Shown here: positions 1 through 64,000 of the stretch, one piece after another
How positions within the stretch are numbered: the stretch's first letter is position 1
How the letters are laid out: the number at the start of each line of letters is the position of its first letter
NCBI GenBank assembly: GCA_030272585.1
Contig: BSYQ01000002.1
Span: forward strand, 62,001-126,000
DNA length: 64,000 nucleotides
Direction of reading: 5' to 3'
Source of the DNA: Bryopsis sp. KO-2023
Taxonomy: Eukaryota; Chlorophyta; Ulvophyceae; Bryopsidales; Bryopsidaceae
Translations under genes and position numbers: made by a program
Notes under the pieces: generated by a model
Seen by the model: only the letters and a program-made list of their open reading frames with translations
The model's database searches: none
What the model was told of the DNA's origin: nothing

Positions 1-1
1 A

Positions 2-1453
2 TTTACCGCGGTAGAGGAAACGCTGCAGCGAGCTGTAGCAACCGCGTGGAGTGCAGCAGCCAACAACCTTAAGAAGGAATTGGCAGAACAAGAGCTGCAG
101 ATCGATTTGCTGGGAGAGTCCCTCAGAGACGGCTCTGAAAAACTTCAAGTGCAGAGCGAAACAACGGACAAGATGCTGCGTTTGAACCCGGCGGTACCAG
201 CACCACGGGTACGCGAAGAACTGGATCGCCAAGTCCAAGTTCTGTTGTCAAACGCAACACTTGATCTGGAACCGTCCAAGGACGATGATGCGGGAGGCTC
301 AAGCAAGGGCAAGGGGAAAGGGAAAAACAAACGCCCAAGCTCGCCGTGTAGGGATGAAGATCCACACGGAAAGAGAAGGCGAGAGGACGATGACGATGAA
401 GGTGGTGAGCCACCGAGGGATCGTATGCCTGGAGATGCAGCAAGAGCCAACTTGTTACTCAAGTTAAAGGCTGCCGCATTAAAGACTCCAGCACCCTCAC
501 AACCAGCACCAACAGTTCAGACTCCCGGAGATGAGGCTACCGCAATAGCACCGGGGGAGGACTTATTCGACATGAGAGAGGAGGAACTTTTGGACTTGGA
601 TTTTAACGAAGAAATTGACTTCGGCAGTCCACCTCCTAGGCTCGAAGGTCCTAGTTCTGAACTGGAGGACGGGGAAATAAGGAATGATGAAGGGCCAAGC
701 CAGGTGACAGAGGTTCAGCGTGCGGTACATCCACCGTTGGAGTTAGCTCCAACAGAAGCAGCACTTCGGGCTTTCCGAGAAAAGGTTAAGCTCAGGAGAT
801 TAAGGGCGGCTGCTCAGGACAAAGTGGATGCTGCACCCAGCGAAGTGAACCTGTCACGGGAGGATATCGAGGAGGCTTGCAACCCCATCACTGCGTCAGA
901 GAAATGGCCGAAGGTCCAATATACTAACCCCAGGGACCGAGCCTTGCAAAATTACCGCGGCAACCGGCACTTTCACGAGTTGCCCATGTGCATTTGGTGC
1001 GGGAGAAGCCCAATGCAAGCAAGTGCTCAGCGGCTGACGCAGAAGAAGTATTCCGTCCTTCCTTGTGGGTATCACCTCGTGTGTGATGCTCACCGGTTGG
1101 CATACTCGATGCTGGGGCGCATCGTCACGGCGGTCCAAAAAGTCGCGGAAGTGGACAACAAGTCCATCGCCACCGTCTCCCCATTCTCTCTACCTGCCCA
1201 TATGTTGAAGCTGACACGCTCGACGTTCGAAGAAATCCCTCCGTTCCCGGCTGAGCACGAGAAGTTGCCACACTGCAACATGTGTGTGAAGCGGCAGCTC
1301 AAGGTGTCCGGCATCACAAGGGATCTGCCATTCCTTAAGTCCAAGAGGGTGGCTGCCGCATTTGATCCCTGTGTCCGGTATCGTGCAGTGCAGCAAGCGC
1401 ATGCGCAGGAGCAGCGTGCTATCCAGCAAGCGCCAGCGCAGGAACCGCGTTAA
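2..1453 (+). CDS. ORF3, RING-like zinc-binding accessory protein (partial, N-terminus off window)
   Basis: This is the third gene of a Ty3/gypsy element, downstream of pol. The frame is open to the window edge, so the ATG at position 80 is not the true start; the complete copy at 9978-11792 has about 120 more residues. Visible parts are the end of a coiled coil, a basic KGKGKGKNK tract, an acidic segment rich in D and E, and a C-terminal Cys/His array: CIWC, then CGYHLVCDAH, then CNMC. In this copy the residue after the last His of the CGYHLVCDAH block is Arg, where the other copies have Trp. The function is unknown; a RING-like cross-brace zinc fold is inferred from ligand spacing. Confidence 0.85.
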   Translation, partial: FTAVEETLQRAVATAWSAAANNLKKELAEQELQIDLLGESLRDGSEKLQVQSETTDKMLRLNPAVPAPRVREELDRQVQVLLSNATLDLEPSKDDDAGGSSKGKGKGKNKRPSSPCRDEDPHGKRRREDDDDEGGEPPRDRMPGDAARANLLLKLKAAALKTPAPSQPAPTVQTPGDEATAIAPGEDLFDMREEELLDLDFNEEIDFGSPPPRLEGPSSELEDGEIRNDEGPSQVTEVQRAVHPPLELAPTEAALRAFREKVKLRRLRAAAQDKVDAAPSEVNLSREDIEEACNPITASEKWPKVQYTNPRDRALQNYRGNRHFHELPMCIWCGRSPMQASAQRLTQKKYSVLPCGYHLVCDAHRLAYSMLGRIVTAVQKVAEVDNKSIATVSPFSLPAHMLKLTRSTFEEIPPFPAEHEKLPHCNMCVKRQLKVSGITRDLPFLKSKRVAAAFDPCVRYRAVQQAHAQEQRAIQQAPAQEPR

Positions 1454-1636
1454 GGAGGAGGGAAAAGGAGTTATCGTCGACCAAGTGTGTGCGTGCAGCA
1501 GCTGTCAGAGACGTCAGAGCAAGAGACAGGTCCAAGACAGTTGGGTGTGGGTATGGGAGTGGGTGAGTTTTGTGTTTGTGTTTTTGTGTTTTTGTTTTTC
1601 TTTGTGTTTTGGTGTGCGTGGGCGCCCACTTTTTGC

Positions 1637-1644
1637 GGGGGGGG
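1637..1644 (+). other. G-run serving as polypurine tract of copy A
   Basis: Eight consecutive G lie 4 nt before the LTR start TGTTAG. Its position immediately 5' of the 3' LTR is where a plus-strand primer lies. The same G-run occupies this site in every family in the window. Confidence 0.6.
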
Positions 1645-1648
1645 CGTA

Positions 1649-2066
1649 TGTTAGTCTTTTAGCGCTCACGAGGTAGTTTGGGATAGAGCCGAGGGTGGCT
1701 GACGCATGTGGGTTCGCGAGTAAGACAGATTAGACCCAGAGTTTGGGGCATGCGTCAGCGTACTACACTTAGGGGTATTTAAGAGGCCCACTCGTTGTTT
1801 TGACATTCCATTCTAGTTGTAAGAACTCGGGATTCGTGGGATTGGTGTGTTCCCGCTTGTGTGTGTGTTTGTGTGTGTGTGTCTAAGTGTTTGCCTGACG
1901 CAATCACTTATCCAACCAAGTGCTCTAGTAGCGTTCACAACCGCGCTAGCTAGAGAGTTGTCTAAAGCAACAAACCCCACAAGTATACTTGCGTTAGCCA
2001 GCAAGTTATCACGAATCCAACCAACACAGCCGACCACTATTGCGTCACCCACAAGCTTCACTATCA
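1649..2066 (+). repeat. 3' LTR of copy A (family 1)
   Basis: The 418-bp LTR begins TGTTAG and ends CTATCA. It matches the 421-bp LTRs at 2317 and 11974. Inside are an 11-bp inverted repeat (GCTGACGCATG ... CATGCGTCAGC), a TATA-like GGGGTATTTAAG and a variable GT microsatellite. The match ends abruptly at 2066, where LINE coding sequence begins. Confidence 0.95.
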
Positions 2067-2068
2067 CA

Positions 2069-2316
2069 CACTCCATAAACTCACTCAGACCCATTAGTCT
2101 GCTTGTGACAATCTCGAAGTTGTTGGAACGGGTGGTGAACCGGCGTCTCCAAAACTGGCTGACCTCCAATGATTTGCTGAGCTCCTCTCAGTTCGGTTTC
2201 AGGCCAGGTCGTTCGCTCCAGGGAGCCCTTCATCTCATGATGAACACAATCCAGGCTGATTTTGATCAACAAAGGGATACGCTGGGCCTCTCATTTGATT
2301 TAAAGTCGGCCTTCGA
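2069..2316 (+). CDS. LINE reverse transcriptase, N-terminal fragment
   Basis: The frame reads RPISLLVTISKLLERVV, then QFGFRPGRS and SFDLKSAFD, which are RT motifs 2 to A of LINE elements (the RPISLL, QxGFRxGRS and first catalytic Asp blocks). It is bounded on the left by the LTR of copy A and on the right by the LTR of element B. The open frame that runs into it from the LTR is fortuitous. The fragment has no internal stop, so the LINE was probably young when it was hit. Confidence 0.88.
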
Positions 2317-2737
2317 TGTTAGTCTTTTAGCGCTATACGAGGTAGTTTGGGATAGAGCCGAGGGTGGCTGACGCATGTGGGTTCACGAGTAAGACAGATT
2401 AGACCCAGAGTTTGGGGCATGCGTCAGCGTACTACACTTAGGGGTACTTAAGAGGCCCACTCGTTGTTTTGACACTCATAGTTACTTTGTAAGAACTCGG
2501 GATTCGTGGGATTGGTGTGTTCCCGCTTGTGTGTGTGTTTGTGTGTGTGTGTGTTAAGTGTTTGCCTGACGCAATCACTTCCCAACCCAAGTGCTCTAGT
2601 AGCGTTCACAACCGCGCTAGCTAGAGAGTTGTCTAAACCAACAAACCCCACAAGTATACTTGCGTTAGCCAGCAAGTTATCACGAATCCAATCAACACAG
2701 CCGACCACTATTGCGTCACCCACAAGCTTCACTATCA
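2317..2737 (+). repeat. 5' LTR of element B
   Basis: The 421-bp LTR runs from TGTTAG to CTATCA. It carries four TGACGCA/TGCGTCA heptamers, a TATA-like GTACTTAAG and a GT tract. It is the presumed promoter for the element RNA. Confidence 0.96.
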
Positions 2738-2739
2738 AT

Positions 2740-2751
2740 TGGTTTCGGAGC
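2740..2751 (+). other. Primer-binding site of element B
   Basis: TGGTTTCGGAGC starts 3 nt after the 5' LTR. TGG is the complement of a tRNA CCA end, so the primer tRNA should end in GCTCCGAAACCA. The identical 12-mer follows the 5' LTR of all four other elements whose 5' end is visible or inferred. I cannot name the tRNA isotype from this alone. Confidence 0.85.
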
Positions 2752-2882
2752 GAGGCAAGAACTTTAAGTTCTTGAGATCGAAACTTGTGAACGTGGCGCA
2801 ACAAACGTTTTTGTTTGTTTGTTTGGTAGAGAGAAACTCCAACCGTGGTTGTTGAGTACTCCCAAATAGTGGCTGAGAAACC

Positions 2883-5534
2883 ATGGCTGACCGTGAACAC
2901 GCATTGGCAGTGCGCGAGCCTCAAGTTGAAGAGCCAGGGATTGAACCTGAGTTCGATGAGGAATTGCCTGACGCACCCAATGTTGTGTATCAACAAATAA
3001 ACGTCCAGAACATCCACAATGTCCAGCAAGCAGCTGTCGACATAGACATGGGAGCTGATGCGGAAGCCTTAAGAGAGGATGTGGATGCGGTCCATGACCG
3101 TGTGGACGATTTAGCCCACGGGCTAAGGGGTCACCTGCAGCAAGTTGACCAGACACTGGGGCAGAGGCTAGCCCATGCTGAGGTCTCTGTGTCGAACCAA
3201 CTGGCTGGCGCATCAGAGGTGATCGGGCAGGCGCTGGAAACACAGCACCAGCATGCGCAACAGGTTGAGGCCACACAGCATGCGGTGGTGTCGCAACAGC
3301 AGAAGCTGGATTCAGTAGCGGCTCAGCATAGTCGATACGAGCAGAGGCTATTACGCCAAGATATCGACCATAGAAAAGAAAGAGCCGAAATCAAAGCTTC
3401 TGTGGACGCAATAACGAGGAGAATGGATGCCGCAGACATTCTAGCGGACTCTCGTTTTGCTGACCTAAAAGAATCAACTGAAGCATCAGCACTTCAGTTA
3501 AAACAACTCTCCGAGTTATCCCTTGTTCAAGGGCGGAGAATTGAAGGCTTATTAGGAACTGTTGCGGATTCCAACGAAAAAGTCGAACGGACTCTAGAAT
3601 TGTTTCGGGAGTCCTTGCACAAACAAGGTGCTGAGGTGAAGCGTTTGCAGAGCTCCAGAGTAGCAATTCAAAAAGATTTGATTGCCTTGGAGAAAAAGGC
3701 ATCCAAAACCTGGGATCAGCAGCAAGATGCAGCTGATGTGGTTGCCTTAAGATTATCTGGCCTGGAACGAAGCATGGAGGATGTGAGTGGCGGAAGTCAG
3801 AGTGCCCAAAGTGGAAGTGATGCTCGTGCAGTATCACCAGAGCGAGAAGAATCAACTTCTCCTGAGCCTGAGGACTCAGCCTTTGGGATGCCACTGCCGA
3901 AGAAATCAGTAAAGCAGTTGGCTGCATCATGGCCGCCACTAGACCAGAGCTTCGCGGTAGGAATGGTTGGGGCAGGAACCTCAACAATACCGGCTCCTCC
4001 AGCAGTACAGGTTGAGGAGGGTGAAATTGTTGCTGCAGAAGCACCACCATGCACTGCAGTGGACAGCGCACCAGACGTTGATTTCACATTCCCTCAGTTG
4101 ATACCTCCAAGTACAAGAGCTCAGCCTGGAGTACGCATCTCAGAACCCGACTCTGCCGATGGATCACGTAGACCCACACGAACTAACCCAAGAGTTCTCT
4201 CCTCAGCAGAAGTGTTATATCAAATTGACCTTGAGCGTGCTAAGGCACAGGTCAGAGAAGAGAAAGGAAAAGAACCCATGCAGATCCCCACACGTACTGG
4301 AAGATTGGGACTTGGGTTAAGTGCTTTGGGAGCAAGGGTAGAAAATAATCCCTTTGCTGCACTTGGTTCATATGAGTCTACTGGTGGACCCAGTCGAGTT
4401 CCTCGCATGCGTGGTAACTTTGGAGACCCTGGTGATGACGACCCAGATGATGATGGCGGTGATGATTACCGCGACAGACGAAACCGCCCACCTTCCCGCA
4501 TTCCAGGTGCGCCTGATGGCGGTGGAGGTGGTGGCGGCGGTGGAGATGGTGGAGGCGGTGGACCTCCCGGTGGACCTCCTGATGGAGGTGGAGGTGGAGG
4601 TGGCGCTGGACCAGCAGGCCCAGGACCTCCTAGGCAAGGACAGTGGTTGCCTAGCACTGTCAAGTTGCAAATGCCTCGCGCATTTAACGGAAGTGGAGAA
4701 CCAAAAGCCCGTAAATGGCAAGTGCTCATGACGCGGTACTTGAGAACCTGCGGAGTGCATGAAGCACAGTGGCAATCGATTATGGCCACTAACCTTTATG
4801 GAGCTGCCTCGGATTGGTTAACGATGCAAGAGTTGAAAATTCACCGAGGTGAAAGACCACCCTTCCGTGACTGGATGGACTTCATGGATGGCTTAGCTAC
4901 AGCTTTCGAATTCTCTAGTGATCGAGATGAAGCGTGGCGTGACCTCCACAAACTCAAGCAGACTGGAACCGTGAAACAGTTCGTTAAAGAGTTTCAGCGG
5001 TTAGTCTTGAGGATTCCAGACCTCGAAGAGGATCACCAGTATTTGCTCTTCGTGGATGGACTTAAGAGTGAAGTTCAGAAGTTAGTCGCAGCAACGGTAC
5101 CTCGAGATGTCGAGGCCGCCATCATATCCGCCGAACGATTGGAAGCCCTTGGAGTTGGAACACAAGGCCAAGGAGGGCAGACCAATCAGAAAAAGAAAGG
5201 AGTCTGGCGTGGTGGAAGAAAGAAGAAAGGCCAGAATCAGGGTCAGCAGCAGCAGAACCCCACACCACCAGCCCAAGCACCACCACAAGCTGCCGCAGGA
5301 GTGCAACAGCAGCAGCAACAGCAACAAGGACGAGGAGGAGGACGTGGTGGTGGTGGACGTGGACGCGGTGGTGGTAACCGTGGAAGAGGACAAGCCAATC
5401 AGGGAAGACAGAACCCCCAGGGGGGAGGGGGATATAATTGTTATCTTTGTGGAAAGAAGGGTCACCCTGTGAGGCAATGTCCTAGATTGGAGGAGGTGAA
5501 AAACCTCCCCGATGTAAAAAAAATGTTAAACTGA
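2883..5534 (+). CDS. gag: Gag of element B
   Basis: This 883-residue structural protein should form the virus-like particle and bind element RNA. The N-terminal half (about 30-330) is acidic and coiled-coil rich; a Ser/Pro-rich linker follows. A Gly-rich stretch lies near 540-585, then a retrotransposon Gag/capsid domain (about 595-760; blocks include GAASDWL and FVDGLKSEV). Next come an RG/Gln-rich basic tract and a CCHC zinc knuckle, CYLCGKKGHPVRQC (C-x2-C-x4-H-x4-C), close to the C-terminus. The ATG lies 131 nt after the PBS and is the first long-frame start. The gene overlaps pol in the -1 frame through a slippery run next to its stop. It is much longer than typical Ty3 Gag because of the coiled-coil half. 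Confidence 0.93.
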   Translation: MADREHALAVREPQVEEPGIEPEFDEELPDAPNVVYQQINVQNIHNVQQAAVDIDMGADAEALREDVDAVHDRVDDLAHGLRGHLQQVDQTLGQRLAHAEVSVSNQLAGASEVIGQALETQHQHAQQVEATQHAVVSQQQKLDSVAAQHSRYEQRLLRQDIDHRKERAEIKASVDAITRRMDAADILADSRFADLKESTEASALQLKQLSELSLVQGRRIEGLLGTVADSNEKVERTLELFRESLHKQGAEVKRLQSSRVAIQKDLIALEKKASKTWDQQQDAADVVALRLSGLERSMEDVSGGSQSAQSGSDARAVSPEREESTSPEPEDSAFGMPLPKKSVKQLAASWPPLDQSFAVGMVGAGTSTIPAPPAVQVEEGEIVAAEAPPCTAVDSAPDVDFTFPQLIPPSTRAQPGVRISEPDSADGSRRPTRTNPRVLSSAEVLYQIDLERAKAQVREEKGKEPMQIPTRTGRLGLGLSALGARVENNPFAALGSYESTGGPSRVPRMRGNFGDPGDDDPDDDGGDDYRDRRNRPPSRIPGAPDGGGGGGGGGDGGGGGPPGGPPDGGGGGGGAGPAGPGPPRQGQWLPSTVKLQMPRAFNGSGEPKARKWQVLMTRYLRTCGVHEAQWQSIMATNLYGAASDWLTMQELKIHRGERPPFRDWMDFMDGLATAFEFSSDRDEAWRDLHKLKQTGTVKQFVKEFQRLVLRIPDLEEDHQYLLFVDGLKSEVQKLVAATVPRDVEAAIISAERLEALGVGTQGQGGQTNQKKKGVWRGGRKKKGQNQGQQQQNPTPPAQAPPQAAAGVQQQQQQQQGRGGGRGGGGRGRGGGNRGRGQANQGRQNPQGGGGYNCYLCGKKGHPVRQCPRLEEVKNLPDVKKMLN
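5516..5522 (+). promoter_or_regulatory. Predicted -1 ribosomal frameshift site, gag to pol
   Basis: The heptamer A AAA AAA is in the correct phase of the gag frame (codons AAA AAA after a codon ending in A) and lies 10 nt before the gag stop. Reading codon by codon, the -1 frame is open from here through the pol ATG at 5789. This is a canonical X-XXY-YYZ slip site. Confidence 0.72.
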
Positions 5535-8500
5535 CCGCCAGGCAGGAAACTGCTTCGTCTGAGCCTGGCCGACGCAAACGTCGTAAGCGAAACAGAGTTC
5601 GTAGGCGGCGTAGGAAGCATAGATCAAAAGTAGGTGCCTCGAAAAAGGTTTGTACTCACAGCGGAAAACCTGAGGAGCGGACTAGTACACCGCGTGAAGA
5701 GAGAACAGAGACACTCTCCACATCTACCCAATCGGCACATGACAACTGCGATTGGAAAAATGAACAGAAGGAAAGCACACCGGATGAGATGGACGCGCCT
5801 CATGCGTCATCTGCATCTCTTCCCTCTGTGAGTGAATCTGTGGGCTCATTGGAGTCGCAGAGTAGTCTACAGGAGTCCCTGCCTGCAGACGTAGACGATA
5901 GTGGGTCAGAAACAATCCAGCGGTCTACCACAGAGCGAGTTAATGTGTCAGAAGTTCGATCAACTTCATCAACCAAGGGTGACACATGCCCTCTGTTAAA
6001 AATTCAAGAAGTGCCTGTGAGAGGGTACGAAGTAAAAGCACGGATCAAGACCACGGACCTTTATGCATTCATTGATTGTGGAAGTACCGCAAACTATATC
6101 AATGATAAGGTAGCGCGTGATCTCGGGTTGTCGATTACACCAAGCTCCAAGAGAGCAATGTTGGCAAACGGAGATATTAAAGAACTGGCTGGCAGCTGTA
6201 ACAACCTCCGAGTAAAGATAGGAGGGCTGAAGTGCAAAATGAAAGCGGATCTGTTCCCAGACCTTGGTTATGACCTAATATTGGGCATGCCTTGGTTGCA
6301 GAAAGAAAACCCCCGCATAGACTTTCAGCAGAATGAGATTTCAGTTTGCAAAAACAGCCAAGTGTTTCATCTCCCGTTGCGTCATCCAACCCAAGAGAGT
6401 ATTGAACCTGAACGAAAAGTACAGTCGATACTGCAAGAAGTGCCAGTGACTGAGTGTTCAGCTAAGAGAATGATGCGTCATCTCAAAACAGAGACAGCAT
6501 TCATGGTTGTAGTGCAAGAGTCTGAAGAGAAAGCTTTAGGCCAACATGAATTGCCTGACGCAATAGAGCGAACACAGCCATTCAACACTGAGGATGAGAT
6601 TGGCAAACTTATTCGTTCAGACACCCCTGCCGAAATTAAAAAGGTGGTAGAAACACACCGTGGTGTGTTCCCTCGTGATTTACCCCCAGGGATCCCTCCG
6701 AAGAGAAAAGGTCATGAGTTTAAGATAGACCTGGAGGATCCAACACCTATCCATCGTCCAATATACAAGCTTTCACCAGCAGAGCTGGATGAAGTGAAAG
6801 CACAAGTGGACTACCTTCTGGAACAGAAGAAAATCAAACCATCCGAGTCCCCTTGGGGCGCGCCAATCCTGTTTGTACCAAAAAAGGATGGAGGCTTAAG
6901 GATGTGTGTGGATTACAGGTGGATCAATAAGGTGACGGTGAAAAACCGATATCCTTTACCCCTGCCAGAAGAATTGATGGATAGAGTGTTCAAAGCCAAA
7001 GTGTTCTCAAAGTTAGATCTGCGATCAGGCTATTGGCAATTTCCAGTAAGGCCATCTGATACAGATAAAACAGCGTTCCGCACGAGATACGGTCACTTTG
7101 AGTTTTTGGTAGCGCCTTTTGGGCTAACCAATTGCCCAGCGCAATTCCAAACTCTAGTGCAAGACCTACTCGCAGAGTTTTTAGATGATTTTGTTGTTGT
7201 CTTTATTGATGACATACTCATCTTCTCTGACAACATGGAACAGCATGCCGAACACTTAGAGAAAGTCCTGTCGCGACTAGCAGAATATCAACTTTTTGCT
7301 AAGGCAAGTAAAAGTGAGCTGGCTGTCGCAACAGTAGACTATCTTGGCTACCGCATTAGCGGAAGTGGGTTAGAACCACAGGAACAAAAAGTGAAGGCAG
7401 TGAAGGAGTGGAAGGAACTACAGAGTGTTAGTGATGTACGTAGTTTCCTTGGAATGGTTTCATACTACAGGAAATTCATTCCCCAGTTTGCACATATTGC
7501 TGGACCACTCCATGACTTAGTGAAAAAAGACCATCCCTGGAGATGGGGACAGGTTGAGCGTGGCGCATTCAATGAACTGAAAAAGCGTCTAAGTCAAGCT
7601 CCCGTCCTTATTTTTCCAGATGCGTCACTGCCTTACACTGTGATCACTGATGCGTCGAATGAGGCCATCGGTGCCGTGTTAACACAGGATCACGGAGAGG
7701 GGCTACAGCCAATAGCTTACCTCTCACGTAGATTCAAGCCTGCCGAGCTTAACTATGCACCATACGACAAAGAGTTGTGTGCAATATGTTATGCGATGGT
7801 GCAGTGGAGACATTATCTAGAAGGTTGTGCGGGTGGAGTAACAGTGTTCACTGACCACCAACCTCTGACGCATATTCTGTCGCAGAGGAACCTTTCTAGA
7901 ACCCAAGCAAGATGGCTTGAGGCGGGGTACCTGACTTCGATCAACCCCAAGATCTCCTATATCAAAGGCAAGGCTAATGTGTTAGCAGATGCTCTCTCCC
8001 GCAGTGTTCCTAAGCCCGTGGAAACTGCGATGAACATTTCCACTTGGCAAGTGCATCAAGCAAGCCAAGACGAGTGGAAACAAGCCCTCCAAGCTGATAA
8101 CTCCTTGGTGAAGATATTGCGGAAGCTTGAGAGTGGCGAGGAAGTTGAGGGATATTTCCTCAGAGAGGGAATACTCTGGACGGTCCCAAAGAGAGGATTA
8201 GTCGAGAAAGTGGTGGTTCCTAAAGGCCAGCGCAATAAGATCATGAAGGAGTGCCATGAGACACCTTCAGCAGGCCATACAGGACCAGCGCGAACAGGAG
8301 AAATCCTCGCGCGGCGATATTGGTGGAAGGGGTGGATGAATGAGTTGAAGGCATTTGTGCGCGAATGCCCTGTGTGCCAACAAATAAAAGCTGACACACA
8401 GAAGCCTATGGGCTTACTTCAACCCCTGCCAATACCTGAGCGGAAGTGGGAGCAGATTACCACTGACTTGGTGACAGATCTACCAGCATCCAATGGGTTT

Positions 8501-9529
8501 AGTGCTGTAGCTGTCTTTGTCGATAGACTTACCAAGTTTGTGCATTTCGCCCCATGTACTAAAGAGATTACCGCTGCAGGATACGCCCAACTTTTTATCG
8601 AACATGTTTACCGCAACCATGGCCTACCTAAAGTGATTGTGTCTGATAGAGACCCTCGCTTTACCAGCAAGTTCTGGCAGACGCTTTTTAAAGCTCTGGG
8701 TACAGAGATTCGTATGAGTACAGCTTACCACCCTCAGACGGATGGGCAGAGTGAGGTTACCATACGTACTCTGGAAAATTTTCTAAGGCCATATGCTGAG
8801 AGGTATCCCCATAAGTGGGTTGAGTATTTACCTACAGCAGAGTTTGCAGCAAACAATGCAGTGAATGCGAGTACAGGGTTCGCACCTGCATACTTGATGT
8901 ATGGGTACCATCCAGAAACACCAAACATTGGTGGGACGGCAACGCAATTTCAAGTGGAAGCAGTTAAGACTATGGTAGCACGGATGGCACAGGACTTAGA
9001 TACCGCAAAAGCATATTACTCTAGAGCACAACACAGAATGTGTGTGAGTGCAAACAAGAAGAGGAAAGATATTGCTTTTGAAAAAGGGGATAAAGTCCTG
9101 ATAAAAAGCCGTTTTATTCCGTTGGCTGCTTTGAACAAAGTGAGTCCCAAACTGCGCCGTCGATTTGTGGGTCCCTTTGAAATTGTGGAGAAAATATCAA
9201 AGGTGGCTTACAGAGTTCAACTTCCGGAAACATGGCTCATTCACCCAGTGTTTCATGTTTCTAAGTTCAAGCGTTATCACGCCTCGAGTGATAACAGCAG
9301 GCAAATACAACCTCCAGAAGGAGAGTTGATTGGTAGCGAAGTAGAGTATGAGGTCGAAAATATCCTAAGGGCTAGAGGTAAACGCAATCGTGAATACCTA
9401 GTGCTGTGGAAAGGATACGATCTACTTGACGCTACTTGGGAACCTGAAGCTAATCTGGTTAACGCACCAGATATACTTCGCGCATTTAAAGAGAAAGAAA
9501 GAAAAGAGTTGCAGAAAGGAAGAGAATAG
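5522..9529 (+). CDS. pol: Pol of element B (protease, RT, RNase H, integrase, chromodomain)
   Basis: This is the -1 frame extension of Gag; an internal ATG lies at 5789 and residues below count from it. A basic Arg/Lys-rich N-terminal part is followed by a retropepsin (IDCGST near 97, LILGMPW near 164), RT (LRMCVDYRWINK; VVVFIDDILIFS near 470), and RNase H (TDAS near 619). Integrase has an HHCC zinc domain (GHTG ... CPVCQ near 829-866) and a DDE core (TDLVTDLP near 892, VSDRDPRF near 950, DGQSE near 988). A C-terminal chromodomain lies at about 1187-1235 (YLVLWKGYD ... TWEP). All catalytic residues I could check are present. The chromodomain places it among chromoviruses, whose integrase can be guided to modified histones. 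The protease uses D-C-G rather than the common D-S/T-G. Confidence 0.95.
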   Translation, partial: NVKLTARQETASSEPGRRKRRKRNRVRRRRRKHRSKVGASKKVCTHSGKPEERTSTPREERTETLSTSTQSAHDNCDWKNEQKESTPDEMDAPHASSASLPSVSESVGSLESQSSLQESLPADVDDSGSETIQRSTTERVNVSEVRSTSSTKGDTCPLLKIQEVPVRGYEVKARIKTTDLYAFIDCGSTANYINDKVARDLGLSITPSSKRAMLANGDIKELAGSCNNLRVKIGGLKCKMKADLFPDLGYDLILGMPWLQKENPRIDFQQNEISVCKNSQVFHLPLRHPTQESIEPERKVQSILQEVPVTECSAKRMMRHLKTETAFMVVVQESEEKALGQHELPDAIERTQPFNTEDEIGKLIRSDTPAEIKKVVETHRGVFPRDLPPGIPPKRKGHEFKIDLEDPTPIHRPIYKLSPAELDEVKAQVDYLLEQKKIKPSESPWGAPILFVPKKDGGLRMCVDYRWINKVTVKNRYPLPLPEELMDRVFKAKVFSKLDLRSGYWQFPVRPSDTDKTAFRTRYGHFEFLVAPFGLTNCPAQFQTLVQDLLAEFLDDFVVVFIDDILIFSDNMEQHAEHLEKVLSRLAEYQLFAKASKSELAVATVDYLGYRISGSGLEPQEQKVKAVKEWKELQSVSDVRSFLGMVSYYRKFIPQFAHIAGPLHDLVKKDHPWRWGQVERGAFNELKKRLSQAPVLIFPDASLPYTVITDASNEAIGAVLTQDHGEGLQPIAYLSRRFKPAELNYAPYDKELCAICYAMVQWRHYLEGCAGGVTVFTDHQPLTHILSQRNLSRTQARWLEAGYLTSINPKISYIKGKANVLADALSRSVPKPVETAMNISTWQVHQASQDEWKQALQADNSLVKILRKLESGEEVEGYFLREGILWTVPKRGLVEKVVVPKGQRNKIMKECHETPSAGHTGPARTGEILARRYWWKGWMNELKAFVRECPVCQQIKADTQKPMGLLQPLPIPERKWEQITTDLVTDLPASNGFSAVAVFVDRLTKFVHFAPCTKEITAAGYAQLFIEHVYRNHGLPKVIVSDRDPRFTSKFWQTLFKALGTEIRMSTAYHPQTDGQSEVTIRTLENFLRPYAERYPHKWVEYLPTAEFAANNAVNASTGFAPAYLMYGYHPETPNIGGTATQFQVEAVKTMVARMAQDLDTAKAYYSRAQHRMCVSANKKRKDIAFEKGDKVLIKSRFIPLAALNKVSPKLRRRFVGPFEIVEKISKVAYRVQLPETWLIHPVFHVSKFKRYHASSDNSRQIQPPEGELIGSEVEYEVENILRARGKRNREYLVLWKGYDLLDATWEPEANLVNAPDILRAFKEKERKELQKGRE

Positions 9530-9977
9530 GGAAGCAGAGTGTTTGATGGCTAAGGTGGAACTCCTTATTGCAAGGGGGCGCGAAAAAGGATACCTTAGAA
9601 AAACTCTGTCGACTTCCAAACCAACTCTTTAACTTTAATGCGTTAGGTGCCTAAGTTATTTGGCTGGCGCAGTAAGTGTAGCTTCAGTAGTACTTTAGAA
9701 ACCGGGCAAACGATGTCACATTCGAGATAGTGTGGTTGTTCCGAGAAAACCCCTATCAAGTGACGTGTTGAGGTGGTCTTGACGAGACTCCAACCGAGCG
9801 AAACGTTGGTGTCTCACCCCAATAACTCAACGAGGAAAGTGTACGAGTCACCCAGCCTTATAAGCGCAGCCCTCGAACCATTTTGCCCTAGTGTTTGTGT
9901 AAACGGAGCGAGCTCCTGAGTGAAAAGAGTCTAAAGACGCACAAACCGTTGTTATTTCTTTCTTTCCGACAAACATA
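9530..9977 (+). other. Intergenic spacer between pol and ORF3 of element B
   Basis: This stretch has no long frame in the sense direction. ORF3 begins after it with a clean ATG, so ORF3 is not joined to pol by a simple overlap. A separate transcript, splicing or internal initiation would be needed. A TATA-like sequence (CCTTATAAGCG) lies near 9856, about 120 nt before the ATG, and could mark an internal promoter; this is a guess. Confidence 0.4.
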
Positions 9978-11792
9978 ATGGCTGCCGACACACCCGCCGC
10001 AATTATTGCGAGGTTGGAAGCGGAGGTAGCTCAAAAAGAAGAGGAGCTGCAGCACTTTGTTACGACCGCAGAGGAGGTGCTGCAGAACAATGAGGCCTTA
10101 ACCCGGCAGCTCTCAGAGTTGAGTGACCGGACGAAAGCAGCTGAGGCTGCGAAGGAGGCAGCGGAGAAAGCCAAGGATAAGGCGGAGGCGGAAAAGAAAG
10201 AAGCGGAGGACAAGACTAAGGTCTTGGAAGAAAAATTGGAAGCCATGAAGCTGAAGAAGCAGCGGTTCCAATCTCACATGATGGCTAACCATCGTGAGAA
10301 TGACCTCCGCAAGCAAGCTCTCGGGGGAATGGTGGATCGATTTACCGCGGTAGAGGAAACGCTGCAGCGAGCTGTAGCAACCGCGTGGAGTGCAGCAGCC
10401 AACAACCTTAAGAAGGAATTGGCAGAACAAGAGCTGCAGATCGATTTGCTGGGAGAGTCCCTCAGAGACGGCTCTGAAAAACTTCAAGTGCAGAGCGAAA
10501 CAACGGACAAGATGCTGCGTTTGAACCCGCCGGTACCAGCACCACGGGTACGCGAAGAACTGGATCGCCAAGTCCAAGTTCTGTTGTCAAACGCAACACT
10601 TGATCTGGAACCGTCCAAGGACGATGATGCGGGAGGCTCAAGCAAGGGCAAGGGGAAAGGGAAAAACAAACGTCCAAGCTCGCCGTGTAGGGATGAAGAT
10701 CCACACGGAAAGAGAAGGCGAGAGGACGGTGACGATGAAGGTGGTGAGCCACCGAGGGATCGTATGCCTGGAGATGCAGCAAGAGCCAACTTGTTACTCA
10801 AGTTAAAGGCTGCCGCATTAAAAACTCCAGCACCCTCACAACCAGCACCAACAGTTCAGACTCCCGGAGATGAGGCTACCGCAATAGCACCGGGGGAGGA
10901 CTTATTCGACATGAGAGAGGAGGAGCTTTTGGACTTGGATTTTAACGAAGAAATTGACTTCGGCAGTCCACCTCCTAGGCTCGAAGGTCCTAGTTCTGAA
11001 CTGGAGGACGGGGAAATAAGGAATGATGAAGGGCCAAGCCAGGTGACAGAGGTTCAGCGTGCGGTCCATCCACCGTTGGAGTTAGCTCCAACAGAAGCAG
11101 CACTTCGGGCTTTCCGAGAAAAGGTTAAGCTCAGGAGACTAAGGGCGGCTGCTCAAGACAAAGTGGATGCTGCACCCAGCGAAGTGAACCTGTCACGGGA
11201 GGATATCGAGGAGGCTTGCAACCCCATCACTGCGTCAGAGAAATGGCCGAAGGTCCAATATACTAACCCCAGGGACCGAGCCTTGCAAAATTACCGCGGC
11301 AACCGGCACTTTCACGAGTTGCCCATGTGCATTTGGTGCGGGAGAAGCCCAATGCAAGCAAGTGCTCAGCGGCTGACGCAGAAGAAGTATTCCGTCCTTC
11401 CTTGTGGGTATCACCTCGTGTGTGATGCTCATTGGTTGGCATACTCGATGCTGGGGCGCATCGTCACGGCGGTCCAAAAAGTCGCGGAAGTGGACAACAA
11501 GTCCATCGCCACCGTCTCCCCATTCTCTCTACCTGCCCATATGTTGAAGCTGACACGCTCGACGTTCGAAGAAATCCCTTCGTTCCCGGCTGAGCACGAG
11601 AAGTTGCCACACTGCAACATGTGTGTGAAGCGGCAGCTCAAGGTGTCCGGCATCACAAGGGATCTGCCATTCCTTAAGTCCAAGAGGGTGGCTGCCGCAT
11701 TTGATCCCTGTGTCCGGTATCGTGCAGTGCAGCAAGCGCATGCGCAGGAGCAGCGTGCTATTCAGCAAGCGCAAGCGCAGGAACAGCGTTAA
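9978..11792 (+). CDS. ORF3 of element B, coiled-coil and RING-like zinc-binding accessory protein
   Basis: This 604-residue protein lies on the sense strand between pol and the 3' LTR. Residues about 5-175 form a long Ala/Glu/Lys-rich coiled coil. A basic KGKGKGKNK tract (about 220) and an acidic stretch (about 310-355) follow. The C-terminal third carries CIWC, 20-odd residues, CGYHLVCDAHW, about 60 residues, then CNMC. This ligand order (C-x2-C, C-x2-H-x2-C-x2-H, C-x2-C) resembles a RING-type cross-brace. Homologous arrays occur in elements C, E and I despite little other similarity. It has no signal peptide or membrane segment, so it is not a typical env. A role as E3 ligase, chromatin adaptor or nucleic-acid binder is inference only. 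Confidence 0.85.
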   Translation: MAADTPAAIIARLEAEVAQKEEELQHFVTTAEEVLQNNEALTRQLSELSDRTKAAEAAKEAAEKAKDKAEAEKKEAEDKTKVLEEKLEAMKLKKQRFQSHMMANHRENDLRKQALGGMVDRFTAVEETLQRAVATAWSAAANNLKKELAEQELQIDLLGESLRDGSEKLQVQSETTDKMLRLNPPVPAPRVREELDRQVQVLLSNATLDLEPSKDDDAGGSSKGKGKGKNKRPSSPCRDEDPHGKRRREDGDDEGGEPPRDRMPGDAARANLLLKLKAAALKTPAPSQPAPTVQTPGDEATAIAPGEDLFDMREEELLDLDFNEEIDFGSPPPRLEGPSSELEDGEIRNDEGPSQVTEVQRAVHPPLELAPTEAALRAFREKVKLRRLRAAAQDKVDAAPSEVNLSREDIEEACNPITASEKWPKVQYTNPRDRALQNYRGNRHFHELPMCIWCGRSPMQASAQRLTQKKYSVLPCGYHLVCDAHWLAYSMLGRIVTAVQKVAEVDNKSIATVSPFSLPAHMLKLTRSTFEEIPSFPAEHEKLPHCNMCVKRQLKVSGITRDLPFLKSKRVAAAFDPCVRYRAVQQAHAQEQRAIQQAQAQEQR

Positions 11793-11961
11793 GGAGGAGG
11801 GAAAAGGAGTTATCGTCGACCAAGTGTGTGCGTGCAGCAGCTGTCAGAGACGTCAGAGCAAGAGACAGGTCCAAGACAGTTGGGTGTGGGTATGGGAGTG
11901 GGTGAGTTTTGTGTTTTTGTTTTTCTTTGTGTTTTGGTGTGCGTGGGCGCCCACTTTTTGC

Positions 11962-11969
11962 GGGGGGGG
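11962..11969 (+). other. G-run serving as polypurine tract of element B
   Basis: Eight G end 4 nt before the 3' LTR. No A/G-mixed purine tract is present at this position, so the G-run is the likely plus-strand primer. Confidence 0.6.
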
Positions 11970-11973
11970 CGTA

Positions 11974-12394
11974 TGTTAGTCTTTTAGCGCTATACGAGGT
12001 AGTTTGGGATAGAGCCGAGGGTGGCTGACGCATGTGGGTTCACGAGTAAGACAGATTAGACCCAGAGTTTGGGGCATGCGTCAGCGTACTACACTTAGGG
12101 GTACTTAAGAGGCCCACTCGTTGTTTTGACACTCATAGTTACTTTGTAAGAACTCGGGATTCGTGGGATTGGTGTGTTCCCGCTTGTGTGTGTGTTTGTG
12201 TGTGTGTGTGTTAAGTGTTTGCCTGACGCAATCACTTCCCAACCCAAGTGCTCTAGTAGCGTTCACAACCGCGCTAGCTAGAGAGTTGTCTAAAGCAACA
12301 AACCCCACAAGTATACTTGCGTTAGCCAGCAAGTTATCACGAATCCAATCAACACAGCCGACCACTATTGCGTCACCCACAAGCTTCACTATCA
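11974..12394 (+). repeat. 3' LTR of element B
   Basis: The 421-bp LTR is nearly identical to 2317-2737 and is followed directly by the TSD TTCGA and the continuing LINE frame. Confidence 0.96.
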
Positions 12395-12399
12395 TTCGA

Positions 12400-14440
12400 C
12401 CTGGTTTGGCCCCCCCAACTTATGACCAGAATGAAGGACATGGGGTGCCCGTGGTACCTCCAGCGTTGGGTGTGGGACTTCATCTCGAACAGGCGGGCAA
12501 AAATCATGGGGAACATTTTTCAAACACACTCTGGGACACCTCAGGGCTCACCATTAAGTCCAACTCTCTTCCTAATGGTGGTGGACGAGATCATTCGGAA
12601 ATGCTGCAAAACGAGACTCAGCACTAAAGGCACCCAACAAATCATACCAGTCGTTTTCGCTGATGACATATTTTTGCTGTCCACCCATTACCAAGAGGAC
12701 CAAATGGAACTTACGGAGTCTGTGTTGGGGGCGATGGCCACCTGGGCTTATGAAGCCAGAATGAAATTTTCTATCCCGAAATGCCACACAATGGTATTTT
12801 CGAGAAAACGTTTTCCTCCACTGGCGAAGGTAACGTTGGGAGGTGAAGCAATCCAGCCGGCATCTAATATCAAGTTCCTGGGGATCATTTTTGATCGGCG
12901 ACTGAGCTTTACTCAACAAGGACATCGAGCTCTGGGATCGGCAAGGAGAAAACTTCATCATTTACGCAAATTTGCTGGAGCAAACTGGGGCCCACCGAGC
13001 ACATTATTGGCTGTCATGTTCTCCAGCCTGATTGAATCCTCTCTATATTTCGGTGTGGAAATCTGGGGACTGAATCTATCCACAACCAAGAAAGCCATCT
13101 TCTTCGACAAAATCATTCATGATTGCTTACGATGGATTCTGGGGGTACACAAATCTACTCCTATCGAGTATCTCTACCTTCTGGGTGGAGTGTTACCTCC
13201 TCAGATGATGATACTCCGATCGGTGTGGCGTGGTGGATTGCAAGCCAGGAAACAAGGATCCTCACACCCGTGGTTATTCTGGCCACAATCACGACGGGAG
13301 ATTCGACCGGGCACTGCCTCATGCTCTAGCCTCCATTGGTTTGGGACAACATTTCAATCCATTCTGATTGACCTTAACAATTTTATCAACCCCAGGGACA
13401 CTCTCTTGGAATGGCTAAACGTTCCATTCAGTGATCTCGATCGGTGGCCACCGTTTGGGCAACCTATTCAAGACTGGATTACACTGATGGAGGATAATGA
13501 ATTGGACCCACAGGATCCGATTTACGCCCAGATCCGTAGTGGTAGAGGTCATACGAGCATTTGGCTAAGCAGTAGGGTACTGCCCCAGTCTGGAGGTTTT
13601 GTGTGGGTAATTAAGAATGCGGATGGGCATCTGGAGACTGGCCGACATTACAAGGGATTCTTTGACGAGGTATCATTGATGATGCAAGGATTAATGTTTG
13701 CTATCCAAGGATTAACATCAGAGTCCCTCCACAGCAATCAGAAATTCCACATATTCTTACCATCCAAGTGCATCTCGTGCTTGCTGGGAAGGACGGCCAA
13801 TCCGGATATTGTGAGTCAGCTCCTAACCTCTGTCCAATGTTGGCCGGCGAAGACATTCTCGGTGTGGGAGATGGACTCCGAACATCCACGATGCAAGGCT
13901 GCTTTGGACCGGACGATGAGTGGGCAGCCATCACCATATTCTCCAGCATTCCCAGCTCCTGTATGGAACATGGAAACACTCTCAAAATGGATGGATCGGT
14001 GGTTGGACTCTAAGGTCAATTCATTTTTGGTCCAAAGCTCGGGGCTCCCAGGCTTTCACTCCTTCCAGAAAGCATGGCCTTTCAAACAGAGGCAACTGAT
14101 TGGAGGAAATCAACACAAGAGAACGACATCACTTCTGGCTCAATTTATTTCAGGGCACTTTCCGTGCAGGTGGTTGAGTTTTGCTAAAGGTCAAGCACAA
14201 TGGGCTGGGTGCGATTGTGGAGCAAAATACGAATCACAGTATCACCTCCTCTTGGTGTGCCCCTGCTTCCGAGATTTCAGATCATCAAACGGCCTCCCTG
14301 GTGATGCTGGCTCCCTGGTGAAGCTGACTATTCCTACATCCAAATGGACACAGGTTTTGACTCAGATGGCAGCTTTCATAAGCTTGCTGTATCATATTCG
14401 TCGACAGTGGAACGCCGAGGGAAGGAAATGGTTGTCATGA
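12400..14440 (+). CDS. LINE reverse transcriptase, C-terminal part
   Basis: This is the continuation of the frame at 2069-2316. It carries the RT motifs GTPQGSPLSPTLF and FADDIFLLS (the second and third catalytic Asp), a thumb region, and a long C-terminal part with a possible degenerate RNase H-like domain (FVWVIKNADGHLETG). It ends in a Cys/His motif, CDCG ... HLLLVCPCF, of the kind at the end of Tad1/I/Jockey-type LINE ORF2. The ATG at 12368 belongs to the LTR and is not the LINE start. The frame has no stops over about 680 codons, so the LINE was intact until the LTR elements inserted. Confidence 0.88.
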
Positions 14441-15163
14441 CAGGGTGGGTCTGTCTCTGGAAGAAGTATCCTCTCTGTGGCGAATAACTGTGCAAGCTCC
14501 CACGCCTTACCTCGTCTTATGAGACCGCGATGACGACGCCTGTGAACTACTGCGAGGCTGTCCGTGCAAGGATACACCACCACGGTGTGACGCAAGTGGT
14601 CAGGTGTCGCTGTTACCTCGTCTCATGCGGACAGCTCCCACGTACTGACGCCGCTGTCAAAGTTTCGAGGTGAACGGTGGACGACTGCAAGGTTATGGGA
14701 TGAGAATGTGGGTTCTATCACAGCATGGATATTGGTTGGATCAGGCTGGATTTCGTCTGACTGGGGAACTCTACGGATATGGATTGGAGAAGGAAGATTT
14801 GCACGCAAATCGCGTGATTATGGGTTTTTGGATGGATATGACGGGCAGGATACTTTGATGACAGGAATTTTTTATTGGGTGGTGGTCTGGGTTCCAACTA
14901 CATTGTTGGACCAGAGTCACTACTACCTCAGAATCGAAGGTGGACAGAAGGGCATTATTGGGAGTGTTTTGGGAGTTTTTGCTTAACCCCATCATTTATT
15001 GAAGGGCCTTTGCTTGACCCTTGGTGGCTAGTCTGAATGCTGTCAGACTGGTTTCATTTTTGGGTTTTTGGGTTTTTTCATTTTTGGGTTTTTGCTTAAC
15101 CCTGTTGATGGTTGAGGGGCCGTTGCTTGACCCGTTGCAGAATTTGTTTGGATTTGGTGAGTT
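14441..15163 (+). other. LINE 3' untranslated region
   Basis: This non-coding stretch follows the LINE stop codon. Its distal part has degenerate direct repeats of GTTTTTGGGTTTTTGCTTAACCC and GGGCC(T/G)TTGCTTGACCC between about 14965 and 15135. No poly(A) tail is seen before element C begins at 15164. Confidence 0.55.
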
Positions 15164-15351
15164 TGATACGAACGTTTAGAATTGTAGTACAGTCGTGGTA
15201 CGGGTATTCGGGTTCTAGGGTGTTAAGTTCAGAGAGAACTTGTAAAAATTAATTATCTCTGAGTGTCGAGTTTCACCCCTGTTCACTCGTTTCTCAAACT
15301 CAAGTGTGCATACAACCTCCCAGTGAAAGCCTAGCTAAACAGGGCCTAACA
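15164..15351 (+). repeat. 5' LTR of element C (family 2)
   Basis: The 188-bp LTR runs from TGATACG to CTAACA. It is identical, or nearly so, to the 3' LTR at 20389 by eye. It is unrelated in sequence to the family 1 and 3 LTRs. Confidence 0.95.
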
Positions 15352-15354
15352 AAC

Positions 15355-15366
15355 TGGTTTCGGAGC
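15355..15366 (+). other. Primer-binding site of element C
   Basis: TGGTTTCGGAGC follows the 5' LTR by 3 nt, the same 12-mer as in families 1 and 3. Confidence 0.85.
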
Positions 15367-15418
15367 CGAAGCAACCCCTACTGCAAGTCGAGTCTTCTTT
15401 TCGAAAAGATCGACAGGG

Positions 15419-15505
15419 AATTTTTACAAGTTCTCTCTGAACTTAACACCCTAGAACCCGAATACCCGTACCACGACTGTACTACAATTCTAAACGTTCG
15501 TATCA
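15419..15505 (-). repeat. Inverted LTR fragment inside element C
   Basis: These 87 bp are the reverse complement of the first 87 bp of the LTR (TGATACG to GTAAAAATT). On the minus strand it is preceded by GGGAGTAGT, the same bases that precede the genuine 3' LTR at 20389. It is therefore the 5' part of a 3' LTR in opposite orientation, joined directly to the leader of the forward 5' end. Confidence 0.92.
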
Positions 15506-15515
15506 ACTACTCCCT

Positions 15516-15708
15516 TCCGTTCTCGTTCTCGTGACTCCCGGAGCTTTTGACGTTTGCGATGCTTGTATCTTCGGCGTCTGGCTCTTTTCCTTCTGGCCGC
15601 ATGGAGTGAAGTCCCCTCTATGCGGCGTGATCTTTTAGCCACTTTTGAAAAGTTGGGCCTTTGGGACATTTTCCAAAGCCATGACCCACTTCGCCGCAGA
15701 TGTAACAT
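15516..15708 (-). pseudogene. pol: Pol N-terminal stub of element C
   Basis: The -1 frame overlapping the end of gag encodes an Arg/Lys-rich stretch (RRKRARRRRYKHRKRQK). It matches in character the basic start of Pol in family 3 (SAKRRRARRHRYKQRQK). The frame runs straight into the inverted LTR after about 60 codons, so protease, RT, RNase H and integrase are deleted. The element could move only with enzymes supplied in trans. Confidence 0.8.
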
Positions 15709-18581
15709 GCGCCTCCGCCTCTAGCTCCGCCTTGCTGCTGCTTTCCGCCACCACCTCGATTTCGTCCGCCACCTCGTCTTCCGCCTCTTCCGCGGCCACG
15801 GCCGCTTCCACCTCTGGTGCCTCCTCCCATTTGCTGATTTTGATCTTGGGGTGGAGGTGGTGGTTGCGGTTGCTGACCCTGCATCTGCTGGTTCTGGTCA
15901 GCTTTGGGCTTGTTTTTCCAATTCCAGTTCCATCGCCCTCGTCCGCGACCACGTCCGCGGTTGTTTTGAGATTGGCCACCCAACGAATCGATTCTTTCGG
16001 CAGTGACTATCGCCGCTTCCACTCCTTCTGTCACCATTGTAACAACTTGATGTCGGATCTGGGGTTTCAATCCGTCAACAAACTGTAGGTACTGTTCCTC
16101 CTCCGTCATATTCGGAATTCTGAGTATGAGATCCCGAAATGCGTTGATGTAGGAACGAACATTCCCTGTTTGTTGAAGTTTCCGCAGCTTCCTACGCGAA
16201 ACATCGGACATCCTTGTGGGCTCAAAAGCAATGGCTAGTTCCTCCACAAGTTGAATCCAGTCCTGGAACATCGGACGAACTCCTTCCCGAATCCGCATCT
16301 CTTGCATATTCCGCCATGTGGCGGCTGAACCAGAGAGATTTGTGCGGAATACTTTAAGCCAAACAGACTCATCCAAATCATACACTTTGCAGAAGTTGGT
16401 GAGTTCTGCCTGCCAATCCCGAATCCAGCGATCTCCAGCGCCAGTATACGGTTTCGGCATCGGGAATTTGACCGCATTGGGAATGTGAAGCAAACGATTT
16501 TCTGGACGTGCATAGCCCATAAAATCGGGGCCCCCACTTTGGGGACCAGGAGGTCCGCCTCCTCCGCCACCTCCACCACCACCATCTCCAGGACCGCCTC
16601 CTGGGTTCCTAGATGGTCCTTCTCTTCCTCCACCAATATGTGGTCCAGGTGCAGACCCACGGCCACTTCTGTCCGATGGGCCTCCGCCACTTCCATCACC
16701 GGAACCATCATCATCTCCACCTCCGCCTCCTCCGCCTCCTCCGCCTGCGCGTTGAGGAATACGCGGATAGGATCCCCATCCCACATAGGGGTTTCCGGAT
16801 GATGGAGCTCCGTATACATTCACGGAGTGACCTAAGATAGAAGGCCGAATGTATGATGCTCCCATGGCATAATAGCCGGGTGGTGAAATCATTGATGGAT
16901 GTGATAACACTGGCTGAGAAGCTGGTGGTGGCATGGGTAATGTTCTAGGTGGCTCGGGTGACGTGGTTGTTGGAGTTGTCAGCGGAACAGTTTGTACCAC
17001 GGGAGAAGCCTGCGTACGCTGTGGCGGTTGTACTGACTGTAATACCGCTCGTGGTCTTGTATTTGGTGTTTGTCCAAACACAGCGCTAGGCCTCACGGTC
17101 GGCCTAGGTACATTTCCCTGTCCGCTGATTGCACTGCCTCGCCCCACTCCAGGAATAATGACTGGGGGTGATGCAGGTCGGGTAATCGGTCTATTTGCCC
17201 GCGGGAATACTGGTGGTATTGGCGGGAAACCTACTGAATCCGGGGCAAAGCCGGATGAGGTTTGGGGCGGTTGACCGAATGGAATTTGTACTTCGGACAA
17301 TCTTGGTGGTTGTGCCACCGTTCTGGTTCCCGCTCCCGCCATAGCAGCCACAAGAGGTGTTTGTTGAGCAGCGGATGCCATTTGTGTGGCAACTGCTGCA
17401 GCATCTTTCTTCCGCCAAAACTCAAAATTCGACGTGAACTTTGTGTCCGCTACATCTTCAAACACCTTCTTTAGCTCTTGTGCTGTTTCTGGATCTTGTA
17501 GCATATCTTGTAACATTTCCCGCGGTTCTCTGCTCCTTGTTGAGCTTCTTGATCTGCTTCTCCTTGAAGACCGACTTTGACTTCCTTTCAACTCCTCCAT
17601 TTCCATTTGTAATCTAGCCGCCGCTTCTTTCGCAGCCGCCGCCTCCTTTAACAAATAGGCTACTTCCGCATGATGCTGTGTCTGAAAACTTTCCGCCCTG
17701 TCTTTAGTCTCTTCGAGATCATGCTTAACACGAATGAGTTCTTTGAACTGTTTACTCTGACCCGCGTCCACCAATGCTTGGGTCTCTCTCAGTTCTTGTT
17801 GAACCGTATCCAACCCCCAAAGGGCGTCGGTATGTTGCCGGTCAAACTCTTCTTCGAGTTTCTTTCTTTTTTCGTCCGTGTCAGCTACTTGTTCCGCCAA
17901 TATCCGCTGAGCCTCTTTGGCTTCGTCCACCTCTTTCTGGGCGACATCACCGATATTCGCCAAGCCAGCTTCCATTTGGCTGAGCCTCCCCTTGGCTGCA
18001 GCATCCAGATCTTGTATCCGCTCATCCAACCTCTCACTGAGCTGTCCTTCGATCTGGTGATGGCGGGACTGTAGAGTAGAGTCCAACACATCATGTACTT
18101 GGGAAGCCATGCTTGAACAAGCTCCCTCTACCCGACTATCAAGATGTTTGGCGACCTGGGCTGTTCTGTGGGCAGCCTCGTCCGACAATTGGCTATACAA
18201 CCGCTCTTGCGATTGTTGGAGATCGCGCTCCTGCAAACCGTCATTGTGAACGTGCAGAGTTTGATTATGTACATTCACTTGGCTTTGGCGCAGGTGCTGC
18301 GTTTGCTGATTGATGAATACTCCTGGCTCTTCGTCCATCTCTTCATCAAATTGCGGGCCATTGTCGGCTTCCTCATCGCCTCCCTCTTCCACCATATCCG
18401 GTTGTACGGGTATGCCATACGCTTGTAGCGGCTGGCCCATTTCTGCCTGGTAGGGCAGTCCGACAGCAGGTATGTCTCCAGCGACGATAATCGGATATAG
18501 CGGCGCGCCAGCTGGGGCATCGCGCTCTTGATTGTCGTCCTCGATTCCATACTCCAGGAATAACTGCTCGTCGTCCCCCAT
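15618..18581 (-). CDS. gag: Gag of element C (family 2), in inverted orientation
   Basis: This intact 987-residue Gag has an acidic N-terminus, a motif with VNVHNQTLHVHN near 125 and a long coiled coil (about 130-340). An Arg/Ser-rich patch (SRSSRRSRSRSS, about 340-360), a Pro-rich region and a Gly-rich linker (about 625-695) follow. The capsid domain lies at about 705-860 (SGSAATWRNMQ ... FVDGLKPQI). After an RGRGRG basic tract comes a zinc knuckle CYICGEVGHGFGKC. It lies antiparallel to the flanking LTRs, so the LTR promoter at 15164 would transcribe its antisense strand. The coding frame is unbroken, so the inversion is recent or Gag is still expressed in another way. Confidence 0.92.
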   Translation of the reverse strand: MGDDEQLFLEYGIEDDNQERDAPAGAPLYPIIVAGDIPAVGLPYQAEMGQPLQAYGIPVQPDMVEEGGDEEADNGPQFDEEMDEEPGVFINQQTQHLRQSQVNVHNQTLHVHNDGLQERDLQQSQERLYSQLSDEAAHRTAQVAKHLDSRVEGACSSMASQVHDVLDSTLQSRHHQIEGQLSERLDERIQDLDAAAKGRLSQMEAGLANIGDVAQKEVDEAKEAQRILAEQVADTDEKRKKLEEEFDRQHTDALWGLDTVQQELRETQALVDAGQSKQFKELIRVKHDLEETKDRAESFQTQHHAEVAYLLKEAAAAKEAAARLQMEMEELKGSQSRSSRRSRSRSSTRSREPREMLQDMLQDPETAQELKKVFEDVADTKFTSNFEFWRKKDAAAVATQMASAAQQTPLVAAMAGAGTRTVAQPPRLSEVQIPFGQPPQTSSGFAPDSVGFPPIPPVFPRANRPITRPASPPVIIPGVGRGSAISGQGNVPRPTVRPSAVFGQTPNTRPRAVLQSVQPPQRTQASPVVQTVPLTTPTTTSPEPPRTLPMPPPASQPVLSHPSMISPPGYYAMGASYIRPSILGHSVNVYGAPSSGNPYVGWGSYPRIPQRAGGGGGGGGGGDDDGSGDGSGGGPSDRSGRGSAPGPHIGGGREGPSRNPGGGPGDGGGGGGGGGGPPGPQSGGPDFMGYARPENRLLHIPNAVKFPMPKPYTGAGDRWIRDWQAELTNFCKVYDLDESVWLKVFRTNLSGSAATWRNMQEMRIREGVRPMFQDWIQLVEELAIAFEPTRMSDVSRRKLRKLQQTGNVRSYINAFRDLILRIPNMTEEEQYLQFVDGLKPQIRHQVVTMVTEGVEAAIVTAERIDSLGGQSQNNRGRGRGRGRWNWNWKNKPKADQNQQMQGQQPQPPPPPQDQNQQMGGGTRGGSGRGRGRGGRRGGGRNRGGGGKQQQGGARGGGACYICGEVGHGFGKCPKGPTFQKWLKDHAA

Positions 18582-18984
18582 GGTGGATGTCTTGACTTGT
18601 CGGCGGGCTGATCACGTGTCAGTTCGGTGAATCACTTTGCCGGTGATCCACGTGACTAATTGGTCACTCTTTGCCGCGCAATTTCTGGCAGCGTAACTTT
18701 TGGCGGAGCTCCGTTTCCGTCTAAAGACGTCCGCTTAGCGGTTCCGCTTCGTCTGCCTTTCTGTTTAACCACGTGTAGCGTCGACAACTCTGTGACGAAC
18801 TGAAGGTCTACTACGCCGTGCTGTGTGGTCGTAGAGTCCGAGGATCTACAGATCCTGCGCGATCTTCGAGGGAATGATCAGGCGCAGCAACGTGCGTTCT
18901 GTGTCGTCCAGCGTAAAGTTGGTGCGCAGCAACACGAAGTAGGTTCCAGACACGAGAGGAAACCTTCTTCGACCTAGTTGACTT
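18582..18984 (-). other. Gag 5' leader of element C (inverted) and inversion breakpoint region
   Basis: This non-coding stretch lies upstream of the inverted gag. I find neither an LTR end nor the PBS 12-mer here. The right inversion breakpoint must lie between the gag leader and the start of ORF3-like coding at about 18985. Confidence 0.55.
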
Positions 18985-20236
18985 GATCAGTCCTTCTATA
19001 TCAAAGAAAACAAGGAATTGCGGGAAGCTCAGACAAAACGCTTCCAAGCGCTGACGCAGTTGGAGAAAGAGGTGGCGGCCCTGAAAGCGAAAAAAAGCGG
19101 CGGACAAGCGTGGTGAGCGAGTCGGGCTCGAGACCAAGATCATGATGACGGAGTTGCTAGCATCCCGAGCGGAAGCGGCAAGGCTTCGTCACATCTTGGA
19201 AAAGTTCCCACAAGATTTGGCGGCCATGGCAACTGGAGTCGTCCAAGGGAAGCTCCACACTCTGTCCGATCAAATGTCGCTATTGCATAAGGGGAAATTT
19301 CAAGATGTGGTTGACATCCACAAGATAAAAGAAATCACCCTGACGCATACAAGCTTGCCGCCCGCAAATGAACTAAAGCATGTCCGAGACTGGGATGGAA
19401 GACTCACGAGGGAGGCCACCAAGATTGCGAAGATGCTGGGCCGACCACCATCGCAGCCGACAAAAGAGGACGACAGCAGCGATGACAGTGATTCCTCGGA
19501 AGATGAACAACACCGAAAAGAAAAGGAAGCTGCGGAGGCAGCCAAGGCAGCGGCCGACATTCTTTTGGCCGACAAATTGAAGTCCGACAAAGCTAAGTCC
19601 GACAAAGCTGCAGCCGACAAATTGAAATCCGACAAAGCAGCAGCCGACAAAGCTAAGACGGACAAGATCAAGCCCAAGCCCAAGCCAATCAAGACGACAA
19701 CACCGACCCGCAAGAGAATGCGTCCATCAAAGATTGCGAAGGAGTTGGAGGAAACGCTGCTTAAACGTCACAAGGCAAATGGTGATCCTCGGTTGTTGGG
19801 CCGCACTTGTTATCATTGTGCAGGACGACAACTGCATGTGGGAATTCCTGCAGATTGTCAGTCCCACTTTGTGTGCCCCAAACATTGGACCAGACACCAG
19901 GTGACGGAGAGAATGATCCAGCGATGGAAGGACGACAAGTCTGTGGTTCCGCTCAACATGACTGTGACGGAACTGCATCTCGGCAAGCGAATGCCGGACT
20001 TCCTTCCCCTTGCACCACCACCACCAGCCGACGCCATCGACACTTTGGTTGTTCCATGCCAAATTTGTAATATCCGCAAATGTGGATTTCCTTCCGGCTC
20101 GAGCACGAAGGCTCTCCGGTCGACGATGACGACAATCCTTCATGAGATGTGGGATCCAGAGCAGGATATTGACTCAGACATTGACTCTGATGTTGCTGGT
20201 GGCGGCGGTACTGTTGGACCAAGCCAAGCCGACTAG
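18985..20236 (+). pseudogene. ORF3 of element C (5'-truncated, one frameshift)
   Basis: Coding character starts in one frame at about 18985 (Lys/Glu-rich coiled coil, KELREAQTKRF) without an ATG. It changes frame at a run of seven A (19090-19096) and continues as an open frame to 20236 (364 residues from the ATG at 19142). It contains an acidic DDSSDDSDSSEDE patch, a tandem KSDKAAADKL-type repeat (about residues 145-185) and the C-terminal array CYHC ... CQSHFVCPKHW ... CQIC. This is the family 2 version of the RING-like ORF3. Loss of the start fits the nearby inversion breakpoint. Confidence 0.82.
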
Positions 20237-20367
20237 AGACTGACCAAGCGAGAGACAGTGGTTTCGGGAGTTGGTAGTGGGCTGAGTGTTAGTTGGACTT
20301 TTTCTGTTGATTGACTTTTGGGATTTTCTTTTTCGTGTGTTGCCGCCCAAGGGTGAGGACACCCTTT

Positions 20368-20382
20368 GGGGGGGGGGGGGGG
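20368..20382 (+). other. G-run serving as polypurine tract of element C
   Basis: A run of 15 G ends 6 nt before the 3' LTR, the longest G-run at this position among the elements here. Confidence 0.6.
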
Positions 20383-20388
20383 AGTAGT

Positions 20389-20576
20389 TGATACGAACGT
20401 TTAGAATTGTAGTACAGTCGTGGTACGGGTATTCGGGTTCTAGGGTGTTAAGTTCAGAGAGAACTTGTAAAAATTAATTATCTCTGAGTGTCGAGTTTCA
20501 CCCCTGTTCACTCGTTTCTCAAACTCAAGTGTGCATACAACCTCCCAGTGAAAGCCTAGCTAAACAGGGCCTAACA
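20389..20576 (+). repeat. 3' LTR of element C
   Basis: The 188-bp LTR matches 15164-15351 and is followed by the TSD GAGTT. Confidence 0.95.
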
Positions 20577-20581
20577 GAGTT

Positions 20582-20859
20582 GCTGGCCAGCAATGGTTTT
20601 GGGGTTTGGTTATGGGGAAACTTCTGCAGAAAAGGGGCTTTGCTTGCCCTCAGACAGGAACAGCAGTACAGGGAACATAGTGCAGGGTCACGGTACAGAA
20701 CAGAACACCATCACGCTTGATCAAGGAGGCCACTCATCCGGGAATTGTCTTCACCCTATACATTGTCAACACACCATCATTTTGGACCTGAAGGAATTCA
20801 ACTGCATCAAGGGTTCCTGGTTCTAACAACATTGGGACATAAACAAGGGGAATGGTATT
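20582..20859. other. Unassigned sequence after element C
   Basis: No gene is seen. It may be the continuation of the LINE 3' region, since GGGGCTTTGCTTGCCC near 20634 resembles the repeats before 15164. Similarity is too short to be sure. Confidence 0.3.
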
Positions 20860-21390
20860 CACATCAAGGCCTTACCTGGAGGAATCGGTTTTTGGTGGTA
20901 GAGGAAAGTTGCTGGGCTCCACTAGGCGGCTGATAGCTCTGGGCTGCAGAGGACGCCGAACCCTATACACATTGGCATAAAACATGATGTTGGTCACTGA
21001 ACTCGAGATTATTAAAGCTGCTGGCAATGGGGCTGGACCTTACACAAAGGATTTACCTGGATGATGTCGTTTTGGTGGTCGAGGAAAGCTGCTGGGCTCC
21101 ACTGGGAGGCTGTTGGTCCATGGCTAAAGAGGAAGCCGTCCCCTATACACATTTGCACAACACTTGATGTTGGTGACTGACATCGACTATAATAGGGCTG
21201 ATGGCACTGGGGCTGGAACTCACACAAGGAATCTACCTGGAGGATGTCGTTTTGGCAGTCGAGGGAAGCTGCTAGGCTACACTAGGAGGCTGAAGGCTTT
21301 TGGCTATAGGGGAAGCCGAACCCTATATACAATCAAACACACACCTGAAGCTGGTATTCGAATCAGAACACAAAAAGCCTGCTGGTAATG
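20860..21390. repeat. 180-bp tandem satellite, array 1
   Basis: Three diverged units are recognised by a GCTGGGCTCCACTRGGAGGCTG core. The core starts at 20911, 21091 and 21271, exactly 180 bp apart. Each unit also has a TTACCTGGAxGATGTCGTTTT block and a CCCTATACAC block. Confidence 0.85.
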
Positions 21391-22039
21391 GAGTAAATTT
21401 TTTATTTTTTTTTTTTCTTTGGCTTAAACGTCGATTTTTTAAAAACATCATCGACACGTGATCTCCAAGATCTCGGCGAAGTACTTCTGTTCAAATCCCC
21501 CCCCCTCCAAAATCGTACAATCGATCCAATTATCAACTAATACCGAAATCGTACTAGAAAGAACCCCCTCCGTAACGGCGAACCCCAATCACGCGCAGTC
21601 GTACCCAATTTCAAATCAGCATCGTACCGAGATCAAACTCACTCTTACTGACTAATCCGAAACTGCGAGAAGCAAGTAACCCACCGAAAAGGAAAAACCC
21701 CAGTCGAACGAAAAAACCCCCTGTCGCAGCCGCGAACCGAGCACCCAGTGCGTATCGAAAAGAAAACTCCCGGCGAGCAAAACCAAAAACCCCCGACGAG
21801 GCGAATGGCCAACTGCAGTGCGAATCTGCAGCGCCTCAAAAAAGTCCAGGAGGTCGTGGAGGAAAATCGCCAGGTCGGAAGGGCAGCCAGCGGTAGAAGA
21901 AGGTAAAGGGCCACTCCGCAATGGGTCCGCAGCAGGTCCGCAGCAACGGGCGCGCAGACAGCCAAAAAGTTTCATGGGTCCCAGATCCAGCGATGACGAC
22001 TCCGTCCATGGAGCCCGCGGCGTGAGAGGGCGAAGCCGA
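21391..22039. other. Unassigned sequence between satellite and dispersed repeats
   Basis: It begins with a T-rich tract (about 21400-21418). I see no gene: the open frames are short and lack recognisable motifs. Confidence 0.3.
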
Positions 22040-22351
22040 AGGTGAGTGGACCTTCCCATATGACTGGAACCTGTTGGAGTAACCTGAGGATGAATGTTCA
22101 GTTTGAAAAGAACCAACAAATGTTGCCTGTGTACTCCCCTTCTATCTGGCCCTCTCTTTTCATCTTCCTAAATACTGTTTTTCCTATTTTGTTTTGCATC
22201 CATATCAGAAAAGTCCCCTTCCCTGTGTTCATCACTCCTTGGAGCTCTTGAATAGTCCAAGAACTGTGAACTCCCCTCTTATTTGGTCCTCTCTGTTCAT
22301 ATACCTCAGCTGTAAAGAGACGCGGGGTATAAGACAAATAGAACTTTTACA

Positions 22352-22431
22352 AGCACGAACAACACGGTCTAAGGCGAGAAGCCTTAAGACTCGTCAACCG
22401 TTGACCCGGGTTCGAATCCCGTCAACGGTCA
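22352..22431 (+). tRNA. tRNA-Leu-like sequence (pseudogene or SINE head)
   Basis: The segment contains GGTCTAAGGCG, typical of the D arm of tRNA-Leu, a CTTAAGA anticodon-loop-like stretch and a long variable region. A near-consensus B box, GGTTCGAATCC, lies at 22409-22419. The 5' acceptor strand does not pair with the 3' CAACGGT, and the T stem has a mismatch. It is therefore more likely a tRNA pseudogene or the head of a tRNA-derived SINE than a working gene. Confidence 0.35.
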
Positions 22432-22599
22432 CAACCGTAACTGTCCCTAACTCTCTCACTCGTGACCCCGAACTACACCGTCCGGATACAGTCACACACA
22501 CAGTCACCCATACCATCACACTATCACATCAAGTCACGTCACTGGTCAGACGGCTACATAACCGACCTAACCTCTGTAACCACCGTCGCCCACTGGTTC

Positions 22600-22665
22600 A
22601 CTAGTGCGACCGTTACTATACTTGTCATTGAGAGGTCTAGGGATCGAATCCCACCTCTCCCTTTG
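22600..22665 (+). other. Second pol III B-box-like segment
   Basis: TGGTTCACTAGTG followed by GGGATCGAATCCC resembles spaced A and B boxes. It lies 200 bp after the tRNA-Leu-like segment in the same orientation. It could belong to the same composite SINE. Confidence 0.25.
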
Positions 22666-23289
22666 CAAACTGTCACATCAGCACTGTTTTCCTGTTTTTC
22701 ATTCATAGCAAAAAAGGTTCCCTTCTTGTCTTCCACACCACACCATAGCGATCCCCAAAAGTCAGAACTAGTAAAAATAACTCCAAACACAAACAGAACA
22801 CCCCTATTGACAGGTATAAAATTTATTGACTGCTGTTCTTGTGTGTACCCAGAAATCACCAAACCTGACAACCAAAACGACCCTGCTGGAGGATTCAAAG
22901 GTGAGTGAATTTCCCCAGATGCCTGTAACCTGATGGAGTGACCTGAGTATGAATGTCTAGTTTGAAAAGAGTCCAACAAACACTGCCTGTGATCTCCCCT
23001 TCTAACTGATCTTCTCTTTTCCTCTAGCACAGCACTGCTGTTCCTGTTCTGTTATTATCCATAACATAAATGTTCCCTTTCCGCCTTGCATCAATCCCTG
23101 GAGCTCTCGAATAGTACCAGAACTGTAAATCCCCTAACCTAGTGAGCCCCAAAGCCACCATTAGAAAAACAACCCCAAACACAAATAGAACACCCCTGTA
23201 GGTATAAAAATTGTTGACTGCTGTGTGTGTATGTACCCAGAAATCACCAAACCTGACAACCAGGAACGACCCTGCTGGAGGATGCAAAG

Positions 23290-24070
23290 GTGAGTGGAGT
23301 AATTTGCACAACACATGATGTTGGTACCTGACCTAAAGAACATCAGGGCTGCTGGCAATGGGGCTGGACATTACACAAAGGATCTACCTGGTGGATGTAG
23401 TTTTTGGCAGTCGAGGGAAGCTGCTGGGCTCCACTGGAAGGCTGCTGGCTCCTGGCTATAGGGGAAGCCGAACCCTATATACAATCAAACACACACCTGA
23501 AGTTCGTACTCGAATCAGAACACAAAAAGACTGCTGGTAATGGAGTCATTTGCACATCACATGATGTTGGTGACTGACATCGACTATAATAGGACTGATG
23601 GCACTGGGGTTGGAACTTACACAAAGAATCTACCTGGAGGATGTCGTTTTTGGCTGTCGAGGGAAGCTGCTGGGCTCCACTGGGAGGCTGCTGGCTCTTG
23701 GCTATAGGGGAAGCCAACCCCTATACACATTTGCACAACACATGATGTTGGTACCTGACCTAAAGAACATTAGGGCTGCTGGCAATGGGTCTGGACCTTA
23801 CACAAAGGATTTACCTGGTGGATGTAGTTTTTGGCAGTCGAGGGAAGCTGCTGGGCTCCACTGGGAGGCTGCTGGCTCCTGGCTATAGGGGAAGCTGAAC
23901 CCTATATACAATCAAACACAAACCTGAAGCTGGTACCCGAATCAGAGCACAAAAGCCTGCTGGTAATGAAGGTGGAACTTATAAAAGGACCTGCCTGGAT
24001 GATACCTCATCTCTGAGGTCAAGGGAAGTTGCTGGGCTCCACTGGAAGGCTCATGGCTCTTGGCTGTCGA
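23290..24070. repeat. 180-bp tandem satellite, array 2
   Basis: Four units have the GCTGGGCTCCACTGG core at 23423, 23669, 23850 and 24031. The last three are 181 bp apart; the first spacing is 246 bp. The repeat is the same as array 1, so one array may have been split by the sequence at 21391-23289. Confidence 0.85.
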
Positions 24071-25351
24071 GCACTGACGACATGGTCCTGGACCACACCA
24101 GTTCACACCTGGTTACACTGGTTGAGTATATACATTTTCGAACAGACAGAGCTTTAGATCCTTCAGCAGACAGCAACAACCATGGGGGTGGTATTTATAA
24201 CCTGACCTCTGGTTCTGGAGAGCCGAAGTGGGAAGCTGCATGGACCGCTACGGAAGTGGAAGCTGTGGAACCTGGACACCTGACCGAACACAACACGAGT
24301 TGGAACTTCCTCTTTCGCACAGATGAGGGGACACGAGTCACTGGTCAGGTCGCTACGAGCGAGGTCTTTTCGATACGAGTGGCTGGCCAGCCGATGGATT
24401 CGCGAGGACGCTTTTGCTACTTAACCGGGGTAGACTGATTTGGGAGAACGAGGGTGAGGGCGTTGCATTCTGAGGTCCCGCCGGGTGCAGATCTCCGCGA
24501 AGTCGTCCACTGGTGGCACCCCTGATCCTGCCCGGACAAAGGGTCGAGAGAGAGAGTCGATGGGGGCTGTCGGCGGTTTACTACCGAGAGCTACGCGATG
24601 TCGTCCACTGAGGTACACGGGCCGGCACGATAACAGCAGGTCGAGAGCGAGAGTCGGTGGGGTCTGTCGGCGGTTTCTAGGTTGGGGTCCCTTTTGTTCT
24701 GCCGCGCCGCAAGGGTTTGGGGTTTTTTATTCTGAGATCGCTGGGTAGTGCGTAGCGATTACCTCATCCAGATCGACGTGACACATCATTGTTTCAGATT
24801 TTGAAAGGTAGTGACGAGGGAAGTACGACAGGGGTCGCTGACGATTTCCAGTTCGTCAGGTTCTCGTTTCTTTTTGGGCTTAATCGGTCAGCATGGAGGA
24901 GGTATTTGTTGTATTGCGTGAGGACAAACTCTGACCCATCAGTTGATATGCCCTTTGGGGTAAAAATTGATGTAAAACAAAACTGATTACAAAAAAAAAA
25001 AAAAAAAACACTAAAAAAGCATTAAAAATCAACACACTTCACCTCATAACTCGAAAACTAATCATTAGATTTCCTCTAAACTTTCACAAAACCTCGATAC
25101 ACCCCTACAGATGATCCTTAGAAAGTTTCAAGAAATATAATTGATACAATTTTCCGCGAGCCTTAAAAAACTTCAAATTTCGGCCTAAAATCGACCTAGC
25201 ACCCCCAACTTTTCATCAACTCCAAATTTTTTCATATTTTTCATTTTCTTACATAACAATACCCCTTTTCCCTAAATCTCACTTTCAAATTCCAAGAAAT
25301 GACGATTCTAGACCGGGACGGCCCAAAATCCACCAAGGGAAAGGAGATAAA
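24071..25351. other. Unassigned, mostly non-coding sequence
   Basis: It includes a G/C-rich part (24420-24750) with a partly repeated GTCGAGAGxGAGAGTCGxTGGGGxCTGTCGGCGGTTT block at about 24541 and 24641. An A-run at 24990-25008 and AT-rich DNA follow. No convincing gene is seen. Confidence 0.35.
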
Positions 25352-25407
25352 CCCTAACCCCTAACCCCTAACCCCTAACCCCTAAACCCTAAACCCTAAA
25401 CCCTAAA
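25352..25407. repeat. Interstitial telomere-like heptamer tract
   Basis: Four CCCTAAC units are followed by four CCCTAAA units, 56 bp without interruption. On the other strand this is TTTAGGG and GTTAGGG. It lies in AT-rich non-coding DNA. Confidence 0.9.
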
Positions 25408-26005
25408 AAATTAAACTACTAAACTTCGTAAACCCTAAAGTCGTCAGTTTGATCACTAAGGGCGTCAAAACTTCATTTTCATCAAAAATACAATATGGGT
25501 ATCAAAATGTAGGTCTCGAGAAAAGATTGCGTTTGGCTTTAACCAGAATTAGCAAATTCCTTCTTATTTTCGAGATATGAAGCGTTGAAGGCAATCGCAA
25601 AATATCCGCGGTTTAACAACATCAGTAAGTCATCTAGGTTGATACGTCCCGATCAATAAACATGTACTGAAACGATCAAGAACATTCTACTATCGAAAGT
25701 ACCAAAGCCATTACCTTTAAACGCCAAGTTCTCGGGATCGATTCTTACTTCGGTCGCTTTCGCTATCGAGCGACATCATACTTCCAAGCACGAAGGGGAA
25801 CAAGCTCAAACTCGAACCTACGACCTCAACGATACTAACACAACATAAATCACCCTATATACTCCAACCAACGGTTAGCAACTGTCCAAATCATTACCTT
25901 ATCACATAAACGAATCGGATTGAGGTACTTCAATCAAAATCAAGACCACTTGCACTTCAAAGAATCACTCATGATCACTTATTTCGTTGCTTGACGTATT
26001 GATGA
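25408..26005. other. Unassigned AT-rich sequence
   Basis: I see no gene, RNA or clear repeat here. Confidence 0.3.
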
Positions 26006-26530
26006 CAAGGGATAGATTCAATAGAAGTCAGAGTTGTGAGGGCTGGGTTGGGGAGTTTGGGAATGTGGACGCGAGAAAAGATCCCGAAGACGTACACACG
26101 GGGAAAAATCCAGTTGGTGGTAGCTGGGGTAGCTCCAGAAGTGGACCTGATCGACTTCATGAGGAGCATGTACGAACAAGCGCCCCCGAGCTGGAATCTA
26201 CCAAGAACGCAGGATCCGGAGGAGTTCCAGGCCCATCTGGCTGCTCCTAGGCGCCTTAACCGCAAGGTGGTACAGCAAGGGGGAGAGGTACACTGGATTC
26301 CCTCAAACTCGATTGCAATCTGGGTAACCTCCCATATATCGGACCTCCTCTCAAGTGATAACTTCGTAGAAATTGACTTCGAGTTCTTCCCTGTAAATTT
26401 GTAAAGTCGCCCCATCATTAAGTGCCTTAAGTGCGGGCGTTTGGGGATTCACATCGCCAAAAAGTATACAAACCCTCCGAAATGTCGGAGGTGTAATGGA
26501 GAGCACGATACTTTGGCATGTACCAGTTAA
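26006..26530 (+). pseudogene. LINE ORF1 (Gag-like) fragment with two zinc knuckles
   Basis: One frame, broken by a TAA at 26402-26404, encodes a Trp/Ile-rich domain followed by CLKCGRLGIH (a knuckle whose last Cys is lost) and CRRCNGEHDTLAC (C-x2-C-x3-H-x4-C). A globular part followed by paired CCHC knuckles is typical of ORF1 of Tad1/I/Jockey-type LINEs. No RT follows, so it is a decayed fragment. Whether it belongs to the LINE at 2067-15163 cannot be told. Confidence 0.7.
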
Positions 26531-26913
26531 AAAATCAGTTTTCTCGATTTTAGAAGAAGAAAGGGAAAAAGAAAGAGAAAAAAATGAAAAGGAAAGAAAA
26601 ACAAGTGGTTCTGGGTGGGGGACCATTGAAGGAAAGGAAAAGAAAAGAATGACCAGGTTATTAAGGGAAAAGAAGAACTGATACGATCTGGATTATTTCT
26701 TAACTTTGGGATTAATCGGGAATGAAACAATAAGTAACCATTTCTGGAACGAATGAAAGATAAGAAAAAGTAAGTGGAAATCCAGAAGGTCGTTTTTTGT
26801 GGCCCTGTTTGGGGAATCTTGTCTTGAATTATAAGTGAAGTATTTGTAGGTAGTTTGTGTGAAGTAATAGGGAGGGACTGTTACCCCCTGAAAGGCTTTT
26901 GTTTGAAAATAGA
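26531..26913. other. Unassigned sequence
   Basis: A purine-rich stretch (26540-26680) is followed by non-coding DNA up to the solo LTR. No gene is seen. Confidence 0.3.
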
Positions 26914-27332
26914 TGTTAGTCTTTTAGCGCTACAAGGTAGTCAGGGTAGGGGACGAGGGTAGCTGACGCATGTGGGATTCACATGTGAGACAGATTAGAC
27001 CCAGAGATTGGGGCATGCGTCAGAGTACTACACTTAGGGGTATATAAGTGACCCACTTGTTCTTTTAACATTCATTCTATTCTTACTTGTAACCGGGATT
27101 CGTGGGATTGGTGTGTTCCCGCTTGTGTGTGTGTTTGTGTGTGTGTGTGTCTAAGTGTTTGCCTGACGCAATCACTTCCACCCAAGTCCTCTAGTAACGT
27201 TCACAACCGCGTTAACTAGAGAGTTGTCTAAACCAACAAACCCCACAAGTATACTTGCGTCAGCCCGCAAGTTATCACGAATCCAACCAACACAGCCGAC
27301 CACTATTGCGTCACCCACAAGCTTCACTATCA
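26914..27332 (+). repeat. Solo LTR of family 1 (diverged)
   Basis: The 419-bp sequence runs from TGTTAG to CTATCA. It is clearly more diverged than the LTRs of copies A and B. It has a better TATA box (GGGGTATATAAG near 27038) and keeps all four TGACGCA/TGCGTCA heptamers. The flanks ATAGA and AGTGC do not match, so no TSD survives; it is an old insertion or a product of recombination between two elements. Confidence 0.93.
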
Positions 27333-27913
27333 AGTGCACATGAGAACTTCATTCTCGTTTGTCGAGGTCATAAGTTGGACTTCATCCTGCCGTGTGGGTG
27401 AAATGTGAAGCATGTTGTGCTCACAACCATTACAACTTTTTCAGTGCATGGACTTGTAACTTTTTCATTATCTTGCAATCGCAAATTTTAGCGTTTGGTG
27501 GAGCAAATTAATTTTCATCCACACCATGCCATTACTTGAGCGGTTGACAAATGACATCAAGCAGAATAATGTAAGTATGATGCAAATTGCTGCAACATTG
27601 AAGAAGTATTTGTTAAAACGTAGAAGTGTATGCTGGACAAATTGAATTGCTGAGCTCCAAAGTGGCGTTACACTTTACACTTTACGTTGTTACTACAGCG
27701 GAGATGCCTAGAGCGATAGCTACATTATGGAACGCAATGCCATAACGATTTTGACTATGCATCAAAGACGATTCTGTTACAACGTTAGATGCTTTGATGG
27801 GTGGAAACTTAGCAAGACCAATGCTCAATCTGAGCACCATTTTGCACTTTCAGGCGAGGTGAAACTTAGACGCACATCGATTGTGCTTGAAACACTATCG
27901 CTCACAGTTTACC
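27333..27913. other. Unassigned sequence
   Basis: No gene is recognised. The 89-codon frame at 27727 runs into the LTR of element E and is not credible as a gene. Confidence 0.3.
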
Positions 27914-28015
27914 TGATAGTAGAACTCGGGTTTGGGGTGTTATGTAGTACAATTGGGAGTACGACAGGGTTTATGGGGCAGGGGGCCCTCCTGTAAAAAT
28001 TATCTTTCCCAATGA

Positions 28016-28070
<55 letters not shown>

Positions 28071-28097
28071 TGTCTCGGGGCCTGGGAGCCCCTATCA
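27914..28097 (+). repeat. 5' LTR of element E
   Basis: The 184-bp LTR has perfect 6-bp terminal inverted repeats (TGATAG/CTATCA) and a CT then GT microsatellite in its centre. Confidence 0.95.
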
Positions 28098-28099
28098 TT

Positions 28100-28111
28100 T
28101 GGTTTCGGAGC
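28100..28111 (+). other. Primer-binding site of element E
   Basis: TGGTTTCGGAGC lies 3 nt from the LTR end, identical to the other families. Confidence 0.85.
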
Positions 28112-28755
28112 TAGTCGAGGCCAGGCGCACTCCACAGGCGAACTCGCGCAACCCCCCCAAAGATCTGACCCTAGGGATTACTAAATCCCACAGATCTGGA
28201 ACTCGTTCGTTCCAAGGGGCGTGAGAGGGCGAAGATACCTTTCTAGAGTGAGCGATACTCTCGCGTTAACGCTTACAACGTCCAGGCGAAGTCGCGAAAC
28301 AATCGGAGTCCACTAGTGAACTGACTCTCAGATCTATAGATCTGTAGAAGTCGAGAGAAAAACGTCGGAAAAGCGCAGGAAAAACAGTCGTTCGGGCAGG
28401 CGACCGCGTGAGCAGACGTTCGAACACGAACGTGCGACTTTACCCCGGAAAGTTCGGAAACGAGAGCGAGACGACTCTGGTTCTGACGACCTGACAGAAA
28501 CCAGACCGTCCACCGCCCCGTCCGATTACTAACAGTCACTCTTTCCCGGAGAAAAGTACCGCACCGTCTGATTCCAGTCGGAATTACTAAATATCGCTGG
28601 AAAATCTCACGTCGGATAGTAGCTTATACCCAAACACTGTCTGACACCAGAAAGTTTCCATCTTTTCCCGCGGAAAAGTCGGAAACAGTTCTACGGAAAA
28701 ACCGAGAACTTTCCTGTTTGCTATCACAATTCCCGGCGGATTTCACTCAAATAAC
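28112..28755 (+). other. 5' leader of element E
   Basis: This 644-nt untranslated leader between PBS and gag has no long sense frame. It contains short palindromes such as CAGATCTATAGATCTG near 28330. It probably holds packaging and dimerisation signals by analogy with other LTR elements; none is identifiable by sequence alone. Confidence 0.5.
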
Positions 28756-31605
28756 ATGTCCGGCCAGACGCTGCCACAACTACCACCTATTCCACCTCCT
28801 GAGGAGGAAGTGGTGGAGGATAACCAACTAATTCCCGTGGTCTATCCAGATGTGGTGCACCCACCAGCGCAGCAAATACATGATTTGCAGTGGGACAGAC
28901 ATGTACCTGACCAGGTTGAGGAACCGGACGAAGACTTAGACGATGAACAAGAGTCGGAAGAGTCCGGGGACGAGGAGTATGATGAGGATATGGAGGATGT
29001 CCCGACAATAGAGGTCACCAACATCCTTCACCATGAACATCAGCACATAAACGTCCACCAGCAGGAGGTGCACGTTCATGGTGTGGACGAGGGACAACTT
29101 AGGGACACAGCTGAGCATGTGTATGCCGCTGTCTCCTCGAATGTGCAAGAGGTCGCACAAAACCTGGAAGGACAAGTTCACGAGCAGGTTCAGCGTGCAG
29201 AGTCGACCTTAAAAGGCGACCTGAAAGAGGAATATGAGCAGTTTGTGCTCTATGTCAGGAAGGAGGCCCAGAAGCTGGTCAAACACAATACTGAGTCGAT
29301 AGAAAGACAACAGAAATTGTTAGACCACCAGCACAAATTGCTGGAACAGAATATAAAGTCCACAGAGCGGATCGACAGGAATCTGTTGGGTAAGTATGAC
29401 ATCGAGGCTATTCTGCAAGAGCGACTCGATCGGATGCAGGAATCAGCCCGTACCAAAGCCGAAGCTGTTGATCAAAACAATGCGCTCAGGGAGAAACAAA
29501 TTCTGTCTCTGCAAGCCTCTCTGACAAAAGTTGCTGAAGGTATGCGCCTACAGCAGACAACGTTGGACAACCTTGCTAGGGCTACTGATGAGTCTCGGTG
29601 CGAGCAAGTCGACCACCAAGGCCAGCTAGATACACTCTCAGGCCTGGTAAGCCAGAGCCTAAAAGTGTTGCGGGACTTACACCAAGCCGAAGAGCAACGC
29701 AAACAAAGAAGAGCGGAACGAGGCAGTGTGAGTTCTGATGACACTGCAGGAGGACACAGGTCGATGCAACTGATGGAGAAATTTCTATCAGACGCGACAG
29801 AGAAACAACAGACTTTGGAAAGTAACCTATCCAAGTATGTTGATTCTAAGTTCAAGGAAACACTGAGTGCGTGGAAAAAACGGGAGAAAGTTCGAGTCCC
29901 GGCTCAGGACCCAGTTGTAGTGGGTATGATGGGAACAGGAACTGGCACGGTCACTTTGCCGGCCACGACAGCTGCAGCCACAAGCGTTCCTTTTGTGTCA
30001 TCCACTCCTCTTACCAGTATCCCATTTCCGGTACCACCTGTTCCGGATCTTAGTACTTTTACTGGTCTAACCACGTTAGGAGGATTGGGTGGTCGCAGCC
30101 CATCGACAACTGTCGCAGACTCCGTGGGTGGAGGTTCTCCATCTTCCTGGGGATTATTCACATCCCCAAGAACACGGACTGCATGGAGTCCCGCGCCGCC
30201 ACAAACTATGGCAATGGGCGCACCATTCGGCCAAGCGGGTCAACTTGGCACAGCCAGACCCATACTTAGTGCCCCTGTAACGAGTGTGTTACCACCAACG
30301 ACATCCATGTTAACACAACCACTGACGACAGTTCCGCTGTCTGTCTTCTATCCAATCCCGGCTCTTAACACCCAACCTGGTACCCAACCAGGGAACCAAC
30401 CAGGAAACCAACCAGGCACCCAACCAAGTTTGGGACAATCCGTGAACCAATACGGAGCACCTTCCGCGAGTAACCCGTATTACGGGTGGGGTTCTTATCC
30501 CTCAACTCCAGCAAGCCAGCCACAGGGTGGAAATCGATCTGGCGGTGGTGGAGGGGGACCCGGAGGTGGGCCTGAGGGTGGAGGCGGAGGCGGAGGAGGA
30601 CCACCTGGAAGTGGAGGGGGATATTTCCTTTCCGGACCAGGTGGAGGTGGGGGTGGTGGATGGCCGTACCACCCAGGTGGAGGTGGAGGTGGCGGAGGTG
30701 GAGGTGGGGGTCCTCCAGACCCTAACCAAGGCTTTGCTGCTCCGCAAGATCGCCACGGACGGATTCCGTCATCCGTTCGTATTCCTTTCCCAAAGGCCTT
30801 CTCAGGTGATGGTCAGCGATGGATCAGAGATTGGCAACTAGAAATGACGGTCTATTGCCAGACTTTGGACATCGATGAGAGCGTATGGTTTAGGCTCTTC
30901 CGCAGTAACCTGACCGGAGCTGCTGCTCAGTGGCGAAACGTCCAGGATCTGCGTACAAGGGAAGGAAAAAGACATCCAATCACAAATTGGATTGAGTTTG
31001 TTGAGGAACTGGTCCAAGCATTTGAACCCACCAGAATGTCTGATGTAGCCAGGCGCTCCTTACGGAACCTGAAACAGACCGGGTCAGTGCACCAGTACAT
31101 TGTTGCTTTCCGAGAATAGGTGCTGAGGATTCCCAACATGACAGATGAAGAACAGTACTTCTTCTTCGTGGACGGGTTAAAGTTCCATATCAAACAACAA
31201 ACTGTGGCTCAAGTGCCGCACGGCATTGAGTTGGCGATCCAGACGGCGGCTCGTCTTGATGCTATTGCCTCATCCGGAGGAGGAAACTTTCGTGGCCGCG
31301 GACGGTGGCGCGGAGGTAAGGGCCGAGGCCAAAATAAAAAGCAAAACCAACCCCAGACTGATAAGGCAAACCATATGGGTGGCCAACAGCAACCTCAGCC
31401 AGACCAGGCACAAAACATTGGCCAAGGTCGAGGTCGGGGAAGGGGTGGTGGCCGAGGTCGCGGACGAGGTGGTGGCAGGAATCAAGGACGTGGAGGTGGA
31501 GGCGCAAATCCTAAATGCTATATGTGTGGAAAAACTGGACATATTCAAAGTAAGTGTCCAGAGGGCGAAAAGTTCAAGAAATGGTTAAACGAAAAAGCCG
31601 GATGA
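28756..31605 (+). pseudogene. gag: Gag of element E (one nonsense codon)
   Basis: The frame runs 950 codons with a single in-frame TAG at 31117-31119, where copy I has CAG. It starts MSGQT and has an acidic N-terminus, a His-rich motif (HINVHQQEVHVHG near 100) and a coiled coil (about 115-370). A Pro/Thr-rich region, an NQPG-type repeat and a Gly-rich linker (about 595-650) come next. The capsid domain spans the stop codon (GAAAQWRN before, FFFVDGLKFHI after), and an RG-rich tract and zinc knuckle CYMCGKTGHIQSKC follow. The stop removes the last part of the capsid domain and the knuckle, so this copy should not form normal particles. Confidence 0.92.
31584..31590 (+). promoter_or_regulatory. 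Predicted -1 frameshift site of element E
   Basis: GTTAAAC is in phase with gag codons TTA AAC, 13 nt before the gag stop. A -1 slip here continues exactly into the pol frame. GUUAAAC is a known slip site in arteriviruses. Confidence 0.55.
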
Positions 31606-32085
31606 ACAGAGCCCAGACTCGTTCGGCGAAACGCAGAAGGGCACGCCGTCACAGATATAAGCAGCGCCAGAAACTTCTTAGAAAAGAAAGGTTAGCTCGA
31701 AATGCAGAAGTGAATAAAAGAGCACAAGGGGAAATAGAAAAGAATGCTACCCAAGGTCCAGAGGGATCGATTATGAGTGCTAAGTTGGAAACTCGATCCA
31801 GTAAGTGCAGCACGCTTACTAGGACAAGTTCGGAATCAAGTTCGGAACCTGTCGACTCTGTTCATGGAGACCTTGGTAGTCCTGAAGGAACTGAGAATTC
31901 GGTATCGTTCCCGCCTCAAGGAACGAAACGAAGTCCGGAAGGAAAGGAACCCGCAAGGGAATCAAACAAGCCTGCCACTCGCTCACCACCAACTGACGAG
32001 TCAGCAGCCCCTGTTCAGGGAACAGGTAGAGGACAAAAAGTGGATGAAGGTCAGTATTCACCTTCTGAGCGTATGTTACCACTAG

Positions 32086-32497
32086 CAGACATGGGCTGAG
32101 ACCCCTGTGCACAGGACAGGACAGAACAGACTGTCTGTGCTGTGCACAGGGTCAGACCTGTGCTGCACAGGTGCACAGACCTGTACAGCACAGCACAGAC
32201 AGGGTCTGTGCAACATCTGTGCAGTTTTTGTGCAGTTCTGTGCAGATTCTGTGCCAAATCTGAGCAGATTCTGTGCAGTTCTGTGCAGATTCTGTGCAGA
32301 TCTGTGCTGTGCTGTGCAGGTCTGCTCACCTGTGCAGCACAGGTCTGACCCTGTGCACAGCACAGACAGTCTGTGCTGTTCTGGCCTGTGCAATTCCGCT
32401 GCATAGGACAGGACAGCACAGGGTGCACAGAACCTGCACAGAACCCTGTCCTGTGCGGTGCACAGGACAGGGGTCTATCCTGTGCAGCCCATGACTG
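32086..32497. mobile_element. hAT-like MITE inserted in pol of element E
   Basis: The 412-bp insert is absent from copy I. It is flanked by a perfect 8-bp TSD, ACCACTAG (32078-32085 and 32498-32505). Its ends are CAGACATGGGCTG and the reverse complement of CAGTCATGGGCTG, a 12/13 terminal inverted repeat. The inside is made of degenerate TGTGCAG/CTGTGCAC repeats and has no transposase. An 8-bp TSD and CAG-type short TIRs fit the hAT superfamily. Confidence 0.88.
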
Positions 32498-35400
32498 ACC
32501 ACTAGGAGGTCCTAACCATTTGAAATTTATGGGATATGAGATCCGAGCCAGATTAGGAGGAGTACCGATCTCCGCCTATGTTGATTGTGGTGCAACGGAG
32601 AACTACATTACCAAGAAACTAGTCACGAGACTGAAACTCGAAACAACCGAGTGCAAAAAGGGAGTCACTTTGGCGGACGGAACCCTATGTTCACTTGATC
32701 GGCGATGCGAAGACTTGCAGCTCAGGATGGGTACTTATACCACAACCCTTTCCGCAGACGTCTTCCCAAACCTTTCATATGACATGATACTAGGGCTTCC
32801 TTGGTTGATGCGGACCAATCCCAAACTGGACTTTGCAACAGGCACGCTCAAAGTTCCAGTGGGTGCTGGATGGACAACTGTTCCTATGAAGGAACGACCA
32901 TGAGACTACTTACAGCACCTAGCACCGGCTATTGATACGGTCTCAGCGAAGAAGTTATTCTCGCTCGTGAAGAACAGTCCAGAAGTTGATCAGGCATACC
33001 TTGTGGTTGTGCGACCAACCACCCCAGACGATATGGCACACCTCATGCAGTATCCATATCCGGGAATTCCAGAAGAGCGTTTGAACGCTACTTGAACCAC
33101 ACCGGCTTATCTCCAGCCAGATGTGGAAAAGGTAATGCATTCGGGTCTCGACCCAAGGATCAAGGCTGTCCTCACAAGTTTCAAGGATGTGTTCCCGAAA
33201 GACTTACCACCCGGCGTTCCTCCAGTCAGAAAAGGCCACGAATTTAAGGTGGACCTGGAGGACGAACAAATGACCCCAATCCACCGTCCCTTGTACAAAC
33301 TCTCTCCAGCCGAGCTGGACGAAGTTAGGACACAGGTGGATTACCTCCTCGAGCAAAGGAAGATCCGACCCTCCGAGAGTCCCTGGGGCGCACCCATACT
33401 CTTTGTTCCGAAGAAAGACGAAGGGTTGAGAATGTGTGTGGATTACCGTTGGATAAACAAGTTCACGGTAAAGAATAGGTATCCACTCCCTCTTCCTGAG
33501 GAGTTAATGGACCGTCTCGCCAGAGCGAAGATCTATACGAAGATCGACCTCCGCTCAGGCTACTGGCAGTTTCCCGTTCGACCCAAGGATACTCCCAAGA
33601 CGGCATTCCGGACGAGATACGGACATTTCGAGTTTCTCGTGTGTCCGTTCGGAATGACCAACTGCCCAGCCCAGTTCCAGACCATGGTTCAGGATTTGCT
33701 GGGGGAGTTCCTTGACGAATTTGTAGTGGTGTTTATCGACGACATCCTGGTCTTTTCTAACTCGGTGGAAGACCACGTCGAGCACCTAAAACTGGTCTTT
33801 GAACGGTTGCGGAAACACAAGTTGTACGCAAAAGCCAGTAAGTGTGAAGTAGGGGTAGCAGAGACGGACTACCTGGGGTATCATTTGTCGGAAAAAGGCC
33901 TTCAACCGATGCAGGATAAGGTTAAGGCTATTCAACAATGGAAGGAGTTAACTTCGGTCACTGATGTGCGAAGTTTCCTGGGAATGGTGTCTTACTATCG
34001 TAAGTTCATTCCTGAGTTCGCTAGGATTGCGAGTCCCTTGACAGATCTAACCAAGAAGGATACTGTCTGGGAATGGGGGCTGAACCAACGCAATGCCTAC
34101 AACGAACTTAAGGATCGGATTAGCCGCGCACCGATCTTACTTCTTCCTGATCCAGCTAAGGAGTACACCGTAATAACGGATGCATCTGGAACTGCATATG
34201 GAGCGGTTCTTACCCAGGATCATGGGAAAGGTTTGCAACCAATTGCATACCTTTCCAGACGATTGAAACCAGCTGAAACGCGATACTCCGCATATGAGCG
34301 GGAGCTGGGGGCAATAGCGTATGCTTTAGCCCAGTGGCGACACTACCTTGAGGGATGCGATGGGGGTGTGAAGGTGTTGACGGACCACAAACCGATCACC
34401 CACTTCATGAACCAGAGCACGTTGTCGCGGACCCAAACCCGGTGGTTAAACTCAGGGTTTTTCCAATCCATAGGTCCAAAAATCGTCTATATCTAGGGGA
34501 AAGCCAATGTATTGGCTGATGCGTTATCCCGGAGCCTTCCTGGTCTGCTAGACCAGCTCAATAACCTCTCCACTTGGGAAGTGGCAGAGAAGGAGGCATG
34601 GAAAGAGGCTTTGAGAAGTGATGAACAACTCAAGCCTACTTTTGAAAGGATGGTCCGCAATACAAGCTGGACGACGGGTTCTTGTATTATACCAAGACAG
34701 ACCCAGGTCCTAGTTTGCTTGTGGTCCCTGCTTCTTTCCAGAAACGGATTCTGGAAGAGCATCACGACGTTCCCAGTGCCGGTCATGTTGGAGCAGACCG
34801 CATGACCGAAGTACTTACCCGCAATTACTGGTGGAAACGCGTTGGGTTAGCCGTAAAGGCATACGTGAAAACGTGCCCAACTTGTCAACTAAACAAATCG
34901 GACTTGCAAAGACAGAAAGGTCTTTTGCAGCCGTTGCCTATCCCAGACCAGAAATGGGAACAGATCACGACGGACTTGGTTACCGACCTACCGTCTTCCC
35001 ATGGCTTCACAGCAATCGCTGTCTTTGTAGACCGATTGACGAAGTATGCGAGGTTCGTACCCTGTAACAAAACTATCACGGCGCCAGAATACGCAAAGCT
35101 GTTCGTGGAGAACATATACAAGCACTACGGGCTGCCTAAAATCATAGTTTCGGATCGGGACCCAAGGTTCACAAGTTTGTTCTGGACCTCCCTTTTCAAA
35201 CTTTTAGGTACCCAGCTCCGGATGAGCACTGCATACCATCCTCAAACGGATGGGCAGTCGGAAGTCACCATCCGGGTGCTGGAGGATTTCCTGCGTCCGT
35301 ATGTGGAACGGTACCCAGACCGTTGGGTGGATTATTTGCCGACCGCGGAATTTGCCGCAAATAATTCACGGAATGTCTCCACAGGCTACGCGCCAGCCCA

Positions 35401-36079
35401 TCTTCTGTATGGCCAGAACATGGGGCAGATAGTTGTTGCCAGGAAGGGAGTTCGGACGGGCGATGTATCGGAAATGGCGGCTGAGATGGTACGTCGAATG
35501 GACGACCAAATGCGAAACGCTAAGGCGAAATACGCAGAGGCACAGAACCGCATGTGCACCTCAGCAAACAAACGTCGAAGGAAAGTGGATTTTCAGGTTG
35601 GCGATGAAGTGCTGGTACAAAGCAAGTATATTCCTCTTGCTTCACTTCAGAAAATCCCACCGAAAATCCGCCGGCGATTTGTTGGACCTTTCCGGGTGGC
35701 TAGCCGAATTGGGGCTGTCGCCTACTGTCTTGACCTTCCCGACCACTGGAAAATCCACCCAACTTTCCATGTGTCGAAACTGAAGGCTTACTCTCGGCTT
35801 GATGACGATCAGCGAGAGATAGACGCTCCAGAGGGGGAGCTAGTGGATGGAACCATCGAATTCGAGGTCGAGCGCATCCTTAGAGATCGGGGCACGACTC
35901 GCAAGGAGTACCTGATCCTTTGGAAGGGCTACGATTTGATGGAATCCACCTGGGAGCCAGAAAGCCACCTGGCCAATGCCCAGGACTTGCTTAAGGAGTA
36001 CTTAGCCAACAAACCGGAGAATAAACAAGTGACCCAGTCTAAGAAAAAGACTAGGGCCCAACGCAGAACTCGAACCTAA

Positions 36080-36700
36080 ACAGGGATCATTACCACTCTG
36101 TTCACGCTCGACTTAGTACTATCCTTCCAGCTGGGGGAAAAATATTAAGTCGAGAAAGTTGATTTGGAACGCTATCCAGATGGGATACCAAAAAGACTTA
36201 AGGAAAAGAGCACCAAGCAGAACTCCCGGAAAAGCCTGGGGAAAGGTTCCATCTTTTCCTAGGGAAAGTTTCCATCTTTTCCGGCGAACGGGTTGCTATC
36301 TTTTCTCGTGACAGAACTGTGGACGGTTCGCGGGACGGGCTAGGGGTCAGTTTTCTTTCCGGGGAGGTTTACCTAACGCACAACTCACACGCTCATAGCG
36401 ACTGACAACAGGTGATGGGGACATTGGATCAAGTGATGGGTTAATGTCCGACCTGGAGGTCACGTGATTGCGCCGCAGGTGGAACTGAGTTGACATAAGC
36501 AAGTTAGGGTAAAATCAAATAGGCACGAACCCGTGTGGTGACGGTGACCTCCATAGAGTGTCACGTTACCGAGGTACGTTAGCTAATACGCCTAGCGTAT
36601 CTTAAAGCGGACTTGCGATCATTTTGTCCTGGTTATTCTCGGCGCGCATACAGAAAAGTCGGAGACTAGTCGGAGAACTAAGCGCAGCCAGCAAAAGAGA
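36080..36700 (+). other. Pol-ORF3 spacer of element E
   Basis: No convincing sense frame lies here. It carries short repeats of GG(A)AAAG(A/T)T(G/T)CCATCTTTTCC around 36243-36300. The same spacer exists in copy I. Confidence 0.45.
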
Positions 36701-38470
36701 ATGCCAAAGCACAGCCCGATCATGTGGCGCAGCGGTGATAAAGCGGTTCAGGGAAAGGAGTCGAGTGGAAAACAATTGGGTGGAAGCGGAAAAACAAAAG
36801 GCAGTGGCGGCGAGAAAGGCGGAAAAGGGCAGAGTGGAACTCTCGCCGACGCTTGCCCACCCAGAGGGGAACCCAAACCACTTATCACACCACCTAAGGC
36901 GAAAATCATGAAAACTCTCCCACCTCCTTCGGTGCTTTCAAAACTTCGGAACTTCGAGACTTCGTTGTTGAAAGGAACCTCAAAGATCGTGATTCGCCCA
37001 CCGACAGAGTTGCCGGAAAAACTGCCGGAAAAACCTAGTTCCAGAACAGGAAAAACACTCGACCGAGACGCCGACCCAGCTACTCTCCAAGCTAGGTGTC
37101 AACGGTTACAAGACGATGTGTTGGAACTCCGTGCAGAACGCGACGCACAACGCGCGCGGGCGGATCAAGCAGAGAAGCACTAGAAAAAGTTCGAAGGTGC
37201 AGCTCAAAGACTCTGCGATCAAGTGACCAAACTTGAACACGATCTGAAAATCGCTCAACAAGCGAGAGGAACAGCCGAACAGGAGGTGAAGCAGCTACAA
37301 AGGGAACTCGATTCTGCTAACCAGGCGCAGAAAAAGCTGCGATTGCAGTTGACGAAACAGCAGCCACACCTGACGTCCACAGACGAAAGGTCGGCCTGGC
37401 AAACGGCTGTGTACTCGTCTGAGGCACAGTCCGGTTTGATGAGCCGGTTACTCCACAGCGTTCCCGCACGTCTTGGGGACTACGTGGAAAACCTTTGTCG
37501 GGCGTCGATGGACGACATCATCGAACAGGGTGCTGGAGCTGCTGCTGCGATTAGAGACGGAGAGGAGCCTGTCTACTACGGCAAAGGGAACGTTCCGGTT
37601 AACCACCGGCTAGCCGGGTATGACTATACGCAGGTGGACAAAACGCTGGAGAGAATCAGAACTCGTGCACCGGGGCACTTCGCAGTTCCCGATGTTGCAG
37701 ACGAGATGATCTCAGAGCCACAACCCAGGAGAATCCGCGACCTGACCGGGGGACAGACCGGGGGAAAGACCGACGAAAAGTCGGCGCCCAAGAAAAGGAA
37801 GGAGAGAGAGGAAGAGGAGGCGCTCGCCGACATGTCCAAGAGGTTCAAGGACAGGCGTGGGGAAAAGCCACCGATCTATTTGTGGTGCTATTCGCCGCCG
37901 GCGCTGGCGGATAGCTACGTGATCACCACATGCACGAACCACACGGTGTGCAGAACCCACTGGAACCTCATGATTATCCTCGTGCGCTTATACGAGGTGT
38001 GGCAGGAACAGCGAATCGATCTGCCACAGGTTCAGCTGAGGGACCTACGTTTGGACATGCGGGAGCCAGACTTCCAACCACTCCTTCAGGCTCCACCCAC
38101 GACCCAGACTCTAACCGAGTGCTATCAGTGCTTGAGAAGGGACATGGGCTTTCCAAAAGGCCTTGCCCTGAAGCGCTTGGGTCCGTTGGTGCGAAAGTGG
38201 GCGGTGGAGTATGAGAAGCAGGAAAAAGAGAGAACACCCGAACCAGAAACAAAAGGAGAACAAGACCCAAAACAGGACGAAGGAAAAAGTCCTTCCGTGT
38301 CAAGCAGGAGTCCATCCTCGGAGCCCTCGTCTTTGGGACCTCTTCCTCCACCTTTGGATGAGGATTTCCCTCCTTTGGATTTGGATGAGGACGAGCCTCC
38401 GATCGACTTGGTGGAGGAGCCAGTCGATGAACCAGCTGACGAACCAGCTGAGGTACCAGCCGGCGGCTGA
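36701..38470 (+). pseudogene. ORF3 of element E (one stop, one lost zinc ligand)
   Basis: The frame matches copy I ORF3 throughout and is broken by one TAG at 37181-37183 within the coiled coil. It has a basic Gly/Lys-rich N-terminus (GKQLGGSGKTKGSGGEKGGK), a coiled coil (about 125-220), a middle domain with VYYGKGNVPVNHRLAGYDY, and the C-terminal zinc array. The first Cys of the first C-x2-C pair is Tyr here (IYLWC, against ICLWC in copy I). The rest of the array, CTNHTVCRTHW and CYQC, is kept. The tail is acidic and Pro-rich. Confidence 0.85.
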
Positions 38471-38738
38471 GATGGCTTCTGGAGTGACAATGAAAAGCAA
38501 ACCAAGCCGGAGACCAAGCTACCGTCCAAGCCAGAGACCAAGCCTCAAGACAGAACGGGAGTTTTCTGTGGGGTTGTTCATGGGTTTGGTTTGGGATTTT
38601 TCATAGGTTTGTTTGGGGTTTCGTTTGACGTTTAGTTGGGGTTTTTGTTGTGAGTTTGTTTGGGGTTTCTTTTTCTTCTAGTTCGACCTTTTTCTTTCTT
38701 TCTTTCCAGGGTTGTGACGGGTGTGGACACCCTCTCGT

Positions 38739-38748
38739 GGGGGGGGGG
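38739..38748 (+). other. G-run serving as polypurine tract of element E
   Basis: Ten G lie 6 nt before the 3' LTR. Confidence 0.6.
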
Positions 38749-38754
38749 ACAACT

Positions 38755-38856
38755 TGATAGTAGAACTCGGGTTTGGGGTGTTATGTAGTACAATTGGGAG
38801 TACGACAGGGTTTATGGGGCAGGGGGCCCTCCTCTAAAAATTATCTTTCCCAGTGA

Positions 38857-38911
<55 letters not shown>

Positions 38912-38938
38912 TGTCTCGGGGCCTGGGAGCCCCTATCA
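38755..38938 (+). repeat. 3' LTR of element E
   Basis: The 184-bp LTR matches the 5' LTR except for a few substitutions and a slightly different CT/GT microsatellite. It is followed by the TSD TTACC. Confidence 0.95.
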
Positions 38939-38943
38939 TTACC

Positions 38944-39918
38944 CAGATGAAAGCATCGAATACATGCATATATATCATCTTTTGAAACGGCTCCATCCAA
39001 AAAGCAGAAAGAAATACTACCGCGATTGTTTGCTTCGATATATCCACCTTGAAGGGTAGCACAAGAGCCAAAGCTGGAGCAGGCCTTGAGTAAGAAAACT
39101 AAAAATGCTTGAAAAACGGGAAAGAAAACAATATATATATATATATATATTTATTAGAATATAAATATATGTAGGAAAAAAAACAACGTTATCGTTTGGA
39201 TACTACTCGATAAAATGTATACAAGATGTTTTTATTTATTCATACTCCAGTTCAAATCCAATAGAAGCGACTTCAACGACAGTTACAATAAATTGTTTGT
39301 TCTCATGAGAGGTTAACTTAGTGTTTTAGAAGATTTTGGTTCAAACGCAAGGAGACATTTTGATCTCCTTAACTTTGCTTCGGTTGCTGACATCATTTAA
39401 CAATATAATCACCCCACTCGAAGCTTTGTGCACTATTATTAGCTGCTCACTTAGCAAGACTTACAATTTCGGATAATATTAGAACATAAAAACTCACGCA
39501 AAACTCTCGTTCCGAAATTGAGCTAACCAAGAATGACATGCGCACGTCTTGGTTTGACTAGTAATCGTGATATTATCAATTATGGCTTAAGAAGAAAGGA
39601 TTGCCATACCGGGAGTAATTCTCCCGCGAAAGGGAAACTAAAGGCTTGCAACTTACCTTGTCTCTCTTTGTTTAGAACATCTGGGTTTATGAACTGTTTT
39701 GAAAGAATCGTAAAAGAAAAATTGTCTTATCTTAGAAGGAAAAAGAAAAAAGAGGGAACAAGTGAAGTTATAACTCCACCTCTTCTTGTTTAATTATTTG
39801 AAAAATTATTTTGTGAGGTTCTTTTGGAATCATGGTTCATAAGGCCGTTGCAGTTGCCGAGTGTGATTTGTTTTGTGGCCTGGAAGGAGAGAAAGGTGTT
39901 ACTATGACAGGGGGTGGG
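38944..39918. other. Unassigned AT-rich sequence
   Basis: It contains a TA dinucleotide tract at about 39131-39150. No gene is recognised. Confidence 0.3.
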
Positions 39919-40271
39919 TGTTAGTCTTTTAGCGCTATACAGGTCCCAGACAGTTGGGTATGGGTATGGGAGTGGGTGTGTTTTGTGTTTTTGTGTTTTT
40001 GTTTTTCTGTTTGTGTTTTGGTGTGCGTGGGCGCCCACTTTTTGCGGGGGGGGCGTATGTTAGTCTTTTAGCGCTATACGAGGTTAGTTGGGGTAGAGCC
40101 GAGGGTGGGTGACGCATGTGGGTTCACGAGTAAGACAGATTAGACCCAGAGGTTGGGGCATGCGTCAGCGTACTACACTTAGGGGTACTTGAGAGGCCCA
40201 CTCGTTGTTTTGACATTCATTCTTATTCTTTTGTAAGAACTCGGGATTCGTGGGATTGGTGTGTTCCCGCT

Positions 40272-40310
<39 letters not shown>

Positions 40311-40494
40311 CTAAGTGTTTGCCTGACGCAATCACTTATCCAACCAAGTGCTCTAGTAGCGTTCACAACCGCGCTAGCTAGAGAGTTGTCTAAACCAACA
40401 AACCCCACAAGTATACTTGCGTTAGCCAGCAAGTTATCACGAATCCAACCAACACAGCCGACCACTATTGCGTCACCCACAAGCTTCACTATCA
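39919..40494 (+). mobile_element. Internally deleted mini-element of family 1, copy F
   Basis: It consists of only the first 22 bp of a 5' LTR (TGTTAG ... CTATAC), then the last part of the internal region after ORF3 (about 115 bp, including the G-run), then a full 3' LTR. It is flanked by the perfect TSD GTGGG (39914-39918 and 40495-40499). PBS, gag, pol and ORF3 are gone. Confidence 0.92.
40058..40494 (+). repeat. 3' LTR of mini-element F
   Basis: This 437-bp family 1 LTR is longer than the others because of an expanded GT tract. It starts TGTTAG and ends CTATCA, and has the usual G-run (40046-40053) before it. Confidence 0.94.
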
Positions 40495-40499
40495 GTGGG

Positions 40500-41386
40500 A
40501 CTCTTTAAGTGCAAATTGTGTGGGCACCGTTTGTGGCAATAGCAAAGGTAATATGGTACCATGTCTTTTTCGAGCATAGCATTCCTGATATTTCTAAGTC
40601 ATGCTTAAATGCTAGGCATTTATGTTTATTGTGATAACGCATAGCAGAATTATGAAGACCTACATATCTCTACGTCTTCCATGGGTTTCCGAGGATTATG
40701 TAATAAGGATTATGCAACGAGGATCAGTTGATCTTAAAGAGGCATATATATATTCCCACATCGAGTTAATGTCAATCTTAATATCAATCTTGGTCCGTCC
40801 CCGAGACCTAGGGAGAGCGGTTAGGGGACTAGAAGAGCTTTCATACCCCACACCCAGGCCGACAAATGACTAGGCAGAGTAAGGAAGGCCTAGAAAGGTG
40901 ACCTTAAGGCGGTTCGTATAGCCGGTTCTATCACTTGAGAGATTTTCTTCAAAAGGAACGGAGCCCTTTGTGAAATGTAAGCTTTATGAGGGAAGCCATA
41001 GTTACCACCTTCATCCATAACAGTTAACAGCTGTGATTGTCGTGGGGGGTTAGCCATAAGAGGGTGAGTCATATTAACTACCTTCATTCATGACAGTTTG
41101 CATTTGTGATTGTCGAGGGGGGAAGGGATTATGGAGAATCCTCGAGGAGATCTTCTTCGTTTTTTGAGTGAGCTTAATGCTCGTTTTTTCTTGGCCTCCT
41201 TATGGAATTCGAACAGGGAAGAGACCCAAATGCGGTTGAAGATTCGAGCCTCCAGTGGCTTTCACCGGGGACGAAGGAGGCATCGTGGGTTGTTGGTGTT
41301 GTTTTTTAAGAGGTGATTGGGAGAGCTTTGCCTCAAATGATTAAGGTAAGCATTATCTCAAAAAGTCAAACACAAAATTTTCCCGT
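40500..41386. other. Unassigned sequence
   Basis: No gene is recognised. Two similar blocks (TTACCACCTTCATCCATAACAGTT near 41000 and TTAACTACCTTCATTCATGACAGTT near 41073) form a short direct repeat, each followed by TGTGATTGTCGxGGGG. Confidence 0.35.
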
Positions 41387-41860
41387 GATGGCGCTAAAAT
41401 TAGAGTGCTCGGAAAATAAAACAAGCGTCGACCCCCTTTCCCACTCGGTATAACGAACAAAAGAACCACCGGATTCTGGCCTACTTGCCTTGGCCTTCTA
41501 CGTGCTTATTAGGTATCCGGTTTTTCAAGATTTATTTCCTCGCTTCGATAATTAGAAATGACCCACGACATGGTGGGAAAAAAAGATTCCTGGACTCATC
41601 TTGTGCACACACTTTTTATGATGTTGAAATGTTGAAATCTGTATCGATTGATATGCGGAAATGCTTGGTCGCAATAGAGATTCTTCGACAAGAACAAGCT
41701 CAAACGGATCCAAACTAGGTAGTTATGTAAGTTCTTGCTTGGTATCACATTGCGCTTACAAGATTTGTGTGGTTTTTGTGGTTAATTTCTTTTCTTACGA
41801 ATTTGTAGCCCTGTGCAAATTGAATCGCCGCCGGGAAGAACCGCTTTTGTTAAACATTGC
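41387..41860 (+). repeat. Dispersed repeat X, copy 1, with an intron-like segment
   Basis: This matches 58049-58515 with substitutions and small indels, starting at CCGTGATGGCGCTAAAAT. It includes an 82-bp stretch at 41727-41808 bounded by GTAAGT and TAG that is kept at the same length in the other copy. Immediately downstream lies the RT of a decayed retroelement, so the repeat is probably part of that element. Confidence 0.75.
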
Positions 41861-41884
41861 TCACATTTGCTCACGTGATACACA

Positions 41885-43144
41885 CCGCCCAAGAGATACG
41901 GACATATCGAAGTATCTTGGCGAGAACCTACGGAGCCTAGCGTGCGCACGGATTATCGGACGGATGATGTAGCGGATCCACGGGAGGTAGATGAAGTCAT
42001 TCAACAATTCATCAAAAAAGCATATTCGAAGCCCGTTTCTATGAATGAGAAGCTCTACCTGAATCCGCTCATCGTGATAAGGAAACCAAGTGGAATGATT
42101 CGTCTAGTGAATGACTTTCGTCATTTAAACGCCTATTTTTCACGACACGGTACGATTCAAAAGGATGTCCGACGGGCATTTTAGGAGATTCCATCAACGT
42201 GGATGGTGTTCATAAAAATTGATGTGAAAGATGCAATTTTTTGCATACCGGTGGAAAAACGACTCTCGGTTATGTTTGGTTTCTTGTGGCACGGTAAACG
42301 CTTCCGATGGTGCCGACTACCTCAAGGTTGAAGTTGGTCCCCTATCTTCTCTAGCGAACGTTTGGCGGCCATCCTTGAAGGACTCGATGTGGTCCAATTC
42401 ACGGATGACTTACTTCTTGGTGCGTAAAACATCCAGGAACTTGTGGACAAGGTGATTACGGTTTTTGAACGTCTCGAACAATATAGGATTAAAGTGGCTT
42501 TCCACAAGGCTGAATGGATCTCGGATCGGGTTAAATTTGATGGGTATGAGGTGTCCCACGGACAACTCTTCCTTGCTACCTATCTCACCACCAAGAAGGA
42601 ACTCGGGATGATTCAAAGTATGAAAGATTTGGAGCGGGTAATGGGGATTTTTTCCTATTGCCGTCAACATGTGCCGACGCTCGAGCGTCACATAACGCCT
42701 CTTCGAAAATATCTTTAGTTGGCTAAGATGAAGCTCTTGCCACAAGAACGGTGGGAAGACATTACCACGCTTACACATCAAATCGTGACCGATACTCTTA
42801 AGAATCACCATGCCTTAAGAACGCCAAATATGCCTATCGCAAAATTTTGGCTTGATAGCGATTGGTCGGGCAATTTTGCGGGCTTTGTACTCTTTGCAGG
42901 AGATGAGAAGGGGGAGAAGCATTTGGTCGATTTGGGAAGCAAGCGGATTGAAGAGTTAACCTCGTCATACTTGGGAGAACTCCGTGCTCTTCTTTGGGCA
43001 TGTCAACAAACGAAAGGTTTTCGAGGAAGCATTTCAACGGTGGCACAAACGGATAGTGAAACTATTGTTCGTCAATGGAACTCGGGAAAATTTCCTAGTG
43101 TTACTTCCAATCCCGACGAACGTGCCGTACGGGCGTGGTGTTGA
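41885..43144 (+). pseudogene. RT and RNase H of a decayed retroelement (family uncertain)
   Basis: A single frame with four in-frame stops (42182 TAG, 42329 TGA, 42425 TAA, 42716 TAG) and no frameshift encodes RT motifs. These are IRLVNDFRHLNAY, then VFIKIDVKDAIFCIPV, WCRLPQG and VVQFTDDLLLG (the active-site block, with TDD). An RNase H-like domain begins FWLDSDWSGNFAGFVLFAG and includes SSYLGELRALLWA. It lacks the FIDDIL block and flanks of the chromoviruses here, so it is another lineage. I cannot place it among Ty3, DIRS or retrovirus-like groups by eye. Confidence 0.72.
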
Positions 43145-45312
43145 GCAAGTCTACGAGCCGAATGCAAAAAAAGCACATCCCTGTTCTCGATTCTTTCCAA
43201 CCTCGTGGTCGGCTGCTTGGTCAAAGTCAGTATCGACAATAAAACCAGTCAACTGGCATTCTTGCATGCCCGGCTCTTTCTGGTGGGGTGCATTTAGGGC
43301 GAAGTTATTGTTAACGATTTTCTGACAATACAAATTGCGTAGTGAAGTGCGGAAACGATGAAATCATTGCGACTCTATTTTCAATCACCAAAATTGTGAA
43401 GTTTGGGGAGCACTTGCTTTAAAACGTCCAACGAAAAATGCACGGCTGAAGTAATAGAGTTTAATATCGATCAATGGAACATCGTTATCTCAATCAATTT
43501 TGGTCCTGATTGGATTAGTAGGTTTTCGTTATATTCCCCCAAATAGGAACGCGATATCACAAACTCTAGGACATACTAATTGGAGGCCACTTCTTTGGTG
43601 GGAGAGCAAAAAGTCGAAAAAAACCTCAACAATATCGACGTTATGACATTTTCGGCGCCGAAAACGTTTAGCATGTAGTGGATATGCGGCCTAAAAGAAC
43701 TGATGATAATGAAGCGCTAGATAGAATGTACATATAGATCATCCCATGATGGGAAAGTATAAGAAGATGCTCAGGAGATCCCAAAGCTGGAGAGAAAGAT
43801 AAAGAAGATGGAAGAGCTAAATAGCGAGCTAGAATCAGTGATTTTCACTCCGGCTTTGTTTTAGTAGAGAGACCCCTTCCCCCCCAGAAATGCCCGATTG
43901 AGGTATTGACTAGGACGGGTGGAAGCCTTACGAGGTGGAGATAAAAACGGCCCAATTGCAAAAAAGAGAGGCAGATGAAGAAAAAGAAAATTAAAGCTCG
44001 AGCAACTAGAACTGCTCCTACTAGGTGATGGGCCGCATAAGTTGATACTGAGAGGGATGACGGAAAAGGAATAGAAAGACTGGACTAGAGACCTTACAAT
44101 GAAAAGATCGATTATCACTTCCCAGTTGACGATGATGAGAACACCAAAACAACTGTAATGCGTTTACGCCTCGGGGCGTTTTAAAAAATGAGGGGGCGCG
44201 TGTAGTGTGGTTCTGCTTCGTTGATTTTCTAGTTCAAACACATATCACTGTCTATACCTTTAAGACTGACACGACCACAGGTGCGTCATGATAACGAAGT
44301 ACGACGTACAACACGTGCGAGGTGTCACCAAGCAAGACTTGGTGACACTGTACGACGTGTGCATACAATCCCAACGTTATGGAAAACACGACGCCCTAGT
44401 GTTCTGAGGGATTTAAGAGGTGCAACAACGTCGACAAAAAACGGAAATAAAAGAAGACAGAAGATGAGTTTCCACCTCAAAATTTTTTCGATCCCGTCCC
44501 TTGAAGGGTAGGCTCTTGACAGTCGTCCTAGTCAGCCGTCTCTTCTACCACCAAGTTTTGAATAGAAACAATTTAGCCCAATTTTAACTCCAAAACATAA
44601 GATTTAAATTCAGGGATGCGTTTGCGAGTCTTAGGGATAGTGGGGACATCAACGATCGTTTTTTCAAAGAGAAAGTTAGCATAGGGTGGCGTCATTGACG
44701 TCCCTACTTTTGAAAGACAAAAAGGGCCCACCCAAATAAAGAACCCCCACTTCGAACAGGAAAAAGAAACGGGTCCCGTGTGCCTGAGAAATGATAGTGA
44801 TCCTCACAGATGATTATGCTTAGTGTATGCAAACCCCCCGGAGTACCCAGAACGACGACTGCTAACCCATAGCCAAAAAGTATAAACCAACGAATCGAAA
44901 AACTTGCCATACTTTGGAATATATCTTTCAATGATTCAAAAATTAATTGTTACTCTTGTTAAGCGGTTGCGTTTTTAAGATTCATGATAATGTGTTACAC
45001 ATCGACGTGGGATTGAAGCATAGCGACATCATCGTGGTGACCTACACGATGAATGTGCACGATGAATCTTATCATTTTAGCAAGTGGGAGTTTCGTCACA
45101 ACATCGTCCAAAATAGCTCCACTATTAGCCGCTTATCCTGATGCTTTGAGTATGACCTTCGTAGGGATATTAATATCCAACAATCAAAAGAAAGAGGTCT
45201 TGAATAAAAAAAGAGTGCTTTTTAACTGCACTATCATATATTTATATGGCATGTCCTCAATATATCTTTCTCACCCCTAGACTTTCATAAGTTCACGGCT
45301 CTTCATGGGGAG
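43145..45312. other. Unassigned AT-rich sequence
   Basis: No gene is recognised. It may contain further decayed parts of the retroelement at 41387-43144. Short frames here lack recognisable motifs. Confidence 0.3.
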
Positions 45313-45700
45313 CAGTCATGGGCTGAACAGGACAGGGTTCTGTGCAGGTTCTGTGCACCCTGTGCAGGTCTGTCCTATGCAGCGGAATTGCAAAGGACAG
45401 GACCGACTGTCATTGCTGTGCACAGATCGGACCTGTGCTGCACAGATGAGCAGACCTGCACAGCATAGCACAGAACTGCACGGAATCTGCACAGAACTGC
45501 ACAGAATCTACAGAGAATCTGCACAGATTTTGCACAGAATCTGCACAGAACTGCACAGAAACTGCACAGATTTTGCACAGACCCTGTCTGTGCTGTGCTG
45601 TACAGGTCTGTGCACCTGTGCAGCACAGGTTTGACCCTGTGCACAGAACAGACAGTCTGTTCTGTCCTGTCCTGTGCACAGAGGTCTCAACCCATGTCTG
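45313..45700. mobile_element. hAT-like MITE, second copy
   Basis: The 388-bp copy is flanked by a perfect 8-bp TSD, ATGGGGAG (45305-45312 and 45701-45708). Its ends are CAGTCATGGGCTG and the reverse complement of CAGACATGGGTTG (11/13). The interior is built of TGTGCAG/CTGCACAGA-type repeats. It is inverted relative to the copy at 32086. Confidence 0.88.
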
Positions 45701-45708
45701 ATGGGGAG

Positions 45709-46683
45709 TAGGTTAATCGAATGCTAAGGGGGGATGAATGAATTCAGTGTATTTTTAAATTTCTCACGTTAATAGAGAATAGATCTAGTCAACAAAATAG
45801 GGAGGAGATTGGTAATGATTCGGCATCAATGGTATTTGGTAGTCTTAGTCATTGAAACAGGTGTATTTTCTTATAACGTAGGTTGAAATTCAAGTTCAAA
45901 TCTTGGTAATCTCGAACGAAAGCCTCGTAGCCCCAAATTCTTAGAGAGCATCAACGCTCGAGGCGGCGAGTTTTTTCTTTGGAATGTGATATTCGCCATC
46001 CACTAGCCAGCTAGGGCTCTGAAGAGAACGGGCTTTCTTAAGGCACTTTACGCTTGGTATGTTGTATAGATCGAAACAAACGTAAGCCCTTTTACCTACG
46101 AACTTGACTTGAGTTACTGTTGCCACGTACAAACCATCTCTCCGAACCTCTCCTATTACTGCACGACTTTTGTCGTTGCAATAACGCGACTTGCCGGACC
46201 TCCATACGTTGCAGAGCGATTTCTTTTAAGCACACCACACAGTGGTGACTACATCACCTGTCCCGAAACGACACTCAGTCGCTAGACCATGAATTCTTGG
46301 AAAAACCTCTAAAAAAATATAGACCTATACGGGCATCTCCGGACCTAGAGCAAGTAATGTTCCGCTATAGGTGCTCTTGATTTTTTTGTGCAAAGCAAAA
46401 GGTTGTGGAGCGCAACATGTTCTACTTTTCTTATGTATCATTGATAATTAAAGGGGTAGCAAAGAGTATGGTTATAGAAAGATGTGGAAGTAATGATAGA
46501 AAACTTTAAGATTCTTTGAAAGAATTACTTTTGAGGCTGATGATTGTAGGCAAAGATTGCACTCGATTGAAGTTCGATTTCAAATCGAATAGACACCTCG
46601 ATTGATGAGCAATTCAGACAAGAACGCTTACCTTGGCACCCGCGGCCTATTCATCCGATATGTTCAACTTATTATTGTTAGTA
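45709..46683. other. Unassigned sequence
   Basis: A 63-codon minus-strand frame (45941-46132; starts MYVATVTQVKFVG) looks more protein-like than its surroundings but has no motif I know. I treat it as unproven. Confidence 0.3.
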
Positions 46684-46715
46684 TGATAAGGGGGTCTAGG
46701 ACCCCGAGACACAAG

Positions 46716-46752
<37 letters not shown>

Positions 46753-46855
46753 TCACTGGGAAGATTAATTTTTACAGGAGGGCCCCCTGCCCTATAAACC
46801 CTGTCGTACATCCCATTGTACTACACAATAACCCAAACCCGAGTTCCTACTATCA
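46684..46855 (-). repeat. 3' LTR of element I
   Basis: The 172-bp LTR is nearly identical to that at 57195-57366. Read on the plus strand it runs from TGATAAGG to CTACTATCA. Confidence 0.95.
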
Positions 46856-46861
46856 ATTTGT

Positions 46862-46871
46862 CCCCCCCCCC
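46862..46871 (-). other. G-run serving as polypurine tract of element I
   Basis: Ten G on the minus strand lie 6 nt upstream of the 3' LTR, as in copy E. Confidence 0.6.
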
Positions 46872-47139
46872 ACGAGAGGGTGTCCACACCCGTCACAACC
46901 CTGGAAAGAAAGAAAGAAAAAGGTTGAACTAGAAGAAAAAGAAACCCCAAACAAACCCACAACAAAAACCCCAACTAAACGTCAAACTAAACCCCAAACA
47001 AACCGATGAAAAATCCCAAACCAAACCCATGCTCAACCCCACAGAAAAACCCCGTTCTGTCTTGAGGCTTGGTCTCTGGCTTGGACGGTAGCTTGGTCTC
47101 CGGCTTGGTCTGCTTTTCGTTGTCACTCCAGAAGCCATC

Positions 47140-48909
47140 TCAGCCGCCAGCTGGTTGTTCAGCTGGTTCGGCAGCTGGATCATCGACTGGCTCCGCCACC
47201 AAGTCGATCGGAGGCTCGTCCTCATCCAAATCCAAAGGAGGGAAATCCTCATCCAAAGGTGGAGGAAGAGGTCCCAAAGACGAGGGCTCCGAGGATGGAC
47301 GCCTGCTGGACACGGAAGGACTTTTTCCTTCGTCCTGTTCTGGGTCCTGTTCTCCTTTTGTTTCTGGTTCGGGTGTTCTCTCTTTTTCCTGCTTCTCATA
47401 CTCCTCCGCCCACTTTTTCACCAACGGACCCAAGCGCTTCAGGGCAAGGCCTTTCGGAAAGCCCATGTCCCTTCGCAAGCACTGATAGCACTCGGTGAGA
47501 GTCTGGGTCGTGGGTGGAGCCTGAAGGAGTGGTTGGAAGTCTGGCTCCCGCATGTCCAAATGTAGGTCCTTCAGCTGAACCTGTGGCGGGTCGATTCGCT
47601 GTTCCTGCCACACCCCGTATAAGCGCACGAGGATAATCATGAGGTTCCAGTGGGTTCGGCACACCGTGTGGCTCGTGCATGTGGTGATCACGTAGCTATC
47701 CGCCAGCGCCGGCGGCGAATAGCACCACAAGCAGATCGGTGGCTTTTCCCCACGCCTGTCCTTGAACCTCTTGGACATGTCGGCGAGCGCCTCCTCTTCC
47801 TCTCTCTCCTTCCTTTTCTTGGGCGCCGACTTTTCGTCGGTCTTTCCCCCGGTTTGTCCCCCGGTCAGGTCGCGGATTCTCCTGGGTTGTGGCTCTGAGA
47901 TCATATCGTCTGCAACGTCGGGAACGTCAAAGTGCCCCGGTGCACGATTTCTGATTCTCTCGAGCGTTTTGTCCACCTGCGTATAGTCATACCCGGCTAG
48001 CCGGTGGTTAACCGGAACATTTCCTTTGCCGTAGTAGACAGGCTCCTCTCCGTCTCTGATCGCAGCAGCAGCTCCAGCACCCTGCTCGATGATGTCGTCC
48101 ATCGTCGCCCGACAAAGGTTTTCCACATAGTCCCCAAGGCGTGCGGGAACGCTGTGGAGCAACCGGCTCATCAACCCGGACTGTGCCTCAGACGAGTACA
48201 CAGCCGTTTGCCAGGCCGACCTTTCGTCTGTGGACGTCAGGTGCGGCTGCTGTTTCGTCAGCTGCGCTTTCAGCTTTTTCTGCGTCTGGTTCGCAGAATC
48301 GAGCTCCTTTTGAAGCTGTTTCAGCTCCTGTTCGGCGGTTCCTCTCGCCTGCCGGGCGATTTCCAGATCGTGTTCAAGTTGGGTTACTTGATTGCAGAGT
48401 CTTTGAGTTACACCCTCAAACTTTTCCAGGTGCTTCTCTGCCTGATCCGCCCGCGCGCGTTGTGCGTCGCGTTCTGCACGGAGTTCCAACACATCGTCCT
48501 GTAACCGTTGACACCTAGCTTGGAGAGTAGCTGGGTCGGCGTCCCGGTCGAGTGTTTTTCCTGTTCTGGAACTAGGTTTTTCCGGCAGTTTTTCCGGCAA
48601 CTCTGTCGGTGGGCGAATTACGATCTTGGAGGTTCCTTTGAGCAACGATGTTTCGAAGTTCCGAAGTTTCGAAAGCACCGAAGGAGCTGGGAGAGTTTTC
48701 ATGATTTTCGCCTTAGGTGGTGTGATAAGTGGTTTGGGTTCCCCTCTGGGTGGGCAAGCGTCGGCGAGAGTTCCACTTTTTCCTTTTCCGCCTTTCTCGC
48801 CGCCACTGCCTTTCGTTTTTCCGCTGCCACCCAGTTGTTTTCCACTCGACTCCTTTCCCTCAACCGCCTTATCACCACTGCGCCACATGATCGGGCTGTG
48901 CTTTGGCAT
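47140..48909 (-). CDS. ORF3 of element I, RING-like zinc-binding accessory protein (intact)
   Basis: This intact 589-residue protein starts MPKHSPIMW. The N-terminal 60 residues are Gly/Lys/Ser-rich and basic. A strong coiled coil spans about 125-220 (heptads through LQDDVLELRAERDAQRARA). A middle domain (about 225-345) holds VYYGKGNVPVNHRLAGYDY, and a basic KKRKEREEEE patch follows. The zinc array is CLWC, CTSHTVCRTHW, a spacer with MREPDFQPLL, and CYQCLRRDMGFPKG. The tail is acidic and Pro-rich. The array and the PDF and GFP blocks align with ORF3 of element C, and the array with element B. It is on the same strand as gag and pol, about 620 nt after pol. Confidence 0.87.
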   Translation of the reverse strand: MPKHSPIMWRSGDKAVEGKESSGKQLGGSGKTKGSGGEKGGKGKSGTLADACPPRGEPKPLITPPKAKIMKTLPAPSVLSKLRNFETSLLKGTSKIVIRPPTELPEKLPEKPSSRTGKTLDRDADPATLQARCQRLQDDVLELRAERDAQRARADQAEKHLEKFEGVTQRLCNQVTQLEHDLEIARQARGTAEQELKQLQKELDSANQTQKKLKAQLTKQQPHLTSTDERSAWQTAVYSSEAQSGLMSRLLHSVPARLGDYVENLCRATMDDIIEQGAGAAAAIRDGEEPVYYGKGNVPVNHRLAGYDYTQVDKTLERIRNRAPGHFDVPDVADDMISEPQPRRIRDLTGGQTGGKTDEKSAPKKRKEREEEEALADMSKRFKDRRGEKPPICLWCYSPPALADSYVITTCTSHTVCRTHWNLMIILVRLYGVWQEQRIDPPQVQLKDLHLDMREPDFQPLLQAPPTTQTLTECYQCLRRDMGFPKGLALKRLGPLVKKWAEEYEKQEKERTPEPETKGEQDPEQDEGKSPSVSSRRPSSEPSSLGPLPPPLDEDFPPLDLDEDEPPIDLVAEPVDDPAAEPAEQPAGG

Positions 48910-49533
48910 TCTCTTTTTGTGTTGGCTGCGCTTTGTTCTCCGACTAGTCTCCGACTTTTCTGTATGCGCGCCGAGAATAACCAGGACAAAATGATCGCAA
49001 GTCCGCTTTAAGATACGCTAGGCGTATTAGCTAACGTACCTCGGTAACGTGACACTCTATGGAGGTCGCCGTCACCACACGGGTTTGTGCCTATTTGATT
49101 TTACCCTAACTTGCTTATGTCAACTCAGTTCCACCTGCGGCGCAATCACGTGACCTCCAGGTCGGACATTAACCCATCACTTGATCCAATGTCCCCATCA
49201 CCTGTTGTCAGTCGCTATGAGCGTGTGAGTTGTGCGTTAGGTAAACCTCCCCGGAAAGAAAACTGACCCCTAGCCCGTCCTGCGAACCGTTCACAGTTCT
49301 GTCACGGGAAAAGATAGCAACCCGTTCGCCGGAAAAGATGGAAACTTTCCCTAGGAAAAGATGGAAACTTTCCCTAGGCTTTTCCGGGAGTTCTACTTGG
49401 TGCTCTTTTCCTAAGTCTGTTTGGTATCCCATCTGGATAGCGTTCCAAATCGACTTTCTCGGCTTAATAGTTTTTCCCCCAGCTGGAAGGATAGTACTAA
49501 GTCGAGCGTGAACAGAGTGGTAATGATCCCTGT
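48910..49533 (-). other. Pol-ORF3 spacer of element I
   Basis: It is non-coding in the element's direction. It includes a tandem repeat of CCTAGG(A)AAAG(A)TGGAAACTTTCC near 49330-49380. The counterpart is 36080-36700 in copy E. Confidence 0.45.
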
Positions 49534-52500
49534 TTAGGTTCGAGTTCTGCGTTGGGCCCTAGTCTTTTTCTTAGACTGGGTCACTTGTTTATTCTCCGGT
49601 TTGTTGGCTAAGTACTCCTTAAGCAAGTCCTGGGCATTGGCCAGGTGGCTTTCTGGCTCCCAGGTGGATTCCATCAAATCGTAGCCCTTCCAAACGATCG
49701 GGTACTCCTTGCGAGTAGTGCCCCGATCTCTGAGGATGCGCTCGACCTCGAATTCGATGGTTCCATCCACTAGCTCCCCCTCTGGAGCGTCTATCTCTCG
49801 CTGATCGTCATCAAGCCGAGAGTAAGCCTTCAGTTTCGACACATGGAAAGTTGGGTGGATTTTCCAGTGGTCGGGAAGGTCAAGACGGTAGGCGACAGCC
49901 CCAATTCGGCTAGCCACCCGGAAAGGTCCAACAAATCGTCGGCGGATTTTCGGTGGGATTTTCTGAAGTGAAGCAAGGGGAATATACTTGCTTTGTACCA
50001 GCACTTCATCGCCAACCTGAAAATCCACTTTCCTTCGACGTTTGTTTGCTGAGGTGCACATGCGGTTCTGTGCCTCTGCGTATTTCGCCTTAGCGTTTCG
50101 CATTTGGTCGTCCATTCGACGTACCATCTCAGCCGCCATTTCCGATTCATCGCCCGTCCGAACTCCCTTCCTGGCAACAACTATCTGCCCCATGTTCTGG
50201 CCATACAGAAGATGGGCTGGCGCGTAGCCTGTGGAGACATTCCGTGAATTATTTGCGGCAAACTCCGCGGTCGGCAAATAATCCACCCAACGGTCTGGAT
50301 ACCGTTCCACATACGGACGCAGGAAATCTTCCAGCACCCGGATGGTGACTTCCGACTGCCCATCCGTTTGAGGATGGTATGCAGTGCTCATCCGGAGCTG
50401 AGTCCCTAAAAGTTTGAAAAGGGAGGTCCAGAACAAACTTGTGAACCTTGGATCCCGATCCGAAACTATGATTTTAGGCAGCCCGTAGTGTTTGTATATG
50501 TTCTCCACGAACAGCTTTGCGTATTCTGGCGCCGTGATAGTTTTGTTACAGGGTACGAACCTCGCATACTTCGTCAATCGGTCTACAAAGACAGCGATTG
50601 CTGTGAAGCCATGGGAAGACGGTAGGTCGGTAACCAAGTCCGTCGTGATCTGTTCCCATTTCTGGTCTGGGATAGGCAACGGCTGCAAAAGACCTTTCTG
50701 TCTTTGCAAGTCCGATTTGTTTAGTTGACAAGTTGGGCACGTTTTCACGTATGCCTTTACGGCCAACCCAACGCCTTTCCACCAGTAACTGCGGGTAAGT
50801 ACTTCGGTCATGCGGTCTGCTCCAACATGACCTGCACTGGGAACGTCGTGATGCTCTTCCAGAATCCGTTTCTGGAAAGAAGCAGGGACCACAAGCAAAC
50901 TAGGACCTGGGTCTGTCTTGGTATAATACAAGAACCCGTCGTCCAGCTTGTATTGCGGAGAAACCCCTCGTTCCATCCTTTCAAAGATAGGCTTGAGTTG
51001 TTCATCACTTCTCAAAGCCTCTTTCCATGCCTCCTTCTCTGCCACTTCCCAAGTGGAGAGGTTATTGAGCTGGTCTGGCGGACCAGGAAGGCTCCGGGAT
51101 AACGCATCAGCCAAGACATTGGCTTTCCCCTGGATATAGACGATTTTTGGACCTATGGATTGGAAAAACCCTGAGTTTAACCACCGGGTTTGGGTCCGCG
51201 ACAACGTGCTCTGGTTCATGAAGTGGGTGATCGGTTTGTGGTCCGTCAACACCTTCACACCCCCATCGCATCCCTCAAGGTAGTGTCGCCACTGGGCTAA
51301 AGCATATGCTATTGCCCCCAGCTCCCGCTCATATGCGGAGTATCGCGTTTCAGCTGGTTTTAATCGTCTGGAAAGGTATGCAATTGGTTGCAAACCTTTC
51401 CCATGATCCTGGGTAAGAACCGCTCCATATGCAGTTCCAGATGCATCCGTTATTACGGTGTACTCCTTAGCCGGATCAGGAAGGAGTAAGATCGGTGCGC
51501 GGCTAATCCGATCCTTAAGTTCGTTGTAGGCATTGCGTTGGTTCAGCCCCCATTCCCAGACAGTATCCTTCTTGGTTAGATCTGTCAAGGGACTCGCAAT
51601 CCTAGCGAACTCAGGAATGAACTTACGATAGTAAGACACCATTCCCAGGAAACTTCGCACATCAGTGACCGAAGTTAACTCCTTCCATTGTTGAATAGCC
51701 TTAACCTTATCCTGCATCGGTTGAAGGCCTTTTTCCGACAAATGATACCCCAGGTAGTCCGTCTCTGCTACCCCTACTTCGCACTTACCGGCTTTTGCGT
51801 ACAACTTATGTTTCCGCAACCGTTCAAAGACCAGTTTTAGGTGCTCGACGTGCTCTTCCACCGAGTTGGAAAAGACCAGGATGTCGTCGATAAACACCAC
51901 TACAAATTCGTCAAGGAACTCCCCCAGCAAATCCTGAACCATGGTCTGGAACTGGGCTGGGCAGTTGGTCATTCCGAACGGACACACGAGAAATTCGAAA
52001 TGTCCGTATCTCGTCCGGAATGCCGTCTTGGGAGTATCCTTGGGTCGAGCGGGAAACTGCCAGTAGCCTGAGCGGAGGTCGATCTTCGTATAGATCTTCG
52101 CTCTGGCGAGACGGTCCATTAACTCCTCAGGAAGAGGGAGTGGATACCTATTCTTTACCGTGAATTTGTTTATCCAACGGTAATCCACACACATTCTCAA
52201 CCCTCCGTCTTTCTTGGGAACAAAGAGTATGGGTGCGCCCCAGGGACTCTCGGAGGGTCGGATCTTCCTTTGTTCAAGGAGGTAATCCACCTGTGTCCTA
52301 ACTTCGTCCAGCTCGGCTGGAGAGAGTTTGTACAAGGGACGGTGGATTGGGGTCATTTGTTCGTCCTTCAGGTCCACCTTAAATTCGTGGCCTTTTCTGA
52401 CTGGAGGAACGCCGGGTGGTAAGTCTTTCGGGAACACATCCTTGAAACTTGTGAGGACAGCCTTGATCCTTGGGTCGAGACCCGAATGCATTACCTTTTC

Positions 52501-53652
52501 CACATCCGGCTGGAGATAAGCTGGTGTGGTTCCAGTAGCGTTCAAACGCTCTTCTGGCATTCCCGGATATGGATACTGCATGAGATGTGCCATATCTTCC
52601 GGGGTGGTTGGTCGCACAACCACAAGGTATGCCTGATCAATTTCTGGACTGTTCTTCACGAGCGAGAATAACTTCTTCGCTGAGACTGTATCAATAGCCG
52701 GTGCTAGGTGCTGTAAGTAATCTGATGGTCGTTCCTTCATAGGAGCAGTTGTCCATCCAGCACCCACTGGAACTTTGAGCGTGCCTGTTGCAAAGTCCAG
52801 TTTGGGATTGGTCTGCATCAACCAAGGAAGCCCTAGTATCATGTCATACGAAAGGTTTGGGAAGACGTCTGCGGAAAGGGTTGTGGTATAAGTACCCATC
52901 CTGAGCTGCAAGTCTTCGCATCGCCGATCAAGTGAACATAGGGTTCCGTCCGCCAAAGTGACTCCCTTTTTGCACTCGGTTGTTTCGAGTTTCAGTCTCG
53001 TAACTAGTTTCTTGGTAATGTAGTTCTCCGTTGCACCACAATCAACATAGGCGGAGATCGGTACTCCTCCTAATCTGGCTCGGATCTCATATCCCATAAA
53101 TTTCAAATGGTTAGGACCTCCTAGTGGTAACATACGCTCAGAAGGTGAATACTGACCTTCATCCACTTTTTGTCCTCTACCTGTTCCCTGAACAGGGGCT
53201 GCTGACTCGTCAGTTGGTGGTGAACGAGTGGCAGGCTTATTTGATTCCCTTGCGGGTTCCCTTCCTTCCGGACTTCGTTTCGTTCCTTGAGGCGGGAACG
53301 ATACCGAATTCTCAGTTCCTTCAGGACTACCAAGGTCTCCATGAACAGAGTCGACAGGTTCCGAACTGGATTCTGAACTTGTCCTAGTAAGCGTGCTGCA
53401 CTTACTGGATCGAGTTTCCAACTTAGCACTCATAATCGATCCCTCTGCACCTTGGGTAGCATTCTTTTCTATTTCCCCTTGTGCTCGTTTATTCACTTCT
53501 GCATTTCGAGCTAACCTTTCTTTTCTAAGAAGTTTCTGGCGCTGCTTATATCTGTGACGGCGTGCCCTTCTGCGTTTCGCCGAACGAGTCTGGGCTCTGT
53601 TCATCCGGCTTTTTCGTTTAATCATTTCTTGAACTTTTCGCCCTCTGGACAC
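49534..53652 (-). CDS. pol: Pol of element I (protease, RT, RNase H, integrase, chromodomain; intact)
   Basis: This 1,372-residue frame is in -1 register to gag and overlaps its end by 31 nt. Order: a basic N-terminus (SAKRRRARRHRYKQRQK), retropepsin (VDCGATENY near 202, MILGLPW near 270), RT (LRMCVDYRWINKF; VVFIDDILVFS near 587) and RNase H (TDASG near 733). The integrase zinc domain (GHVG ... CPTCQ near 940), DDE core (TDLVTDLP near 1002, VSDRDPRF near 1063, DGQSE near 1099) and chromodomain (about 1300-1360, WKGYD ... TWEPE) follow. No stop or frameshift is seen. How it is translated is unclear because the gag stop comes before the predicted slip site. Confidence 0.95.
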   Translation of the reverse strand: MSRGRKVQEMIKRKSRMNRAQTRSAKRRRARRHRYKQRQKLLRKERLARNAEVNKRAQGEIEKNATQGAEGSIMSAKLETRSSKCSTLTRTSSESSSEPVDSVHGDLGSPEGTENSVSFPPQGTKRSPEGREPARESNKPATRSPPTDESAAPVQGTGRGQKVDEGQYSPSERMLPLGGPNHLKFMGYEIRARLGGVPISAYVDCGATENYITKKLVTRLKLETTECKKGVTLADGTLCSLDRRCEDLQLRMGTYTTTLSADVFPNLSYDMILGLPWLMQTNPKLDFATGTLKVPVGAGWTTAPMKERPSDYLQHLAPAIDTVSAKKLFSLVKNSPEIDQAYLVVVRPTTPEDMAHLMQYPYPGMPEERLNATGTTPAYLQPDVEKVMHSGLDPRIKAVLTSFKDVFPKDLPPGVPPVRKGHEFKVDLKDEQMTPIHRPLYKLSPAELDEVRTQVDYLLEQRKIRPSESPWGAPILFVPKKDGGLRMCVDYRWINKFTVKNRYPLPLPEELMDRLARAKIYTKIDLRSGYWQFPARPKDTPKTAFRTRYGHFEFLVCPFGMTNCPAQFQTMVQDLLGEFLDEFVVVFIDDILVFSNSVEEHVEHLKLVFERLRKHKLYAKAGKCEVGVAETDYLGYHLSEKGLQPMQDKVKAIQQWKELTSVTDVRSFLGMVSYYRKFIPEFARIASPLTDLTKKDTVWEWGLNQRNAYNELKDRISRAPILLLPDPAKEYTVITDASGTAYGAVLTQDHGKGLQPIAYLSRRLKPAETRYSAYERELGAIAYALAQWRHYLEGCDGGVKVLTDHKPITHFMNQSTLSRTQTRWLNSGFFQSIGPKIVYIQGKANVLADALSRSLPGPPDQLNNLSTWEVAEKEAWKEALRSDEQLKPIFERMERGVSPQYKLDDGFLYYTKTDPGPSLLVVPASFQKRILEEHHDVPSAGHVGADRMTEVLTRSYWWKGVGLAVKAYVKTCPTCQLNKSDLQRQKGLLQPLPIPDQKWEQITTDLVTDLPSSHGFTAIAVFVDRLTKYARFVPCNKTITAPEYAKLFVENIYKHYGLPKIIVSDRDPRFTSLFWTSLFKLLGTQLRMSTAYHPQTDGQSEVTIRVLEDFLRPYVERYPDRWVDYLPTAEFAANNSRNVSTGYAPAHLLYGQNMGQIVVARKGVRTGDESEMAAEMVRRMDDQMRNAKAKYAEAQNRMCTSANKRRRKVDFQVGDEVLVQSKYIPLASLQKIPPKIRRRFVGPFRVASRIGAVAYRLDLPDHWKIHPTFHVSKLKAYSRLDDDQREIDAPEGELVDGTIEFEVERILRDRGTTRKEYPIVWKGYDLMESTWEPESHLANAQDLLKEYLANKPENKQVTQSKKKTRAQRRTRT

Positions 53653-56450
53653 TTACTTTGAATATGTCCAGTTTTTCCACACATATAGCATTTAGAATTT
53701 GCGCCTCCACCTCCACGTCCTTGATTCCTGCCACCACCTCGTCCGCGACCTCGGCCACCACCCCTTCCCCGACCTCGACCTTGGCCAATGTTTTGTGCCT
53801 GGTCTGGCTGAGGTTGCTGTTGGCCACCCATCTGGTTTGCCTTATCAGTCTGGGGTTGGTTTTGCTTTTTATTTTGGCCTCGGCCTTTACCTCCGCGCCA
53901 CCGTCCGCGGCCACGAAAGTTTCCTCCTCCGGATGAGGCAATAGCATCAAGACGAGCCGCCGTCTGGATCGCCAACTCAATGCCGTGCGGCACTTGAGCC
54001 ACAGTTTGTTGTTTGATATGGAACTTTAACCCGTCCACGAAGAAGAAGTATTGTTCTTCATCTGTCATGTTGGGAATCCTCAGCACCTGTTCTCGGAAAG
54101 CAACAATGTACTGGTGCACTGACCCAGTCTGTTTCAGGTTCCGTAAGGAGCGCCTGGCTACATCAGACATTCTGGTGGGTTCAAATGCTTGGACCAGTTC
54201 CTCAACAAACTCAATCCAATTTGTGATTGGATGTCTTTTTCCTTCCCTTGTACGCAGATCCTGGACGTTTCGCCACTGAGCAGCAGCTCCGGTCAGGTTA
54301 CTGCGGAAGAGCCTGAACCATACGCTCTCATCGATGTCCAAAGTCTGGCAATAGACCGTCATTTCTAGTTGCCAATCTCTGATCCATCGCTGACCATCAC
54401 CTGAGAAGGCCTTTGGGAAAGGAATACGAACGGATGACGGAATCCGTCCGTGGCGATCTTGCGGAGCAGCAAAGCCTTGGTTAGGGTCTGGAGGACCCCC
54501 ACCTCCACCTCCGCCACCTCCACCTCCACCTGGGTGGTACGGCCATCCACCACCCCCACCTCCACCTGGTCCGGAAAGGAAAGATCCCCCTCCACTTCCA
54601 GGTGGTCCTCCTCCGCCTCCGCCTCCACCCCCAGGTCCACCTCCGGGTCCCCCTCCACCACCACCAGATCGATTTCCACCCTGTGGCGGGCTTGATGGAG
54701 TTGAGGGATAAGAACCCCACCCGTAATACGGGTTACTCGCGGAAGGTGCTCCGTATTGGTTTACGGATTGTCCCAAACTTGGTTGGGTGCCTGGTTGGTT
54801 TCCTGGTTGGTTCCCTGGTTGGGTACCAGGTTGGGTGTTAAGAGCCGGGATTGGATAGAAGACAGACAGCGGAACTGTCGTCAGTGGTTGTGTTAACATG
54901 GATGTCGTTGGTGGTAACACACTCGTTACAGGGACACTAAGTATGGGTCTGGCTGTGCCAAGTTGACCCACTTGGCCGAATGGTGCGCCCATTGCCATAG
55001 TTTGTGGCGGCGCAAGACTCCATGCCGTCCGTGTTCTTGGGGATGTAAATAAACCCCAGGAAGATGGAGAACCTCCACCCACGGAGTCTGCGACAGTTGT
55101 CGATGGGCTGCGACCACCCAATCCTCCTAACGTGGTTAGACCAGTAAAAGTACTCAGATCCGGAACAGGTGGTACCGGAAATGGGATACTGGTAAGAGGA
55201 GTGGATGACACAAAAGGAACGCTTGTGGCTGCAGCTGTCGTGGCCGGCAAAGTGACCGTGCCAGTTCCTGCTCCCATCATACCCACTACAACTGGGTCCT
55301 GAGCCGGGACTCGAACTTTCTCACGGTTTTTCCACGCACTCAGTGTTTCTTTGAACTTAGAATCAACATACTTGGATAGATTACTTTCCAAAGTCTGCTG
55401 TTTCTCTGTCGCGTCTGATAGAAATTTCTCCATCAGTTGCATCGACCTGTGTCCTCCTGCCGTGTCATCAGAACTCACACTGCCTCGTTCCGCTCTTCTT
55501 TGTTTGCGTTGTTCTTCGGCTTGGTGTAAGTCCCGCAACACTTTTAGGCTCTGGCTTACCAAGCCTGAGAGTGTGTCTAGCTGGCCTTGGTGGTCGACTT
55601 GCTCGCACCGAGACTCATCAGTAGTCCGAGCTAGGTTATCCAGCGTTGTCTGCTGTAGGCGCATACCTTCAGCAACTTTTGTCAGAGAGGCTTGCAGAGA
55701 CAGAATTTGTTTCTCCCTGAGCGCATTGGTCTGCTCAACAGCTTCAGCTTGGGTACGGGCTGATTCCTGCAGTCGATCGAGTCGCTCTTGCAGAATAGCC
55801 TCGTTATCGTATTTACCCAACAGATTTCTGTCGATCCGCTCTGTGGACTTTATATTCTGTTCCAGCAATTTGTGCTGGTGGTCTAACAATTTCTGTTGTC
55901 TTTCTATAGACTCAGTATTTTGATTGACCAGCTTCTGGGCCTCCTTCCTGACATAGAGCACGAACTGCTCATATTCCTCTTTCAGGTCGCCTTTTAAGGT
56001 CGACTCTGCACGCTGAACCTGCTCGTGAACTTGTCCTTCCAGGTTTTGTGCGACCTCTTGCACATTCGAGGAGACAGCGGCATACACATGCTCAGCTGTG
56101 TCCCTAAGTTGTCCCTCGTCCACACCATGAACGTGCACCTCCTGCTGGTGGACGTTTATGTGCTGATGTTCATGGTGAAGGATGTTGGTGACTTCTATTG
56201 TCGGGACGTCCTCCATATCCTCATCATACTCCTCGTCCCCGGACTCTTCCGACTCTTGGTCAGAGTCTAAGTCTTCGTCCGGTTCCTCAACCTGGTCGGG
56301 TACATGTCTGTCCCACTGCAAATCATGTATTTGCTGCGCTGGTGGGTGCACCACATCTGGATAAACCACGGGAATTAATTGGTTATCCACCACCTCTTCC
56401 TCCTCAGGAGGTGGAATAGGTGGTAGCTGTGGCGGCGTCTGGCCGGACAT
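53622..56450 (-). CDS. gag: Gag of element I (six residues shorter than copy E)
   Basis: The start is set at 56450 (MSGQT), matching copy E, although the frame is open 20 codons further upstream into the leader. The 942 residues have the same layout as copy E: acidic N-terminus, HINVHQQEVHVHG motif, coiled coil, Pro/Thr-rich and Gly-rich linkers, capsid domain without the nonsense codon of copy E, RG tract and zinc knuckle CYMCGKTGHIQSKC. A TGA at 53622-53624 replaces the Trp codon of copy E. It removes six residues and, more importantly, precedes the TTAAAC slip sequence. Confidence 0.92.
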   Translation of the reverse strand: MSGQTPPQLPPIPPPEEEEVVDNQLIPVVYPDVVHPPAQQIHDLQWDRHVPDQVEEPDEDLDSDQESEESGDEEYDEDMEDVPTIEVTNILHHEHQHINVHQQEVHVHGVDEGQLRDTAEHVYAAVSSNVQEVAQNLEGQVHEQVQRAESTLKGDLKEEYEQFVLYVRKEAQKLVNQNTESIERQQKLLDHQHKLLEQNIKSTERIDRNLLGKYDNEAILQERLDRLQESARTQAEAVEQTNALREKQILSLQASLTKVAEGMRLQQTTLDNLARTTDESRCEQVDHQGQLDTLSGLVSQSLKVLRDLHQAEEQRKQRRAERGSVSSDDTAGGHRSMQLMEKFLSDATEKQQTLESNLSKYVDSKFKETLSAWKNREKVRVPAQDPVVVGMMGAGTGTVTLPATTAAATSVPFVSSTPLTSIPFPVPPVPDLSTFTGLTTLGGLGGRSPSTTVADSVGGGSPSSWGLFTSPRTRTAWSLAPPQTMAMGAPFGQVGQLGTARPILSVPVTSVLPPTTSMLTQPLTTVPLSVFYPIPALNTQPGTQPGNQPGNQPGTQPSLGQSVNQYGAPSASNPYYGWGSYPSTPSSPPQGGNRSGGGGGGPGGGPGGGGGGGGGPPGSGGGSFLSGPGGGGGGGWPYHPGGGGGGGGGGGGPPDPNQGFAAPQDRHGRIPSSVRIPFPKAFSGDGQRWIRDWQLEMTVYCQTLDIDESVWFRLFRSNLTGAAAQWRNVQDLRTREGKRHPITNWIEFVEELVQAFEPTRMSDVARRSLRNLKQTGSVHQYIVAFREQVLRIPNMTDEEQYFFFVDGLKFHIKQQTVAQVPHGIELAIQTAARLDAIASSGGGNFRGRGRWRGGKGRGQNKKQNQPQTDKANQMGGQQQPQPDQAQNIGQGRGRGRGGGRGRGRGGGRNQGRGGGGANSKCYMCGKTGHIQSKCPEGEKFKK

Positions 56451-57180
56451 GTTTTTGTTTGAATTTCCTGGAATTTTGACGTAATAGGAGTGTGTCCGGA
56501 AAGTTTCCAAACTTTCTGGTGACTTGGATGCGAACTTGTTTCAGTTCTGGTTGCAATCCTAGTCGCTATCTTTTCTTGAACCTTACTAGGTCAGAAATAG
56601 ATAGGAGTTTTACACTTGACAACGTCGGGTGTTACTTTCCCGTTCGCGTTCTGTCAGCCGACTAGGTTAGTACCTTGGCCGGTGATTCAGTCTACGACTA
56701 ACTGTAGAACCAGTCGTGACTCAGGCGGTGCGGTAACCGATTGCGCGCTGGAAAGAGTGACAATGAGTCACCTGCCAGAACGACTGTTTTTCGTGTTACT
56801 GGCAGAAGCGTCAGTCGACGGAAGTTGGTCGTTCCGGACGACGTTCTTTCCTACGCCGGTTCGCACTTTCGGTTGTTCGCCTGCGCGTTTCGGGTTTACG
56901 CCGATCGTTGCTCTCCTTGCACTGTTGTAGTGCTTTCGCCTTGTTTTCCTTTAGATCTACAGATCTGTAGGTTTCCAGAAATTCGTTCACTGGACTCCGA
57001 TTCTTTTGCGACTTCGCCTGACGTTTTCGAACGACGACGCGAGCACGTCGTTCGAAGGATAGCTCTCCTCGCGACCCCTGGAACACAGAGTTCCAGATCT
57101 GTGGGATTTAGTAATCCCTAAGGTCAGATCTTTGGGGAGGGGTTCGCGAGTTCTCCTGTGGGGTGCGCCTGGCCTCGCCT
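56451..57180 (-). other. 5' leader of element I
   Basis: This 730-nt untranslated leader lies between PBS and gag. Its LTR-proximal part matches the leader of copy E (for example CCAGATCTGTGGGATTTAGT on the plus strand near 57093), but the gag-proximal part is diverged. No gene is seen. Confidence 0.5.
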
Positions 57181-57192
57181 GCTCCGAAACCA
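57181..57192 (-). other. Primer-binding site of element I
   Basis: Read on the minus strand this is TGGTTTCGGAGC, next to the 5' LTR (57195-57366). Confidence 0.85.
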
Positions 57193-57194
57193 AA

Positions 57195-57228
57195 TGATAA
57201 GGGGGTCTAGGACCCCGAGACACAAGCA

Positions 57229-57263
<35 letters not shown>

Positions 57264-57366
57264 TCACTGGGAAGATTAATTTTTACAGGAGGGCCCCCTG
57301 CCCTATAAACCCTGTCGTACATCCCATTGTACTACACAATAACCCAAACCCGAGTTCCTACTATCA
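57195..57366 (-). repeat. 5' LTR of element I
   Basis: The 172-bp LTR matches 46684-46855 and is followed on the right by the TSD TAGTA. Confidence 0.95.
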
Positions 57367-57436
57367 TAGTAAGATACCCTTTGTGAGTGATTGAAGATCT
57401 CGACTTGTATATATATTTATTTTCAGGTGTCTCAGG

Positions 57437-57840
57437 ATGTGTTGCATGATATTTTTTTTGGGGGGGGGTGTTAACGCAATGAGAGGGGGAATGAAGGATC
57501 TCCGAGCTGAGGGTAGTGAGTTGAGGAAGGAAATAGAGGGCAGATATCGGGAATATAATGAAAGGTTTGATCTAATGCAAGAGCAATTGGAAACCCAAAA
57601 GGGTCATATGTGTTTGCTGATCAGCCTCAGTTTGATATTACTCCCATCCGAGGTCGGTCCATAGTGTTGGAATTGAAAAGGAGAATTCCCTGCCAATTGA
57701 ATTTTTTGGAGGAACTTTATCCATTTGATTTGATGTTTAGAAATATGAGGCCAAAGGAAAATATTCCGGTGGAGGTCCGAGTGGCTCAAGCCATCAAGGA
57801 GGCGGATGATAAGAACACCTTATTCAAGAAGAGTGCTTGA
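57437..57840 (+). pseudogene. Hypothetical coiled-coil frame with one frameshift (possible Gag remnant)
   Basis: A frame starting at 57437 has a Glu/Arg-rich helical stretch (RKEIEGRYREYNERFDLMQ). It shifts near 57605 into a second frame (57610-57840) with FDITPIRGRSIVLELKRR and FRNMRPKENIPVEVRVAQA. The pair reads as one protein with a single indel. I do not recognise it. Its position 200 bp before repeat X and 850 bp before a retropepsin suggests the Gag region of the same decayed retroelement. Confidence 0.4.
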
Positions 57841-58048
57841 ACCAATATTTAAAACCTTGAAACATAGATAAGGATTAAGTTATTTTCGGCTTTTGTTCTA
57901 TGTGCCACGAGGATATTCTTTTAATTTAAAGACCTTCTTATCTTCTACAGGGCAATCGAGATAAACTTTTCGGAGTGCATGAAGGGAAATGAAGCCCGTG
58001 CATTCTTAGTATTTCCAATCATTAGCTTGAGAACATTGCCCTCGATCC

Positions 58049-58515
58049 CGTGATGGCGCTAAAATCAGATTGCTCAGAGAATAAAAGAAGCGAGGACCCC
58101 CTTTCCCACTCGGTATTCCGAACAAAAGAACTACAGGGTACTTGCCTTGGCCTTCTACATACTTGTTAGGTATCAGGTTTTCAAGATTTATTTCCTTTCT
58201 ACATGATAAGAAATGGCCCACAGCATGGTGGGGGAAAAAAATACTCCCGGGTTTATCCGGCGCACACACTTTTTATGACGTTGAAATGGTTTAATATGTA
58301 TGGATTGATATGCTGAAACGCTTGGTCTTTAGCAACAATAGAGGTTCTTTGACAAGAACAAGCTTAAATATATCTAAACTAGGTAGTTGTGTAAGTTCTT
58401 GCTTGGTATTACATTGCGCTTACAAGATTTGTGTGATTTTAGTGGTTAATTTATATTTTTATAATTTTGCAGCCCTGCGCAAATTAAAGCCCTTCCATGA
58501 AGAACTGCTTCGCTA
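58049..58515 (+). repeat. Dispersed repeat X, copy 2, with an intron-like segment
   Basis: This is a direct repeat of 41387-41860. The 82-bp segment at 58391-58472 runs from GTAAGT to CAG, the same length and place as in copy 1, with a T-rich 3' part, as expected of a spliceosomal intron. Confidence 0.75.
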
Positions 58516-58659
58516 ATCCTTCTAATGTCTTATTAAAACACCAACTCCCCAACACAAACGTTTTGATTTTAAGCTTTTACAGGTAATGTCATGCTTCTTT
58601 ATTCATGCATACACAAACACCTCAAGTTTGCGTTTAGTTGAAAGAAGATGAAGCAAAGA

Positions 58660-58974
58660 TGAAGCAAAGACAATGATATTGTCGATTCCGGATCGGCGTG
58701 CAATATGTTGCCGTTGAGCTATTGTAATTTACAAACTTTGGTTCTACAACCCTCCATGTTGTCACATATCGCAAGTTCCAACAGCTCAAAGGAGAGGATT
58801 GCAGGTTGTATTCTACTGAAAGTAAACATGGGATTGGAGAGTTCCGTGCTTGTCGTGTCTTCTAGCCAAATTATCATGGGAATGCCCTTTTCCTCAACAC
58901 TACGTCTGTCAGTTGATTGCATGGAAGATTGTGACATGCCATCTTTTTGTAGTTACCTTAGGAGGTTCAGATGA
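58660..58974 (+). pseudogene. Retropepsin-like aspartic protease fragment
   Basis: In one frame the sequence reads DIVDSGSACNMLPLSYC (the active-site D-S-G block). About 55 residues later comes SQIIMGMPF, the conserved hydrophobic-Gly block near the protease C-terminus. This spacing is typical of retroelement proteases. The true frame extends upstream of the ATG at 58705. No RT follows within the next 2 kb, so it is an isolated remnant, probably of the repeat X retroelement. Confidence 0.6.
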
Positions 58975-60247
58975 TAAAGTTTTCTCTACTTTTCCCAAGT
59001 TGATCGGCCCACCCATCACATACAAGTTGTTCATGGATATTTACTGAAAGTTCCAGACAAGGAAGATTTTCGTCGGATATAATTTCTTTTTGATAGCAAT
59101 TAACTTGTTTTTTCAAACACTTATGATGTGAACCAATGTGTTAGGCAATTGTGAAAGCCGAAGTGGGTAAAGTACGCAAAGTTCTTAAAAAACTAAGAGT
59201 TATTTTGCATCAGTATGTCGATTAAGAAAAACCCAGAAACATCCATATCAGGTTAAACTAGAGGATTATGAAGCCATTCCCATATTTGGATGATGAGAAT
59301 TGTTGAAACCCTAATTTTTTCTGACTGGTGCGTGCTTTGCGCTTAAAGAGGTGCGATAATCCTTTTTAATGGATGTATTTCTAGCATGGTTATCACGGGA
59401 ATAGCGCCACCAGAAGACTTGAGTATGGGACCGGGTTTTATACCAATGAAAAAGAAATCGACAACCAGAAAGGGTCCAACAACGACAGCCTCTGGCAAGA
59501 GACAAGAAGTTATAATGCGGTAGTGAACAATATTGAAATTATTATGCAACTCGGCATCAACTGCTTTTACCATTTTCTAGGACTTCATATGCGGTGGCGT
59601 CCCACATGTTGCACCAACGTTCCTTGTGAAGAATGTTCAGCTTTTATTCTAGTCCACGGACAAACAGTTGCCTTGAAGAGGGGAATTATTATCTCAAAAC
59701 GCAAATCCAATAACATTATTTTCGAGTTGCGAAATTAAGGGAGAAAAAGTTCTTGTCGGGGGCGTGTATGTTTTTGCGGTGACAACGGCCATAACAATAA
59801 TAGTGAAGATTTGACGAGATAAACATGACGATTGCTCTAGCCACTATTACATAAGGGTTGCGAAAATAACACAAGACCGGCTCCAAGGTAAGATGAGATC
59901 GGATCAGATCCGGGCAAAGTTGTAAAGCCTTATCCTTCTAGGGATGAGCGATAATGAGCATATCTGTTATATGATGAAAAGCTTCAGAGCGAGCAAGACG
60001 ACTTAATCTACACAAGTGAATAACTACTAAGCGCTTGCTCATGGAAAACTAAGAAGCAAGCGACCTCTCAGAGGCTGAGGAATAATGCCCGAGATGAAGG
60101 GTTCCGAAAGAGTCGATAAGGAACAGAAGAAGAGAGAGACGAGTTCAAAAGAGCGTGATAATTTGTTTTTTAACTAACTCTAACGAACTTTTACAACAGA
60201 TACGTTAGGCTCATTTACGGCACGTCATGAGCGGAATTTTTTTCTCT

Positions 60248-60278
<31 letters not shown>

Positions 60279-61380
60279 CTGCATTGAGGGTTAATATCAA
60301 GACTTACAGTGATCAACAAATTGATATTCATGCCCTTTGGAAGGATTTTGGGCATCGATCATACGTTCAATGATTGAGGATTGGTCGGTTATTCGGATCG
60401 TCATACCTTTGGAAGACGTCGCAAACCTTTTTATAAGAAGAAAGAGTTTGGGGTTTGTTTGAAAAGAACAGCTGCGAAAACTGAATCTACCATCGTCGTT
60501 TTAAACGAATTTTTCTTTTTTAGAGAGACGAGATAAGGACTATCGAACAAGAGGCTGTAAGCTTCAGAGTTTTTTCCTTTTTCAAGAAGATAGAAGAAGT
60601 TCGAAAGAGAAGCGAGAGACGTTACCCTTAATACAACTATTTTCTACTGCTGTCGAGAAGATAGGTCCAGAAGTCCAGAAAGATAACTTTCGAAAAAGAA
60701 ATAACATAAATCCAGTTTTAAATTTAATGGGTCGTTCATCCATCCTTCTTTCGTTCTTGTTCTCAATCAATTTTGCCTTTCAAAGGCTCGGAGCTCTTTG
60801 GGTTCGTGTCACGATTTTCAGTCGGAGTATTTAGAAGCCTAGCTCTCCCTGGCAGTCCGATTCCCCACCTACAGGAATGGATCGATTCAGCTCTCACTGC
60901 ACTTTCACAGGGACTAGGAGTCAACACCAAATGGTCGAAATCCCAAATCACTCCTACATTAATTCTGAAATACCTGGGAAATTTCCTTGTTGGGGCCCTC
61001 AATCATGTTCCGTAGGTACCTTTGGACATGTTGCCGAAGCTCTTGCGTTTGTGCAAATTTTGGACGAAGATCAACAAGGATGCTAGTCCTAGTGTTTACA
61101 ATCCTACTGTTATAGTCGCTCGCCATTAACTCCAGTATTTTTTAAGCTTGTTTTATGTAAGAAAAAAATAATTTTTTTTTCATAATCAATTAAGGGTTGC
61201 CAACACTACGAATCCACAAATGCCTCCCCTTGTTCGACATCAAGGTGTGTGCGCCAAGGTTCATGGGGTTCGCGCTTCAATGAGCGCAAGGAGGCGGCAC
61301 TATTGTTATTGCACCTGGGGCCTTGTTGGAATACGTACAAGTTGACGGGGCAAGGGGGCAGAAGGTTTTGGCACCTCGTC
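58975..61380. other. Unassigned sequence with a T30 tract
   Basis: No gene is recognised. A run of 30 T lies at 60249-60278. Read on the minus strand this is a poly(A) that could be the tail of a retroposed sequence. A short frame with CCTNVPCEEC (59523-59738) has no assignable family. Confidence 0.3.
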
Positions 61381-61410
61381 TGATAGGGGCACACAAGTCC
61401 CCGAGACATA

Positions 61411-61448
<38 letters not shown>

Positions 61449-61549
61449 CACTGGGAAGATTAATTTTTACAGGAGGGCCCCCTGCCCTATAACCCCTGTC
61501 GTACTCCCAAGTGTACTACATATAACCCCAAACCCGAGTTCTACTATCA
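61381..61549 (-). repeat. Solo LTR of family 3
   Basis: This 169-bp LTR is in minus orientation, from TGATAG to CTATCA on the plus strand, with a CA microsatellite. It is flanked by the perfect TSD TCGTC (61376-61380 and 61550-61554), so it is a clean product of LTR-LTR recombination after insertion. Confidence 0.95.
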
Positions 61550-61554
61550 TCGTC

Positions 61555-61876
61555 AAGTGCGGATGCCACTTCCGCTAGAGGTCGTCTATCGCTCGTATTG
61601 AAAAATCGCTGGTTTTGAGCAAAAGGACCAGCGCAGAGACACCTTGTGTCATCTTTGCTTCCGTGACTCTGTCACGCATTCGTGATTTAAAGTTACGCTC
61701 GCAAATGTAGCTTAGACTCCTTAGAAAGAACAGAGGTGTCTATATTTACATATATATACTCACACTAACACAAAGCCCTTGCGCTAAGATCTTTTTGATC
61801 ACCCACACCTGGTTCCGGGGGGATAACGACCAAAGTCCTTTGGGACACTGCAGGGAATTAGGTTGAATCTCTTCAG
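61555..61876. other. Unassigned sequence
   Basis: No gene or repeat is recognised, apart from a short TATATATA tract near 61752. Confidence 0.3.
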
Positions 61877-62069
61877 CAGTGATGGGCTGGGACCCCCGTG
61901 CATAGGACAGGACAGAACGGAACATATTGTCTGTTCTCTGCACAGGGTTCGGCCTGTGCTGCACAGGTCCACAGACCCGCACAGGACAGCACAGACAGGG
62001 TCTGTGCCACGTCTGTGCAGCTTCTGTGCAGGTCTGTGCGCCTATCTGTGCCGCACAGGGCCATCATTG
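61877..62069. mobile_element. hAT-like MITE, third copy (short, degenerate)
   Basis: The left end CAGTGATGGGCTGGGACCCC and internal CTGTGCTGCACAGG and GGTCTGTGC repeats match the other two copies. The right end reads CAATGATGGCCCTG in reverse complement. The copy is only 193 bp and no 8-bp TSD is evident, so it has lost sequence or an end. Confidence 0.7.
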
Positions 62070-62183
62070 CCTATTGATACGAGGTGACGAGGTTGATGTC
62101 CCATCGGTGAGTGGGTGTGTCATTGTAGAGTAAGGGGTTAGTGTGTTGTGGACGGTACTTAAAGGGTTGTATTTTTGACATTG

Positions 62184-62333
62184 TGTTAGTGTCACTCGGG
62201 TTTGTAGTACGATGTAGGATGTACGACAGGGTTTATAGGGCAGGGGGCCCTCCTGTAAAAATTATCTTCCTAGTGAACCTGTGCTTCCCCAAGGGGAAGC
62301 GCCTGTGTTTCGACGGCCTAAGGGCATTTATCA
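62184..62333 (+). repeat. 5' LTR of element K
   Basis: It runs from TGTTAG to TTATCA. It keeps the core CGACAGGGTTTATxGGGCAGGGGGCCCTCCTGTAAAAATTATCTT of the family 3 LTR. The CT/GT microsatellite is replaced by other sequence containing the hairpin CTTCCCCAAGGGGAAG. Confidence 0.85.
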
Positions 62334-62335
62334 TT

Positions 62336-62347
62336 TGGTTTCGGAGC
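62336..62347 (+). other. Primer-binding site of element K
   Basis: TGGTTTCGGAGC lies 3 nt from the LTR end. Confidence 0.85.
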
Positions 62348-63414
62348 TAGGCGAAACCAGGCGCGACCACCAACGAGATCAACCCCCCCAAGCGAGGTTA
62401 ATCCCTAAATTAGGGTAACCTACAGAATCGAAAACGGAAGCGATCGCTAAGGCGACGCTTGGGAGGGGTCGTGAAAGGGTCGAGCACCCCATAGCAAACG
62501 CGAACGACGTTGCTTGCGTCGTCGTTCGTCGTCCTGGCGAAGGTAGTGGCGAAGATCTAAAAATCTGCAGATTCCTTAAAATAGATCGACAGATCTTTTT
62601 AAGAGGGGAATACACAGTAAAGCGACGAAAAGGAGGCGAACAGGGGAACGAAAAACAAAAAACGAACCGCGTCGACTCGTCGTCGTCGGTCGTTCGTCCC
62701 TGGAAAAGTCGCGAGAAAGATCGACTAAAAAAAGTAGGCTAGATCTAAGAAAAAAAGCAAGCCAGATCTGTGATCTGATCTGGAAGGGAGGCGAAAAACG
62801 ACGGACAAAGGACGAAAGTGTGAACTCAGGGGAACGCGGGCGTCGAGAAAGTAGGCGACCTGTCCCCACGAAAAAAAAAACAAAAAAAAACTTAGAGCGC
62901 GAAGTACGATTTTCTGACGACTTGCCAGAAATCGGAAATCGGAAAACTCGCAGCTTAGTCACTAACTAAACCCGTGACTGGAGGCTAGAAAAGAGTGCGA
63001 CTGATCGTGAGAAAGGTCGCGAGAAAGTCGGGAGAAAGTTTGTCGTTCCATTTGACTATTAAACCTCACACTTTCCGCGCACCAATACCGCACCGCCTAA
63101 CTCCAGACTCGATTACTAAATCGACTGGAAACGAAATCACAAACGGGTCAGAGTCACACGCGCTAGTCTGTCGCTAGAACAGGACGAAGAACAGGTCCAA
63201 GACAAGACCTGTCGCCAGAAAAGTTCCAGAAAAGTCCCGGGAAAGTCTTAGGATAAAACCCAGGATAAAACCCAAGACAGAACGCGAGAAAGTTCTGGGG
63301 TTAAACCCGAGACAGTTCTGGAAACGGTTCTACGAAAAGTCCTAGGAAAAGTTCCAGGACATTCCTAGACACCGTCCTGCACGCCGAAATTCCAGTTGGA
63401 TCAACTCAGAGGAA
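62348..63414 (+). other. 5' leader of element K
   Basis: This 1,067-nt untranslated leader is longer than in copies E and I. Its distal part repeats variants of AAAGTYCYRGGA (63220-63360), similar in style to the E leader. No gene is seen. Confidence 0.5.
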
Positions 63415-64000
63415 ATGTCTAACCAAACACCACAACTACCACGCATCCCTCCTCAGGAGGAAGAGCGAGTGGAAGAGAATCAACTACTTCCAGTGGTATA
63501 TTCGAAGGTGGTGCACCCACTGGCGCAATAGCCAAGTAAAAGAGAGTGGGAGAGACATGTCCCTGACCAGGTTCGAGAACCGGAAGAAGACCAAGACTTA
63601 GGACAAGAGTCCAAAAAGTCGTTGGAAAAGCCCGGGGACAAGTATGACGAAAAGATAGAGGTTGTACTAAACCTGGAGGTCCAAAACCAGATCCAAAACG
63701 CACAGTCTCATCTCAAAGAGGAATACGAGGACACCTTCCTCTCCGTTCGAAAAGAAGTCCAGAAGCTGGTTGAGCATAATGCTGAGGTTGTAAAAAGGCA
63801 GCAACAGATGCTAGACAAACAGCAGGAATTGTTGGAGGAAAAGATAGGATCTTTTCCACGGACCGACAATAATCCCTTGGAAAAGTTTGACAACAAGGAG
63901 ATGTTGAACGCTCAGATTGCCCGATTGCAAGAAAAAGCAGCCGACAAAGCTGAGGAAGAGAAGCAGCGGGACAAGCTAAGAGCGGAGCAAATTCTGGCGC
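63415..64000 (+). pseudogene. gag: Gag of element K (partial, early stop, internal deletion)
   Basis: It starts MSNQTPQLPRIPPQEEE, like MSGQTxPQLPPIPPPEEE of copies E and I, and meets a TAG at 63529-63531 after 38 codons. The same frame then stays open to the window edge with a matching coiled coil (KEEYEDTFLSVRKEVQKLV). Compared with copy E about 70 residues are missing, including the HINVHQQEVHVHG motif. One stop in an otherwise clean frame suggests recent inactivation. Confidence 0.85.

Follow-up and report, generated by a model that had tools for sequence, protein, structure and literature searches.

A third gene after pol

What is the long frame between pol and the 3' LTR of a Ty3 retrotransposon, and is it a gene that the element keeps? 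The question is raised by element B, which lies near the start of the window (the whole stretch of 64,000 nucleotides that we analyzed):

2317-12394, + strand: element B, gag-pol-ORF3 between paired LTRs
2317-2737, + strand: 5' LTR of B, with TG..CA ends (LTR comparison)
2877-5534, + strand: gag frame of B (Pfam Retrotrans_gag and Ty3_capsid)
5486-9529, + strand: pol frame of B, with its stop at 9529 (PR, RT, RH, IN, SH3 and chromodomain)
9859-9863, + strand: TATAA, 119 nt before the ATG of ORF3; candidate internal promoter
9978-11792, + strand: ORF3 of B, an ATG frame of 604 codons (604 amino acids), between the chromovirus pol and the 3' LTR
11328-11624, + strand: zinc-type domain of B (C451, C454, C476, H479, C482, H485 followed by W486, C546 and C549)
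11974-12394, + strand: 3' LTR of B (LTR comparison)

The LTRs of B (about 421 bp) are 99.8% identical, with one position different, and TTCGA is the target duplication (2312-2316 and 12395-12399, read off the sequence). The pol proteins of B and of element I have the order PR-RT-RH-IN and a C-terminal chromodomain (Chromo, E = 2e-12 in B and 5.9e-10 in I), which makes both elements chromoviruses. A gap of 448 bases separates pol from ORF3 in B. The ORF3 protein begins with a charged, coiled-coil-like part, continues with an acidic/basic linker that includes the cluster KRRR, and has the zinc-type domain towards its C terminus. We also noticed that B is inserted into a frame with RVT_1 (window 12326-14440) that appears to be of the non-LTR type.

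Other copies of ORF3 in the window are:

2-1453, + strand: ORF3 of copy A, incomplete because the window begins inside it; Arg replaces Trp after the sixth ligand
19085-20236, + strand: truncated ORF3 of element C, which is rearranged (N-terminal part missing, 383 amino acids)
19808-20068, + strand: zinc-type domain of C (ligand alignment)
36596-38470, + strand: ORF3 of E, broken by a stop between the frames 36596-37183 and 37184-38470
47140-48909, - strand: ORF3 of I, 589 amino acids from the ATG
47479-47733, - strand: zinc-type domain of I (ligand alignment)

The preliminary description of this locus listed a long ORF3 frame and a shared array of Cys and His residues in B, C, E, I and copy A, and counted three families. 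The frame and the array are present in B, C, I and A (with the substitution of Trp in A), but not in E, which has the internal stop and a Tyr instead of the first ligand Cys. That the gene is shared by several families is correct. E and I form a single family, with about 97% DNA identity, and a fourth family, D, lies outside the window and has its own pol and ORF3. The placement of ORF3 between pol and the 3' LTR was confirmed in B, and element I, on the minus strand, has a matching layout. ORF3 is found right after pol in B and I in the window, in D (L057 with L048), and in one copy of C (the end of pol is in L055).

The LTRs of element C in the window (15163-20576) are 100% identical. Between them, gag is inverted while ORF3 is in the sense direction, and the element has no pol frame of at least 150 codons. 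Across the genome (91 Mb), 14 of the best 16 matches to the ORF3 of C lie in open frames of 621-633 codons, one of them with a stop; the other two are a frame of 477 codons and the window's own copy of 383. A full copy (L039) encodes 577 amino acids from its ATG.

Three of the gag frames in the window are long (2877-5534, 885 codons; 53622-56540, 972 codons; 15618-18611, 997 codons). Their capsid domain sits close to the C terminus, behind a long N-terminal extension. Two further segments of about 370-380 bases, 32086-32454 (inside E) and 45327-45700, are 90% identical to each other in inverted orientation.

A host from the green lineage

The preliminary description assumed a fungal host. This is ruled out by the telomeres, by rbcL, and by the similarity of cox1. 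TTTAGGG repeats fill five of the six contig ends that were read (those of contigs C1, C3, C5 and C9 are among them; C2:1-300 is the exception). rbcL is on contig C28, and its best matches in PDB include 1gk8, which we take to be the Chlamydomonas entry. Matches to cox1 are spread across 12.6 kb of contig C27. One cox1 exon is most similar to 7jro, presumably the mung bean protein, at 215.8 bits, as compared to 158.5 bits for the next entry (which we believe is bacterial) and around 133 bits for entries that we take to be from yeast. Hydrophobin and DUF6533 gave no matches, but neither did their controls, and we give these searches no weight. Together, the telomeres, rbcL and cox1 identify the host as a green alga or plant.

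The ORF3 proteins of four families are homologous

The proteins from B, I, C and D all have the array C-x2-C, 12-21 residues, C-x2-H-x2-C-x2-H-W, 53-60 residues, C-x2-C. (In the same alignments, a C-like relic, L054, is missing the last pair of ligands.) A profile that was built without B, from I, C and D, found the ORF3 of B with E = 4.9e-4 and copy A with E = 0.016, while the best of 6,000 shuffled sequences reached 0.13. A profile from B only matched I at just E = 0.2. In comparisons of HH profiles, E was 1.2e-6 for B-I, 1.3e-8 for C-I, 2.5e-8 for D-I, 1.6e-64 for C-D and 1.5e-3 for B-D; the match of C to D spans most of their length, and I matches C and D across the domain. The comparison of B to C aligned the coiled coil rather than the domain, and the B-C and B-D matches are weak if taken singly. 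By profile, then, the ORF3 proteins of B, C, D and I are homologous, and B is linked to the others mainly via I.

The divergence of ORF3 follows that of pol. Pol proteins are 57% identical between B and I, 73% between I and D, and 92% between D and C (using a partial pol from C). Identity in the ORF3 domain is in the same order: 26% for I to B, 30% for I to C or D, and 50% for C to D. Most likely, ORF3 was inherited from the common ancestor of these elements.

We also considered that ORF3 might be a host gene for a zinc protein that was captured recently. In other LTR elements, accessory genes have been acquired by capture (PMC9289625, PMC5408684). However, when we searched the genome with the domain of I, the best 150 of 332 candidates could all be assigned by position and identity: 74 to I, 72 to C or D, and 4 to B. 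No other locus was among them; this search was blind to introns, and the counts are lower bounds. The four B copies matched in register, with E = 0.004-0.01. Protein searches found no relatives elsewhere, which also argues against capture, although these searches also missed the protein of the window itself, and the database may lack genomes of this kind. Overall, recent capture seems quite improbable.

Searches of viral and genome contigs, with the pol of B or the C/D domain as the query, did not find relatives, and searching PDB by sequence gave chance matches only. We checked three long frames that contain the domain (C2:4419251, C2:1217426 and C1:11419209) as possible fusions to host genes. 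The stretches read (L068, L069 and L070) have pol-ORF3 or gag-ORF3 junctions, and we took these frames to be internally deleted elements; this reading covers three of four such frames, the fourth being C10:1273455.

ORF3 is under purifying selection

To quantify selection, we computed pN/pS among the copies within each family. For the whole of ORF3, pN/pS was 0.099 in B (8 copies), 0.147 in I (26 distinct copies), 0.178 in C (6 copies) and 0.202 in D (7 of the 9 copies fetched). For the domain, it was 0.135 in B, 0.030 in I, 0.031 in C and 0.094 in D. The domain is the most tightly constrained part in I, C and D, while the domain of B is no more constrained than other parts of the protein. The tails past the domain are loose (pN/pS of 0.33 in I and 0.75 in D). 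A dN/dS check had been proposed in the preliminary description, where a value near 1 was named as evidence against the proposal; pN/pS stays well below that, within 0.10-0.20 for the whole gene and 0.03-0.14 for the domain. The ligand columns are invariant among the 8 copies of B and 29 copies of I that we examined.

The copies were the best 8 of 73 matches for B and the best 30 of 72 for I (by score), 6 of the best 10 for C, and nine hand-picked places for D; L020, L046 and L052 were left out because their frames are broken. Choosing the best-scoring copies lowers pN somewhat. The frame finder required the core of the motif, and no fetched copy of B, I or D was lost because of this.

Stop-free frames are found in 71 of 73 matches for B and in 62 of 72 for I, a number of which are partial. 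All 73 matches for B are at least 99% identical, and the domain of B is present in at least 150 places (the best 150 of 272 candidates) with identity of at least 99%. On contig C9 (273,010-314,470), five B domains follow one another at intervals of exactly 10,264 bases, which resembles a tandem array of elements.

The earlier proposal that ORF3 is an accessory third gene is upheld by its fixed place after pol, its homology across families, and purifying selection. ORF3 is almost certainly a maintained accessory gene.

Is the domain a RING?

The consensus for RING domains is C3HC4 or C3H2C3, with 4-48 residues between the sixth and seventh ligands. All four families match RING in the order of the ligands, with eight ordered ligands, pairs at the ends, and a central Cys/His cluster; the match is in order only. 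The spacing and ligand types differ from the consensus: the gap between the sixth and seventh ligands is 53-60 residues, and the sixth ligand is His. The match of the domain of I to Pfam's zf-RING_5 is also weak, at 14.9 bits as compared to a cut-off of 27.9 bits (E = 0.026). The term RING-like, from the preliminary description, fits the ligand order, but not the spacing, the sixth ligand, or the profile score.

In total, zf-RING_5 matched 2 of the 8 aligned members, I being the first, both below the cut-off. CEBP_ZZ matched 1 of the 8 (E = 0.031, also below the cut-off) and was absent from the other Pfam scans. We also compared the predicted structures of the domains to known folds, and there was no significant match, to RING or otherwise. 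For the model of I, 7 of the 10 Foldseek hits were to RING, ZZ, FYVE or Pirh2, all with E > 1. In the model of the C domain (pLDDT of 82.6 and pTM of 0.80), two strands (43-45 and 51-52) and a helix (54-72) form around the ligands C47, H50, C53 and H56. The sub-threshold Pfam matches and the Foldseek hits are weak pointers towards a treble clef of the RING/ZZ type. We think that the domain probably has a RING/ZZ-like fold with two putative zinc sites. That it is a ubiquitin ligase is possible but rather doubtful.

How might ORF3 be expressed?

In all four families, a TATA-like element lies 99-126 nt ahead of the start of ORF3, although the patterns were picked after seeing the sequences. It is TATAA at -119 to -121 in 7 of 8 copies of B, CTTAAA at -99 to -109 in 29 of 29 copies of I, TATAT at -124 or -126 in 6 of 6 copies of C, and TATAA at -117 to -119 in 3 of 7 copies of D (the three with 140 bases of upstream sequence) as well as in L048. 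Two copies of B have a further TATAT at -25. Among copies of I, the stretch from -352 to -102 differs at 0-2% of positions, versus 7.1% at third codon positions, and -130 to -81 is invariant among the 6 copies of C. Copies of B diverge by up to 16% across the gap.

The presence of a TATA-like element before ORF3 in four families suggests that ORF3 has its own mRNA. Alternatively, ORF3 could be expressed the way env is, by splicing of the genomic RNA, in which case the TATA-like element would be a coincidence. In retroviruses, genes downstream of pol are commonly expressed by splicing. Also in favor of this alternative, the gap region aligns only weakly between families, and, as mentioned above, the TATA patterns were chosen post hoc. 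However, coincidence does not easily account for such an element at a similar distance in four families, or for its retention in 7 of 8 diverged copies of B; in the only copy that lacks it, L005, another B element interrupts this stretch. We consider splicing to be a serious but less probable route, and we lean towards a separate mRNA from a putative internal promoter.

We had also viewed L005, whose LTR abuts the leader of ORF3, as evidence for where the RNA starts, but we dropped this, as it fits a nested insertion. In L071, L072 and L073 (which were chosen for their closely spaced ORF3s), copies of B are nested in or beside other copies of B. The junctions in L071 and L073 fall within the gap between pol and ORF3, at positions 9895 and 9531 of B; given how the places were chosen, this does not indicate a preferred site.

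What might the ORF3 protein do?

The rest of the protein offers some hints. The highest mean hydropathy (Kyte-Doolittle) over 19 residues is 1.01 in B, 0.93 in I, 0.85 in C and 0.76 in D, so by hydropathy, none of the four has a stretch of transmembrane strength. The best mean over 12 residues within the first 30 is 1.21 in B, -0.33 in I, -1.38 in C and -0.56 in D, and by this measure, none has a strong signal-like start. A retroviral Env has a signal peptide and a transmembrane anchor, and hydropathy indicates neither. An Env-like protein, which only the position after pol would suggest, is therefore extremely unlikely. The preliminary description had also raised the prospect of a clear match to env or to a host gene, and we found none.

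The N-terminal half seems to be coiled-coil-like, with several sub-threshold matches to coiled-coil families of Pfam in I and E. Basic clusters precede the domain in each family (KRRR in B, KKRK in I, RKR in C and KRGKKR in D) and could be nuclear signals. Lys and Arg together make up 14-19% of most thirds of the protein.

We propose that ORF3 is transcribed as its own short mRNA, which would start at the TATA-like element and end in the 3' LTR. The product would be soluble and would form oligomers via its long, charged, coiled-coil-like N-terminal half; the basic stretch could direct it to the nucleus; and the C-terminal domain would be a two-zinc cross-brace of the RING/ZZ type. By analogy to coiled-coil RING proteins, we suggest a dimeric adaptor, and possibly an E3 ligase, that acts on chromatin or on a Gag-associated target. 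For instance, BRE1 is a coiled-coil RING E3 protein in which the coiled coil is followed by a C-terminal Cys/His domain, and ORF3 appears to have the same order. (Pfam's BRE1 matches E with E = 0.0028, which is below the cut-off, and in the coiled-coil part, outside the zinc-type domain.)

A different role for the domain would be as a chromatin reader or a cofactor for targeting integration: a ZZ/PHD-like domain would bind a histone or a host factor and aid the integrase's chromodomain, with no ligase activity. That these elements are chromoviruses fits this idea, as do the basic clusters ahead of the domain, the sub-threshold match to CEBP_ZZ, and the ZZ hit from Foldseek. However, there was no significant match to a reader domain, and the order of the ligands is closer to the consensus for RING than to that for PHD. 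A reader is conceivable, but we would not bet on it. ORF3 might instead act in the particle, as a nucleic-acid chaperone or as a Gag-binding factor for assembly or reverse transcription. An element would carry and keep such a gene, and the high content of Lys and Arg is compatible with it. But Gag already has a CCHC knuckle (zf-CCHC in the gag of I has E = 0.0015, which is below the cut-off; in the gag of B, the pattern was read from the sequence), and the ORF3 domain lacks that pattern. This role seems unlikely.

We slightly favor the view that ORF3 is an inherited accessory gene of the chromodomain Ty3 elements B, C, D and I, and that it encodes a soluble, oligomeric coiled-coil/zinc protein from its own mRNA. 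Judging from its sequence, the protein is perhaps nuclear, and E3 ligase activity is possible. A more specific version, in which a dedicated internal promoter drives a RING-class regulator that would act as an E3-like dimer in the nucleus and modify either the machinery for integration or a factor in host silencing, is speculative and probably wrong in some part.

Relation to known accessory genes

Accessory genes are known from scattered LTR retrotransposons, and in the parts of the sources at hand, the named ones are mostly enzymes or env-like (PMC5408684, PMC9289625). In the Vesta and Juno elements of bdelloid rotifers, as in the elements described here, an extra gene follows pol and is common to related families. 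There, ORF3 encodes a GDSL esterase or a DEDDy exonuclease. The part of PMC5408684 at hand names enzymes and env-like products but no RING-like zinc protein, and its main text uses neither "zinc" nor "RING". A Ty3 element from orchids, which shares with ours a green-lineage host and an accessory ORF, encodes an AlkB-type demethylase that was kept over rounds of replication (PMC9289625, from the part available). However, that element is of the Tat family and its product is a recognized enzyme, while ours are chromoviruses and the zinc-type domain has no assigned family.

Among fungal gypsy elements, most of which have a chromodomain, some are drawn with an "add. ORF" of unknown function in the available part of PMC2864245; we liken these to the ORF3 elements by description only, not by the sequence of the ORF. 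Green chromoviruses with a group I chromodomain include Chlamyvir from algae and SM1-Galahad from Selaginella (PMC3350952, in part). Like these, B and I have a green host and a chromodomain, which in B and I is part of pol. SM1-Galahad has a short ORF3 (309 bp), which encodes the chromodomain itself, and the portion of PMC3350952 at hand describes no RING-like ORF. More broadly, in the accessible parts of the open-licence literature on rotifer, orchid, Retand, lycophyte and fungal elements, we found no RING-like accessory ORF. Accessory ORF3 genes were already known, and as far as we searched in the open-licence literature, a family of zinc-type proteins in chromoviruses appears to be new.

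This is a fast-evolving protein family that has been kept with four families of chromoviruses, whose pol proteins differ by up to 43%, while its core is nearly invariant within families. If the regulator proposed above is real, then these would be LTR elements with a separately transcribed, ancestral gene for controlling the host. And if ORF3 acts on chromatin or on ubiquitin, it would offer a concrete way into how retrotransposons of the plant lineage handle silencing by their hosts.
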